The notes beneath the pieces are model-generated. The model saw nothing but the letters and a program-made list of their open reading frames with translations. It had not been told where the DNA came from and ran no database searches. A program made the translations under genes and the position numbers. From assembly GCF_011022235.1 (NCBI RefSeq), contig NZ_JAAIYP010000043.1, positions 1-50,547 on the forward strand: a DNA stretch of 50,547 nucleotides. The letters run 5' to 3'. How positions within the stretch are numbered: position 1 is the stretch's first letter; each line of letters starts with the position of its first letter. The stretch is from Magnetospirillum aberrantis SpK (GTDB taxonomy: Bacteria > Pseudomonadota > Alphaproteobacteria > Rhodospirillales > Magnetospirillaceae). Shown here one piece after another: positions 1 through 50,547 of this stretch.

Positions 1-1572
1 TGCGCTGGCCTGCTGTTCAGAACGTTCCGACAAATCCTGCGACCCGGCCGCCACCTCGGCCGCCGCCGAGCCGATCTGCCCGGCGGAGGAATTGATGTTG
101 GTGACGATCTCGAACAGCTTGTCGGCGGTCTGGTTGACGTCGCCCTTGAGCTGGCCGAACAGCCCGCCGTAATTGTTGGTGATGCGCCGGGTCAGGTCGC
201 CGCGCGCCACCGCCGCCAGAACTTCGGCAACGTCCTTGAGCGCGATGCCGGTCAGGTTGACCAGATTGTTGACGCCCTCGCACAGGTTCAGCAGGAAGCC
301 GTCCTTGCCGGCCAGCTCGATGCGGCGGTCAAGGTCGCCTTCCGACGCCGCCTTGGCCACCTCGGCCACCTCGGCGACGATCGCCGCCTCGCGGCCGCGC
401 TGCTCGGCCTCGGCCTTGGCCTGAGCCTCCCGCGCCGCCTCGGCCTCTTCCTCCATCCGCTTCTTGTCCACCGCGTTCTGCTTGAACACCTGGACCGCCT
501 GGGCCATCTGGCCGATCTCGTCGCCGCGCTCCAGCGCCGGAACGGTGACGTCAAGCCGGCCGCCGGCAAGATCGCCCATGGCGTCGGTCATGCGGTTGAT
601 GGGCACCAGGATCGAGCGCGCGATCAGATAGGCCGCGAACAATCCCAGCACCACGGCAAGGGCCGAGGCCACGGCGGCAATGGTGGACCGGCTGTTCATG
701 ACCGAGAAGGTCGCTTCTTCGATCAGGCTCAACTGCTTGTTCTGGCGTTCAGCGGCATCGCGGGCCAAGTCGCCGAACTCGGTGGCCAGAACTCCCATGT
801 CCTCGACCAACTTGCGATAGCTGAGCGTGGCGTCGCGCTGGCGGGTGAAGGAATCGCGATAGGATTTGACCCGTCCCAGCAGATCCTCGATCTGCGTGCG
901 GGCATTGCCCATTTCGTTGCGCGAAGCGGTTTCCAGCAGGCTTTGGGCCTCGTTCAATTGCTTGATGGCCAGTTCGGCCTCGGCCTCGTTCATGCGGCCC
1001 TGGAAGCGCAGGACCGCCAGACGGGCGGTGCTGAAATGGCTGTCGATGGCGGACAGGCTGACCAGTGCGTCGAAGTTGCGCTCCTGGATCCGCGCGGCAA
1101 TCAGACGGTCGACGATCGCCGAAGTGTCGCGGCCGATGACGTCGGTGCCTTCGCGCACCAGTCGTTCGCGCTCGGTGCGCAGTTCGATCACCTTGTCGAA
1201 GTTTCCGCTGTAGCGTTCGAACAAGATGACCATGCGGTCCATGGCTGCCTTGGTTTCAGCCAGACGGACGCGGGCCGCGACCTCGTTCAGGTCGCGGCGC
1301 AAGACGGTGCGCAATTCGTTGGCGCGGTCCAGGGCTTTCTGGTTGCCTTCGTCAACGTACACGAAGATGTTGCGGCGCAGGCCGGCGACGTTGCGGTCGA
1401 TCTGTTGGATGGCCGAGGTGTTGACCAGCACGCGGGCATAGTCGGCCACGTTGTCGCGAACCGTGGCGAAGCCTAAAAGCGCCACCGCAGCCAACGCGAC
1501 CAGGAAGGCCAGGACGATGCCGAACCCACCGTAGATCCGGCCTTTGACGGTAAGCCCCTTGTTCTTTTCCAT
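1..1572 (-). CDS. Methyl-accepting chemotaxis protein, 3' end cut by window edge
   Basis: Inner-membrane chemoreceptor that would pass periplasmic ligand signals to CheA/CheW. The frame is open from the ATG at 1572 (MEKNKGLTVKGRIYGGFG) to base 1, giving 524 codons without a stop. There is a membrane segment at about residues 12-35, a long helical periplasmic region, a second membrane segment near residue 290, then a HAMP domain and a second HAMP-like repeat (ASEGDLDRRIEL and ARGDLTRRI). The visible end, DLSERSEQQASA, lies just before the signalling hairpin tip, so the rest of the methyl-accepting domain is outside the window. It lies 28 bases behind cheW on the same strand and is probably the last or a late gene of the che operon. 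Family assignment is firm; ligand unknown. Confidence 0.93.
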   Translation of the reverse strand, partial: MEKNKGLTVKGRIYGGFGIVLAFLVALAAVALLGFATVRDNVADYARVLVNTSAIQQIDRNVAGLRRNIFVYVDEGNQKALDRANELRTVLRRDLNEVAARVRLAETKAAMDRMVILFERYSGNFDKVIELRTERERLVREGTDVIGRDTSAIVDRLIAARIQERNFDALVSLSAIDSHFSTARLAVLRFQGRMNEAEAELAIKQLNEAQSLLETASRNEMGNARTQIEDLLGRVKSYRDSFTRQRDATLSYRKLVEDMGVLATEFGDLARDAAERQNKQLSLIEEATFSVMNSRSTIAAVASALAVVLGLFAAYLIARSILVPINRMTDAMGDLAGGRLDVTVPALERGDEIGQMAQAVQVFKQNAVDKKRMEEEAEAAREAQAKAEAEQRGREAAIVAEVAEVAKAASEGDLDRRIELAGKDGFLLNLCEGVNNLVNLTGIALKDVAEVLAAVARGDLTRRITNNYGGLFGQLKGDVNQTADKLFEIVTNINSSAGQIGSAAAEVAAGSQDLSERSEQQASA

Positions 1573-1600
1573 TATCCCGTCTCCCCTGTGTTCTACAGTT

Positions 1601-2080
1601 TCAGGCCGCAGCGTCGTGGGCGGCATGGAGGTCGCCGCGTAACATGTTCTCAAGATCGAGAAGCGCCACCATGCGCCCCTCGACCGTCACCAGCCCGGAC
1701 AGGAACCGTGCCCGGTCTGTGCCGTCCATGTCGGGAACCGGCTGGATGGAATCGGCGGCGACGGTAATGATGTCGGCGACCGCGTCCACCAGAAGGCCCA
1801 GCACCCGCCTTCCCACCGTCACCACGATGGTGACGTGACGGGCCGTGGCCTGGGTCAGGACACCGCTGAAACGGGCGCGCAGATCGAAGACCGGGATGAT
1901 GGCGCCGCGCAGGTTGATGACACCGCGCAGATAAGGTGGCGAATCGGGAAGTTCCGTGGTTTCCGTCCATCCCTTGATCTCGCGGATGGCCATGATGTCC
2001 ACGCCATATTCCTCGTCGCCGATCTTGAAGGAGATGAACTGGCGGACACCGGCCTGGGCGGCTTCGTTGGAGTACGACAT
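1601..2080 (-). CDS. cheW: Chemotaxis adaptor CheW
   Basis: Scaffold protein that couples chemoreceptors to the CheA kinase in cytoplasmic arrays. The 159 residues cover a single CheW domain of usual length: FISFKIGDEEYGVDIMAIRE at the N-terminus, the YLRGVINLRGAIIPVFDLR core, and a C-terminal VALLDLENML strand. The ATG at 2080 begins MSYSNEAAQAGVRQFI. It follows cheA after a 113-base gap and precedes a receptor gene on the same strand, the usual neighbours. I see no promoter or terminator in the gap. Confidence 0.97.
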   Translation of the reverse strand: MSYSNEAAQAGVRQFISFKIGDEEYGVDIMAIREIKGWTETTELPDSPPYLRGVINLRGAIIPVFDLRARFSGVLTQATARHVTIVVTVGRRVLGLLVDAVADIITVAADSIQPVPDMDGTDRARFLSGLVTVEGRMVALLDLENMLRGDLHAAHDAAA

Positions 2081-2193
2081 GTGGTCTCCTGTGGTTATCC
2101 GTGAGCGGCGGTCCAGTGTATCAGGAAAAGGTCATGAAGACTGCGCCGCAATCACCGAGCCGTCAATATCGCGGGAGGGGGATGTTGATTTCC

Positions 2194-4362
2194 TTACTCG
2201 GCCGCGGCGGCGTTGCGGTCGTGGACGGTCAGTCTTTCCCCCATGACGCGCAGGGCTCCCACGTCCAGGATCAGGGCCACGCGGCCATCGCCCAGGATGG
2301 TCGCGGCCGAGATACCCTCGACCGGGCGGAAATTGGCGTCGAGCGACTTGATCACCACCTGTTGCTGCCCTAGCAATTCGTCCACCAGAAGGCCGACCCG
2401 GTCGCCCCCCTCGGTCTCGACCACCACGACCAACCCTCGGGTGGGGTCGGTGATGGCGTTGCCGATTCCGAACAGGCGGTGCAGCGGGATCAGGCGGATG
2501 TATTCGCCGCGCAACGTCAGCACGTCGCCGACGTCCACCAGGAAGCGGGCCTGATGGGCGGCGGGGCGCAGCGATTCGACGATGTTGGTCAACGGCAGCA
2601 CGTAACGCTGTCCGCCGATCGCCACCAACATGCCGTCCATCACCGCCAGGGTCAGCGGCAACGACAAGATGAAGCGGGAACCGGCGCCCGGCGTGCTTTG
2701 CACCACCACGCGGCCCCCCACGTCCTGGATGTTCTTGCGCACCACGTCCATGCCGACGCCGCGGCCCGAAACGTCCGAAACCTCGCTGGCGGTCGAGAAG
2801 CCGGGGGCGAAGATCAGCATGTCGACCTGTTCGTCGGTCAATTGCTGGCCGCGTTCCACCAAACCCTTGTCGATGGCCTTTTCCAGCACCCGCTTGCGGT
2901 CGATGCCGCGTCCGTCGTCGCTGATCTCGATGATGATGCGGCCCGAGCGGTGCTCGGCGGCGAGGTGGATGGTGCCCTCGGTCGGCTTGCCCACGGCCAT
3001 GCGTTCCTCGGGCGTTTCCAGGCCGTGATCCAGCGCGTTGCGGATCAGATGGGTCAGGGGATCGGACAATTGTTCGATCACCGTCTTGTCCACCTCGGTA
3101 TTTTCACCGCTCATGACCAAGCGGGCCTGTTTGCCCAGCTTGGAAGAAAGGTCGCGCACCAGACGCGGCGCCTTGGAGAACAGCGCCTTGACCGGTTGGG
3201 CGCGGATCGCCATCACGCTTTCCTGAAGCTCGCGGGTGTGGTGCGAGAGCTCTTGCAATCCCTGGATCAGTTCGGGATGGGATTCGACGGAAAACCCAAT
3301 GGCTTGCTGTCCCAACATGGCCTGGGTGATGACCAGTTCGCCCACCATGTTGACCAGACGGTCGACCTTGTCCAGATCGACGCGGATCGAGGTGGTGTGC
3401 ACCTGACCGCCGGCGGCGGCGGCTGGCGTCGGCGCGGCCGTTGCCGGCACGGAAGCGGGTTTCGCCGGCTGTTCGGCGGCGGGTGCGGATTGAGGGGCGA
3501 ACAGCCCCCAGCCGTCACCTTCGACATCGCCGGCCTGGGAGGCGCCCGCGGCGGGAGCGGCGGTCGGCAGCGGCGCGAACAAGCCCCAGCCGTCGCCTTC
3601 CTCGGCGCCCTGGATTTCCTCGATGGTGATGGTGGCGGTGTCGCCGTCCACGAATTCGAACACGTCGGCGATCGCCTGACGGTCCTTGTCGGTGGTCAAG
3701 GTAAAGGTCCACGACAAATAGGCCGCCTGGGGGTCCATTTCCGTCAGGCTGGGCATGCGCGAGCGGTCGACCGCCACATCCAGGTCGCCCAGCGCCGCGA
3801 GTTCGCGGATCATCAACAACGGGTCGTTGCCGGTGCGCAGCATGGCGAGGGTCGGCTGAAACGCGATCTTGTAGCATTTGAAAACGGAAGCGACGGCCGG
3901 GGGTGGGGCGGCCGGCGCCGCTTGGGGGGCGACGGCCTTGGCAGGCAGAGGGGCGACAGGGCCGCCTTCGGTAATGGCGGCAAGCTGGGCCAGGATGTCG
4001 GCGCCGTGGTCGGAAGCCAGGGAAACTCCCTCTTGAGCGGCGCGGACGAAGTCACCCAGCACGTCGTTGCCGCGCATCAGCAATTCGGCCAGTTGGGGCG
4101 ACGGTTCGGCCCGGCCGGAACGCAGGGCGTCCATGGCGGTTTCGAAAACATGGGCGAAATGGACCAGGTCGTCGAACGAAAAGGCCCCGGCGCCCCCCTT
4201 GATGGAGTGGACGCAACGGAACACCGCGTTCAAGTCCTCGACCGTGCCGCTCCCGTCCTGAAGACGGCTCAGCGTTTCCTCGGCGCTGGCGAGCAGTTCG
4301 GCGCATTCCTCGAAATAGGTCGCCTTGAACTGTGACAGGTCGTACCCCAGGTCGTCGCTCAT
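2194..4362 (-). CDS. cheA: Chemotaxis histidine kinase CheA
   Basis: Receptor-controlled kinase that phosphorylates CheY. The 722 residues contain an N-terminal HPt domain with the phosphoacceptor H52 (CVHSIKGGAG), a P2-like segment at about 160-250, a Pro/Ala-rich linker, the dimerisation helices from about 325 (VDLDKVDRLVNMVGELVITQ), and an ATPase domain with the N box (HLIRNALDHGLE), DDGRGID and GRGVGMDVV. A C-terminal CheW-like domain follows (YVLPLTNIVES). The linker carries two copies of EGDGWGLFAP at 255-264 and 281-290, an unusual duplicated short motif. All catalytic motifs look intact. It lies 39 bases behind cheY. Confidence 0.97.
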   Translation of the reverse strand: MSDDLGYDLSQFKATYFEECAELLASAEETLSRLQDGSGTVEDLNAVFRCVHSIKGGAGAFSFDDLVHFAHVFETAMDALRSGRAEPSPQLAELLMRGNDVLGDFVRAAQEGVSLASDHGADILAQLAAITEGGPVAPLPAKAVAPQAAPAAPPPAVASVFKCYKIAFQPTLAMLRTGNDPLLMIRELAALGDLDVAVDRSRMPSLTEMDPQAAYLSWTFTLTTDKDRQAIADVFEFVDGDTATITIEEIQGAEEGDGWGLFAPLPTAAPAAGASQAGDVEGDGWGLFAPQSAPAAEQPAKPASVPATAAPTPAAAAGGQVHTTSIRVDLDKVDRLVNMVGELVITQAMLGQQAIGFSVESHPELIQGLQELSHHTRELQESVMAIRAQPVKALFSKAPRLVRDLSSKLGKQARLVMSGENTEVDKTVIEQLSDPLTHLIRNALDHGLETPEERMAVGKPTEGTIHLAAEHRSGRIIIEISDDGRGIDRKRVLEKAIDKGLVERGQQLTDEQVDMLIFAPGFSTASEVSDVSGRGVGMDVVRKNIQDVGGRVVVQSTPGAGSRFILSLPLTLAVMDGMLVAIGGQRYVLPLTNIVESLRPAAHQARFLVDVGDVLTLRGEYIRLIPLHRLFGIGNAITDPTRGLVVVVETEGGDRVGLLVDELLGQQQVVIKSLDANFRPVEGISAATILGDGRVALILDVGALRVMGERLTVHDRNAAAAE

Positions 4363-4401
4363 GCTCGGCTTTCTCCCGCTTGGCCGCTGGCTTGGTGCCG
4401 A

Positions 4402-4767
4402 TTAGGGGCAGACCTTGGCGACGATCTGCAACAGTTTGTCGGGGCTGAACGGTTTGACGATCCAGCCGGTGGCGCCGGCGGCGCGGCCTTCGTCCTTCTT
4501 GGACTGGTCGCTTTCGGTGGTGAGGATCAAGATGGGGGTGCCGACCTGGGCCGGCAGGGCGCGGATGCGGCGGGTCAGGGTGATGCCGTCCATTTCCGGC
4601 ATGTTGATGTCGGTGATGATGACGTCGACCTTTTGCCCTTGCAGCACCTTGAGCGCCGCGACGCCGTGCTCGGCTTCAAGCACGGTATAGCCGGCGCCGC
4701 GCAAGGTGAAGGAGACCATGTCGCGCATCGTCTTGGAATCGTCGACGGCCAGAACGCTTTTACCCAT
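4402..4767 (-). CDS. cheY: Single-domain response regulator CheY
   Basis: Phospho-receiver protein, 121 residues, with the acidic pocket D9 D10, phosphoacceptor D53 (IITDINMPEMDG), a TTESD switch region and the conserved VKPF lysine. No output domain, so it should act as a diffusible CheY or as a phosphate sink. I chose the ATG at 4767 (MGKSVLAVDDSK) because AGGGGA lies six bases in front of it; the frame runs back to a TTG at 4788, but that would overlap the STAS gene and has no good ribosome site. It starts 13 bases after the STAS gene stop and lies directly before cheA. Confidence 0.95.
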   Translation of the reverse strand: MGKSVLAVDDSKTMRDMVSFTLRGAGYTVLEAEHGVAALKVLQGQKVDVIITDINMPEMDGITLTRRIRALPAQVGTPILILTTESDQSKKDEGRAAGATGWIVKPFSPDKLLQIVAKVCP

Positions 4768-4780
4768 GAGAAATCCCCTG

Positions 4781-5092
4781 TCAGGCAATCACTAGAAAAT
4801 TGTCGAAATCCTCGCCCAGGCCGAGCTGGCGGAACGACGCCTCCAGCATATGGGTGGCGTCCTCGATTTCAAGCCGTCGCGCGGCGGTGCGGAACGCCGG
4901 AACGCCGGCCAGGATCACCTGGATGGCGGCGGTACAGATGCGGTCGACCGCCTGACCACGCAAAATCAGGTCGGCGGCGCTGTCTTTCGCCAGGGCGTCG
5001 AGCATCAGGTCGCGCAATTCTCCGGCGGCGATCAAATCGACGATTCCGGGCAATTCCACTTCCAACCTGCCGTTGTTGTCCTTGATCTCCAT
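4781..5092 (-). CDS. STAS-domain protein of the chemotaxis operon
   Basis: A 103-residue protein that is essentially one STAS (anti-sigma-antagonist-like) domain: VELPGIVDLIAAGELRDLML, then the long helical part around AVDRICTAAIQVILAGVPAF. The usual phosphorylatable serine position of SpoIIAA-type STAS domains is represented by TAAIQ, so a threonine could take that role. Being first in the operon STAS-cheY-cheA-cheW-mcp, it probably takes part in array signalling. Its partner is unknown. Confidence 0.85.
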   Translation of the reverse strand: MEIKDNNGRLEVELPGIVDLIAAGELRDLMLDALAKDSAADLILRGQAVDRICTAAIQVILAGVPAFRTAARRLEIEDATHMLEASFRQLGLGEDFDNFLVIA

Positions 5093-5179
5093 CCCGCTCG
5101 ACCGCGTTTTCCCTGTGGACCGAAGGTGGATAATACGGCAAATTCTCTTCGGGAGTAAGAGGCGAAGAGTTAGCTTTTA

Positions 5180-5602
5180 ATGCCAACCATCACCACTCAG
5201 GCCGGACCGTGGAATATGACGGTCTTTGCCTTTGCCGAGGACGATCCTGAAAACCCGCTGATTCGTGTCGGTGCGGAAGAGGTCGCGCGCTTGTCGTTCG
5301 GTGCCGCCGAACTGGACCGCGACGGCAAGGTGGTTGCCTATAACGATACGGAACCCGGAGATTTCGGCGCCAACGCCCCCAGTCTGGTGGGGCGGGATTT
5401 TTTCGCGGAAGTGGCGCGGTGGGCCGGAAACGGCCTGATCGTCGAGCAGTTCCGCAAGGGGGTCGCCACCGGCGAACTGAACGTTGTGTTCGATTGCGCG
5501 GTGCCTCGGCTTCCCTACAAGGTGCGCATCCACCTCAAGGTTAGCCCCATCCTTGGCACCTTCTGGGTCTTCATCAAGAAGCTGACGCGCAAGAAGCAAT
5601 AA
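5180..5602 (+). CDS. PYP-type PAS protein lacking the chromophore cysteine
   Basis: A 140-residue protein closely resembling photoactive yellow protein over its whole length: LSFGAAELDRDGKVVAYN, GRDFFAEVA, FRKGVATGELN and a C-terminal WVFIKKL all match the PYP pattern without gaps. From memory of Halorhodospira PYP, Tyr42 and Glu46 correspond to Y54 and E58 here, whereas the p-coumarate-binding Cys69 corresponds to W81. It should therefore not bind the chromophore in the classical way; the only cysteine is C106. It is transcribed away from the che operon across an 87-base gap, which suggests a sensory or scaffold role near chemotaxis. Soluble, no signal peptide. Confidence 0.85.
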   Translation: MPTITTQAGPWNMTVFAFAEDDPENPLIRVGAEEVARLSFGAAELDRDGKVVAYNDTEPGDFGANAPSLVGRDFFAEVARWAGNGLIVEQFRKGVATGELNVVFDCAVPRLPYKVRIHLKVSPILGTFWVFIKKLTRKKQ

Positions 5603-5661
5603 CCATCGGCCTATGGCCGGATGGCGGAAAATAACTCACAAGTCATAGAATCGAAGAGGCT

Positions 5662-5677
5662 TATCGTCCGATAAGCG
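5662..5677. other. Short palindrome between convergent genes
   Basis: CTTATCGTCCGATAAG, seven-base arms around a two-base centre, lies between the ends of the PYP-like gene and the soluble receptor gene. It could form a small hairpin and assist termination in either direction, but there is no clear T run. Function uncertain. Confidence 0.35.
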
Positions 5678-5688
5678 GCGGCGGGTTG

Positions 5689-5740
5689 TCAGCCCATGGT
5701 CCGCAGGCGGGCGCTCAGCCCATTGCCCGCAAGCGGGCGA
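5689..5740 (-). repeat. 26-base tandem duplication across the receptor stop codon
   Basis: Bases 5689-5714 and 5715-5740 are two copies of the same 26-base unit with 22 identical positions. Each copy, read on the minus strand, encodes ARLRxMG followed by TGA, so the second copy is a ghost of the receptor's own C-terminus placed just after its stop codon. Confidence 0.8.
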
Positions 5741-7184
5741 GGTAGTTGTCCACCTCGTTGCGCATGTGGTTGGCCTTGGCGGCCAAAGCGTCGGCGGACC
5801 GGTTCAGTTCTCCGGCGGCCGAGGACGACACGCTCAGCGCCTCGATGGCGCTGTTGACCGAACTGGTCACCGCCTTGGCGCCCGATGCGGCTTCGCCCAC
5901 ATGCGAGGCGATGGTGCCGGTGGAGGACGTCTGGGCCTCGACCGCCTGACGCACGTCGGCGGCCACCTGGTTGATGCCCGACACCGCCGCCACGGTGTGG
6001 TGGATGGTGTCCACTGCCGTGTTGGTGGCCGTAACCGCTTCGCCGACCGACGAGGCGATGTCGTGGGTGGCCTTGCTGGTCTGTTCCGACAGTTTCTTGA
6101 TTTCCTGGGCGACCACGGCGAAGCCGCGTCCGGCGGCGCCGGCCCGTGCCGCCTCGATGGTGGCGTTCAGGGCCAGCATGCGGGTCTGGCGGGCGATGAC
6201 GTCGATGGTTTCGCCGATCTTGCCGATGCGCGAGGCCACGTCCAACAGGCCGCGCATGGCGTCGTCGGTGGCCATGGCCGCTTGGGCCGCCTGTTGGGCG
6301 GCGTCCGCCGTACGCACCACGTTGGTACGGATATGTTCGATGGACTGGGCCAGGTCGCTGGTGTTCTGGGCGATGTTGTCGACGCTGAACGAAGCTTCCT
6401 CGGCGGCGGCGGCCATGTTGACCGTCTCGTAATCCATGTGCGACAGCCGCGACAGCATTTCGTCCGAATGCGACTTCAGTGTCGCCGCCATGGCGCCGAC
6501 CTCGTCCACCACGCCCTTGATCGAGCGTTCGAAGCCCATGGCCAGATCGGTGACCGTCTTGGCGCGCGCCTGTTTCGCCGCCTCGAAGTAATCGTGGGTG
6601 ACCAGCGACACGTCAAGCTGGGCGACCTTGCCCAACGCCTGTGCCAGCCCCTCGAAGCGCCGGTTGCCCTTGAGCATGACCAAGGCCCGTGCCGCGCCGG
6701 CCGAGGCCATGGCCTGATACCAACTGGCGCCGAGATCAAGATATGCCAGCATGAAGCCCAATTGCTGGGCGGTGGCGATATAGTCGGCGGTGAACTCGCA
6801 GGAATAAAGGTGGCGCCAGTGTTCGACCAGAACGCCGCGCAGAGTGGTTCCGGCGTCGCCGGCCAGCTTTTCCCCGAAAGGCGGAAAACGTGTCACCCAT
6901 TCAGAGGCGTCGTTCACCAGCATTTCGGTGTTTTTCACCAAGTTTTCGCTGTTGGCGCGGATCAGTTCCTGGGCGTCGGCGTCAACGGCGAACAGATCCA
7001 GGTACTGGACGACACGTTCCTTCATGCTGATGCCGGTGGGGGCGGCCGTCGAGGCCGTAGCCGACGTGTCGTCGTCGTCGAAAAAAAGGTCGTCGGAAGC
7101 GGCCGAAGGTCCACGATTCCCGCCGGCGGCAGCCTGGGTGGGCGGAGGCGGTGGGTCGTCGAACAGCTCGAAATCGTCACTCAT
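5715..7184 (-). CDS. Soluble chemoreceptor with protoglobin-like N-terminal domain
   Basis: A 489-residue receptor with no membrane segment. After an acidic, proline-rich leader (residues 1-50, with LFDD and LFFDDDD motifs) comes a helical domain at about 58-190 that resembles the globin-coupled sensor family ([17 protein letters not shown]). A methyl-accepting signalling domain follows, with [13 protein letters not shown] and [13 protein letters not shown]. In globin-coupled sensors as I recall them, the proximal heme histidine sits nine residues before the Trp-Tyr pair; here that position is L146, so heme binding is doubtful. The ATG at 7184 ([10 protein letters not shown]) is preferred over the upstream GTG at 7253 because GGACGG lies upstream of it. 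It is convergent with the PYP-like gene. Confidence 0.85.
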
Positions 7185-7344
7185 AAGGGAACAACGTCCG
7201 TCCTGAAACGTGCTTGGCGTTCGTGATGCGCCGCCAAATAGAGCGCAAGCCACCTCTAGGCGTCGATAGTGTTATCTTTTCCCTTGGCAACCATAGCCAA
7301 CCTTCGTTGCAAAGGAAAGCGACGTGTTGTCACGGTTCCGGTGA

Positions 7345-9546
7345 TCAGGCGACAGTTTGCGAGGGGGCTGCGGGGACACGCACCGTCACGGTGGTTCCCT
7401 TTCCCGGTTGGCTGTCGATACACAGGGAACCGCCGAGCATTTCCGTCAACTTGCGTGACAACGGCAGCCCCAGACCCGATCCGGGGAAGCGGCGGGATCG
7501 CGACGAATCGATTTGGCCGAAGGCTTCGAACGCGCGTGGGATGTCTTCGGCGGTGATGCCGATGCCGGTGTCGCGGACGCGCAACGCCACCATGTTGTCC
7601 TCAATGGTCGCGGACAAGGTGACGCTTCCGCCTTCGGGTGTGAACTTGACGGCGTTGGACAAGAGGTTGAGCAGCACCTGCAACAGGCGCCGTTCGTCGG
7701 CGGCCACCGGCGGCAGGTCGTCGGGCAGGCGGACGGACAGGCGCAATCCGTTCGCCAGGGCGGAATCGCGGGTCATGCTGAGGGCGCGTTCGACCACCGG
7801 GCCCAGGTCCAGGGGGTGGCGGTCGACCTCCATGGCGCCGGCCTCGATCTTGGACAGGTCCAGGATGTCGTTGATCAGCGACAGCAGATGTTGGCCGGAA
7901 TTGTAGATGTCGCGCACGTATTCGCGATAACGCGGGTTCTCGACCTCACCGAAGACGCCGCTGACCATGGTGTCGGAAAATCCGATGATGGCGTTGAGCG
8001 GGGTGCGCAATTCGTGGCTCATGGCGGCCAGGAAATCGCTCTTGGCCTGGGCGGCGCTTTCGGCTTGGGCCTTGGCCTTGCGCAGTTCCTCCTCGCCGAC
8101 CTTGAGGTCGGTGATGTCGGTATAAAGCGCCACCATCTGACCGCTGTTGGTGCGGCGTTCGTTGACCAAAAGCCAACGGCCCGACGACAGGTGTTGGATA
8201 TGCGGCGTCTCGGTGGCGCGAAGCCGTTGACGTTGCTCCAGCCAATCCTCGGACTTGTCGACGTCGCAGGCCAGGCCAAGCCGGGCGGCAGCTTCGAGCA
8301 GGATACGGAACGGCAGTCCCTGACGGGCCAGATGGGCGATTTCGGGATAGAAATCATAGAAGCGGTGGTTGGCGATGATCACCTTGTCGTCGGCGTCGCA
8401 CAACACGAAGCCTTCGGAAATGCTTTCGATGGCCTCGCGCAGGTGGGCCTGGGCGGTCGACAGGTCACGGGTTCGGGAATCGACCCGCGCCTCCAGCGTC
8501 GACACCAGTTCAACCAGTCGGGCGGTCATGGTGTTGAAGGCACGGGCCAGGTCGCCGATTTCGTCGGAACGGTTCTCGCCATCGGCCCGGTGCGAAAGGT
8601 CGCCGGCGGCGATGCGGGCGGCGACGCCGGCCAGTCGTTGGACGGGCTTGATGATCGCCTGGCTTGCAACCAGGGCCAGGATCAGTGCCGCGACCAAGGC
8701 GCCGGCGATGATGGCCAAGGTGGCGACGGCGGTGCGCAACGGCAGCGACAGGGCGGTGGTCAGCGGTTGTTCGGCGACCACGACCAGTTCCCGCGCTCCG
8801 GCGACCAGGGTCATCCGTGCGGCCAGGACCTTGTCGCCGGTGATGCCCGTGGTGATGCCGTTCCGGCGGGGCAGGGTGACGCGGGTGCCGCCTAGCACCA
8901 CCGAAGGGTTGGGATGCGCCACCACCAGGCCGTTGGGGTCGGTGACGTAGATCAGGGTGTCGTCATGGGCGGCATGCAGGCGGCCGACCACTTCCCACAT
9001 GTGTTTCAGGCGAAGTCGCGCCACCAGGACGCCGGTGACAACGCCGCTTCGTGGATCGCGTTCCGGCACCGACACCGCCATCAGGGGTTCGGCGCTGGTC
9101 GCGTCGATTTCGATGGGGCCGAAGGAGACGTTGCCGCTGGCTCGTGGGTTTTCAAACTCGGGCAAGCGGGAGCGGGTGCCCAGGTCGTTTTCGTCGTGCA
9201 CGTGATAAAGCGAGACCCGTGTCCGTTCCCGGCCTTCGCCGTCAAGCCAGGCCAAGTCCGCCAACTGTCGTTCCCAAGCCAGCAATTCACCCAGCATCTT
9301 GCGCTGTTCGGCGGTGGCAAGGTGGGCCAGCCCCTTGATCCGCACCATCATTTGCAACTCGCGGACCAGACTTGCGACGTGGGCCTCGACCTCGCGCGCG
9401 GCCAAGGTGGCGTCTTGTTGCTGTTCCGCCAGCTTTTGTTCGTAGGCGGAATCATAGGCTGCCCGTGTCAGCACCACGCCGGCCGCCGCCAGCGGCAACA
9501 CCGCCAACAGGATGATCGCCAAGGCCAGGCGTTGCTTGAGCCTCAT
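7345..9546 (-). CDS. Membrane sensor histidine kinase (Cache-HAMP-PAS-HisKA-HATPase)
   Basis: A 733-residue sensor kinase. It has an N-terminal membrane segment at residues 8-28, a periplasmic Cache-like region to about 270, a second membrane segment at 275-297, and HAMP at 298-352. A PAS domain at about 370-480 is followed by the dimerisation domain with phosphoacceptor H511 (MSHELRTPLNAIIGFSD) and an ATPase domain with NLLSNAVKF, DTGIGI and GSGLGLPLS. There is no receiver domain and no response regulator beside it. It starts 2 bases after the stop of the substrate-binding protein gene, so the two are co-transcribed and may form a ligand-binding and kinase pair. Confidence 0.93.
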   Translation of the reverse strand: MRLKQRLALAIILLAVLPLAAAGVVLTRAAYDSAYEQKLAEQQQDATLAAREVEAHVASLVRELQMMVRIKGLAHLATAEQRKMLGELLAWERQLADLAWLDGEGRERTRVSLYHVHDENDLGTRSRLPEFENPRASGNVSFGPIEIDATSAEPLMAVSVPERDPRSGVVTGVLVARLRLKHMWEVVGRLHAAHDDTLIYVTDPNGLVVAHPNPSVVLGGTRVTLPRRNGITTGITGDKVLAARMTLVAGARELVVVAEQPLTTALSLPLRTAVATLAIIAGALVAALILALVASQAIIKPVQRLAGVAARIAAGDLSHRADGENRSDEIGDLARAFNTMTARLVELVSTLEARVDSRTRDLSTAQAHLREAIESISEGFVLCDADDKVIIANHRFYDFYPEIAHLARQGLPFRILLEAAARLGLACDVDKSEDWLEQRQRLRATETPHIQHLSSGRWLLVNERRTNSGQMVALYTDITDLKVGEEELRKAKAQAESAAQAKSDFLAAMSHELRTPLNAIIGFSDTMVSGVFGEVENPRYREYVRDIYNSGQHLLSLINDILDLSKIEAGAMEVDRHPLDLGPVVERALSMTRDSALANGLRLSVRLPDDLPPVAADERRLLQVLLNLLSNAVKFTPEGGSVTLSATIEDNMVALRVRDTGIGITAEDIPRAFEAFGQIDSSRSRRFPGSGLGLPLSRKLTEMLGGSLCIDSQPGKGTTVTVRVPAAPSQTVA

Positions 9547-9548
9547 GC

Positions 9549-10538
9549 CTATTCCCCAGCTTGCCCGACGATGACCGCATGCCGCAACAGGTCGTCGGGA
9601 ACGGTGATTCCCAACAGATCGGCGACGGTCAGGTTGACGGACAATTTCATCTCGGCGATTTCGATGGGCAGGTCGGCGGCGGGTGTGCCCCTGAGGATCA
9701 GGTCGGCCAAGCGGGCTCCCTGTTTTCCCAAGGTGTCGATGTCGAACCCATACGAGAAAAGCGCACCTTGTTCAACGCCGTTGAGGTGCGGCGTGGTGAT
9801 CGGCAACCGACGCGCGAGTGCGGCGTTTGCGATAGCCCGGACGTTGCTGGACAGGCGGATGTCCGGGGGGATGAAGATGGCGTCGACGTCGCGCGGCAGC
9901 GATTCCAGGCCCTTGAGCAGGTCGCGGATGTTGTGGACATCCTGTGTCAGCACGGTCAGACCCAGTTTCTCCGCAACGGGGCGCAGTCGTGCGACGATCG
10001 CCGTCGGGCTGGGGTCCGAGGGGTCGAAGGGAATCCAGATGCGGCGGGCGGTGGGGGCGATGCGGGCCAGATATTCCAGCCGTCGGGCTTCCTGCGCCGC
10101 GAAGGTGATGCCGGTGATGTTCTGGCCGGGATGGATGTTACCGGATACCAAGCCGACGGCCACCGGATCGCTGGCCGGGATCATCAGTAACGGAATTCCT
10201 AAAGGCTTGGCGATATCGCGGGTCGCCAACGCCGCCTGGGTGGTCAAGGTGACCACCAGGTCGGTGTTCCGGTCGATGGTGTTGCGCGCCTCGTCGGCCA
10301 GCGTTTCGCTGGAAAAGGCCGGAGGAGCGGTCACGAAGCGGATGTTCTCGCCCTCGGTCCATCCCCGTTCGGCCAGTCCCATGCGCAACCCGTCGGCGAC
10401 CTTGGAATTGGCGGGGTGGCCGCCGATGATCAGCACTGTCTTGGGTCGCGGATGCGTCGCGACAATCACGGCCGCGCCCAACGCCAAAGCGCAGACGGTC
10501 GCGAAGAACAGGCCGGCGATACGCTTTGCTCTTGTCAC
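9549..10538 (-). CDS. Periplasmic ABC-type substrate-binding protein, likely sensor partner
   Basis: A 329-residue protein of the ABC_sub_bind (PF04392-like) family. An N-terminal hydrophobic export segment (IAGLFFATVCALALGAAVIVA) precedes the binding lobes (VLIIGGHPANSKVADGLRMG, LVVTLTTQAALATRDIAKPLGIPLLMI, ITGITF). I chose the GTG at 10538 because GGGAG sits seven bases before it and the protein then begins directly with the signal segment; the frame is open further upstream. No permease or ATPase gene is nearby, and the next gene is a histidine kinase, so it more likely presents a small ligand to that kinase than feeds a transporter. Confidence 0.82.
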   Translation of the reverse strand: MTRAKRIAGLFFATVCALALGAAVIVATHPRPKTVLIIGGHPANSKVADGLRMGLAERGWTEGENIRFVTAPPAFSSETLADEARNTIDRNTDLVVTLTTQAALATRDIAKPLGIPLLMIPASDPVAVGLVSGNIHPGQNITGITFAAQEARRLEYLARIAPTARRIWIPFDPSDPSPTAIVARLRPVAEKLGLTVLTQDVHNIRDLLKGLESLPRDVDAIFIPPDIRLSSNVRAIANAALARRLPITTPHLNGVEQGALFSYGFDIDTLGKQGARLADLILRGTPAADLPIEIAEMKLSVNLTVADLLGITVPDDLLRHAVIVGQAGE

Positions 10539-10797
10539 GAAGGGGCTCCCTACCCTGAGGGGCAGTATGCCACAGCTCATCTTTGGGTTATAGGGAGCAG
10601 CCTTGCCGAGGTGTGTTTTCCTTGGCGTGGCACGGCGAATGCCGTATGAAGTCACCTTTGCGCCGGAGGGGCTGGGGCGTGCGCGTATTCCTATGGGGAT
10701 ACGTTAAGGGCCGCGTCTCCATATTTTAAAACTATGAAAAAGGTCGTGTGCCGGGGGCCGCCGCTTTCGTCCGCGATTGAGAGGAACCGAGCGTCAG

Positions 10798-15456
<4,659 letters not shown>

Positions 15457-15457
15457 A

Positions 15458-16870
15458 ATGGGTAAGGCTACCGGTTTCAAGGAATACGCGCGTCAGACCC
15501 CGGGATATGAAAAGCCCGCCGAGCGCGTGAAGCATTACAACGAATTCGCCAAGCCGATGGCGGACGAGGAATTGTCCAAGCAGGGCGCGCGTTGCATGGA
15601 TTGCGGCGTTCCGTTCTGCCACCAGGGCTGTCCGGTGAACAACATCATCCCCGATTGGAATGATCTGGTTTACAAAAGCCGCTGGGCCGAGGCGATCGAG
15701 GTTCTGCACTCCACCAACAATTTCCCCGAGTTCACCGGCCGTGTCTGCCCCGCGCCCTGCGAGGCGGCCTGCACCCTGAACCTGGAAGACAGCCCGGTGG
15801 CCATCAAGACCATCGAGCATGCCATCATCGAGCGCGCCTGGGCCGAAGGCTTGGTCAAGCCCGACACCTCCAAGCCGCGTACCGGCAAGAAGGTGGCGGT
15901 GGTGGGGGCCGGCCCGGCCGGTCTGGCCGCTGCCCAGCAATTGGCCCGCGCCGGCCATTCGGTGGTGTTGTTCGAAAAGAACGCCCAGGTCGGCGGCTTG
16001 CTGCGCTATGGCATCCCCGATTTCAAGCTGGAAAAGAAGATCATCGAACGCCGTGCCGCCCAATTGGCGGCCGAGGGCGTGGAAATCCGCGTGGGTGCCC
16101 ATGTGGGTGTTACCGTTCCGGTGTCCGAGCTTGATGCCTTCGACGCCGTGGTGTTGACCGGTGGTTCGGAAAAGCCCCGTGACCTGCCGGTTCCCGGCCG
16201 CGATCTGGCCGGCGTGCATTTCGCCATGGATTTCCTGACCCAACAGAACCGCCGTGTGTCGGGCGAAGGCTTCGACGCCGCCGACATCCTTGCCACCGGC
16301 AAGAAGGTGGTGGTGATCGGTGGCGGCGACACCGGCGCCGATTGTGTCGGCACCTCGAACCGCCAGGGCGCGGCCTCGGTCACCCAGATCGAGATCATGC
16401 CCAAGCCGCCGGAAAAGGAAGAAAAGCTGACCACCTGGCCGTTGTGGCCGAACAAGCTTCGCACCTCGACCAGCCATGACGAAGGCTGCGAGCGCCGCTG
16501 GTCGGTCGCCACCCAGTCCTTCTACGGCGAGAACGGCGTGCTCAAGGGATTGAACTGCGTCGAGGTGGATGCCAAGTTTCAGCCGATCCACGGCACCGAG
16601 TTCAAGATCGAGGCCGATTTGGTGACGCTGGCCATGGGCTTCGTCCATCCGGTGCACGAAGGCTTGGTCGATGGTCTGGGCCTGGAAAAGGACGCGCGCG
16701 GCAACGTTCTGGCCGACACCGACACCTACCAGACCTCGAACCCCAAGGTGTTCGCCGCCGGCGACATGCGGCGCGGCCAATCCCTGGTGGTGTGGGCCAT
16801 CCGCGAAGGCCGTCAGGCCGCCCGCGCGGTTGACGAGTTCCTGATGGGAACCAGCGAATTGCCGCGCTGA
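15458..16870 (+). CDS. gltD: Glutamate synthase small subunit
   Basis: FAD-dependent subunit that takes electrons from NADPH and passes them through 4Fe-4S clusters to GltB. The 470 residues have the N-terminal cysteine pattern ([15 protein letters not shown] and CPAPCEAAC), an FAD-binding [11 protein letters not shown], a second dinucleotide fold GGGDTGADC, and the C-terminal [16 protein letters not shown]. The ATG at 15458 lies one base after the gltB stop, with GAGGGAGG eight bases upstream. A strong terminator follows. Confidence 0.98.
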
Positions 16871-16897
16871 TCTTTCCCGAGGGTTTAAAATCAGAAG

Positions 16898-16925
16898 GAG
16901 CCGCCCAACCGGGCGGCTCTTTTTA
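16898..16925 (+). terminator. Rho-independent terminator of gltBD
   Basis: Nine-base perfect stem GAGCCGCCC/GGGCGGCTC around the loop AACC, followed by TTTTTATTT, 27 bases after the gltD stop. Confidence 0.95.
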
Positions 16926-17086
16926 TTTGTCGGAAACCCTTAAGAGAGGTGTTGATGATTATGTGCGGCTCTTCTGGATTGCCCCCGTCAATCCACTGAT
17001 TGACCGCGGGCCTTTGCGTGTTCCAATAATGCATAAGGACGAAAAGTCACGAACCCGAAACCATAATCGGGACATAGGGAGAGAAA

Positions 17087-18775
17087 ATGTTCATCGACAA
17101 CTGGCGCGTGCGCGCGAAAATCCTGTTGATCGTGGCGGCCTCGCTCGTCGGCATGGCGGCGATGGTGACGCTGGAACTCACTACGCTCAGGCACGAGTTG
17201 TTGGAAGGGCGACGCATCAAGACCCAGCATGTGGTCGAGGTGGGGGCCGGTATCGTCGGCCATTACGTGGCCGAGGCCAAGGCCGGCCACATGACCACCG
17301 AACAGGCCCAGGCCGCCGCCCTGGCCGCCCTCAAGGCGGTGCGGTATGGCGGCAGCGAATATCTGTGGGTCAACGACATGCGCGCGCGCATGGTCATGCA
17401 TCCGATCAAGCCGGAATTGGACGGCAAGGATCTGGCCGAGTTCAAGGACCCTTCCGGCAAGAAACTGTTCTCCGATTTCGTTGCCACCGTTGCCGCGCAA
17501 AAGGCCGGCTTTGTCGACTACCTGTGGCCGAAGCCGGGCCATGAGCAGCCGGTTTCCAAGGTCTCCTATGTCCAGGGAATCGACGATTGGGGATGGGTGG
17601 TCGGGTCCGGCATCTACATTGACGACGTGGACGCCGCCTTCTGGCGGGCGGTCACCAGCCAGGGCATCCTGATCGCCGTGGTGATGGCGGTGGTGCTGGG
17701 TATCTCCTATCTGGTCGGCCACCGTATCGTCGAGGCGTTGGCGGCCATTTCGCGGGCCATGCAGCGTTTGGCCGAAGGCGACACCACGGTCACCGTCGCC
17801 TTGGCCGGGCGCCGGGACGAGATCGGCGAGATGAGCCAGACCATCGAGGTGTTCCGCCAGAACGCCATCGAGGTGCAGTCGCTGCACGAGAAACAAGAAC
17901 AGATGCGCCGCGCCGCCGAGCGCGAGCGCCATGAAACCTTGGCCAATCTGGCCCAGGAACTGGAATTGGGTTTGTCGGCCACGGCCCAGGCGGTCAACGC
18001 CGCCGCCGCCCAGATGCGGTCGGCGGCGACAGCCATGACCGGCACCGCCGACCGGACCAGCGAGGAAAGCCAGGTGGTGGCGGCGGCGGTGTCGCAGACC
18101 ACCGCCAACGTGGAAACGGTGGCGGCGGCGGCCGAGGAACTGAACGCCTCGATCGGCGAAATATCGCGTCAGGTGGTCCAGTCCACGGCCATCGCACGCG
18201 ACGCGGTCGAGGCGGCGCATCGCACCGATTCTGTGGTGCGCGGCCTGTCCGAGGCGGCGGCGCGTATCGGCGAGGTGGTCAGCATGATCAACAACATCGC
18301 CGGCCAGACCAATTTGTTGGCGTTGAACGCCACCATCGAGGCCGCCCGTGCCGGCGAGGCCGGCAAGGGCTTCGCGGTGGTCGCCAACGAGGTCAAGCAT
18401 CTGGCCAACCAGACGGCCAAGGCCACCGACGAGATCAGCACCCAGATCGCCGCCATCCAGACCACCAGCACGGACGCGGTGCGGGCCATCCAGGAAATCG
18501 GCAAGACCATCGAAAGCATGAGCGACATCGCCCAGGCCATCTCGACGGCGGTGGAACAGCAAGGCGCCGCGACGCACGAGATCGCCCGCAACGTCGCCCA
18601 GGCCGCTACCGGCGCACATGAGGTGTCCACCCATATCGGAGAGGTCACCACCGCCGCCGGTCAGACCGGATCAGCCGCGCGCGAGGTGTTGAGTGCCGCA
18701 GATTCCCTGGCCCGCGACGCCGAGACCATGAAAAGCGGTCTCGATCGCTTCCTGGACGGCGTGCGGCGGATGTAG
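17087..18775 (+). CDS. Transmembrane methyl-accepting chemotaxis protein, single-Cache sensor
   Basis: A 562-residue chemoreceptor. There is a membrane segment at residues 9-29, and a periplasmic sCache-type domain at about 35-185 ([33 protein letters not shown]) of the type that binds small carboxylates or amines. A second membrane segment at 190-212 and HAMP to about 268 lead into a full signalling domain with [17 protein letters not shown]. It ends in FLDGVRRM without a CheR-docking pentapeptide. GGGAGAG just before the ATG at 17087 is a good ribosome site. It stands alone after the gltD terminator; the ligand is unknown. Confidence 0.95.
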
Positions 18776-18781
18776 GTCATG

Positions 18782-18809
18782 GGCTGGGGCGGGGGTCACC
18801 GCCCCAGCC
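18782..18809. terminator. Hairpin between convergent receptor and nudC genes
   Basis: Perfect 11-base arms GGCTGGGGCGG and CCGCCCCAGCC around GGGTCA, placed between the receptor stop (18775) and the nudC stop (18796) and including the last codons of nudC. It is likely to act as a bidirectional terminator although neither side has a long T run. Confidence 0.55.
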
Positions 18810-19785
18810 ATGTTTCCACCAACTGGCGCGAGATGGAGCCGTGCGTCGGCAGGTAAAGGCCGGATTTGTCCTGGCGATGGCGATCATTGAACGCTTCAAG
18901 CAGGTCGCGACGCGAAAACCAACGGGCGTCTTCCAGTTCGTGCGGGTCGATGCACAAGGTGCCGCCATTGGCGCGGGCGGAGAAAGCCAGCATCACCGAG
19001 CCGGGATAGGGCCAGGGCTGGCTCCCGGCATAGGCGATGTCGGCGACCTCAAGGCCGGTTTCCTCGCGCACCTCGCGGGCCACCGCTTCCTCCAGCGTCT
19101 CGCCCGGCTCGACGAATCCGGCCAGCACGGACCATTGTCCGGCCGGCCACGATGGCTGACGGTGCAACAGGATGTTGTCGCCATCGGTGACGCGCATGAT
19201 CACCGCCGGGTCGGTGCGGGGATAGCTTTGGGCGTTGCAGCGCGAATCCAGGCATTGGCGAACGTGTCCGCCCTCGCGCGATTCGGTGGGGGCGCCGCAA
19301 TTGCCGCAGAAACGATGGCGGCGGTGCCAGATCATCATGGCGCGGGCATAGCCCAAAAGCGCCGCCACACCTTCTGGCAGCAGGGCGCCGACCGCCCTGA
19401 GCCCCAGCCACTCGCCGCCCAGGCCCAGGGCCGGCCCTGTTCCGTCGGCTTCTGGCGGAGCGTCCGACAGGTCGGCGGCGAACACCGGGGCGCCGCCATG
19501 GTCAAGCCCGAGAAAGGCGCTTTGTCCCGCCATGTCGAGGATTTCTGCGGCGACCGTGCCCCCAAGAATGACCGCGTTGGCCTCGCCCGAACCGATACGG
19601 TCGAGGAACAGGGCTTGGCGCGATTGGTCCGCCAGATGGGCGTCACCCGCCACCAGCGACAATTCGCGCCAAGTGGGGACGACCCGTTTGTCGGGGGAAC
19701 GGCGCAGGGCACAGATGGTCTCGGCGTCGCGGCGAAGAGTGTGGGCGCGGTCCAAGGGGACGGCACGGTACAGGATGTCGTTCAT
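18796..19785 (-). CDS. nudC: NAD(+)/NADH pyrophosphatase NudC
   Basis: Nudix hydrolase that splits NAD(H), and in better studied relatives NAD-capped RNA, into mononucleotides. The 329 residues contain an N-terminal domain, a zinc ribbon (C160, C163, C178, C183), the Nudix box at 223-245 (GFVEPGETLEEAVAREVREE), and the SQPWP signature of NudC at 255-259. The start at 19785 (MNDILYRAVPLDR) faces the GGDEF-EAL gene across a 100-base divergent gap. Confidence 0.95.
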   Translation of the reverse strand: MNDILYRAVPLDRAHTLRRDAETICALRRSPDKRVVPTWRELSLVAGDAHLADQSRQALFLDRIGSGEANAVILGGTVAAEILDMAGQSAFLGLDHGGAPVFAADLSDAPPEADGTGPALGLGGEWLGLRAVGALLPEGVAALLGYARAMMIWHRRHRFCGNCGAPTESREGGHVRQCLDSRCNAQSYPRTDPAVIMRVTDGDNILLHRQPSWPAGQWSVLAGFVEPGETLEEAVAREVREETGLEVADIAYAGSQPWPYPGSVMLAFSARANGGTLCIDPHELEDARWFSRRDLLEAFNDRHRQDKSGLYLPTHGSISRQLVETWLGR

Positions 19786-19885
19786 CCCTTGACCATGGCA
19801 CGGAGCGGCGCCGTCCTCAAGACGGCAAGATGGTCGTTGCGCTTTGCCCTTGGCCTGGGGATAAATGGCCGCAAGAGGGGAGAAT

Positions 19886-21532
19886 ATGAACGATCACCAG
19901 GCGATCCTCGACGTCATCTTGGAAAACATCCGCGACGCCGTGGTATTGGTGGATGCCGACCGTCGCCTCGTGCGGGTCAACAAGGCGTTCGAACAGGCCA
20001 CCGGCCATGCCGCCGCCGCGTTTCTGGCCGGCGAGGGCAAGGATGCCGCACTGGCGCGCGAGCATCTGTTGCGCGCCATGGATTCCAGCGATGGCGGTCG
20101 CTGGCACGGGCCGTTGCGCTGTGGTGACGGGGCTGACCGTCTGTTCGATGTCACCGTCAGCGCGGTCAACGGCGACGGCGTTTTCCCCACCCATTATCTG
20201 GGCCTGTTGCGCCCTTCGGCCGGCGAGGACAGCCGCCGCTTCGGTCATGACGAACTGACCGGGCTTCCCAATCGCGACATTTTCCATGACCGCGTCAATC
20301 AGGCGGTGCTGGGGGTCAACCGCTCGGGCGGGTCGGTGGCGTTGCTGCTGATGGGGCTGGATCGTTTCGGGGTGATCAACGACGCCTTGGGGCACGGTGC
20401 CGGCGACCGTTTGCTGGTCGAGGTGGCGCGCCGGCTCAGGCAATGCATCCGCGAAACCGACACGGCGGTACGGATCGAGGGCGACAAGTTCGCCCTGGTC
20501 ATGACCATGGCCGGCATCGACGACAGCGTCATCGTGGCGGAAAAGGTGTTGCGCGCCGTGCGCGAGCCGTTCGTCATCAATGACCAGGAAGTGGTGGTCA
20601 CCTTCTCCATCGGCATCGGCATCTATCCCCAGGACGCGGGCAACGCCGTGGCCCTGGTCAAGCAGGCGGAAAACGCCTTGCATCATGCCAAGGTGTCGGG
20701 GCGTAACCAGTACCAGTTCTTTTCCAAGGACATGAACGCCAAGGCCCGCAGCCGTCTGGACCTTGAGGCGCGGTTGCGCCGGGCGTTGGCGAACGAGGAA
20801 TTCGCCGTCTTCTATCAACCCAAGGTCCGGGCCGCCGACAGCCGCATCGTCGGCGCCGAGGCGCTGGTGCGTTGGCTCGATCCCGACAAAGGACTGGTGT
20901 CGCCGGGCGAATTCATCCCGGTGGCCGAGGAAACCGGCCTGATCGAACCCATCGGCGCCTGGGTGCTGCGCCGTTCGTGCCAACAGACCAAGGGGTGGCA
21001 AGAGGATGGGCTGATGCCGGTCAAGGTGTCGGTCAACGTTTCGCCCCGTCAGTTCCGTTCACGCACGTTGTTGGAGATGGTGACGGGCATTTTGGCCGAA
21101 ACCGGTCTCGACCCGCGTTGGCTGGAACTCGAGATCACCGAAAGCATGCTGATGAACGACGTCGAGGCGGCGGTGCGCAAGATGACCGCGCTGCGGGACC
21201 TGGGCCTCGGCCTGTCCATCGACGATTTCGGCACCGGCTATTCGTCCCTCAGCTATCTTGGGCGCTTTCCCATCACCACGCTCAAGATCGACCGCGCCTT
21301 CATTTCCGACGTGGACACCAATCCCAAGACCGCCGAGATCGCGCGGGCCATCATCGGTCTGTCGCGCGGCCTGAACCTCGAGGTGGTGGCCGAGGGCGCC
21401 GAGGTGGAAAACCACGTCACTTTCCTGCGCGAGAACGGCTGCGACACCGTTCAGGGCTATTATTATTCCCGCCCTGTTCCCGCCGACCAGTTCGAGCAAA
21501 TGCTGGCGGTTGGTGTTCTCCACCATTCTTGA
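19886..21532 (+). CDS. PAS-GGDEF-EAL protein, probable c-di-GMP phosphodiesterase
   Basis: Soluble 548-residue protein with a PAS domain (about 1-105), a GGDEF domain and an EAL domain. The GGDEF domain looks inactive as a cyclase: the signature reads EGDKF and the first metal aspartate in the usual DLD is a glycine (MGLDRF). The EAL domain keeps EALVRW, EITES, DDFGTGYSS and LKIDRAF, so c-di-GMP hydrolysis is the likely activity, perhaps with the GGDEF part as a GTP sensor. The ATG at 19886 has GAGGGG five bases upstream and is preferred over the ATG at 19865. Diverges from nudC. Confidence 0.93.
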   Translation: MNDHQAILDVILENIRDAVVLVDADRRLVRVNKAFEQATGHAAAAFLAGEGKDAALAREHLLRAMDSSDGGRWHGPLRCGDGADRLFDVTVSAVNGDGVFPTHYLGLLRPSAGEDSRRFGHDELTGLPNRDIFHDRVNQAVLGVNRSGGSVALLLMGLDRFGVINDALGHGAGDRLLVEVARRLRQCIRETDTAVRIEGDKFALVMTMAGIDDSVIVAEKVLRAVREPFVINDQEVVVTFSIGIGIYPQDAGNAVALVKQAENALHHAKVSGRNQYQFFSKDMNAKARSRLDLEARLRRALANEEFAVFYQPKVRAADSRIVGAEALVRWLDPDKGLVSPGEFIPVAEETGLIEPIGAWVLRRSCQQTKGWQEDGLMPVKVSVNVSPRQFRSRTLLEMVTGILAETGLDPRWLELEITESMLMNDVEAAVRKMTALRDLGLGLSIDDFGTGYSSLSYLGRFPITTLKIDRAFISDVDTNPKTAEIARAIIGLSRGLNLEVVAEGAEVENHVTFLRENGCDTVQGYYYSRPVPADQFEQMLAVGVLHHS

Positions 21533-21620
21533 AGTCGCCAGTAACGCCGACTTCACTTATGTCTGAAATGTCATTTCCGACAACCCTGCTGCGATTACCC
21601 ATTTATTTTCTAGGGTCTTG

Positions 21621-21634
21621 TTGACCAAAATCAA
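21621..21634 (+). promoter_or_regulatory. FNR/NNR-type box upstream of nap
   Basis: TTGACCAAAATCAA matches the TTGAT-N4-ATCAA consensus of the Crp/Fnr family except for one base. It lies 81 bases before the napF start codon, a distance compatible with activation of a promoter near 21655-21665 that I could not pin down. Confidence 0.65.
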
Positions 21635-21715
21635 GTAACCCCCACGATCATGGGGCGCAGTCTTGCCTCACGGCGGTTCCGAATGGTCGGACCGGCCGTG
21701 CCAAGAGGCAGATCC

Positions 21716-22033
21716 ATGTCGGGGAACTTGTCCCGCCGCGCCTTTCTTTCCGTATCCGAGCGCGTCTCCGTACCGGTGACGCACCAGGGCGTTGCCCTGG
21801 TGGCGGCGGTGGGGGGCGTGTGTCTGGCGGCGCGCGGCGTCGCGTGCGGCACCTGCGCCGATCCGTGCGAACCGCGTGCGCTGAAGCTGCGGCCGCTGCT
21901 GGGCGGCCGAGCCCTTCCCGTCATCGATGCCGCGACCTGTACCGGTTGCGGCGACTGCCTTGCCGTTTGTCCGGTCGGCGCCCTTCGGCTGGTGCCGGCT
22001 TCGTCGTCTTCGGAGGAACAGGCATGCGCGTGA
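21716..22033 (+). CDS. napF: Shortened NapF-like ferredoxin protein
   Basis: First gene of the nap operon; NapF assists maturation of NapA in the cytoplasm. This copy has only 105 residues, against about 160 in typical NapF. It has the NapF start (LSRRAFL), an incomplete cysteine set CGTCADPC, and one complete 4Fe-4S motif CTGCGDCLAVCPVGA. The usual N-terminal ferredoxin motif is missing. AGAGG seven bases before the ATG supports the start. Its last codons overlap the napD start. Confidence 0.85.
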   Translation: MSGNLSRRAFLSVSERVSVPVTHQGVALVAAVGGVCLAARGVACGTCADPCEPRALKLRPLLGGRALPVIDAATCTGCGDCLAVCPVGALRLVPASSSSEEQACA

Positions 22034-22332
22034 ACCGTTTCGCGAGCGCCGAAAGCGGCCGCCCCGTGAACCGCCCCGACAACATCTGCGGCGTGCTGGT
22101 GCATGCCCGCCCGGCTGAACGTCTTGGGGTGGCCCGGCGTCTTGGGGAACTGCCGGGGGTCGAGGTCCACGTCACCGGCGACGACGGCAAGTTGATCGTC
22201 ACCGTCGAGGACACCGCCCAGACCCTGGCCGGCCCCACCATCGAGGGATTCATCCAAATGCCGGGCGTGCTGTCCGTCGCCCTGGCCTACCACCATTTCG
22301 ATTCCGTGCAGGAAGGGGAGATCGTTCCATGA
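22024..22332 (+). CDS. napD: Periplasmic nitrate reductase chaperone NapD
   Basis: Small cytoplasmic chaperone (102 residues) that binds the Tat signal peptide of NapA. The typical core [32 protein letters not shown] is present, preceded by an N-terminal extension of about 20 residues. The ATG at 22024 lies inside the end of napF and the stop overlaps the napA start as ATGA, so translation is probably coupled. Confidence 0.93.
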
Positions 22333-24833
22333 GCTTGACCCGCCGCGACTTCATCAAGGCCCAGGCCGTCGCCGCCACCGCGGCCGCGGCAGGCATGGCT
22401 GTGCCGGCGGCGGCGCAGACCATGAAGCCCAACAACATCCGCTGGGACAAGGGCGTGTGCCGGTTCTGCGGGACCGGCTGCGGCGTCCTGGTCGGCGTCC
22501 AGGACGGGCGCGTGGTGGCGACCCAGGGCGACCCGGATGCTCCGGTCAACCGCGGTCTGAACTGCATCAAGGGCTATTTCCTGTCCAAGATCATGTACGG
22601 CCAGGACCGGCTGACTCAGCCGCTGTTGCGCATGACGAACGGCAAGTTCGACAAGAACGGCGAATTCGCGCCGATCTCGTGGGATCAAGCCTTCGACATC
22701 ATGGCCGAGAAGTGGAAGGAGCAACTGAAAAAGCCCGACGGCGTCACCCGCGTCGGCATGTTCGGTTCCGGCCAATGGACTATTTGGGAGGGCTATGCGG
22801 CGGCCAAGCTGATGAAGGCCGGATTCCGCTCCAACAACCTTGACCCCAACGCCCGGCACTGCATGGCGTCCGCCGTCACCGGCTTCATGCGCACGTTCAA
22901 CATGGACGAGCCCATGGGCTGTTACGACGACATCGAGATGGCCGACGCCTTCGTGCTGTGGGGCAGCAACATGGCCGAGATGCATCCGATCCTGTGGTCG
23001 CGCATCACCGACCGCCGCCTGACCCACGAGGGCGCCCAGGTGGCCATCTTGTCCACCTACGAGCACAAGTCGTTCGATCTGGCGGACATCCCCATGGTGT
23101 TCACGCCCCAGACCGACCTGGCCATCCTGAACTTCGTCTGCAACTACATCATTCAGAACGGCGCCGTGAACAAGGCGTTCGTCGACAAATGCGTGACCTT
23201 CAAGAAAGGCGTCACCGACATCGGTTATGGCCTGCGTCCGACTCATCCCTTGGAAAAGATTGCGGGCAACAACGGCTACGGCGAGGGCAAGGGCGATCCC
23301 AACAAGATGGAGAACTTCACTTTCGAGGAGTTCAAGGCCTTCGTCGCCGACTACACCGTCGAAAAGGTGTCCAAGCTGTCCGGCGTGCCCGAGGACAAGC
23401 TGATCGCCATGGCCAAGCTTTACGCCGACCCCAAGAAGAAGGTGGTGTCGTTCTGGACCATGGGCTTCAACCAGCATACGCGCGGAACGTGGGTCAACAA
23501 CATGATCTACAACGTGCATCTGCTGGTCGGAAAGATTTCCGAGCCCGGCTGCGGCCCGTTCTCGCTGACCGGCCAGCCCTCGGCCTGCGGTACCGCGCGT
23601 GAGGTCGGCACCTTCGCTCACCGTCTGCCCGCCGACATGGTGGTGATGAACGAAAAGCATCGCCAGATGGCCGAGCAGATATGGAAGCTGCCGGCGGGCA
23701 CCATCAATCCCAAGCCCGGTTATCACGCGGTGTTGCAGAACCGCATGCTGAAGGACGGCAAGCTCAACGCCTATTGGGTCCAATGCACCAACAACATGCA
23801 GACGGCGCCCAACATGAACGAGGAGGGGTATCCGGGCTACCGCAACCCCGAGGCCTTCGTGGTGGTGTCCGATCCCTATCCGACCGTCACCGCGTTGTCG
23901 GGCGACCTGATCCTGCCCACCGCCATGTGGATGGAGAAGGAAGGCGCCTACGGCAACGCCGAACGCCGCACCCAGTTCTGGCGCCAGCAGGTCAAGGCGC
24001 CGGGCGAAGCCCGTTCGGACCTGTGGCAACTGATGGAGTTCGCCAAGCGCTTCAAGATGGAGGAGGTCTGGCCGGCCGAATTGTTGGACAAGGCGCCCCA
24101 ATACAAGGGCAAGACCATGTTCGACGTACTCTATCGTAACGGTGCGGTGGACAAGTTCCCGCTGTCCGAGACGCAACAGGGGTTCGAGAACGACGAATCC
24201 GAGGCCTTTGGCTTCTATGTGCAAAAGGGGCTGTTCGAGGAATACGCCAGCTTCGGCCGCGGCCATGCCCATGACCTTGGCCCGTTCGACCTTTACCACA
24301 AGGCACGTGGCCTGCGGTGGCCGGTGGTCGACAACAAGGAAACCCTGTGGCGTTACCGCGAGGGGTTCGATCCTTACGTCAAGCAAGGCGAGGGCGTGCG
24401 GTTCTATGGCCGCCCCGACGGCCGCGCCTTCATCATCGCCTTGCCGTACCAGGACCCGGCCGAGATGCCGGATGGTGAATACGATTTGTGGCTGTGCACC
24501 GGCCGTGTGCTGGAACATTGGCATTCCGGGTCGATGACCAGGCGTGTGCCCGAACTGCACAAGGCTGTGCCGGCGGCGTTGTGCTACATGCACCCCAACG
24601 ACGCCAAGAAGCGGGGTTTGCGCAACGGCGACGTGGTCAAGCTCAAGAGCCGGCGCGGCGAAATCCAGACCCGCATCGACACCCGTGGCCGCAACCGGCC
24701 GCCCGAGGGGCTGGTGTTCGTGCCGTTCTTCGACGAATCCATCCTGGTCAACAAGCTCACCTTGGACGCCACCTGTCCGATCTCGAAAGAGACCGACTTC
24801 AAGAAGTGCGCGGTCAAGGTGGAAAAGGCGTAA
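22329..24833 (+). CDS. napA: Periplasmic nitrate reductase catalytic subunit NapA
   Basis: Molybdenum bis-MGD enzyme that reduces nitrate to nitrite in the periplasm. The 834 residues start with a Tat signal (TRRDFIK, cleavage after AAAQ at about 30), then 4Fe-4S ligands C44, C47, C51 and C79, and the molybdenum ligand C178 (NARHCMAS). Length and motifs fit NapA throughout. It is exported with cofactor by the Tat system. Confidence 0.98.
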
Positions 24834-24881
24834 GGGCCGGGGCCGCCGCCAAGCGCGGCGGCCCGTCCCGGAGGCTCGATC

Positions 24882-25673
24882 ATGGCTGACGGCAAAGCGA
24901 ACATGGACCGGCGCGGCCTGCTCACACAGGGGCTTCGCGCCGCCTGCGGGGCGGGGGTTCTGGCTCTGTTGCTGAGTGTTCCTGCCCGGCGACGGGCCGA
25001 GGCGGTCGCCCTGCGTCCGCCCGGTGCCATCGACGAAGGCGAGTTCCTGTCGGCGTGCGTGCGCTGCGGCCTGTGCGTGCGCGACTGTCCCTACGGCACG
25101 TTGAAACTGGCCGAGCCCGGTGACGGCGTGCCGGTGGGAACGCCGTTCTTTCATGGACGCGACGTGCCGTGCGAGATGTGCGAGCACATTCCCTGTGTGG
25201 TCGCCTGTCCCACCGGAGCGCTCGACAAGTCGCTGACCGACATCACCCAGGCGAAGATGGGGGTGGCGGTGCTGGTCGGGCACGAGACCTGCCTGAATTA
25301 CCTCGGGCTGCGTTGCGACGTCTGCTACCGCGTCTGTCCGTTGTCCAACCAGGCGATCTCGCTCGAGACCCACCACAACGAACGCACCGGCAAGCACGCC
25401 ATCCTGTTGCCGGTGGTTCACACCGACAAATGCACCGGCTGCGGCAAATGCGAAAAGGCCTGTGTGCTGGACGAGGCGGCCATCAAGGTGCTGCCCCATG
25501 CCCAGGCGGTGGGCCAGTTGGGCAAGCATTATCGGCTGGGGTGGAAGGAAAAGGAAAAGGCCGGACGCGCGCTGATCGACGACAACCTGCAACTGCCCAT
25601 TCGCGGCATGGAGCAGGGCCTGCCCAGTTCCCAGCGCACGCCCAATGGTGGCTTCAAGGAGTTCAAGCCATGA
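24882..25673 (+). CDS. napG: Ferredoxin-type protein NapG
   Basis: Periplasmic iron-sulfur protein that works with NapH to pass quinol electrons toward NapC and NapB. The 263 residues have a Tat-like leader (MDRRGLLTQG and a hydrophobic stretch to about 40), then four 4Fe-4S cysteine groups beginning with CVRCGLCVRDCP, CEMCEHIPCVVACP, CDVCYRVCP and CTGCGKCEKAC. GGAGG precedes the ATG at 24882. Its stop overlaps the napH start. Confidence 0.95.
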   Translation: MADGKANMDRRGLLTQGLRAACGAGVLALLLSVPARRRAEAVALRPPGAIDEGEFLSACVRCGLCVRDCPYGTLKLAEPGDGVPVGTPFFHGRDVPCEMCEHIPCVVACPTGALDKSLTDITQAKMGVAVLVGHETCLNYLGLRCDVCYRVCPLSNQAISLETHHNERTGKHAILLPVVHTDKCTGCGKCEKACVLDEAAIKVLPHAQAVGQLGKHYRLGWKEKEKAGRALIDDNLQLPIRGMEQGLPSSQRTPNGGFKEFKP

Positions 25674-26563
25674 TCCCCGGCGCCTCCAAGGCCGCCCAGA
25701 CGGGGTGGCTGTCCGCGCACAAATGGCTGTTGGCCCGCCGTGCCGCGCAATTGACCTTCCTGGCCCTGTTCCTGTCCGGGCCGCTGATGGGCGTGTGGAT
25801 CGTCAAGGGAACCTTGGCCTCCAGCCTGACGCTCGGCGTGCTGCCGTTGACCGATCCCATGATGGCGATGCAAGCCTTGCTGGCCGGCCACATGCTGGAA
25901 AGCACCGCCTTGGTGGGGGCGGCCATCGTTCTGGCCTTTTATGTGGTGGTCGGCGGCCGGGTGTTCTGTTCCTGGGTCTGCCCGGTCAACCTTGTCTCCG
26001 ATTTCGCCCTGTGGCTGCGCGGCCGCCTTGGCCTCAAGGAAAGCCTGACGCTGGACCGCCGGCTTCGGTTCTGGCTGTTGGCGGGCGTGGCGGTGGGATC
26101 GGCCGTGACCGGGGCCATCGTCTGGGAATTCGTCAACCCGGTGACCATGCTGCATCGCGGTCTGGTGATGGGCTCGGTGCTGGGCGGCGGGGCCGCGCTG
26201 GTGGCGGCGGCGGCGGTGCTGCTGTTCGACCTTGGCGTGGCGGCCAACGGCTGGTGCGGCCATCTGTGCCCGGTGGGGGCCTTTTACGGCCTGTTGGGGC
26301 GGGTGGCGATCCTGCGGGTGCGCGCCGATGGCCGTGCTGCCTGCGACAATTGCATGGAATGTTTCGCGGTCTGCCCCGAACGCCAGGTGATCGCACCGGC
26401 GCTGCGAGGCGAGGACAAGGGCATCGGACCGGTCATCGACGCCGGCGCGTGCACCAATTGCGGCCGCTGCATCGACGTTTGCTCAAAACAAGTTTTTCGG
26501 TTCGGCACCCGTTTCCACAACCGGGTTCCGGCCGCAACCGACGACGTTCTGCAAGGGGAGTGA
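25670..26563 (+). CDS. napH: Membrane ferredoxin-type quinol dehydrogenase NapH
   Basis: Inner-membrane partner of NapG (297 residues). Several hydrophobic spans alternate with the two CxxxCP motifs CSWVCPVNL and CGHLCPVGAF typical of NapH/NosR-like proteins, and two C-terminal 4Fe-4S groups (CDNCMECFAVCP and CTNCGRCIDVC) follow. The ATG at 25670 overlaps the end of napG. Confidence 0.95.
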   Translation: MIPGASKAAQTGWLSAHKWLLARRAAQLTFLALFLSGPLMGVWIVKGTLASSLTLGVLPLTDPMMAMQALLAGHMLESTALVGAAIVLAFYVVVGGRVFCSWVCPVNLVSDFALWLRGRLGLKESLTLDRRLRFWLLAGVAVGSAVTGAIVWEFVNPVTMLHRGLVMGSVLGGGAALVAAAAVLLFDLGVAANGWCGHLCPVGAFYGLLGRVAILRVRADGRAACDNCMECFAVCPERQVIAPALRGEDKGIGPVIDAGACTNCGRCIDVCSKQVFRFGTRFHNRVPAATDDVLQGE

Positions 26564-26568
26564 GTGCT

Positions 26569-27015
26569 GTGAAAAGCAAGATCATGGCTGTCGCCGTCGC
26601 CTTGGGCCTGGCCCTTGGTCTCGGCATGGGGAGCGCATCCGTCTCGGCCGAGGACCTCAAGGGTCTGCGCGGGGCGGCTGTCAACACACCCGACAAGGCA
26701 CCCGAGACCTTCCGGGTCCAGGACGGCGTCAAGCTGGAACGCGCCTATCGCCAACAGCCGCCGCTGGTGCCGCACACCACCGACAAATACGAGATCGACC
26801 TCAAGGTCAACCAATGTCTGCGTTGCCATGAATGGCCGTATTCCGACCAGGAGAAGGCGCCGAAAATTTCGGACCTGCACTATCTCGACCGCAATGGTGT
26901 GCGCCAGGACACGGTGAACGGCAACCGTTACGTCTGCACCCAGTGCCACGTCTCCCAGGTCGACGCCAAGCCGCTGGTGGAAAACAAGTTCCAGCCCGCT
27001 GCCATCAACCGCTGA
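26569..27015 (+). CDS. napB: Diheme cytochrome c NapB
   Basis: Electron-transfer subunit bound to NapA in the periplasm. The 148 residues begin with a signal peptide (cleavage after SVSA, about 27) and carry two heme sites, CLRCH at 83-87 and CTQCH at 123-127, with KYEIDLKVNQ upstream. The GTG at 26569 is chosen because AGGGGAG lies eight bases upstream; an ATG at 26584 is possible. Confidence 0.95.
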   Translation: MKSKIMAVAVALGLALGLGMGSASVSAEDLKGLRGAAVNTPDKAPETFRVQDGVKLERAYRQQPPLVPHTTDKYEIDLKVNQCLRCHEWPYSDQEKAPKISDLHYLDRNGVRQDTVNGNRYVCTQCHVSQVDAKPLVENKFQPAAINR

Positions 27016-27037
27016 CGGCCCTGAAAGGATTTCGGTC

Positions 27038-27694
27038 ATGAACAACGACAACGAATCCGCCCAGGCGGCCACGCCGGGGTTCCTGTGCCGGTTGTGGGCA
27101 ACCTTGCGCAAGCCGGCCGGCCGGTGGTCGCTGGGCGCGCTGCTGGTGGTCGGTTTCGGTGCCGGCATCGTCTTCTGGGGCGGCTTCAACACCGTCCTGG
27201 AACTGACCAATACCGAGACGTTCTGTCTGTCGTGCCACGAGATGGAACAAAACGTCTATCGCGAATATCGCGGCACCATCCACGACAGCAACCGCTCGGG
27301 CGTGCGCGCCACCTGTCCCGACTGCCATGTGCCGCGTCCGTGGTTCTACAAGATCAAGCGCAAGGTGCAGGCGTCGAACGAGGTGTTGCACAAGATTCTG
27401 GGCACCATCGACACCCGCGAGAAGTTCGAGGAAAAGCGCCTGAGCCTGGCCATGAACGAATGGAAGCGGATGAAGGAAACCGATTCCCGCGAGTGCCGCA
27501 ACTGCCACAGCTTCTCGTCTTTCGACCTGTCGCGTCAGCAAAAGCGGGCCCAGATCCGCCATGACGAAGCCATCGATGAAGGCAAGACCTGCATCGATTG
27601 CCACAAGGGCGTGGCCCACAAGCTGCCCAAGGGTGCGTTCGAGGCCGAACGCGAACTGAACGAAACCTGGAACGCCGCTCACAAAAAGCAATAA
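27038..27694 (+). CDS. napC: Tetraheme quinol dehydrogenase NapC
   Basis: Membrane-anchored NapC/NirT cytochrome that oxidises quinol and reduces NapB. The 218 residues have one membrane anchor at about 31-50 and four CxxCH sites at 63-67, 93-97, 153-157 and 185-189. Last gene of napFDAGHBC; a terminator follows within 25 bases. Confidence 0.97.
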   Translation: MNNDNESAQAATPGFLCRLWATLRKPAGRWSLGALLVVGFGAGIVFWGGFNTVLELTNTETFCLSCHEMEQNVYREYRGTIHDSNRSGVRATCPDCHVPRPWFYKIKRKVQASNEVLHKILGTIDTREKFEEKRLSLAMNEWKRMKETDSRECRNCHSFSSFDLSRQQKRAQIRHDEAIDEGKTCIDCHKGVAHKLPKGAFEAERELNETWNAAHKKQ

Positions 27695-27715
27695 ACCCCT
27701 CGGAACGCAAACTGA

Positions 27716-27741
27716 CCCCGCCGGCAACGGCGGGGTTTTTT
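27716..27741 (+). terminator. Rho-independent terminator of the nap operon
   Basis: Eight-base stem CCCCGCCG/CGGCGGGG around GCAA followed by six T residues, just after napC and between it and the convergent lptG-like gene. Confidence 0.95.
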
Positions 27742-27756
27742 GCTGGGGACTTGCCG

Positions 27757-28821
27757 TCAGCGCCCTTCTTCGAAATGCACCCAGGCGGCCAGTCCCAACA
27801 GGATGAAGGACAGCGGCGCGCTCCATACCGCCAGGACCGCCGGGATGGCGGCGGCCTCGCCCATGGACAGGAACAGGCCGTTGACCACCAGGAAGGCCAG
27901 CCCCAGCCCCAGGCTGCTGGCCATGCCGTAGATCAGGTTGCCCGAGCGGCGAAGCCCGTGCAGGGCCGGAACCGCCAGCAGCAGCATCACCAGGGGAACG
28001 GTAGCGGCGGCATATCCCCGATGGACGACGACGCGATAATGGGCGGCGCTGTCCTTGCCGCTCCACCGGCCGTCCAGGACTTGTTGCGCCTGGGCGCTCG
28101 ACATGCGCGACAGCGACAGTGTCAGTTGACGGATGTTGTCCACGCTGGGGCCATCGCTCCAGACCAGTCGCGGAGCCGCCTTGCCGCCTTCGGCAAGAGT
28201 GACCTTGTCGTGCTCAAGGTGCCATTTGCCGTCTTCGAAACGGGCGGATTTGGCCCGCGACACCGCCGTCAGCCGGCCGTCGGCGTCGCGGTCGTAGCGG
28301 GTGACGGTGTCCAGGCTCTTTCCGTCCTCGTCGATCCGGCCGATGGATACGATCCGGTTGCCGACGCGCAGCCATTGCGCACGGTTCTTGTCGGCGTCGT
28401 CGTCATCCTTGCGCACGGTGTCTTGCCACCACAGGGCGAAGGAACGCTCCGAGGCCGGGGCCACATGGTCCTCGAACAGATAGTTGACGGTGCCGCACAC
28501 CAGGATCACCGGCCACAGCGAGCGCAGAAAGCGCAACGGCGACAGTCCGGCCGAACGCAGGATCACCATTTCGTTGCTGCGCGCCAGGGTGCCGAAGGCC
28601 AGGGCGCTGCCGATCAGTACCGCCAACGGAAACAGCCGGTCCACGGCCAGCGGCAGGCGCAGCGCCAGATAGGTCAGGACCACATCCATGCCACGGGTGT
28701 CGCCCAGCACACGGCGGATCGCCTCGAGCATCTCGATCAGCAGCACCAGCGCGGTCAACGACGCCAGGACGGCGGCGATGCGGGTGGCGACCACGCGCGA
28801 CAGGTAAAGGGTCAGCGTCAT
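27757..28821 (-). CDS. lptG: LptG-type permease at the end of the sphingolipid operon
   Basis: A 354-residue YjgP/YjgQ-family membrane permease: N-terminal spans (residues 12-34 and 55-80), the SNEMVILRSAGLSP loop, a periplasmic beta-jellyroll region in the middle, and C-terminal spans ending LLGLAAWVHFEEGR. In the lipopolysaccharide machine LptF and LptG form the LptB2FG extractor. Here the pair closes an operon for sphingolipid-like lipids and no lptD or lptB is near, so it may be a dedicated paralogue that moves those lipids. The ATG at 28821 overlaps the lptF stop (ATGA). Confidence 0.88.
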   Translation of the reverse strand: MTLTLYLSRVVATRIAAVLASLTALVLLIEMLEAIRRVLGDTRGMDVVLTYLALRLPLAVDRLFPLAVLIGSALAFGTLARSNEMVILRSAGLSPLRFLRSLWPVILVCGTVNYLFEDHVAPASERSFALWWQDTVRKDDDDADKNRAQWLRVGNRIVSIGRIDEDGKSLDTVTRYDRDADGRLTAVSRAKSARFEDGKWHLEHDKVTLAEGGKAAPRLVWSDGPSVDNIRQLTLSLSRMSSAQAQQVLDGRWSGKDSAAHYRVVVHRGYAAATVPLVMLLLAVPALHGLRRSGNLIYGMASSLGLGLAFLVVNGLFLSMGEAAAIPAVLAVWSAPLSFILLGLAAWVHFEEGR

Positions 28822-29999
28822 GGCCGCACCCCCTTGCTTCGCCGGATCAGGATACGAACGGCGATCGCCACGTCCTCCATGAGGGAGAAGACGCGATCCA
28901 GCGGGTTTTCGCCGGGGCGCCGCTGGGCCCGCCAGAACAGGCTCAGGCTGAAGGCGGCGAAGATCGCCGTCGCACCCCACAGGGTGAGCACCGGAAGACG
29001 GCCGGAATCGGCCAGTCCTTCCAGGGTTTGCAGGACGTAATGGAACACCAGCAACACCACGGCGCCGAACACGATGCCGATGCCGCGCCGTTGCCGCTTG
29101 GCCGCCAGCGCCATGGGAATGGCGAGGAACGGCAGAAAGACCAGCGACATCGCCCGCACCAGACGGCCGTGCAGTTCCGCCAGGATTTCCGAACGGGGCA
29201 GGGGCGGCGTGGGGGTGGTGGCGCCGTCCAGCAATTCGTCCAGACTGTATTCGCGCACGTCGTTGCCGCGCGGCCGGAACTCGGGCAAGGTCGCGGCGAA
29301 GCTGCGGTCCATCTCCAGCGTGTCGAAATGGTTGAACGAGGTTTGGCCGCCGGCGCCGACGAACGCCTGGACGCCGTCATAAAGGCGCAGTCCGAAACGC
29401 GAGCGGCCGGCGTCGAAATCCAGTTCGCCACGGGCGGCGGTGGTGATGATCTCGCGGCCGTCGCGCCATTGGTGGACGAACACCTTTTCCAGGGTGTTGC
29501 CGAAATCGGTTACCCGGTCGGCGGTCACCACCGTATTCTTGCCGATTGTGGAAAAGGCGTATTCCGGCACCCGCGCCCCCCAGGGCACGTTGGTCGCCAG
29601 ATAATAGACGGCGCGATAGGCGTAGCGGCCATAGGGCTGGGCATAGCCGAACAGGGCGACGCTGATCGCCACCAGCACCAGCGCGGAGGCGACGAACGGC
29701 ACGGCGAAACGGGCGGGCGATATGCCGCAGCTCAACAAGGCGTCGAATTCGTTGTCGTCGCCCAGCCGTGTCACCTGAAGAAAGACGCTGAGGAAGAAAC
29801 CGGCCGGCAACGCCAGACCCAGATAGTGGGGCACCAGATAAAGCGCCATTTCCCACACCATGGTCACCGGTCCGCCATGCAGGCTGACGATGTCGAACAG
29901 CCGTAAGATACGCTCCAGCACCAGCGACGCCAGCACGACGGCCAGGGCGATGCCCAGACGGCGCCAGGTTTCCGCCAGCAGGTAGCGGTCGATCAGCAT
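28818..29999 (-). CDS. lptF: LptF-type permease
   Basis: A 393-residue YjgP/YjgQ-family permease: MLIDRYLLAETWRRLGIALAVVLASL at the N-terminus, the GDDNEFDALLSCGISP loop typical of the family, a central periplasmic domain (residues about 140-270), and three C-terminal spans around residues 290-370. The start lies inside the end of the preceding nucleotidyltransferase gene (ATGCTGA), so translation is probably coupled. With the following lptG it would form a heterodimeric lipid extractor; whether its substrate is LPS or the operon's own lipid cannot be read from sequence. Confidence 0.88.
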   Translation of the reverse strand: MLIDRYLLAETWRRLGIALAVVLASLVLERILRLFDIVSLHGGPVTMVWEMALYLVPHYLGLALPAGFFLSVFLQVTRLGDDNEFDALLSCGISPARFAVPFVASALVLVAISVALFGYAQPYGRYAYRAVYYLATNVPWGARVPEYAFSTIGKNTVVTADRVTDFGNTLEKVFVHQWRDGREIITTAARGELDFDAGRSRFGLRLYDGVQAFVGAGGQTSFNHFDTLEMDRSFAATLPEFRPRGNDVREYSLDELLDGATTPTPPLPRSEILAELHGRLVRAMSLVFLPFLAIPMALAAKRQRRGIGIVFGAVVLLVFHYVLQTLEGLADSGRLPVLTLWGATAIFAAFSLSLFWRAQRRPGENPLDRVFSLMEDVAIAVRILIRRSKGVRP

Positions 30000-30814
30000 G
30001 CCGCCCGCTCCTGGGAAAGGCGTTCGGCCAGGATGCGTTCGGCCAAGATGCGTTCGGCCAGCGTCAGGTCGGACGGCCGGTCCACGTCCATGGCGGCTTC
30101 GGCGAACGGCATGTCCACGGCGGCCAACCGGGTGCCGGTCCGCCGTCCCATCCGCTTGAGGGCCTGATCCAGGCGCAGCAGCCCAAGCGCGAACCGCACC
30201 AGGGTCAGCGGACCAAGCCGGCGGATCATCGCCCATGGCCGCTTGCGGTCGCGTTCCAATGCCGCCCAGAACTCCACCACCGAAGCGGCGCCTTCGCCGC
30301 TCAGCAGGAACAGGTTGCAGCCGCTGACCTGACAATCGGCGAAGCGCCAATAGGTGCGGCGGGTGTCGGGATAGGCGGCGGCGATGGTGGTCTTGGTCGC
30401 CACCGCCACGGCGGCGTTGCCGTCTTCGGGGGCGGTGGCCAGGAAATGGCGCACCATGGCCGGGGTCAACAGGGCGTGGTCGGCGGTGGCGATCAGTATC
30501 GGCCCGCCATCGGCCGGCAATGCCGCCCTTACGGTGCGGGCGGGCGATTCCGCCGGGGGCATGATGGTCAGGTTGCCGCCCTGGCTCAGCCGGTCGACGA
30601 TCATCCGCGATTGCGGCGAATCGGGCGGGTCCATGGCGATGGTCAGCGACGCCTCGGGCAACGCGGCGCGCAACGCCTCGACCACCCGTTCCAGCATGGG
30701 TGTTCCCGCCACCGGGGCGAAGGCCTTGCGCTCGACCCCGGCCATCTGCGCCACCGGGTCGGCGCCGCCGCGGCTGCCGGCCAGGATCAGGATTTGCGGA
30801 GGGAGGCGGGTCAT
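29993..30814 (-). CDS. MobA-like nucleotidyltransferase
   Basis: A 273-residue protein of the NTP_transf_3 type. The N-terminal nucleotide loop reads LAGSRGGADPVAQ and is followed by KAFAPVAGTPMLERVVEAL; ATADHALLTPAMV holds the expected metal aspartate region. In this operon it may activate the head-group alcohol as a CDP derivative for the CDP-alcohol phosphotransferase, but this is inference. The C-terminus contains three copies of LAERI from a 15-base repeat. Its ATG overlaps the GNAT gene stop, and its own end overlaps lptF. Confidence 0.8.
   Translation of the reverse strand: MTRLPPQILILAGSRGGADPVAQMAGVERKAFAPVAGTPMLERVVEALRAALPEASLTIAMDPPDSPQSRMIVDRLSQGGNLTIMPPAESPARTVRAALPADGGPILIATADHALLTPAMVRHFLATAPEDGNAAVAVATKTTIAAAYPDTRRTYWRFADCQVSGCNLFLLSGEGAASVVEFWAALERDRKRPWAMIRRLGPLTLVRFALGLLRLDQALKRMGRRTGTRLAAVDMPFAEAAMDVDRPSDLTLAERILAERILAERLSQERAAC
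30020..30064 (-). repeat. Three tandem 15-base units in a coding C-terminus
   Basis: GCGTTCGGCCAGGAT is followed by two near copies (30035-30049, 30050-30064), coding for repeated LAERI near the end of the MobA-like protein. Because the unit is a multiple of three, copy-number change would not shift the frame. Confidence 0.85.
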
Positions 30815-31947
30815 GCCAGGGCCTTCTCGTACAGGCGATAGGTCTTGTATGCCGGTCCGCACAACATTTCCGCCAGGGCGCGCATGGGTTTGTTGTTTTC
30901 CAGGACCCAGGACAATTCGACCGCTTCCATCTTGCGTGCCAGAACCTCGGGCCACAACGCGGCGATCAGGTGGAACGGCAGCATGCTGCCGGCCAGGCTT
31001 GCCGACATCGCCTTGCGCACGCCCATCAGCGGCACGCGGGCGGTGCGCAAGCCCCGCCCCTTGAGCCGCCACAACAGCTTGGCCCAGCCGAACGGCAGCA
31101 ACCGGCCGTCAAGGTCGGCGACCGCCTCGTTCACGTTGGGCAGACACACCAGGAAGGCCACGGCTTGGCCGTCTGTCTCGGCGAACCACACCAGCCGCTT
31201 TTCGATCAGCGGCCGCAATTCGCGGCCCAGCAACGCCACCTCTTCCGGCTCGAAGGGGACGAAGCCCCAATTGGCGCTCCAGGCGTCGTTGAAGATGTCC
31301 ACCATGGTCCGCACTTCGTCGTCATAAGACGATCCCAGACGGGCCGGCCGCACCACGAGGCCGGGCGGCAAGGGGCGATCCATCAGCCGGCGCACGGATT
31401 CCGGGAAAGATTGGCGGGGGTCGCCGCGATAGGCCAGCAGGTCCATGGCCTTGGCGTAGCCGGCGGCTTCCAGCGCCGCGCCCAGGCCGGGCGGGTTGTG
31501 CGGCATCATCATCATGGGCGGCGTGTCGAAGCCGTCCACCAGCAATCCGCTTTCCTGGTTGATGTGCAGATCCAGCGGGCCGCGGACGCGGGTCATACCC
31601 TGTGCCCGCAGCCAATTCTCGGCCGCTGTCGTCAGGGCCGCGACCACGGCCGGGTCCTCCACCGCCGCCAGCAACCCCATGTGGCCGATACCCGGCTCGC
31701 GTTCCAGGGCCAGGGGATCGACATGGGCGGAAATCCGTCCCACCACCTTCTCGCCCTGGGTGGCGATCCACCAGTGCATGCGGGCGCGCCGGGTATAGGG
31801 CGTGGCGCCGGGGGCCAAGCTGGCGCGGCGTTCCATCCACAGCGGCGGCACCCAATGGGGCAGGGTGCCGTAAACCTGGAACGGCACACGTAAAAAGGTG
31901 TCCAGGTCGTGGCTGGGGTCGATGGCGGTGACGGAGATGGTATTCAT
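30811..31947 (-). CDS. GNAT-fold acyltransferase, candidate ceramide N-acyltransferase
   Basis: A 378-residue protein of a GNAT-like family whose members read FxxxPFxxYxxxPxWVPPL at the start (here RVPFQVYGTLPHWVPPL). It continues with VVGRISA, a WLRAQGMTRVRGPLDLHINQESGLLVDGF core and PPMMMMPHNPP. No signal peptide. Its place between lipid head-group genes and SPT makes acylation of a sphingoid base plausible, since Caulobacter ceramide synthase is also a GNAT-type enzyme. It does not obviously belong to that same subfamily, so the substrate is unproven. Start and stop both overlap neighbours. Confidence 0.72.
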   Translation of the reverse strand: MNTISVTAIDPSHDLDTFLRVPFQVYGTLPHWVPPLWMERRASLAPGATPYTRRARMHWWIATQGEKVVGRISAHVDPLALEREPGIGHMGLLAAVEDPAVVAALTTAAENWLRAQGMTRVRGPLDLHINQESGLLVDGFDTPPMMMMPHNPPGLGAALEAAGYAKAMDLLAYRGDPRQSFPESVRRLMDRPLPPGLVVRPARLGSSYDDEVRTMVDIFNDAWSANWGFVPFEPEEVALLGRELRPLIEKRLVWFAETDGQAVAFLVCLPNVNEAVADLDGRLLPFGWAKLLWRLKGRGLRTARVPLMGVRKAMSASLAGSMLPFHLIAALWPEVLARKMEAVELSWVLENNKPMRALAEMLCGPAYKTYRLYEKALA

Positions 31948-32861
31948 CGGATGACCCCGCGCCGATAAAGCGACCACACCATTCCGGGTGCCGCCAGCAG
32001 TGGATGGCGGCGTTGCCACGGGCGCAATTCGATGGTTTGGCCGGAATGGCGTTCCAATTTGCCGACGATGTAATCGACACCGCCGTCGAAGGTGAACAGC
32101 GCCTTGCACAGGCGCAGCACATTCAACGCCTTGCCGGTCACCCGCCGCCGTCGCCAGCGGGCCTGGGCATGGCGTCTTTCGCTTTCGTCCAGATGGACGC
32201 GGTAGCGGCCATCGGCCAAGGCCTCGACCTCGGGCGGCGACAGCCGGGCGAAAGCGTCGTCGAATTCCCGCGGGGCGAAGCCATAGATCTGCCCCGCTCG
32301 CCCGCCGCCCTCGACCCGCAATTCGGCGGCGTAGGTGTGGCGGAACAGCGCGGTCCAGAAATCCTCGGCCCGGCCTTCGACGGGGCCCAGGCGGATAGCC
32401 CAATCCATGGCCGTCGCCGCGGCCCGTGACAATGTCCGTTCCACCCAGGCGGCACATTCATGATCGCGGCAATAGGCCAGGGCGACCGGCTGGCAGAATC
32501 GTGCCCACAAAGTGGTGTCGAGGGCGTCGCGGGTAAGCCGGCCGGTGAATTGGGTCCGTGCGATCACCGCCACCTTGGCGCCCAGGAAGCGGCTTTGTCC
32601 CCCCGGAACGAAGCCGACGGAGGGCGGGACCAGGGCGTTGGCCAGCGCCGCCCCCGGATGACCATGGAACGCGCGGTAGTCGTCCACCAGCACATAGAAG
32701 TCAAGGATGCCCGCGCCGCTTTCGTCGCGCAGGCACGACCCATAGAACAGGATCGCCGCCACCGTGTCGCCATGACGGTCGGCGATGTCCTGGGCCATGC
32801 GGCGGACGTCGTCGCCAACCACATGCTCCCGCAGCAACAGCGAAGGGGGCGGGGCCGACAT
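31944..32861 (-). CDS. Tam41-type CDP-lipid synthase homologue
   Basis: A 305-residue nucleotidyltransferase-fold protein that resembles mitochondrial CDP-diacylglycerol synthase Tam41 (Mmp37). The match is GS at 41-42 (LFYGSCLRDE), the aspartates D54 and D60-D61 in ILDFYVLVDD followed by RAFH (compare the family's IDFxFxVDDxxxWH), then AKVAVI and a later FCQPVAL segment corresponding to the family's RLxKPV. In this operon the likely reaction is CTP plus a phospholipid, perhaps ceramide phosphate, giving a CDP-lipid. The assignment is from recalled motifs. ATG at 32861; the end overlaps the GNAT gene. Confidence 0.7.
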   Translation of the reverse strand: MSAPPPSLLLREHVVGDDVRRMAQDIADRHGDTVAAILFYGSCLRDESGAGILDFYVLVDDYRAFHGHPGAALANALVPPSVGFVPGGQSRFLGAKVAVIARTQFTGRLTRDALDTTLWARFCQPVALAYCRDHECAAWVERTLSRAAATAMDWAIRLGPVEGRAEDFWTALFRHTYAAELRVEGGGRAGQIYGFAPREFDDAFARLSPPEVEALADGRYRVHLDESERRHAQARWRRRRVTGKALNVLRLCKALFTFDGGVDYIVGKLERHSGQTIELRPWQRRHPLLAAPGMVWSLYRRGVIR

Positions 32862-32865
32862 GGGG

Positions 32866-33810
32866 CTACCCCGCGACGAAACGGAAGGTGGGGCCGGCCC
32901 GCAAGGCGATGCCGGCGGGGCCGGTCTGGTATACCTCGCCATCGACGACGAAGTCGCCGCCAAGCCGCAGGTCGAGCCGGCGGCAGCGTCCGCCTTCGAT
33001 CCCCAGGGCGGGATCGGGCAGGGTGCCGCGCCACGCTTTCCACAGAGCCAGCGGCAGACGGCGTGGCGGATGGGCGACGCCCAGCCAGTTGAGCGCCGGT
33101 CCGTCAGCCGGCGGCGGAAACGGCCACAGCCCCAGCATCAGCGTGCGCGCGGTGGTCGCCAGCATCAGGAATCGAGGCGCGGCGGGTGTGGCGTCGGCAC
33201 CGTCGGGGGCGTATTCGACCATGGGGTCGGCCAGCATCTTGCTGCCGCGCAGGGCTTCCCACAACACCCGCGCCACGCCGATCGCCACCGCCGATCGCTG
33301 GCGGAAACCATGGTCATGGGCCCAGCTTCCCGCCATGCGGGTGGCGTGGGTAAAGGCCCCGGCACCGAACAGGAAGCCGCGCAAGCGGCGTTGCGGCTGG
33401 TCCGGCCAAGTCACCTCAAGGGCTTGGCGTTCGCTCCAGTGGGCGCCTCGCCATCCGTCGCGCACCATGTCCAAGAGACGGGTCAAACCCGACCGGCCAC
33501 CCCCGAACGAGCCGACGTCGCGGGCCGCCAGATTGGTCTTGCCCGACGGCAACAGCGCCAGCGGCGGACAGTGGTCTCCGAAAATCTCGGGCAGCAGCGT
33601 CATCACCTCGCGCAAGGTGCCGTCGCCGCCATCCACCGCCAGGACGTCGATTCCGGCATTGGCGAAACCCTTCAGCGCTTCGGCCAGATCATCCGGGGTG
33701 GTGGGGGCGCAGGCCAGCACACCCGGCAGCGTGGCGGCGTGCTCGGCCAGACTGGCCAGGCCGCCGTTGCCGTCGCTGAACGGGTTGCAGACCAGCGCCA
33801 CCGTGGTCAT
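32866..33810 (-). CDS. Diacylglycerol/sphingoid lipid kinase-family protein
   Basis: A 314-residue lipid kinase of the DAGK/LCB5 family: NPFSDGNGG near the N-terminus, the catalytic loop DGGDGTLREV at 60-69, LALLPSGKTNLAARD, and a C-terminal beta-sandwich ending with DGEVYQTGPAGIAL. It would phosphorylate a lipid hydroxyl, here most likely ceramide or a sphingoid base. The ATG at 33810 overlaps the stop of the CDP-alcohol phosphotransferase gene, and its TAG lies four bases before the Tam41-like gene. Confidence 0.87.
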   Translation of the reverse strand: MTTVALVCNPFSDGNGGLASLAEHAATLPGVLACAPTTPDDLAEALKGFANAGIDVLAVDGGDGTLREVMTLLPEIFGDHCPPLALLPSGKTNLAARDVGSFGGGRSGLTRLLDMVRDGWRGAHWSERQALEVTWPDQPQRRLRGFLFGAGAFTHATRMAGSWAHDHGFRQRSAVAIGVARVLWEALRGSKMLADPMVEYAPDGADATPAAPRFLMLATTARTLMLGLWPFPPPADGPALNWLGVAHPPRRLPLALWKAWRGTLPDPALGIEGGRCRRLDLRLGGDFVVDGEVYQTGPAGIALRAGPTFRFVAG

Positions 33811-34946
33811 GGTCCGGCCAGCCACGACGACAGCGGGCCATTCCGGCGGGTCAGTTCGCCTTGGGCCAGTTGCACCGTGTGCACCACCATGGAGGCCACC
33901 GTCCACAGGGCTACCGCCGCCAGTCCCCATCCCGGCTCGCCGGCCAGGGAGAACAGGCTCAGCACGATCAGGTTGGGATTGCGTCGAGCCACGATCAGCC
34001 GGAAGAAGCTGTCGAAACGGCGCCACACATGCATCTGGAAGCCGTGGCGCAGGATGAATGCGCCCTCTTGCAGCCGCAGCACCACGTATCCGACGAAGGT
34101 CACGGCGATGGTCAGTTCGGGGAACGGATAGGCGGCGCCGGCCGCCACGCAGCCCCAATGCCACGCCAGCCACCAGAATGGCGGATGGATCATGTCGATG
34201 CCGTGGTCGAAGGCGTTGCCGAACTTGGTCGAGGTCAGGGTGACGCGGGCCAGCTTGCCGTCCACGGTGTCGAGGAAGGTCATCACCCAGGCGGCGGCCA
34301 ATCCGGCCAGGAAGTGGCCTTGGGCGAACAATCCCATGGCGACGAACACCAGCACCAGACTGGCCAGGGTGACGGCGTTGGGGCTGAGCCCGGCGGCGGC
34401 GCACCAGCGGGTCACGGCTCTGGCCGGGGCGGGCCAGACATATTTGGTCACCAGATCGGTGACCCCTTTGTAGGCACCGGAAAAGGTGGCGCGCTCGGCC
34501 TCGGCAACCGTGTCCTCGGTCAGCGCCATCACCACCGGCTTCAGCCGTTTGCGCAGGATGGCCAGATACAGGAAAGGCGCCGCCGGATCGTGTTCGATCA
34601 CCGCCAGATGGTCGGGCCAGGGCTGGGCGGTCGCGATGGCCTGGGCGGTGGCGGCGATGTCGGCGGCGGCCACATGGGCGGCTAACGGCACCTGCCGGCC
34701 ATCCACACGGGTCGTCAGCACGGTTCCGCGACCCTTGGCCAACAGACCGACCAGCGCCGGGTCGATCACCCAATCGGCGCGGGCCATCAAACAGGACGGC
34801 ATGTCCGCCGTCGCCACAATGTCGGCGACGACGGTGGCGGCGCCGGCCTTGGTCAGGGTACGGCGGCACCGCTCCTCGCCGGTGATGCTCCACAGCCGGA
34901 CGTCGCTGTGCCCGACAATCAGGCCACCAAAGGCGGCGTCAGCCAT
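33807..34946 (-). CDS. CDP-alcohol phosphotransferase with relic nucleotidyltransferase domain
   Basis: A 379-residue protein. Residues from about 155 form a membrane CDP-alcohol phosphotransferase with the complete motif D226, D229-G230, A233-R234, G243, D247, D251 and about six membrane spans. The first 150 residues are soluble and look like a worn NTP-transferase domain (GEERCRRTLTKAGA) without the GxGxR loop, as in the fused inositol-phosphate cytidylyltransferase and DIPP synthases of thermophiles. It should join a phospho-lipid and an alcohol from a CDP-activated partner, building the head group. Overlaps SPT by eight bases. Confidence 0.87.
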   Translation of the reverse strand: MADAAFGGLIVGHSDVRLWSITGEERCRRTLTKAGAATVVADIVATADMPSCLMARADWVIDPALVGLLAKGRGTVLTTRVDGRQVPLAAHVAAADIAATAQAIATAQPWPDHLAVIEHDPAAPFLYLAILRKRLKPVVMALTEDTVAEAERATFSGAYKGVTDLVTKYVWPAPARAVTRWCAAAGLSPNAVTLASLVLVFVAMGLFAQGHFLAGLAAAWVMTFLDTVDGKLARVTLTSTKFGNAFDHGIDMIHPPFWWLAWHWGCVAAGAAYPFPELTIAVTFVGYVVLRLQEGAFILRHGFQMHVWRRFDSFFRLIVARRNPNLIVLSLFSLAGEPGWGLAAVALWTVASMVVHTVQLAQGELTRRNGPLSSWLAGP

Positions 34947-36144
34947 TGTTCGTCTCCAGCACGCCCAAAGCGGCGCCGATCTTGGTCAGGGTGGCGATGG
35001 CCCGGTCCACCTGGGCGTCGGTGTGGGCGGCGGTGACGCTGGTCCTGAGCAACGGATGGGAATCCGGCGTGGCCGGCGGCAAGGCCAGGTTGACGTAAAC
35101 GCCTTCCTGAAGCAGCGCCGTCCAGAACGTGGCGGCGACCGCGACGTCGGGCAGGCGAACCGACACGATCGGTCCCGGCTCCGGTCCCAGGATGAAGCCG
35201 GCCGCGCTTAGGCCGTCATACAGCCGGTGGGCATTGCGGTGCAGGGTCTGGCGCAATTCGGGTTGTTCGACCATCCGCTCCAATCCCCGTTGCACGGTGG
35301 CGACCACCGACGGCGGCAACGAGGCGGTGAACATATAAGGACGGCAGCACACCCGGAGAATGTCGAAATCGGGCAGGTTCGACACGCAGAAGCCGCCGAT
35401 GCCGCCCAGGCTTTTCGAAAAGGTTCCGACGACGAAGTCGGCGTCGTCCTCGACCCCGGCTTCCTCGGCGGCTCCGCGGCCGTTGGCGCCCAGAACGCCC
35501 AGGGAATGGGCCTCGTCCACCAGCAAGGTGGCGCCGGTCTCGCGCTTGACCTGGGCGATCTCGGCCATGCGGGCGCGGTCGCCCAACATGCTGTAGATGC
35601 CTTCGACCACGATCAGGCGGTCGCCCGGCTGTCCCTCGAGGCGGCGCAGGCGGCGGGCCAGATCGTCGGGGTCGTTGTGGCGGAAGCGGATTACCTGGGC
35701 GGCGGACAGGCGGCTGCCGTCATAGATGCTGGCGTGGCTGTCGGCGTCGAGCAAAAGCACGTCGTCGCGTCCGGCCAGGGTCGAGATCATGGCCAGATTG
35801 GCCTGATAGCCGGTGGTGAACACCATGGCCGAACGGCGGCCGAAGAATTCGGCCAGCTTGTGTTCCAGGCTGGTGTGACCGAGATAGGTGCCGTTGGCGA
35901 TGCGCGAGCCGGTGGTGCCGGCGCCATAGGTCCGCAGCGCCTCGATGCCGGACTCGACCATCCGGGGGTCGAATGTCAGGCCAAGATAGTTGTTGCTGCC
36001 GAAGACCAGGACCGGGCGGCCATCGATGGTGGCCTCGACCGGGGAACGCATGGAATCAAAGGTCACCGCGAACGGATCGGCCCCCAATTCCCGCAATTGG
36101 GCATAGCTTTGCCCCAGGGGCGCGAACTTGTCGAGGATGCTCAT
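34939..36144 (-). CDS. spt: Serine palmitoyltransferase-like alpha-oxoamine synthase
   Basis: PLP enzyme, 401 residues, of the alpha-oxoamine synthase family, which condenses an amino acid with an acyl thioester. Active-site features are GSNNYLGL, H137 (DADSHASIYDG), D210 and H213 (LLVDEAHSLG), and the PLP lysine K244 (GTFSKSLGG). BioF and Kbl share the fold, but the adjacent acyl carrier protein, epimerase-type reductase and acyl-AMP ligase match the Caulobacter sphingolipid locus in order. That points to serine plus acyl-ACP giving 3-ketosphinganine. Cytoplasmic. Start overlaps the ACP stop. Confidence 0.88.
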   Translation of the reverse strand: MSILDKFAPLGQSYAQLRELGADPFAVTFDSMRSPVEATIDGRPVLVFGSNNYLGLTFDPRMVESGIEALRTYGAGTTGSRIANGTYLGHTSLEHKLAEFFGRRSAMVFTTGYQANLAMISTLAGRDDVLLLDADSHASIYDGSRLSAAQVIRFRHNDPDDLARRLRRLEGQPGDRLIVVEGIYSMLGDRARMAEIAQVKRETGATLLVDEAHSLGVLGANGRGAAEEAGVEDDADFVVGTFSKSLGGIGGFCVSNLPDFDILRVCCRPYMFTASLPPSVVATVQRGLERMVEQPELRQTLHRNAHRLYDGLSAAGFILGPEPGPIVSVRLPDVAVAATFWTALLQEGVYVNLALPPATPDSHPLLRTSVTAAHTDAQVDRAIATLTKIGAALGVLETNNG

Positions 36145-36386
36145 CGCTTGGTCAGCGCCTCCAGGGTGCGGGCCAGGTCGCCCACGGTTTCGACTTTGGC
36201 CAAACTGTCCATGGTCAGCGACACATCGAAATCATCTTCGAGCGCCATGACGAAGTTCATCACTACCAAGGAATCAAGTCCCAAGTCGCCGACAATCCGC
36301 GATTCGGCGGCAATTTCGGTGCCTGGGGGGACCACCTTGCGCAAGTGACCGATGATGTGTTCGACGATTTCCTGGAAATCCGCCAT
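36141..36386 (-). CDS. Acyl carrier protein of the sphingolipid operon
   Basis: An 81-residue ACP. The phosphopantetheine serine is S39 in DLGLDSLVVMNFVM, and the four-helix pattern of an ACP is clear. It sits between SPT and the epimerase-type gene, so it probably carries the acyl chain loaded by the acyl-AMP ligase and offered to SPT. ATG at 36386; overlaps SPT as ATGA. Confidence 0.94.
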   Translation of the reverse strand: MADFQEIVEHIIGHLRKVVPPGTEIAAESRIVGDLGLDSLVVMNFVMALEDDFDVSLTMDSLAKVETVGDLARTLEALTKR

Positions 36387-36395
36387 TGGTTTTCC

Positions 36396-37346
36396 CTATG
36401 CCTGGGCTGTGGTGGCCGTTGCCGGCCGCAAGGTTTCAATGGTTTGCGTCAATCCGTCCCGCAACGTCCACACCGGCTTCCACAAGGAAGACGGCGGCTG
36501 GCGGGTGGAAGAGCTGCTCCAGTCGGGGTGCAGAATTTCCCGAGCTTTGCCGGAAGTCAACATGGCCGGGGGGATGCCAAGAAAATTAAGAATGGATATC
36601 ATTCGCGCTGCGCCGCACAAAAATAACGGAGGCACGGCGACGATACGTCCGTTTCCACCGGCACAGGCGCGGGCGGTTTCCGCCAGTTCGCGCCACGTGT
36701 AGCCGTCGGCGCGTTGGTCGCTGAGTTCGAATGTGCCGGAAGGGGTGCCGTGAGGACACAGGGCGATGACGGCCGCGGCAACGTCGGCGGCATGGATCAG
36801 ACACAGTCGCGCCGACGGACGGTCCGGGACCGGCAACACCGGCCCCCAGGCGGCGCGCAGCCATGATCCGGTTTCGCGGTCGCCAGGGCCGTAAACCGCC
36901 GCCGGGCGCAGGATCGCCAGTTCGCTCAGTCCTTGTTCGTGGAACGCCTCTTCGCCGGCCGCCTTGCTGAAGGCGTAGTCGGAAAGGGCTGGTTCGCGGG
37001 CGGCCAGGGACGACAGCATCACCACTCGGGGCGGGCGAGGGCGGCGTGCGGCCAACACCGCCAGAAGGTGGGCGCCGTCACGGTTGGCGGTCAGGAAATC
37101 TCGGCGCGAGCGGCCCTTGATGGCCCCTGCCGCATGAACAAGCACATCGGCACCGTCAAGCAGACGGGTCAGGGCGTTGACGTCGGCAAGGTCGCCCTCC
37201 ACCGTCTCGATTTCGGGTTCGAAAACACGCTGCCGTCCCGGACGAACCAACAACCGGACTTGCCAGCCGGCCTCTCTCAGGGCGCGAACGATGTAAGGGC
37301 CGATGAAACCGGTTCCGCCGGTGACGGCGACGCGGCCAAGGCTCAT
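36396..37346 (-). CDS. NAD-dependent epimerase/SDR, candidate ketosphinganine/ceramide reductase
   Basis: A 316-residue extended short-chain dehydrogenase: N-terminal nucleotide-binding VAVTGGTGFIGPYIV, LVHAAGAIKG, and the catalytic YAFSK (YxxxK) with the preceding MLSSL serine. In Caulobacter a protein of this type at the same place (CerR) reduces the keto group during ceramide synthesis; the same role is inferred here. The ATG at 37346 overlaps the acyl-AMP ligase stop. Confidence 0.85.
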   Translation of the reverse strand: MSLGRVAVTGGTGFIGPYIVRALREAGWQVRLLVRPGRQRVFEPEIETVEGDLADVNALTRLLDGADVLVHAAGAIKGRSRRDFLTANRDGAHLLAVLAARRPRPPRVVMLSSLAAREPALSDYAFSKAAGEEAFHEQGLSELAILRPAAVYGPGDRETGSWLRAAWGPVLPVPDRPSARLCLIHAADVAAAVIALCPHGTPSGTFELSDQRADGYTWRELAETARACAGGNGRIVAVPPLFLCGAARMISILNFLGIPPAMLTSGKAREILHPDWSSSSTRQPPSSLWKPVWTLRDGLTQTIETLRPATATTAQA

Positions 37347-39118
37347 GCGCCGCCTTCCGAAGCGAAGGCGCCCGACAGGAAGCTGGCGCGTGCCGACGAC
37401 CGGCTGAGCTTGCCAGACGAGGTTTGCGGCAGGGCGTTGTTGGGGACCAGGACCACCTGTGGTTCGATACCGTGCACCTGGGACACCACGGCCGTCACCG
37501 CCTGGATCAGGGAGCGGCGGATGCCATCGTCGCTGGGACGGCATTGGACCAGCACCACCGCCCGTTCCCCCTTGTCGTCGTCGACGGCGAAGGCGGCGGC
37601 GTCACCGGTGCGCAGGCCGTCCAACTGCTCGACGGTGTGTTCGATGTCGTGCGGCCAGATGTTGCGGCCGTTGACGATGATGACATCCTTGGCCCGGCCG
37701 GTGATCACCAATTGCCCGCCGATCAGGTAGCCCAGGTCGCCGGTATCCAGCCAGCCTTCGCCATCCAACACCCGCGCGGTTTCGTCCGGGCGGTGGTCGT
37801 ATCCGGTCATCAGGCTGGGACCACGCACCATCACCCGGCCGACCTCGCGCTCGGCCAGTGCCGCTCCGTCTTCGTCGCGGATTTGCAATTCGTGACCGGG
37901 GATGACCCGGCCGCAGATCACGAAGTCGCGGCTGCGGCCGTTCGAATCGGTGGCGGGTGGTTCGGCCCGGCCCTGGTGCTCCAGGGTTTCCACATCGACA
38001 CGGTCGGTTTCAACCCCACGCTCCAGTTCGGCGAAGCTGACCACCAAGGTGGTTTCGGCCATGCCGTAGCTGGGGACGAAGGCGCGGCGGTCGAACCCGG
38101 CCGGGGCGAAAATGTCGGCGAATTCGTTCAGGACATGGGGGCGGATCATGTCGCCGCCGATCCCGGCGGCCCGCCAACGCGACAGGTCCAATCCCTGAGG
38201 CAGGGCGTTAGAGGCACGGCGTGCGCACAATTCGTAGCCGAAGCTGGGGCTGTAGGAAATGGTGGCGCCGTTCTGGTCCATCAGCGACAGCCAGCCCAGG
38301 GGACGGCGCGCGAAGTCGCGGGTGGCCAGATAATCCACCGACAATTGGCCGATCAACGGGGCCAGGGCGAAGCCGACCAGCCCCATGTCGTGATAGAACG
38401 GCAGCCAGGAAATGGCGCGGTCGCCGGGGCGCACGGCCAGACCGGTTCCGATCATCGCACCGGCGTTGGTCATCAGCGCCCGGTGGGTGATGGCGATGCC
38501 GGTCGGGGTGCGGGTGCTGCCCGACGAAAATTGCAGGTAGGCGATGTCGTCGGGCCGTGGCGGGGCCAGGGTGACGGCGGCTTCGGGCAGTTTCTGCAAT
38601 TGGGCGACGCTGCCGTGGAACTTGAGCCCCAGCCCGTCCAACGCTTCCGCCAACCAGTCCTCAAGCCAGGTCGGAGCCAGCAAGGCGACGGCACGGGCTC
38701 CCGACACCATCTGGCGCAGCAGCGTGCAATAGGCATCGCGGCCACCAAAAGTGGGGGGCAGCGGGACCGGCGCCGGCAGCAGGCGGGCGTATTGGCAGGC
38801 GGCGAAAGCGACGATGAAGTCTGCCCCGGTTTCGGCGATCAGGGCGACACGGTCGCCCGGTCGCAATCCCTGGCCCAACAGGATGCGGGCCAAGACGATG
38901 GCACGGTCGCGCAGGTCGCGATAAGGCAGGCGTTCCGTCAACTCCAGCCGGCCGGAGTAGAAGTTCATGCCGCTGTTGCCGTCCGCGGCATAATCCAGCG
39001 CGTCAACCAGGGTGGTGAAATCCGAAAAGCGCAACGGGAGGCCGCTTGATGTGGGCGTCGCCGACAAGGCAGCGATGTTGCAAGGTTCGGCGGAGCATTG
39101 TTCAACGGCCAAAGACAC
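37343..39118 (-). CDS. Fatty acyl-AMP ligase, likely acyl-ACP synthetase
   Basis: A 591-residue ANL-superfamily enzyme that activates a fatty acid with ATP. The AMP-binding motif reads YLQFSSGSTRTPTGIAITH, with later SYGMAETTL, GWLDTGDLGY and NGRNIWPHDIEHTVEQ, the set typical of fatty acyl-AMP ligases that load carrier proteins. Its natural partner is the ACP two genes on. I chose the GTG at 39118 because GAGAGG lies just upstream; a GTG at 39151 within the flippase end is an alternative. Confidence 0.9.
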   Translation of the reverse strand: MSLAVEQCSAEPCNIAALSATPTSSGLPLRFSDFTTLVDALDYAADGNSGMNFYSGRLELTERLPYRDLRDRAIVLARILLGQGLRPGDRVALIAETGADFIVAFAACQYARLLPAPVPLPPTFGGRDAYCTLLRQMVSGARAVALLAPTWLEDWLAEALDGLGLKFHGSVAQLQKLPEAAVTLAPPRPDDIAYLQFSSGSTRTPTGIAITHRALMTNAGAMIGTGLAVRPGDRAISWLPFYHDMGLVGFALAPLIGQLSVDYLATRDFARRPLGWLSLMDQNGATISYSPSFGYELCARRASNALPQGLDLSRWRAAGIGGDMIRPHVLNEFADIFAPAGFDRRAFVPSYGMAETTLVVSFAELERGVETDRVDVETLEHQGRAEPPATDSNGRSRDFVICGRVIPGHELQIRDEDGAALAEREVGRVMVRGPSLMTGYDHRPDETARVLDGEGWLDTGDLGYLIGGQLVITGRAKDVIIVNGRNIWPHDIEHTVEQLDGLRTGDAAAFAVDDDKGERAVVLVQCRPSDDGIRRSLIQAVTAVVSQVHGIEPQVVLVPNNALPQTSSGKLSRSSARASFLSGAFASEGGA

Positions 39119-39134
39119 TTTTCCCTCTCGCGCT

Positions 39135-40490
39135 TCAGTCAACGCTGGCACACGGCACCATCCGCGCCCGAAGGCGGGACAGTACCGAGAGCGACTGCAT
39201 CAGGGCAATGGCGGTCGCCGCGATGACCGCGGCCACGCCCGCACCCTCGATTCCGGCCAGCGGCACCAGCACCACCAGCGACGGCAAATACAATACGGTG
39301 GCGGCCACGCGGATGCGCAGGGCCGTTGACGCTTCGCCAATGGAAATCAACGCCGGCTCGAGGGCGAAGGTCCCGACCCCGATCAACGCAGCCAATCCCA
39401 ACAGCAACATGGCATTAAACGCGGCAACCACCTCGGCCCCGCCGATCAACGTCAAAATCCATGGCCCGGCCACATAAAGGACCAGGGCGCAAAGGCCAGC
39501 GCCGATCCCGGACAAGCGTAGCGTGCGGCCAAGAAATCCCCACAGGGCATCCAGACGGTTCAGGGTCGCGAAGCGGGCGAATTCCGGGTAGATGGCGGTC
39601 GTCATCAACTTGACCGGCTTGGCGGCGGCCTCGGCCACTTGGCGGGCGATGCGGAACAATGCCGCCTGTGGCGCCCCGATCAGTACCCCGACGGTCAAGG
39701 TCGCCAACTGGTTGGTCAGCAGCGCCAGGGACGAGTTGGCGTTGGTGCTGAGCACGAAACGCCAGATGCCGTCGAAACCGTCGGTCAGCGAACGTTTGTC
39801 CGTTCCAGAAGACCGCAGCGACAAACCATGAAGACGGGCCTCGCGCCATGCCAGGACGATGCTGGTCATGGCGCCGGCCACCGTCGACAACGCCCAGAGG
39901 GCGAGGAAGGCGTTCAGATCGCCGCCGACCACGAAGAAAACAGCCCCGCCCAGCAACCGCACCAACGCCTCGACATTGTCTTCGAGCACCGCCAGCTTGA
40001 AACGGTCGAACAGGCGCAGCAAGCCGATCGGCGTCGAGGTGATCATGAACAGCAACGAACCGGCATAAAGCATCGCCGCCGGAACGCTTTCGGCCGGCAG
40101 GCCCATGGCCGAGCCAAAGAACCACAACGCGGCGGCAGTTCCGAGTGCGCCGACAATCGCGCTGCTGATGTCCAGCCAGCCGCTGAACAGCACCAGTCGG
40201 CGCAAGTCGTCCAGGCGACCGGCATGCAAGGCGGGGGTGCCGTAGCGCAGGATCGGTTGCCAGCTTTGGAACTTGACCACGTTTCTGGCGATTTCAACCA
40301 TGGTGTGGATGATGACCAAAACGCCGAAAGTCTCGATCCCAAGCGTCCGCACCGTCAGCGCCAGATAGCCCAGTCCCAGAAGACCGCTGACCGACTTGCC
40401 GCCGATCAACAGGCCAAGATTGGACAGCAGGCGGCGCATGACTCCGTTGCCGACGGAAGAAGAGGGAAGAGGGCGGGGGGCGTCATCCAT
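39135..40490 (-). CDS. MOP/Wzx-type membrane flippase
   Basis: A 451-residue integral membrane protein with about 12-14 hydrophobic spans, starting LLSNLGLLIGGKSVSGLLGLGYLAL and reading like a polysaccharide-biosynthesis (Wzx/RfbX) transporter. Such proteins flip lipid-linked saccharides across the inner membrane. Its position as second gene of the operon suggests it flips a glycosylated or head-group-bearing lipid made here. No close subfamily recognised. Confidence 0.85.
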   Translation of the reverse strand: MDDAPRPLPSSSVGNGVMRRLLSNLGLLIGGKSVSGLLGLGYLALTVRTLGIETFGVLVIIHTMVEIARNVVKFQSWQPILRYGTPALHAGRLDDLRRLVLFSGWLDISSAIVGALGTAAALWFFGSAMGLPAESVPAAMLYAGSLLFMITSTPIGLLRLFDRFKLAVLEDNVEALVRLLGGAVFFVVGGDLNAFLALWALSTVAGAMTSIVLAWREARLHGLSLRSSGTDKRSLTDGFDGIWRFVLSTNANSSLALLTNQLATLTVGVLIGAPQAALFRIARQVAEAAAKPVKLMTTAIYPEFARFATLNRLDALWGFLGRTLRLSGIGAGLCALVLYVAGPWILTLIGGAEVVAAFNAMLLLGLAALIGVGTFALEPALISIGEASTALRIRVAATVLYLPSLVVLVPLAGIEGAGVAAVIAATAIALMQSLSVLSRLRARMVPCASVD

Positions 40491-40505
40491 GCGGGCGGGC
40501 GTTTC

Positions 40506-41303
40506 CTATGGCGCCCGCGAGCACAGTGCAGCCCCGTCTTCGGGAGCTCCGACCTGTTCGCGCCACATTCTTGTCCCCAAACGTTCGGCGGCGGGCAAAT
40601 CCTTGGGGAAGTCCACCTCGCACCATTCGCGGCCCTGGATGTTGGCGGTGTGAACCGTCGCCTGTCCGGCCAATTCGTCGATGACGCTGAGATACCAGCG
40701 CTTCAGGCCCCCCTCGCGTCGGATGGTCTGTTCCAGGGCGTCGGCGAAAATCCGTCCGCCATCGTCGGAAAAGAACAGCATGCCAATGGATTCGGCGTGG
40801 GATTGTTCCTCGGTCAAGGTCTTGCCGATGGCAACCAGCCGCCGCCCGTCCAACTGCACCTTCATGTCGTCGGAATCGTAGCGTTCCTTGTGGTCGACGG
40901 TCACCACGATGGGGGCGTCGACCTGGGTTTTGGCTTCGGCGAACAGGCTGGGGTGGAACAGGGTGTCGCCGTTCAACAAAACGAAGTCGCCGTCCATCAT
41001 CTCGTGGCGGGCCACGAAGCAACTGCCGATGTTGTCGGCCACCTCAAAAAAGGGATTGTGCAGAGGTCGCACCAGGATGCCGTCGTCGGCCCGAGCCCGG
41101 ATGACGGTTTCCACCGCCTGAGCCTCGAAACCGGTGACAACCACCACTTCTTCAACGCCATTGGCGGCCAGTGCGGCTATCTGCCATTCCAGTACGGTAC
41201 GCCCCCCCAGCGGCAGCAGACACTTGGGGCGCTGCGCCGTGAACGGCAGTAAACGCTTTCCTTGGCCGGCGCTGAGGATGATCGCCTTCCTGCTCACTGA
41301 CAT
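40506..41303 (-). CDS. Sugar/choline-phosphate nucleotidyltransferase (LicC-like), first gene of operon
   Basis: A 265-residue NTP transferase. The N-terminal loop is LSAGQGKRLLPFTAQRPKCLLPLGG, followed by VLEWQIAALAANGVEEVVVVTGF; NPFFEVADNIGSCFVARHEM and LLNGDTLF resemble the phosphocholine and inositol-phosphate cytidylyltransferases more than sugar-nucleotide enzymes. It may supply a CDP-activated head group to the operon. GGAG lies directly before the ATG at 41303, and the divergent promoter region with the AcrR-like operator lies upstream. Confidence 0.82.
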   Translation of the reverse strand: MSVSRKAIILSAGQGKRLLPFTAQRPKCLLPLGGRTVLEWQIAALAANGVEEVVVVTGFEAQAVETVIRARADDGILVRPLHNPFFEVADNIGSCFVARHEMMDGDFVLLNGDTLFHPSLFAEAKTQVDAPIVVTVDHKERYDSDDMKVQLDGRRLVAIGKTLTEEQSHAESIGMLFFSDDGGRIFADALEQTIRREGGLKRWYLSVIDELAGQATVHTANIQGREWCEVDFPKDLPAAERLGTRMWREQVGAPEDGAALCSRAP

Positions 41304-41350
41304 CTCTCCGTTTGGCGGGTGGCGTCAAAACGCGCCACGATGACGACTTC

Positions 41351-41379
41351 TTTACAACATACACTCATGAATGTATAGC
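41351..41379 (+). promoter_or_regulatory. Candidate sigma70 promoter for mlaC overlapped by the operator
   Basis: TTTACA and TATAGC are separated by 17 bases, a fair match to the -35/-10 pattern. The AcrR-like palindrome covers the spacer and the -10 box, so a bound repressor would block this promoter. Confidence 0.5.
41356..41379. promoter_or_regulatory. AcrR-like operator in the divergent mlaC/sphingolipid promoter region
   Basis: The core at 41359-41376, ATACACTCATGAATGTAT, is an 18-base palindrome with one mismatched pair. Over 24 bases it agrees with the E. coli AcrR operator, as I remember it, at about 17 positions. An AcrR/TtgR-type regulator gene lies less than 1 kb away. Confidence 0.65.
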
Positions 41380-41421
41380 AGAACCATGTCTGGTGATACC
41401 TTTTGATAAACGGGGGCAGCT

Positions 41422-42042
41422 ATGTTTTTTTTGGGGAAAGCCGGGATTTGGCGCTGGGTGGTCGGCGCGACGGCTGCGTTGTCCTTCATGGTGGGAACCG
41501 CCGCTGCCCAGGACGGGGCCGTGGCGTTTCTTGATGGCGTGAGTAAGGAGGTGTTGGCCGAGGTCACGGCCCCCGGCCTGAGCCATGGCGAACGCCAACA
41601 GAATTTCCGTGCGATTCTGCAACGGGTGTTTGGCATGGATGAAATCTGTCGGCAGGTCCTGGGGCGTTACGGCCGGACCGCCACCGCGGAACAGCAGCAG
41701 GAATTCCGTCGGTTGTTCGAGGACATGCTGGTGGTGACCTGGGCCAGACGGTTCCAGGACTACACCGGGGGCGGCATGCGTTTCGGCGCGGCCACGCCGA
41801 TTGGGAACGGCGATGTGCTTGTCTCGTCTCAGATCGACGGGAGCGGCAATCAGCCATTGAATGTGGAGTGGCGTTTGCGCGGCGAGGGTGAGGGCTACCG
41901 TCTTCTCGACATCAAGGCCGAAGGAACCAGCATGGTGCTGACCTATCGTTCAGAATACCAAACGGTGTTGCGCCATGGCGGTCTGGACGAACTGAACGGC
42001 TTGTTGCGCAAGAAAATCGAACAATTGGCGGGGGCCGGTTGA
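41422..42042 (+). CDS. mlaC: MlaC/Ttg2D-family periplasmic lipid-binding protein
   Basis: A 206-residue exported protein of the toluene-tolerance Ttg2D (MlaC) family, which carries phospholipids between the outer and inner membrane. It has a signal peptide (WVVGATAALSFMVGTAAAQ, cleavage about residue 29) and the family core, including NFRAILQRVFGMDEI, VLGRYGRTAT and FRRLFEDMLVVTWARRF. No mlaA, B, D, E or F gene is adjacent, so it may serve the divergent sphingolipid operon. Its end faces the regulator gene with nine bases between. Confidence 0.9.
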   Translation: MFFLGKAGIWRWVVGATAALSFMVGTAAAQDGAVAFLDGVSKEVLAEVTAPGLSHGERQQNFRAILQRVFGMDEICRQVLGRYGRTATAEQQQEFRRLFEDMLVVTWARRFQDYTGGGMRFGAATPIGNGDVLVSSQIDGSGNQPLNVEWRLRGEGEGYRLLDIKAEGTSMVLTYRSEYQTVLRHGGLDELNGLLRKKIEQLAGAG

Positions 42043-42051
42043 CGGTTCCGC

Positions 42052-42660
42052 TTACGGCTTGAGGGCGTCGAAGAAAATGTCGACGGTGGCGACGATCTCG
42101 TCGTCATCCGAATAAAGCTGCGGCACTGCCAGCCAACTGAAGACGATGCCGGTGACCATGCTGAAGGTGGCGCGGGCAGCGGCTTGGGGGGTGAAGCGGG
42201 GGGTCAGGGCGCCTTTTTCCGCGGCACGGGTGTAGATGCCGGTCATCGCATGGATGATTTCACCGCTCCATTCGCTGATGCGGATTGACGCGGTTTGGTA
42301 TTCATCGACGTATTCGCACTTGCGAAATAATATGTCGATCACGCGACGGTGTTGCTCGTCATGAGCGACCCGCAACAGTGAATGTGTCCAATAATCGCGA
42401 AGCCCAGTCAACGGGTCCGTTGCGGACAATGCTTCCGACTCTATCTCATCCACTGACAGGCGAACCCTGGCATGCATTGCCTCGAACAGGTCTACCTTGT
42501 TCTTGAAATGCCAATAAATGGCGCCGCGCGTTACTCCAGCGGCGGCGGCGATGTCGGCCAGGGATGTGTTTGTTACCCCTCTTTTGCTGAATAATAATTC
42601 GGCAGCGTCAAGAAGCCTCTTCCTCGTTTCTTCTGATTCAGCCTTTGTCCTGCGGGCCAT
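42052..42660 (-). CDS. TetR-family repressor of AcrR/TtgR type
   Basis: A 202-residue regulator. The N-terminal helix-turn-helix reads TSLADIAAAAGVTRGAIYWHFKNKVDLFEAM, the form found in AcrR and TtgR, and the C-terminal ligand domain (YWTHSLLRVAHDEQHRRVIDILFRKCEY) also fits that subgroup, which responds to hydrophobic compounds. It is convergent with mlaC and probably acts on the AcrR-like operator at 41356-41379, and perhaps on its own promoter. Confidence 0.92.
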   Translation of the reverse strand: MARRTKAESEETRKRLLDAAELLFSKRGVTNTSLADIAAAAGVTRGAIYWHFKNKVDLFEAMHARVRLSVDEIESEALSATDPLTGLRDYWTHSLLRVAHDEQHRRVIDILFRKCEYVDEYQTASIRISEWSGEIIHAMTGIYTRAAEKGALTPRFTPQAAARATFSMVTGIVFSWLAVPQLYSDDDEIVATVDIFFDALKP

Positions 42661-42672
42661 GGCGCTACTCGT

Positions 42673-42701
42673 AAACGTTCAGGTTTTCCGGCTGTACGTT
42701 T
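42673..42701. promoter_or_regulatory. Inverted repeat upstream of the TetR-family gene
   Basis: AAACGTTCAG and CTGTACGTTT are ten-base arms with one mismatch around a nine-base spacer, 12 bases before the regulator's start codon. It could be an autoregulatory site, but its sequence differs from the AcrR-like operator. Confidence 0.4.
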
Positions 42702-42769
42702 CCATTCTGGAACCGGAAGCTCACAAGGGATATCTGCCTCTTTTTTTGAGGATTTTACAAGGCGTTGTA

Positions 42770-43264
42770 CTACGGATACTGCATCATCAATGTAATGCGC
42801 GCATTGCTGCCGTTGATGGTGACGGCGGATTCCCGGAAAGATGGAATGCCCAGCAACGAGGCATTGCCATTCGACACGGCGAATCCCTCTGACGGCAATC
42901 CCAGGAAATTCCGGGAAAAACGGCGGTCTTCGTTTTCGTCGTGATAGGCGGTGAAGGCGTAGACGCCCGGATGGGGCAGGGACAGGCATCCGTGAACGGT
43001 TCCGCTTTCGGCGGGAAGGCGCACTTTCCCCAGCTTCTTTCCTTTCGCCAGGAAATCTTCGGGACGGTCGCCGTAGATCGAGATGGTGACGGTTCCCTTG
43101 GCGCTGCGAACGCCCTCGACATCCACGCTCAGGGTGATGGCGTCGCCGCCAGCCGGGCATCGGCCACCCGTTGCCGGGTTCGCGGCAACGGGGGCAGCGG
43201 ACAATGCGGCCAACACAAGGACAGCGGAAATGTCCACCCAGCGTGTGAGTTTTTTCGCGACCAA
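42770..43264 (-). CDS. Exported DUF2141 protein
   Basis: A 164-residue secreted protein of the DUF2141 family: a lysine-rich start and hydrophobic signal (WVDISAVLVLAALSAAPVAA), then a beta-sandwich-like region with VTISIYG, GVYAFTAYHDENEDRRFSRNFLGLPSEGF and a C-terminal ITLMMQY. I chose the TTG at 43264 because AGGGAG lies seven bases in front of it and the protein then starts with a normal signal peptide. That ribosome site lies within a hairpin. Function of the family is unknown. Confidence 0.78.
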   Translation of the reverse strand: MVAKKLTRWVDISAVLVLAALSAAPVAANPATGGRCPAGGDAITLSVDVEGVRSAKGTVTISIYGDRPEDFLAKGKKLGKVRLPAESGTVHGCLSLPHPGVYAFTAYHDENEDRRFSRNFLGLPSEGFAVSNGNASLLGIPSFRESAVTINGSNARITLMMQYP

Positions 43265-43270
43265 GGTTTT

Positions 43271-43288
43271 CTCCCTGTAGACAGGGAG
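43271..43288 (-). promoter_or_regulatory. Hairpin that includes the DUF2141 ribosome site
   Basis: CTCCCTGT and ACAGGGAG form perfect eight-base arms with a two-base centre. In the transcript the Shine-Dalgarno bases AGGGAG would be paired, seven bases before the TTG start codon. It may alternatively be a protein-binding palindrome. Confidence 0.5.
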
Positions 43289-43337
43289 TATCCTAGTCAA
43301 TCTTGGCGATTTCTGGGGGGATTTTCCCTCGAACCGG

Positions 43338-43937
43338 TCATGACGGGGTTTGTTGGGCTTTGCGCCGCAGGTATTCCTCGCGCTTGCGCCGCATCATCCG
43401 CATGTCGTCCCACATGCCGGAATAGGCCAGTTTCAAGGCGCCGTCGAAATCGGTCAACTCGCCGTCGCCTTTCGCCGCTTCGGCGGCGATTCTGGATGCG
43501 AACGACGTCTTGGCGATGCCGGTCATCACCGCCTTGTGATCGCCGCCGATGACATAGGTGGCAATCTGCGCGTCGGTCAGCGGCTTGATCGCTTCGCCGG
43601 AACCGTTGTCGGGGGCATAGATGGCCTTTGGTCCACGCACCAGATTGAGCGAGATGCCGACCGCCGCACAATGCAATGAACAGGTGCCGTCCACCAGATC
43701 GTCGTTGTAGTGGATGAGATGGCGCGAGAAATGCCATTTTTTGCGGTCCATGCCGCAATACGGGCATTTGGGATATTTATCGAACTCGTTCTCCAACGGG
43801 TTTGGGTCTTTTGGGGTTCTGGGGGCGAACTGGGCCGGGGTGCCGTCTCCTTCGCAGGTTGCGGCCGAGACGGTGCCGGCGGACAGGGCCACGGCCCCCA
43901 GGGTACTGCCGGCAAGCAGGAAACGACGGCGGTTCAT
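43338..43937 (-). CDS. NosL-like copper-binding protein with Tat signal
   Basis: A 199-residue exported protein. The leader NRRRFLLAGS is Tat-like, and the NosL core is present: CPYCGM (C58, C61, M63) with a downstream DGTCSLHC (C86, C90) and Y/H residues between. NosL-type proteins bind Cu(I) and help deliver copper to nitrous oxide reductase or other sites. No nos genes are in the window, so its client here is unclear. It lies behind the ZnuA-like terminator and ahead of DUF2141. Confidence 0.82.
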   Translation of the reverse strand: MNRRRFLLAGSTLGAVALSAGTVSAATCEGDGTPAQFAPRTPKDPNPLENEFDKYPKCPYCGMDRKKWHFSRHLIHYNDDLVDGTCSLHCAAVGISLNLVRGPKAIYAPDNGSGEAIKPLTDAQIATYVIGGDHKAVMTGIAKTSFASRIAAEAAKGDGELTDFDGALKLAYSGMWDDMRMMRRKREEYLRRKAQQTPS

Positions 43938-44013
43938 GGCATGCTCCTACGGTGAGAAAAGAGAAGTGTCTTGCCATGGACGCTTCACGGGGGCTTTTCC
44001 TGACGTCGTCGCG

Positions 44014-44045
44014 AAAAAAAACGCCGCGGTGTTTGGCCGCGGCGT
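44014..44045 (-). terminator. Rho-independent terminator after the ZnuA-like gene
   Basis: Read on the minus strand, nine-base stem ACGCCGCGG/CCGCGGCGT around a seven-base loop, followed by a run of T residues (the A run at 44014-44020 on the plus strand). Confidence 0.93.
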
Positions 44046-44057
44046 CTTGTCGTCGGT

Positions 44058-44852
44058 CTAAAGGACGTGGCCGTCGCCATGCCGTGCCGTTTCGGCGGGT
44101 TTGCTGTTCATGCAGGCGGCCAAGGTGTCGCGGGCGCCTTCCATCAACTTGCCGTAAAGCGCCGGCCCGCTGGTCAGGTTGAACCCCAGGGGGTCGAAGG
44201 CGCCCCGAGCGCAGCCGCTGACCGGCAGGTTGAACCGCCATTCCAGGTAAAGCAGATCGGCGTTGGTCAGATGCAGCGGCGTGCCTTGGGCAGTCCCCAA
44301 TGCGGCACGGACGTTATGTTCGGTCTGATGGATTTCCGCCATCAGCGCGATTTCATTGTCCAGGATGGTTTCGCTCGCTTCGGGATAAAGCCTGACCAGG
44401 GCCGGGGCCAGCACATGCACCGCGTGGTGGACCAGACGGGGGTCGAGCCAGAACCGCAGGTCGCGGGCGTTTCCCGGCTGGTCGGTTCCGTCCTGGACCG
44501 GGGTCATGATCGGGATGTGGCGACCAAGCGTCAGGCTGCGGACCGCAAGGTCGGGCATGATCAATCCGGCCTCGGCGATGGCGCCTTCCAGTTCCGGGCC
44601 CGCCCACACCACCATATCGGCGCGGCGCAGTGCCTCGACCTGGGTGGAATCAAGCGCGATCAGATGGTCGGCCACCCGTTCGCGCATCAGCAGTTCAGGC
44701 GTGTCGACGCCGCGCAACAGGTTGGAGACCAGGGAATGAAGGGGTGGGACGCTGACCACCACCCGTGCCTGACCGGCATGGGAGGGGGCGGCGGAAAACA
44801 GCAACAGCATGGCCGAAGCCGCGGCCAGCATGGTACGAGCAAAAGAGGTCAT
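44058..44852 (-). CDS. ZnuA-like periplasmic metal-binding protein with altered ligands
   Basis: A 264-residue exported protein of the zinc/manganese substrate-binding family: signal peptide to about residue 28 (SAAPSHA), VVVSVPPLHSLVSNLLRG, ADMVVWAGPELEGAI and RFWLDPRLVHHAV. The first metal histidine may be kept (VADHLIAL), but the usual DPHxWLDP histidine is an arginine (DLRFWLDP) and the later HDAYxYF-type histidine is not evident (LTNADLLYLEWRF). Zinc uptake is therefore doubtful, and no permease or ATPase is near. It follows a DUF2946 gene and a TonB receptor. The ATG at 44852 gives a normal signal peptide. Confidence 0.78.
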   Translation of the reverse strand: MTSFARTMLAAASAMLLLFSAAPSHAGQARVVVSVPPLHSLVSNLLRGVDTPELLMRERVADHLIALDSTQVEALRRADMVVWAGPELEGAIAEAGLIMPDLAVRSLTLGRHIPIMTPVQDGTDQPGNARDLRFWLDPRLVHHAVHVLAPALVRLYPEASETILDNEIALMAEIHQTEHNVRAALGTAQGTPLHLTNADLLYLEWRFNLPVSGCARGAFDPLGFNLTSGPALYGKLMEGARDTLAACMNSKPAETARHGDGHVL

Positions 44853-44958
44853 GGTGACTTCGCTTTCGATGCATGGGCATAAGGACCGCACCGGCGGCCA
44901 GTTGCCCGCGACGGGATGCCGCGCCGATGGGGCGCGGTGAATTCAGAAAAAGCGGAAG

Positions 44959-45399
44959 TCAGGCTGTCGGCGGGGCACGAGGACCGGCGGCGCCGGTCAG
45001 GAACGACGGACGGTGGAGCGGGCGGCCGGGGACCGGAAGAATTTGGATGCCGCCGGTTCGCTCGGGCGGGACGACATCCGCCGGGGCCGGGCTTTGGCTG
45101 GCGGCGTGGAACAGCGGCAGGCACAGGAAGCAAAGCGCACCGTGCCCGCTTGCCTCGCCCTCTTGTGCTCCTGCGTCGATCACCACCATGCCGGCGGTGG
45201 TACACACCACCAGATGGCTGGTGTCGAAGGACTGGGCGAAGGCGGACGGGGCGCCGGCCCCGCCGGCCAGCGGGGCCGCCCCCAAGACGTTGAACAGCAA
45301 CAGGACCAAGCCGGTCCAGGCGGCGACGAAGCGTCTCCCGGCGGCGGTCGAACGATCGACAGCCGTGTCGTAACGACGGATGGAGAGCCCCCTCTTCAT
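44959..45399 (-). CDS. DUF2946 protein, copy 1
   Basis: A 146-residue protein with an N-terminal membrane segment (FVAAWTGLVLLLFNVLGAAPLA), then VVCTTAGMVVID and GHGALCFLCLPLFH, and a C-terminal PRAPP. The three cysteines and histidines suggest metal binding in the periplasm; the family is often seen beside metal-related TonB receptors. It is the same length as the copy at 49528-49968 and shares all these motifs. An FNR-like box lies 22 bases before the ATG at 45399. Confidence 0.82.
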   Translation of the reverse strand: MKRGLSIRRYDTAVDRSTAAGRRFVAAWTGLVLLLFNVLGAAPLAGGAGAPSAFAQSFDTSHLVVCTTAGMVVIDAGAQEGEASGHGALCFLCLPLFHAASQSPAPADVVPPERTGGIQILPVPGRPLHRPSFLTGAAGPRAPPTA

Positions 45400-45421
45400 G
45401 TCCGGCAGGATGGTCGTGCAT

Positions 45422-45435
45422 GTGATCCAAGTCAA
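45422..45435 (-). promoter_or_regulatory. FNR-like box upstream of DUF2946 copy 1
   Basis: On the minus strand TTGACTTGGATCAC fits TTGAT-N4-ATCAA with two mismatches. It lies 22 bases before the start codon, as does the corresponding box of copy 2. Confidence 0.4.
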
Positions 45436-45479
45436 GTCGGCTGCCGGGGCGGGAAAACGCCTCGGCAGCCGGCTTGGAA

Positions 45480-47771
45480 TCAGAAGCGTGCGGTGAAGTT
45501 CAGGTTGAACGAACGTCCTTCCTCGTAGATACGGCTGGTCTGGAGGCTCTGACCGTAGGTCATGTATTCCTTGTCGAAAATGTTGGTGACGGCGAAATCG
45601 ACCCGATACCAATCGCGGTCATAGCTGGCGCCAATGTCGTGCACGGCATAGCCGCTTCGTCTGCGATCCTGTGGCGGTACACCACTGGTGTCCACCTTGG
45701 TGTCGTAATCCTGGGCGGCGACGAAGCGCGCGGCATATCTCAAGGCAAGATATTCATCGACAAAATAACCGACACTGGTCGTCAATTTGTCAGGCTGCGA
45801 AAGAAGGGCGTTGTTGTTCACCCGCAGGCGCGAGTACCCCGCCCCAAACGACCAATCGCCAAGACGGTAGTCGAGTTCCACGTCTCCTCCCCATCGGTGG
45901 ACGTTCGATACGTTCTGGTATTGAAAAACGTAACCAGTTCCAAAAGGAGCGGATGTTCGGGCATAGGTGCCGACAGTTGCCTGGTTGATGAGGTCGTCCA
46001 CATGTTCATCGAATGCTGTCGCCTTGACTCGAAGCGAGTCGCTATCCGCCAGCAGATTATCGAGCGCAAGCGTCATGCCGACCTCTTTGGTATGGCTGAC
46101 CTCTGGCTTCAAGGTGGGGCTGGCTCGGAAATTCTGGAAACTGCTGCTCCGGTTGTCACTCGAATACAGTTCGGTCAAGGTCGGCGCTCGAAAAGCTTCG
46201 CCGTAGCTGGCGAACACCCCCACCGCAGGCAATGCCTGCCATTTGATGGCCAGTTTTGGGGACAATCGTTCGCTGGAATTGGTCGGGTTGGCACCGCCTT
46301 CGGCCTTGTAGCTGTCGAAACGCACCGCCGGAATCAGCGTCCAGGTGTTGGATAGCTGGATTTCGTCTTGCACGAACCCTCCGCCCGCCAACATGGTTCC
46401 ATCGGGGTTGATGGCGTTGGCGCTGCCGCCGCTCGTGTTGGTCAACTCATCCCGATAGCCGTCCAGACCATAGGTAAGGCGGTGGCCGGGACCGGCCATG
46501 AAGCGTGAACTGTTCTGAACGCCGCCGCCATAGGTGGTGACTTCATAGGTGCTGTTGTTGGCGGCGGAATTGGCGCGGTCCTGGATTTCTTGTTTCAGGT
46601 GCGTGCTGTAAGCGAAGACCTTGCCGTCCAACGTTTTTTTTGTATCGTCCCGGAAGTCCCAACGGCCGGAGAACTCATCTTGGGAACGCTCTATGTAACG
46701 TAATGATGAAGCGTTCCAGACATCGTTGAATGCTGGATTGGCGAATCCGATTCCTCCGTCAAAGTAACGCATGTAGGAAACGGTTATATCGTTTAGTTCG
46801 TTCGGAGAGTATCCGACCTTCATCAAGCCGTTTTGGCTCGTGCCGTTCTGTATGTTTTCTGTTCCTGCGCCATTATTGATATTATGATAGTTGCGGATCG
46901 TGCCGCTGGCCACGACGCTGGCGCCCGCCGTCTGGGCCGCACCGGTGAGGTTGGAATTGATCGACCCATCGCCGGAGCGGTATCCCGCTTTCGCGTACCC
47001 GCCGACAGATTCCCCCGGGGCCAGAACGTCGTCGGCGTCAATGGTGCGAAAAGCCATTACACCGCCCAGACCACCGCCGCCATAGATGGCCGAAGACGGC
47101 CCGCGCACGATGTCGACTTGTTTTACGAAGTTGGGGTCGAGGTAAAGCGGGCTGAAAATGCCGACCGAAGCGTCCAAACTGCGGCGGGCGTCATCGACCC
47201 GAAGAATGATGTCGGATCCTTGGTAGCCACGGATGGTTGGCAATTGACCGTTCTCGCGCGGACCGCCGCCCATGGTGACGCCAGGCAGATCGCGCAATAC
47301 GGTGGCGATGTCCTTGGCCTGAAGGTCGTCGATCTGCTGGCGCGTTACCACCGAGACCGAGGCGGGAACGTCGAATGCCTTGTTCTCGGTGCGGGTCGCG
47401 GTCACCGTCACCGCCTCAAGACGGTTGATCGACTGCGGCTTGACGATGAGATAGGTGTCGCCGCTGGTTCTGGTTTCCAAACCGCTGCCGGCCAACAGTC
47501 GGCGCAACGCCTCGGCGACCGGATATTCGCCCTTGAGCGCCGGGGCGGAAAGCCCACGGACGGAATCGCCCGCATACATCATCTGGATTTGCGATTGCGC
47601 GGCCAGGGCGTCAAGGGATTCGGAAAGTTTCTGGGCCGGCAGATCCACCCTGACCGTCGTGTCTGCGGCCAATACCGGCATGGCGCCCAGTAACGCGGCC
47701 ACCGCGCTCAACGCTCCCAACGCGGTTCTCGCGCGGCTGATGACGCCTGTCGCGCCTTTCGGTCCTCTCAT
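45480..47771 (-). CDS. TonB-dependent outer-membrane receptor with STN domain, heme type
   Basis: A 763-residue outer-membrane receptor. After a signal peptide (to about residue 36) comes an STN signalling domain (VDLPAQKLSESLDALAAQS, residues 41-105), then the plug (ASVSVVTRQQIDDL, TIRGYQGSDIILRVDDARR, VDIVRGPSSAIYGGGGLGG) and a 22-strand barrel ending in NFTARF. FRAPTLTELY and the SPLYLDPNFVKQ plug motif resemble heme and hemoglobin receptors. The STN domain and the FecR and FecI genes upstream indicate cell-surface signalling. The ATG at 47771 is followed directly by a normal leader. Confidence 0.93.
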   Translation of the reverse strand: MRGPKGATGVISRARTALGALSAVAALLGAMPVLAADTTVRVDLPAQKLSESLDALAAQSQIQMMYAGDSVRGLSAPALKGEYPVAEALRRLLAGSGLETRTSGDTYLIVKPQSINRLEAVTVTATRTENKAFDVPASVSVVTRQQIDDLQAKDIATVLRDLPGVTMGGGPRENGQLPTIRGYQGSDIILRVDDARRSLDASVGIFSPLYLDPNFVKQVDIVRGPSSAIYGGGGLGGVMAFRTIDADDVLAPGESVGGYAKAGYRSGDGSINSNLTGAAQTAGASVVASGTIRNYHNINNGAGTENIQNGTSQNGLMKVGYSPNELNDITVSYMRYFDGGIGFANPAFNDVWNASSLRYIERSQDEFSGRWDFRDDTKKTLDGKVFAYSTHLKQEIQDRANSAANNSTYEVTTYGGGVQNSSRFMAGPGHRLTYGLDGYRDELTNTSGGSANAINPDGTMLAGGGFVQDEIQLSNTWTLIPAVRFDSYKAEGGANPTNSSERLSPKLAIKWQALPAVGVFASYGEAFRAPTLTELYSSDNRSSSFQNFRASPTLKPEVSHTKEVGMTLALDNLLADSDSLRVKATAFDEHVDDLINQATVGTYARTSAPFGTGYVFQYQNVSNVHRWGGDVELDYRLGDWSFGAGYSRLRVNNNALLSQPDKLTTSVGYFVDEYLALRYAARFVAAQDYDTKVDTSGVPPQDRRRSGYAVHDIGASYDRDWYRVDFAVTNIFDKEYMTYGQSLQTSRIYEEGRSFNLNFTARF

Positions 47772-47874
47772 TGTCGTCCACCCTTTGGCATGGTCGTTAC
47801 GGTCGCTTTCGACGGCGAACCCAATGACCAAGACGGATGGCGTGACCGTTCCCTGATGTCGGTTAGGAGAAAAA

Positions 47875-48846
47875 TCAGCGGGGCGTGCGAGTTGGCGGCT
47901 GCGTCCGCCCCACGGGTTCAAGGACGATGCGGTCGTCCAGACGGCGTGCCCTGATCGGCAACACCTGTTCAAGGGCGCCCAGGGCGTCGTCGCCATTGTC
48001 GATGGCGAAGCTGCCGCTGACCTTCAGACCGGCCAGGGTCGGCGTTCCCATCAGGACGGGGCGCGGGGAATAACGCGACAGCCGTGCCGCGACTTCGGAC
48101 AAGGGGGTGTCCTTGAACACGATCCGTCCCTGGCGCCAGGCGGTTTCGCCGCGTTCGTTCATGGGCGCCAAGGTCTTGGTCGCGCCCGAGGCACGAATCT
48201 CCACCGCCTGTTGGGCGGTCAGGCGCTGTGCGGGGCCTTGCGGTGGGGTCACCGCGACCTCGCCTTCGAACACGGCGACAGTGCTGCTGTCGGGACGGCT
48301 GCGCACCAGGAAGCGGGTGCCAACGTCGGTGATCGTGGTGATCGGGGTGTGAACGGTGAAAGGGCGGCTTTCGTCGTGAACCACGTCGAAGACGGCGTCG
48401 CCTTTGACCAAGGTGATGGAGTGCGCCCAAGGTTGGCGCGGTATCTTGACGACCGTACCGGCATCCAGGTCGATGCGGCTGCCGTCGCCAAGCGTCACCT
48501 GCTGTGGACGGATGGCTGCGTCGATCACCTTTGGCGGTAACAAGAGGATGATGCACGCTCCGGCCATGGCCATTCCCATGGCCGCCGCCCAGTGCCACCG
48601 TCGGGAGCGAACCGGGGCGGCAAGGGGATAGTGTGCTGTCAGGGCCGCCGCGTCCGCGTCGATGCGTTCAAGACAGGATATCTCGTGTTGGCGCCGGTTG
48701 TCCCCGGCGGCCCACCGCGCCAGATCGTCGCGCTCCCGTTCGGGCGCGTCGCCCGAGGTGGCGCTGACGAATCGCCTGACGGCCTCGGTCCTGAGCTCGT
48801 CGGCGGTGGGGGGCGAATCCTGTGTGGACATGGCGAGATGAGTCAC
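47875..48846 (-). CDS. fecR: FecR-family anti-sigma regulator
   Basis: A 323-residue inner-membrane protein that relays the receptor signal to the sigma factor. It has a cytoplasmic N-terminal domain with LARWAAGDNRRQHE, one membrane span near residues 87-106 (WAAAMGMAMAGACIILLL), and the FecR domain (VTLGDGSRIDLDAGT, GDAVFDV, ITDVGTRFLVR) followed by a C-terminal STN-like part. I kept the GTG at 48846, which has AGGTAAG just upstream; ATG 48831 is possible. It follows fecI after seven bases. Confidence 0.92.
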   Translation of the reverse strand: MTHLAMSTQDSPPTADELRTEAVRRFVSATSGDAPERERDDLARWAAGDNRRQHEISCLERIDADAAALTAHYPLAAPVRSRRWHWAAAMGMAMAGACIILLLPPKVIDAAIRPQQVTLGDGSRIDLDAGTVVKIPRQPWAHSITLVKGDAVFDVVHDESRPFTVHTPITTITDVGTRFLVRSRPDSSTVAVFEGEVAVTPPQGPAQRLTAQQAVEIRASGATKTLAPMNERGETAWRQGRIVFKDTPLSEVAARLSRYSPRPVLMGTPTLAGLKVSGSFAIDNGDDALGALEQVLPIRARRLDDRIVLEPVGRTQPPTRTPR

Positions 48847-48853
48847 GGCTTAC

Positions 48854-49405
48854 CTAGTCCTTGTCAACCCCGGATGGGGTGTCGTCCATGACTTCCCGCA
48901 ATTGCGCGTAGGCACGGATCACGTGACGTTCCACCATGTTGCGGGAAATTCCCAGTCGGCGCGCCACTTCGGTATGGGGCAGGCCATGCACCTTGTGCAG
49001 GACGAAGACCTCGCGGCATCGGGGCGGCAGGTCATCGATGGCGTCACGCAGTCGGACCAGTCTTTGACGGGCGGCCGCGACCTGTTCCGGGTCGGGTTCG
49101 GGCTGGGCCGACACCAGCGGGTCTTCCAATCCGATGACTTGCTGGCGGCGGTATCGTTCGCGGCGGAACGTGTCGCGGATGATGTTGAGGGCAATGCATT
49201 TGAGCAACGCCAGGGGATGGTCGACCGTTGCCTGTTCCGGCAGGGACAGCATGCGGGCGAACGCCTCGTGCGCCACGTCTTCGGCGTCGCGACTATTGCC
49301 CAATGTGCGCGTCAGGAACCGCAAAAGGGACGATTTGTGGGTCAGGTAGGCACCGTTGACCTGTTCGGTCAAGGCGGTGCCGCCTGTGGCCGGGTCACGG
49401 GGCAT
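48854..49405 (-). CDS. fecI: FecI-type ECF sigma factor
   Basis: A 183-residue extracytoplasmic-function sigma factor. Region 2 reads LLRFLTRTLGNSRDAEDVAHEAFARML and region 4 reads LPPRCREVFVLHKVHGLPHTEVARRLGISRNMVERHV, the form of iron-uptake FecI factors. With fecR and the receptor it makes a complete surface-signalling unit. ATG at 49405. I could not identify its own target promoter with confidence. Confidence 0.93.
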   Translation of the reverse strand: MPRDPATGGTALTEQVNGAYLTHKSSLLRFLTRTLGNSRDAEDVAHEAFARMLSLPEQATVDHPLALLKCIALNIIRDTFRRERYRRQQVIGLEDPLVSAQPEPDPEQVAAARQRLVRLRDAIDDLPPRCREVFVLHKVHGLPHTEVARRLGISRNMVERHVIRAYAQLREVMDDTPSGVDKD

Positions 49406-49527
49406 GGCCGGTTGGCCCCGTGCCGGTGCACGCGTGGGTGTTCATGGGGTCACCTCTGCGTCGATCAGGCGCCGTCAGGCGCCGCGATGAAATCCACCTT
49501 TTCGGCGGATCTTCGGCTGGACGGAGA

Positions 49528-49968
49528 TCACACCATGGGAGGGGCGCGTGGCGAGGCGATGCCACGCACGGCCTGGGAGGGCAGGGCGTTCGTCGGGGAA
49601 GTTTGCGCCGTCAGATGCTCGACGGCCGACGGTGGGGGGGCGGTGGCCGCCATGGGGATTGCGGCCGCGCCATGCATCAGCGGCAGGCAGAATGTACATA
49701 ACGCGCCGTGTGCCGCGGCCGAGACCGGTGGTGCTTCGCCCTTCGGGTCGATCGCCATCATGCCGGCGGCGGTGCACACCACGATGTATTTTCCGCCCAA
49801 CAGGGCGTCGGCGTCGGTGGTTGCGGCAACCGCCTGGGAAGCCGGCAGCAACGCCCCTCCCAGGATGTTGACGGCCATCAGCAGCAGAGCTGACCAGGCG
49901 AAGAAACGCCGCCGCCATCCGGCGGTCGTTCTCTTGCTGGTCTTGGTGCACCGCTCGGCGTGTCGCAT
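49528..49968 (-). CDS. DUF2946 protein, copy 2
   Basis: A 146-residue paralogue of the protein at 44959-45399. It has the same membrane segment near the N-terminus (FFAWSALLLMAVNILGGALLP), VVCTAAGMMAID, AHGALCTFCLPLMH and PRAPP at the end. The cysteine and histidine pattern suggests a metal-binding periplasmic protein. It lies 122 bases in front of fecI. The ATG at 49968 has an FNR-like box 22 bases upstream. Confidence 0.82.
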   Translation of the reverse strand: MRHAERCTKTSKRTTAGWRRRFFAWSALLLMAVNILGGALLPASQAVAATTDADALLGGKYIVVCTAAGMMAIDPKGEAPPVSAAAHGALCTFCLPLMHGAAAIPMAATAPPPSAVEHLTAQTSPTNALPSQAVRGIASPRAPPMV

Positions 49969-49990
49969 GCGGCGATGATGCCCCTGGGGT

Positions 49991-50004
49991 ATGATTTGTG
50001 TCAA
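49991..50004 (-). promoter_or_regulatory. FNR-like box upstream of DUF2946 copy 2
   Basis: On the minus strand TTGACACAAATCAT fits TTGAT-N4-ATCAA with two mismatches, 22 bases before the start codon. Confidence 0.4.
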
Positions 50005-50110
50005 CCGGACGTCAGAAGTCGCGGTTAGGTCCAAGGCACCACCGCCCCTGGACAAAAGGCTCCCAAGGATGTGGTGGTCACGGCCAAGGACATCATCAAT
50101 GTCTGTAATA

Positions 50111-50147
50111 CCGGCCGCCCTTTGAAATGATCCGTTCGGGCGGCCGG
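50111..50147. repeat. Inverted repeat with 17-base spacer
   Basis: Perfect ten-base arms CCGGCCGCCC and GGGCGGCCGG. It could fold in RNA but lacks a T run on either side; role unknown. Confidence 0.6.
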
Positions 50148-50187
50148 CAAGCCCGCGCGGCGCCTGAGCGTCACCGTCTCGGCGTGG

Positions 50188-50206
50188 ATTGATCCAATGG
50201 ATCAAT
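50188..50206. promoter_or_regulatory. Perfect 19-base palindrome, possible operator
   Basis: ATTGATCCAATGGATCAAT has nine-base arms around one central base. The spacing of TTGAT and ATCAA is seven bases, not the four of an FNR site. Owner protein unknown. Confidence 0.45.
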
Positions 50207-50273
50207 TCATTCGCCGGGCGGTATAAATGAGGGAAAAAGCCGGTCTTCGCTGGCTTCCTCGTCTCCGTGAAAC

Positions 50274-50300
50274 AAAAGCCCCCCATCATTGACGGGGGGC
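50274..50300 (-). terminator. Rho-independent terminator of the receptor gene at the right edge
   Basis: On the minus strand GCCCCCC/GGGGGGC around a nine-base loop followed by TTTT, 48 bases after the receptor stop at 50348. Confidence 0.88.
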
Positions 50301-50347
50301 TTTGTCCGTAATCTCCGCCTCCACATGTCGTTGCGGAAGGCTTGATT

Positions 50348-50547
50348 TCAGAATTCGGCCCAATCCTCGTCCGCGCTCTTGGCGGCTGTGGCCTTGGGCT
50401 TCGGCATCGCTTTCGCCACGGGCTTGGCCGTGGGTTTCGGTGCGGCCTTGGCCAGCGGCTTGCGGGAATGGGTCTCGGCCTGGGGATCGGTCCTCTGCGC
50501 CGTCGCCTGGACCTGGGCGGCACCGGTGTTGAAGAAGCCCATCAACC
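50348..50547 (-). CDS. C-terminal tail of a chemoreceptor, 5' part outside the window
   Basis: The frame is open to the window edge and shows about 65 residues: MGFFNTGAAQ, a long Lys/Pro/Ala-rich linker, and the end DEDWAEF. The last five residues, DWAEF, fit the xWxxF pattern of the NWETF pentapeptide that docks the methyltransferase CheR and methylesterase CheB on E. coli receptors. This makes a methyl-accepting chemotaxis protein the likely owner, though no signalling domain is visible. A terminator follows. Confidence 0.65.
   Translation of the reverse strand, partial: LMGFFNTGAAQVQATAQRTDPQAETHSRKPLAKAAPKPTAKPVAKAMPKPKATAAKSADEDWAEF

Follow-up and report, generated by a model that had tools for sequence, protein, structure and literature searches.

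The window, by which we mean the whole stretch of 50,547 nucleotides of Magnetospirillum aberrantis SpK that was analysed, contains thirteen reading frames spanning positions 27757 to 41303, all on the minus strand, as judged from the list of open reading frames and profile scans of the window. These genes (g01 to g13), with the Caulobacter crescentus gene to whose position each corresponds where one was assigned, and two flanking features are the following:

40506 to 41303, minus strand: g01, CpgD-like CTP:phosphoglycerate cytidylyltransferase (CC_1152 position; PF12804 and PF00483)
39135 to 40490, minus strand: g02, Polysacc_synt flippase (CC_1166 position; PF01943, E 4.7e-13)
37343 to 39151, minus strand: g03, AasR-like fatty acyl-AMP/ACP ligase (CC_1165 position; NF006624, 783 bits, cut-off 600)
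36396 to 37346, minus strand: g04, CerR-like ketone reductase of the NAD epimerase/reductase type, adjoining the acyl carrier protein and ligase genes (CC_1164 position; PF01370, E 2.6e-19)
36141 to 36386, minus strand: g05, putative dedicated acyl carrier protein AcpR (CC_1163 position; PF00550, E 7.2e-12; GLDSL motif)
34939 to 36144, minus strand: g06, serine palmitoyltransferase, SPT (CC_1162 position; NF047599, 656 bits, cut-off 500)
33807 to 34946, minus strand: g07, CpgA-like CDP-alcohol phosphotransferase (CC_1159 position; PF01066)
32866 to 33810, minus strand: g08, CpgB-like ceramide kinase, a DAGK_cat lipid kinase (CC_1160 position; PF00781, E 6.5e-11; GGDGT motif)
31944 to 32861, minus strand: g09, protein in the CpgC position, Tam41-like cytidylyltransferase and predicted CDP-ceramide synthase (CC_1161 position; fold and profiles of relatives)
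30811 to 31947, minus strand: g10, putative bacterial ceramide synthase CerS, a GNAT N-acyltransferase (CC_1154 position; PF00583, 20.9 bits, cut-off 20.7)
29993 to 30814, minus strand: g11, MobA/CofC-like nucleotidyltransferase (CC_1153 position; PF12804, E 1.2e-13)
28818 to 29999, minus strand: g12, LptF2 (PF03739, E 1.1e-59)
27757 to 28821, minus strand: g13, LptG2 (PF03739, E 4.0e-64)
27714 to 27737, no strand assigned: GC-rich stem of 10 pairs between napC and LptG2, which converge here; possible terminator
41422 to 42042, plus strand: MlaC-like periplasmic lipid carrier, transcribed divergently from the operon (PF05494, E 5.8e-36)

Two start codons are candidates for g03, a GTG at 39151 and an ATG at 38968. 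With the former, nine of the twelve junctions overlap by 4 to 17 bases, and at the other junctions the genes are separated by 4, 9 and 15 bases, which agrees with the sequence-only reading of thirteen minus-strand genes joined by overlaps or gaps of a few bases; the short form leaves a gap of 166 bases at the g03 junction. The NCBIfam scan was made with the short form, whose match starts only at profile position 32, and the upstream start is thus favoured, even though the true start may lie downstream, as far as 38968. Of 91 related loci, 12 contain all thirteen genes side by side (three of these on one strand, as here), indicating that the clustering goes beyond chance. The stem at 27714 to 27737 is the longest listed in a terminator scan that gave 12 terminator-like sites against a mean of 12.1 in shuffles, and the promoter scan gave one site against a mean of 1.5. 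The MlaC-like neighbour is possibly linked to the operon; among the loci of the NapC-region comparison it adjoins the operon only in L019/L024, on one contig of genome G008. A NapC match is present in all 13 genomes of the genus. In the eight NapC regions compared, that of G008 included, the operon was absent from beside NapC in the other genomes (the region of G002 gave a ligase match of 23% only), and no clean empty insertion site was found.

All thirteen genes can be paired, by function and position, with genes of the phosphosphingolipid cluster CC_1152-CC_1168 of C. crescentus, which makes CPG/CPG2 (PMC11324152). The partners are the five ceramide genes, CpgA, CpgB, CpgC, CpgD, CC_1153, the flippase, LptF2 and LptG2. 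We infer the identity of CC_1152 with CpgD (CCNA_01210) from the numbering of two gene lists. The core order SPT, acyl carrier protein, epimerase and acyl ligase had been equated with that of the Caulobacter ceramide locus, and it corresponds gene for gene. The layout differs, with one single-strand operon here versus four operons and two single genes in Caulobacter; CC_1157, CC_1158, CC_1167 and LptC2 (CC_1168) have no counterpart in the operon, and the adjoining MlaC-like gene is a feature unlike the Caulobacter cluster. Profile scans revealed no CC_1158 phosphoesterase among the thirteen genes. According to PMC11324152, CC_1158 is also missing from published relatives and CC_1168 from N. 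eutropha, A. vinelandii and P. luteola, and thus neither gene defines the cluster. The comparison with Caulobacter spt neighbourhoods was made with seven loci (L136-L142), hand-picked from 76 matching genomes among 299 searched in the order to which a Robiginitomaculum genome belongs; five of the seven carry all thirteen genes in the published map order and one carries twelve, the stretch ending there. L137-L139 and L142 appear Caulobacter-like by gene order and by the CpgD residues of L138, which has the named residue at 11 of the 11 C. crescentus CpgD numbers. The suggestion that such a set is unusual did not hold, since PMC11324152 describes it for Caulobacter and, less completely, for six other proteobacteria, and g09 has relatives that are, by sequence, widespread (at least 537 confirmed of at least 596 pattern stretches). 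Of 13 genomes of the genus, 5 carry g09, and its two versions there do not group as a single clade. The closest genome with a name among those retrieved was Rhodospirillaceae bacterium UBA6219. A literature search on Magnetospirillum and sphingolipids returned, among the matches listed and as far as titles and the beginnings of abstracts tell, nothing about sphingolipids of the genus.

Profile searches of all genes gave domains in support of the make-decorate-export set that had been claimed, g09 alone having no Pfam or NCBIfam match, PF09139 included. Its model (pLDDT 91.6) nevertheless retrieved Tam41 at ranks 1 to 5 in a Foldseek search of the PDB, with E values of 1.8e-8 to 4.3e-7 and moderate TM-scores of 0.51-0.62. 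The g09 alignment comprised the window and 59 of 80 loci; of these 60 sequences, 9 reach PF09139 with E <= 1, the lowest value being 4.9e-7; when ten relatives were scanned singly five matched this family, two of them (L062 and L074) above the cut-off of 24. A second alignment (A4) comprised the window and 40 of 49 candidate stretches. With a profile built from seven chosen g09 relatives, Tam41 (6ig2) is retrieved from the PDB at E 4.7e-5, a value that leans favourable because the subset was picked partly because five members had matched PF09139. The 60-member profile retrieved no Tam41 from the PDB, its best matches being a bromodomain protein (E 0.19) and kanamycin nucleotidyltransferase (0.57), and the single relative L096 reached 6ig2 at E 1.7 only, behind unrelated matches. 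Searches with PF09139 found nothing in the organism's own genome or in the Caulobacter control genome, and it is thus the fold and a part of the relatives that reveal the Tam41 link; a viral fold library gave general nucleotidyltransferases only, with weak scores. The Tam41 CDP-DAG synthases (6ig2, 6ig4, 7ecd; PF09139) have the fold in common with g09, in which a YGS motif is followed by an invariant D-x-Y, and the K-Y and G-R-F stretches of 6ig2 recur in g09 relatives. The identity between g09 and Tam41 is about 12%, and the predicted substrate of g09 is ceramide-1-phosphate instead of phosphatidic acid. Taken with the model, these likenesses suggest that g09 probably makes CDP-ceramide.

The idea of an activation step is not new: PMC11324152 notes that an InterPro domain of CC_1161 points to a CDP-DAG synthase, and contemplates an NDP-activated ceramide. 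The CpgC reaction is called unidentified in a paper of 2025 and in a preprint of 2026, and the fold and profile match of g09 suggests a testable reaction for it. No mention of Tam41 occurred among the matches listed for the literature on sphingolipids, Caulobacter and ceramide. Alternatively, g09 may act on another phosphorylated substrate, or transfer glycerate directly to ceramide-1-phosphate, as proposed in an earlier publication, a reading that we hold to be possible if somewhat doubtful. It is favoured by the fact that Caulobacter CpgC is needed for CPG, with no commitment to a mechanism in the published figure (PMC12275187), and by a literature search that found no publication joining CDP-ceramide, cytidylyltransferase and bacteria. 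The fold and profile point instead to a CTP-using cytidylyltransferase of lipid phosphates, direct attachment of glycerate is described as not very favourable energetically in PMC11324152, and the kinase gene lies directly before g09 on the same strand, CpgB then CpgC as in g08 and g09 here, in 85 of the 85 loci having both.

The nature of the head group is indicated mainly by g01, which is identical to CpgD at 9 of the 11 residues named in the C. crescentus structures for CTP and phosphoglycerate contacts, glycerate contacts among them. It retains N90, N110, M147, K161, S170 and W201 and differs by T88A and T93S; two g01 paralogues of the same genome (L170 and L171), taken as control, keep 4 of 11 in a distant alignment that covers a short stretch only, while of the further candidates L173 and L174 yielded short wrong frames and L172 no match. 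This retention makes ceramide phosphoglycerate or diphosphoglycerate the likeliest product. The model of g07 (pLDDT 95.3) has AF2299 and IPCT-DIPPS 4mnd as best Foldseek matches; its N-terminal domain is probably a degenerate nucleotidyltransferase-like domain, and the CDP-OH signature lies at residues 226-251. In the archaeal bifunctional IPCT-DIPPS (4mnd, NF041135) the cytidylyltransferase half is matched by g01 and the phosphotransferase half by g07, so that both together look like a split version of this enzyme, although here the genes are separate, their scores are far too low for the cut-off, and g07 has no GxGxR motif in its N-terminal domain. Among 49 loci with a CDP-OH match 23 also have a CpgD match, versus 0 of 42 lacking a CDP-OH match (p 4e-8, rows uncorrected for kinship or cut flanks). 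The additional nucleotidyltransferase g11 matches TIGR03552 (F420_cofC) at E 3.7e-4 and 20 bits, the cut-off being 105. Since a change of substrate comes easily to CDP-alcohol enzymes and nucleotidyltransferases, the same pathway could carry another head group, for instance inositol, glycerol or ethanolamine phosphate. Some NCBIfam matches, each far below its cut-off, lean that way: g07 scores best with phosphatidylinositol-phosphate and archaetidylinositol-phosphate synthase, and for g01 the model in second place is NF041135, inositol-1-phosphate cytidylyltransferase/DIPPS. The AF2299 and IPCT-DIPPS-like fold of g07 does so too; given the retained glycerate contacts of g01 and a whole gene set that matches the phosphoglycerate cluster, we consider this improbable.

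The assignment of g06 was one of the points on which the sequence-only reading could be refuted, and by sequence g06 is a true SPT. In addition to the equivalog profile, its closest solved structures are SPT entries (2x8u, 435 bits), and a quick tree, which carries a long-branch warning for the outgroup, groups it with 74 SPT rows from other loci, apart from E. coli BioF and Kbl and two own-genome paralogues, with support of 100. That g06 is BioF or Kbl, in an operon with no sphingolipid product, is hardly credible and was rejected, for although the three enzymes form one family and the bioF (329 bits, cut-off 426), PRK06939 (308, cut-off 460) and 2am3keto_CoA (283, cut-off 493) profiles also match g06, all stay below their cut-offs while that of SPT is exceeded.

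AcpR and AasR, recognised by domain and position (g05 and g03), lie near SPT as in a Caulobacter-type cluster, and CerR and CerS are found at gene level by general epimerase and GNAT profiles together with position; the roles of all four are predicted from position and from weak or general profiles. A counterpart of g10 sits between g11 and LptG in loci L136-L140 and L142 (47-50% identity), where CerR shows 41-44% identity; L141 gave no CerR match. A nucleotidyltransferase function of g10 was rejected in view of its GNAT domain (PF00583). The lipid kinase, CDP-alcohol enzyme, flippase and LptF/LptG listed previously were all found, but the ceramide N-acyltransferase, g10, was missing from that list, in which one enzyme call must be wrong because three nucleotidyltransferases and a CDP-lipid enzyme leave no slot for it.

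The genome encodes four PF03739 proteins, g12, g13 and two outside the window on two other contigs, and the operon thus holds a second LptF/LptG set together with the flippase g02; g12 and g13, being of one Pfam family, are named LptF and LptG by position. There is no second LptC (CC_1168) in the operon, the sole PF06835 match of the genome lying outside the window.

We propose, with good confidence, that the thirteen genes form one operon for an anionic phosphosphingolipid of the Caulobacter type, the likeliest candidates being ceramide phosphoglycerate and diphosphoglycerate. We infer every reaction and the product from the identities and order of the genes, their domain and fold matches and conserved residues, the lipid phenotypes of Caulobacter mutants and the enzyme work being those of PMC11324152, PMC12275187, PMC10331486 and the preprint PMC13228409. 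In this proposal AasR (g03) would load a fatty acid onto AcpR (g05), SPT (g06) would condense it with serine, CerS (g10) would N-acylate and CerR (g04) reduce the product, and the kinase g08 would form ceramide-1-phosphate, which g09 would probably convert to CDP-ceramide. From CTP and phosphoglycerate g01 would form CDP-glycerate, g07 would extend the head group with a CDP-activated group, and g11 may perform one further nucleotidyl-transfer step; the flippase and the second LptF/LptG set would then move the lipid toward the outer membrane. That bacterial phosphosphingolipids arise via nucleotide-activated ceramide, with the Tam41-type g09 making CDP-ceramide as the sphingolipid equivalent of CDP-diacylglycerol and with g01 and g07, in the manner of a split IPCT-DIPPS, extending the head group with CDP-glycerate, is a scheme for which we judge the chances to be even. 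CPG still forms in Caulobacter lacking CC_1159 (CpgA), and CDP-ceramide would thus need another, unnamed transferase. CerR is periplasmic in Caulobacter (PMC11087976) while the kinase and the cytidylyltransferase need cytoplasmic nucleotides, which also complicates the sequence of events across the membrane.

The cluster adds one more genome to a known and widespread pathway, with the whole pathway packed on one strand, which is convenient for transfer to a laboratory host. The viability of Caulobacter devoid of LPS depends partly on such an anionic sphingolipid (PMC12275187), and the chemistry of the cluster thus bears on the ways in which Gram-negative envelopes can be built.

All thirteen adjoining minus-strand genes that the sequence-only reading had placed at 27757-41303 are found there (g01 to g13 in order of transcription). 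Nine of the twelve junctions overlap if the long start of g03, the one uncertain boundary affecting this count, is taken, the remaining three being gaps of 4, 9 and 15 bases. Pfam and NCBIfam profiles give the following domains:

g01, NTP transferase
g02, flippase
g03, fatty acyl-AMP ligase
g04, NAD epimerase/reductase
g05, ACP
g06, SPT
g07, CDP-alcohol phosphotransferase
g08, DAGK-type lipid kinase
g09, no domain match in Pfam or NCBIfam
g10, GNAT, barely above the cut-off
g11, MobA-like NTP transferase
g12 (LptF2) and g13 (LptG2), LptF/LptG

These calls bear out most of the gene inventory proposed earlier, from which the ceramide N-acyltransferase was absent, its place being filled by g10. 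Around the operon lie:

22329-27694, plus strand, genes for a periplasmic nitrate reductase (molybdopterin subunit, ferredoxin-like protein, a reading frame ending in NapB, and NapC), heading toward the operon from the opposite side
41422-42042, plus strand, MlaC-like lipid carrier, just upstream of the operon
42052-42660, minus strand, TetR regulator, just upstream of the operon
44058-48846, minus strand, ZnuA-like metal-binding protein, TonB-dependent receptor and FecR-like regulator

The MlaC-like and TetR genes are both present in the nearest relative (L019/L024, one contig of the congeneric genome G008), and among the loci compared around the operon or napC, MlaC lies beside no other. A ten-pair stem at 27714-27737, between LptG2 and the convergent napC, is the longest listed in the region, where terminator-like sites are as numerous as in shuffled sequence.

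The identity of g06 as a bacterial SPT is agreed upon by profile, solved relatives and tree, and BioF or Kbl is rejected on the same grounds. The protein scores 656 bits against the SPT profile NF047599 (cut-off 500) and falls below the cut-offs of both the bioF and PRK06939 profiles, the nearest solved structures being SPT entries (2x8u, 435 bits; best Kbl 1fc4, 228, and BioF 5jay, 180). In a quickly built tree of 79 rows, flagged for a long outgroup branch, it lies within 75 SPT rows, and E. coli BioF, Kbl and two own-genome paralogues stand apart with a support of 100.

The paper on the Caulobacter cluster (PMC11324152) gives the order from CC_1168 to CC_1152 as LptC2, an unrelated gene, flippase, AasR, CerR, AcpR, SPT, CC_1161 (CpgC), the ceramide kinase CC_1160, CC_1159 (CpgA), CC_1158, an unrelated gene, LptF2, LptG2, CerS, CC_1153 and CC_1152; the neighbourhood comparison suggested by the earlier reading finds the window matching it in gene set. 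A g09 match occurs in 76 of 299 genomes from the order of a Robiginitomaculum genome, just eight candidates having been scored per genome in most, and seven of the 76 were chosen by hand for locus comparison. Five (L136-L139 and L142) contain the window's complete set of 13, arranged as published for Caulobacter, L140 holds 12 on a stretch that stops short of CpgD, and L141 holds 10, differently arranged. Their gene content and the published list thus give a window counterpart for each biosynthetic or transport gene except CC_1158 and LptC2, which the window operon lacks. The Caulobacter cluster comprises four operons and two single genes, whereas the window has one gene run. The locus is a one-strand form of the published pathway, ordinary as a kind, and the original observation is real and was well read.

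A profile scan of genome contigs with a five-member g09 alignment confirmed at least 537 of at least 596 stretches. The best 80, four loci from related genomes and the seven hand-picked ones, with one duplicate contig excluded, make up a set of 91, in which many flanks are cut and locus counts are therefore lower bounds. All 13 genes occur in at least 12 loci, at least three of them (L024, L025, L029) in the one-strand arrangement. Within the genus g09 is present in 5/13 genomes (one of these as a mere fragment at the edge of a contig), in 1/24 of the remaining family sample and in 0/24 of the order sample. In its tree one group unites the window and G008 with Oleispirillum, a MAG of Rhodospirillum and an unclassified MAG from the Alphaproteobacteria, and another the congeneric G001 and G010 with G019, of the same family; a single clade of the window, G008, G001 and G010 was rejected (AU p 0.003, quick tree). 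The SPT tree splits the genus likewise, and the operon adjoins napC in the window's genome and in none of the eight other regions compared. Together these suggest separate gain or replacement of the cluster within the genus. The loci of G010 (L020) and G001 (L021) carry a divergent version in a split Caulobacter-like layout, not forming one clade with the window version.

The g07 protein carries what we take to be the full CDP-alcohol phosphotransferase signature, and its model (pLDDT 95.3) matches AF2299 and archaeal IPCT-DIPPS 4mnd over its length. The bifunctional model NF041135 is matched in its first half by g01 and in its second by g07, both far below cut-off. A CpgD match occurs in 23/49 loci with a CDP-alcohol phosphotransferase match versus 0/42 without, flanks often being cut. 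The preprint on C. crescentus CpgD structures names Gly12, Arg16, Thr88, Asn90, Thr93, Asn110, Gly111, Met147, Lys161, Ser170 and Trp201, the Thr88 contact being through the backbone (PMC13228409). Hand-picked L138 has identical letters at 11/11 of these numbers and g01 at 9/11, with Ala for Thr88 and Ser, retaining the hydroxyl, for Thr93; two own-genome paralogues, alignable to it with genuine similarity along a short segment, share four of the residues (Gly12, Arg16, Lys161, Ser170) and depart from it at seven. This conservation favours CTP and phosphoglycerate as g01 substrates, and g01 and g07 look like a split pair making and spending CDP-glycerate.

For export, two further LptF/LptG-family genes lie on two other contigs, which argues that g12 and g13 are probably a dedicated second set as proposed for Caulobacter, though the genome has a single LptC match. 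Either that common LptC or the neighbouring MlaC-like protein may serve as their partner. In Caulobacter CerR is placed in the periplasm and SPT and CerS in the cytoplasm (PMC11087976), so that a cytoplasmic kinase would have to gain access to a lipid reduced in the periplasm, there and here.

The g09 gene occupies the position of CpgC, whose mechanism is described as unidentified in PMC12275187 and PMC13228409 (preprint). Its model (pLDDT 91.6, built with 60 sequences) retrieves from the PDB the mitochondrial CDP-DAG synthase Tam41 at ranks 1-5 (E 1.8e-8 to 4.3e-7, TM 0.51-0.62), further nucleotidyltransferases following at E 2e-4 or worse. The Tam41 family PF09139 is matched by 9/60 alignment members at E <= 1 (best 4.9e-7) and has no match in the Caulobacter control genome; a profile of seven members retrieves 6ig2 at E 4.7e-5, a single relative does so at E 1.7 only, and the 60-member profile did not find Tam41 in the PDB. 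In the 60-row alignment D54 is the sole invariant acid near the YGS motif, followed by invariant Y56; Tam41 is said to retain one of the usual three acids (PMC11646218). In each of the 85 loci having both, g09 follows immediately after the kinase gene. From the fold and profile link and this adjacency we infer a route in which g08 would convert ceramide to ceramide-1-phosphate and the Tam41-like g09 would convert the latter to CDP-ceramide. The Caulobacter report already assigns CC_1161 a CDP-DAG-synthase-like InterPro domain and contemplates an NDP-activated ceramide (PMC11324152). Against this route, Caulobacter makes ceramide phosphoglycerate (CPG) without CC_1159, so that another enzyme would have to consume CDP-ceramide; a second CDP-alcohol phosphotransferase, matched in 10/85 loci (L027, L042, L052, L062, L064, L080, L084, L088, L094 and L097), could be a candidate for the missing CPG-making enzyme.

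Far from Alphaproteobacteria, the combination of kinase, g09 and CDP-alcohol enzymes is seen in L062, L064 and L084 (Nitrospirales MAGs) and L096 (Desulfosarcina MAG), with no SPT match in the stretch compared. Several Acetobacteraceae loci (L051, L060, L065, L067, L069, L072 and others) keep kinase and g09 with no CpgA, CpgD, CerS or CerR match in the stretch compared; the pair is thus separable, and may there serve another head group. The link between CpgC and Tam41 is the part of most practical worth, being testable at the bench.
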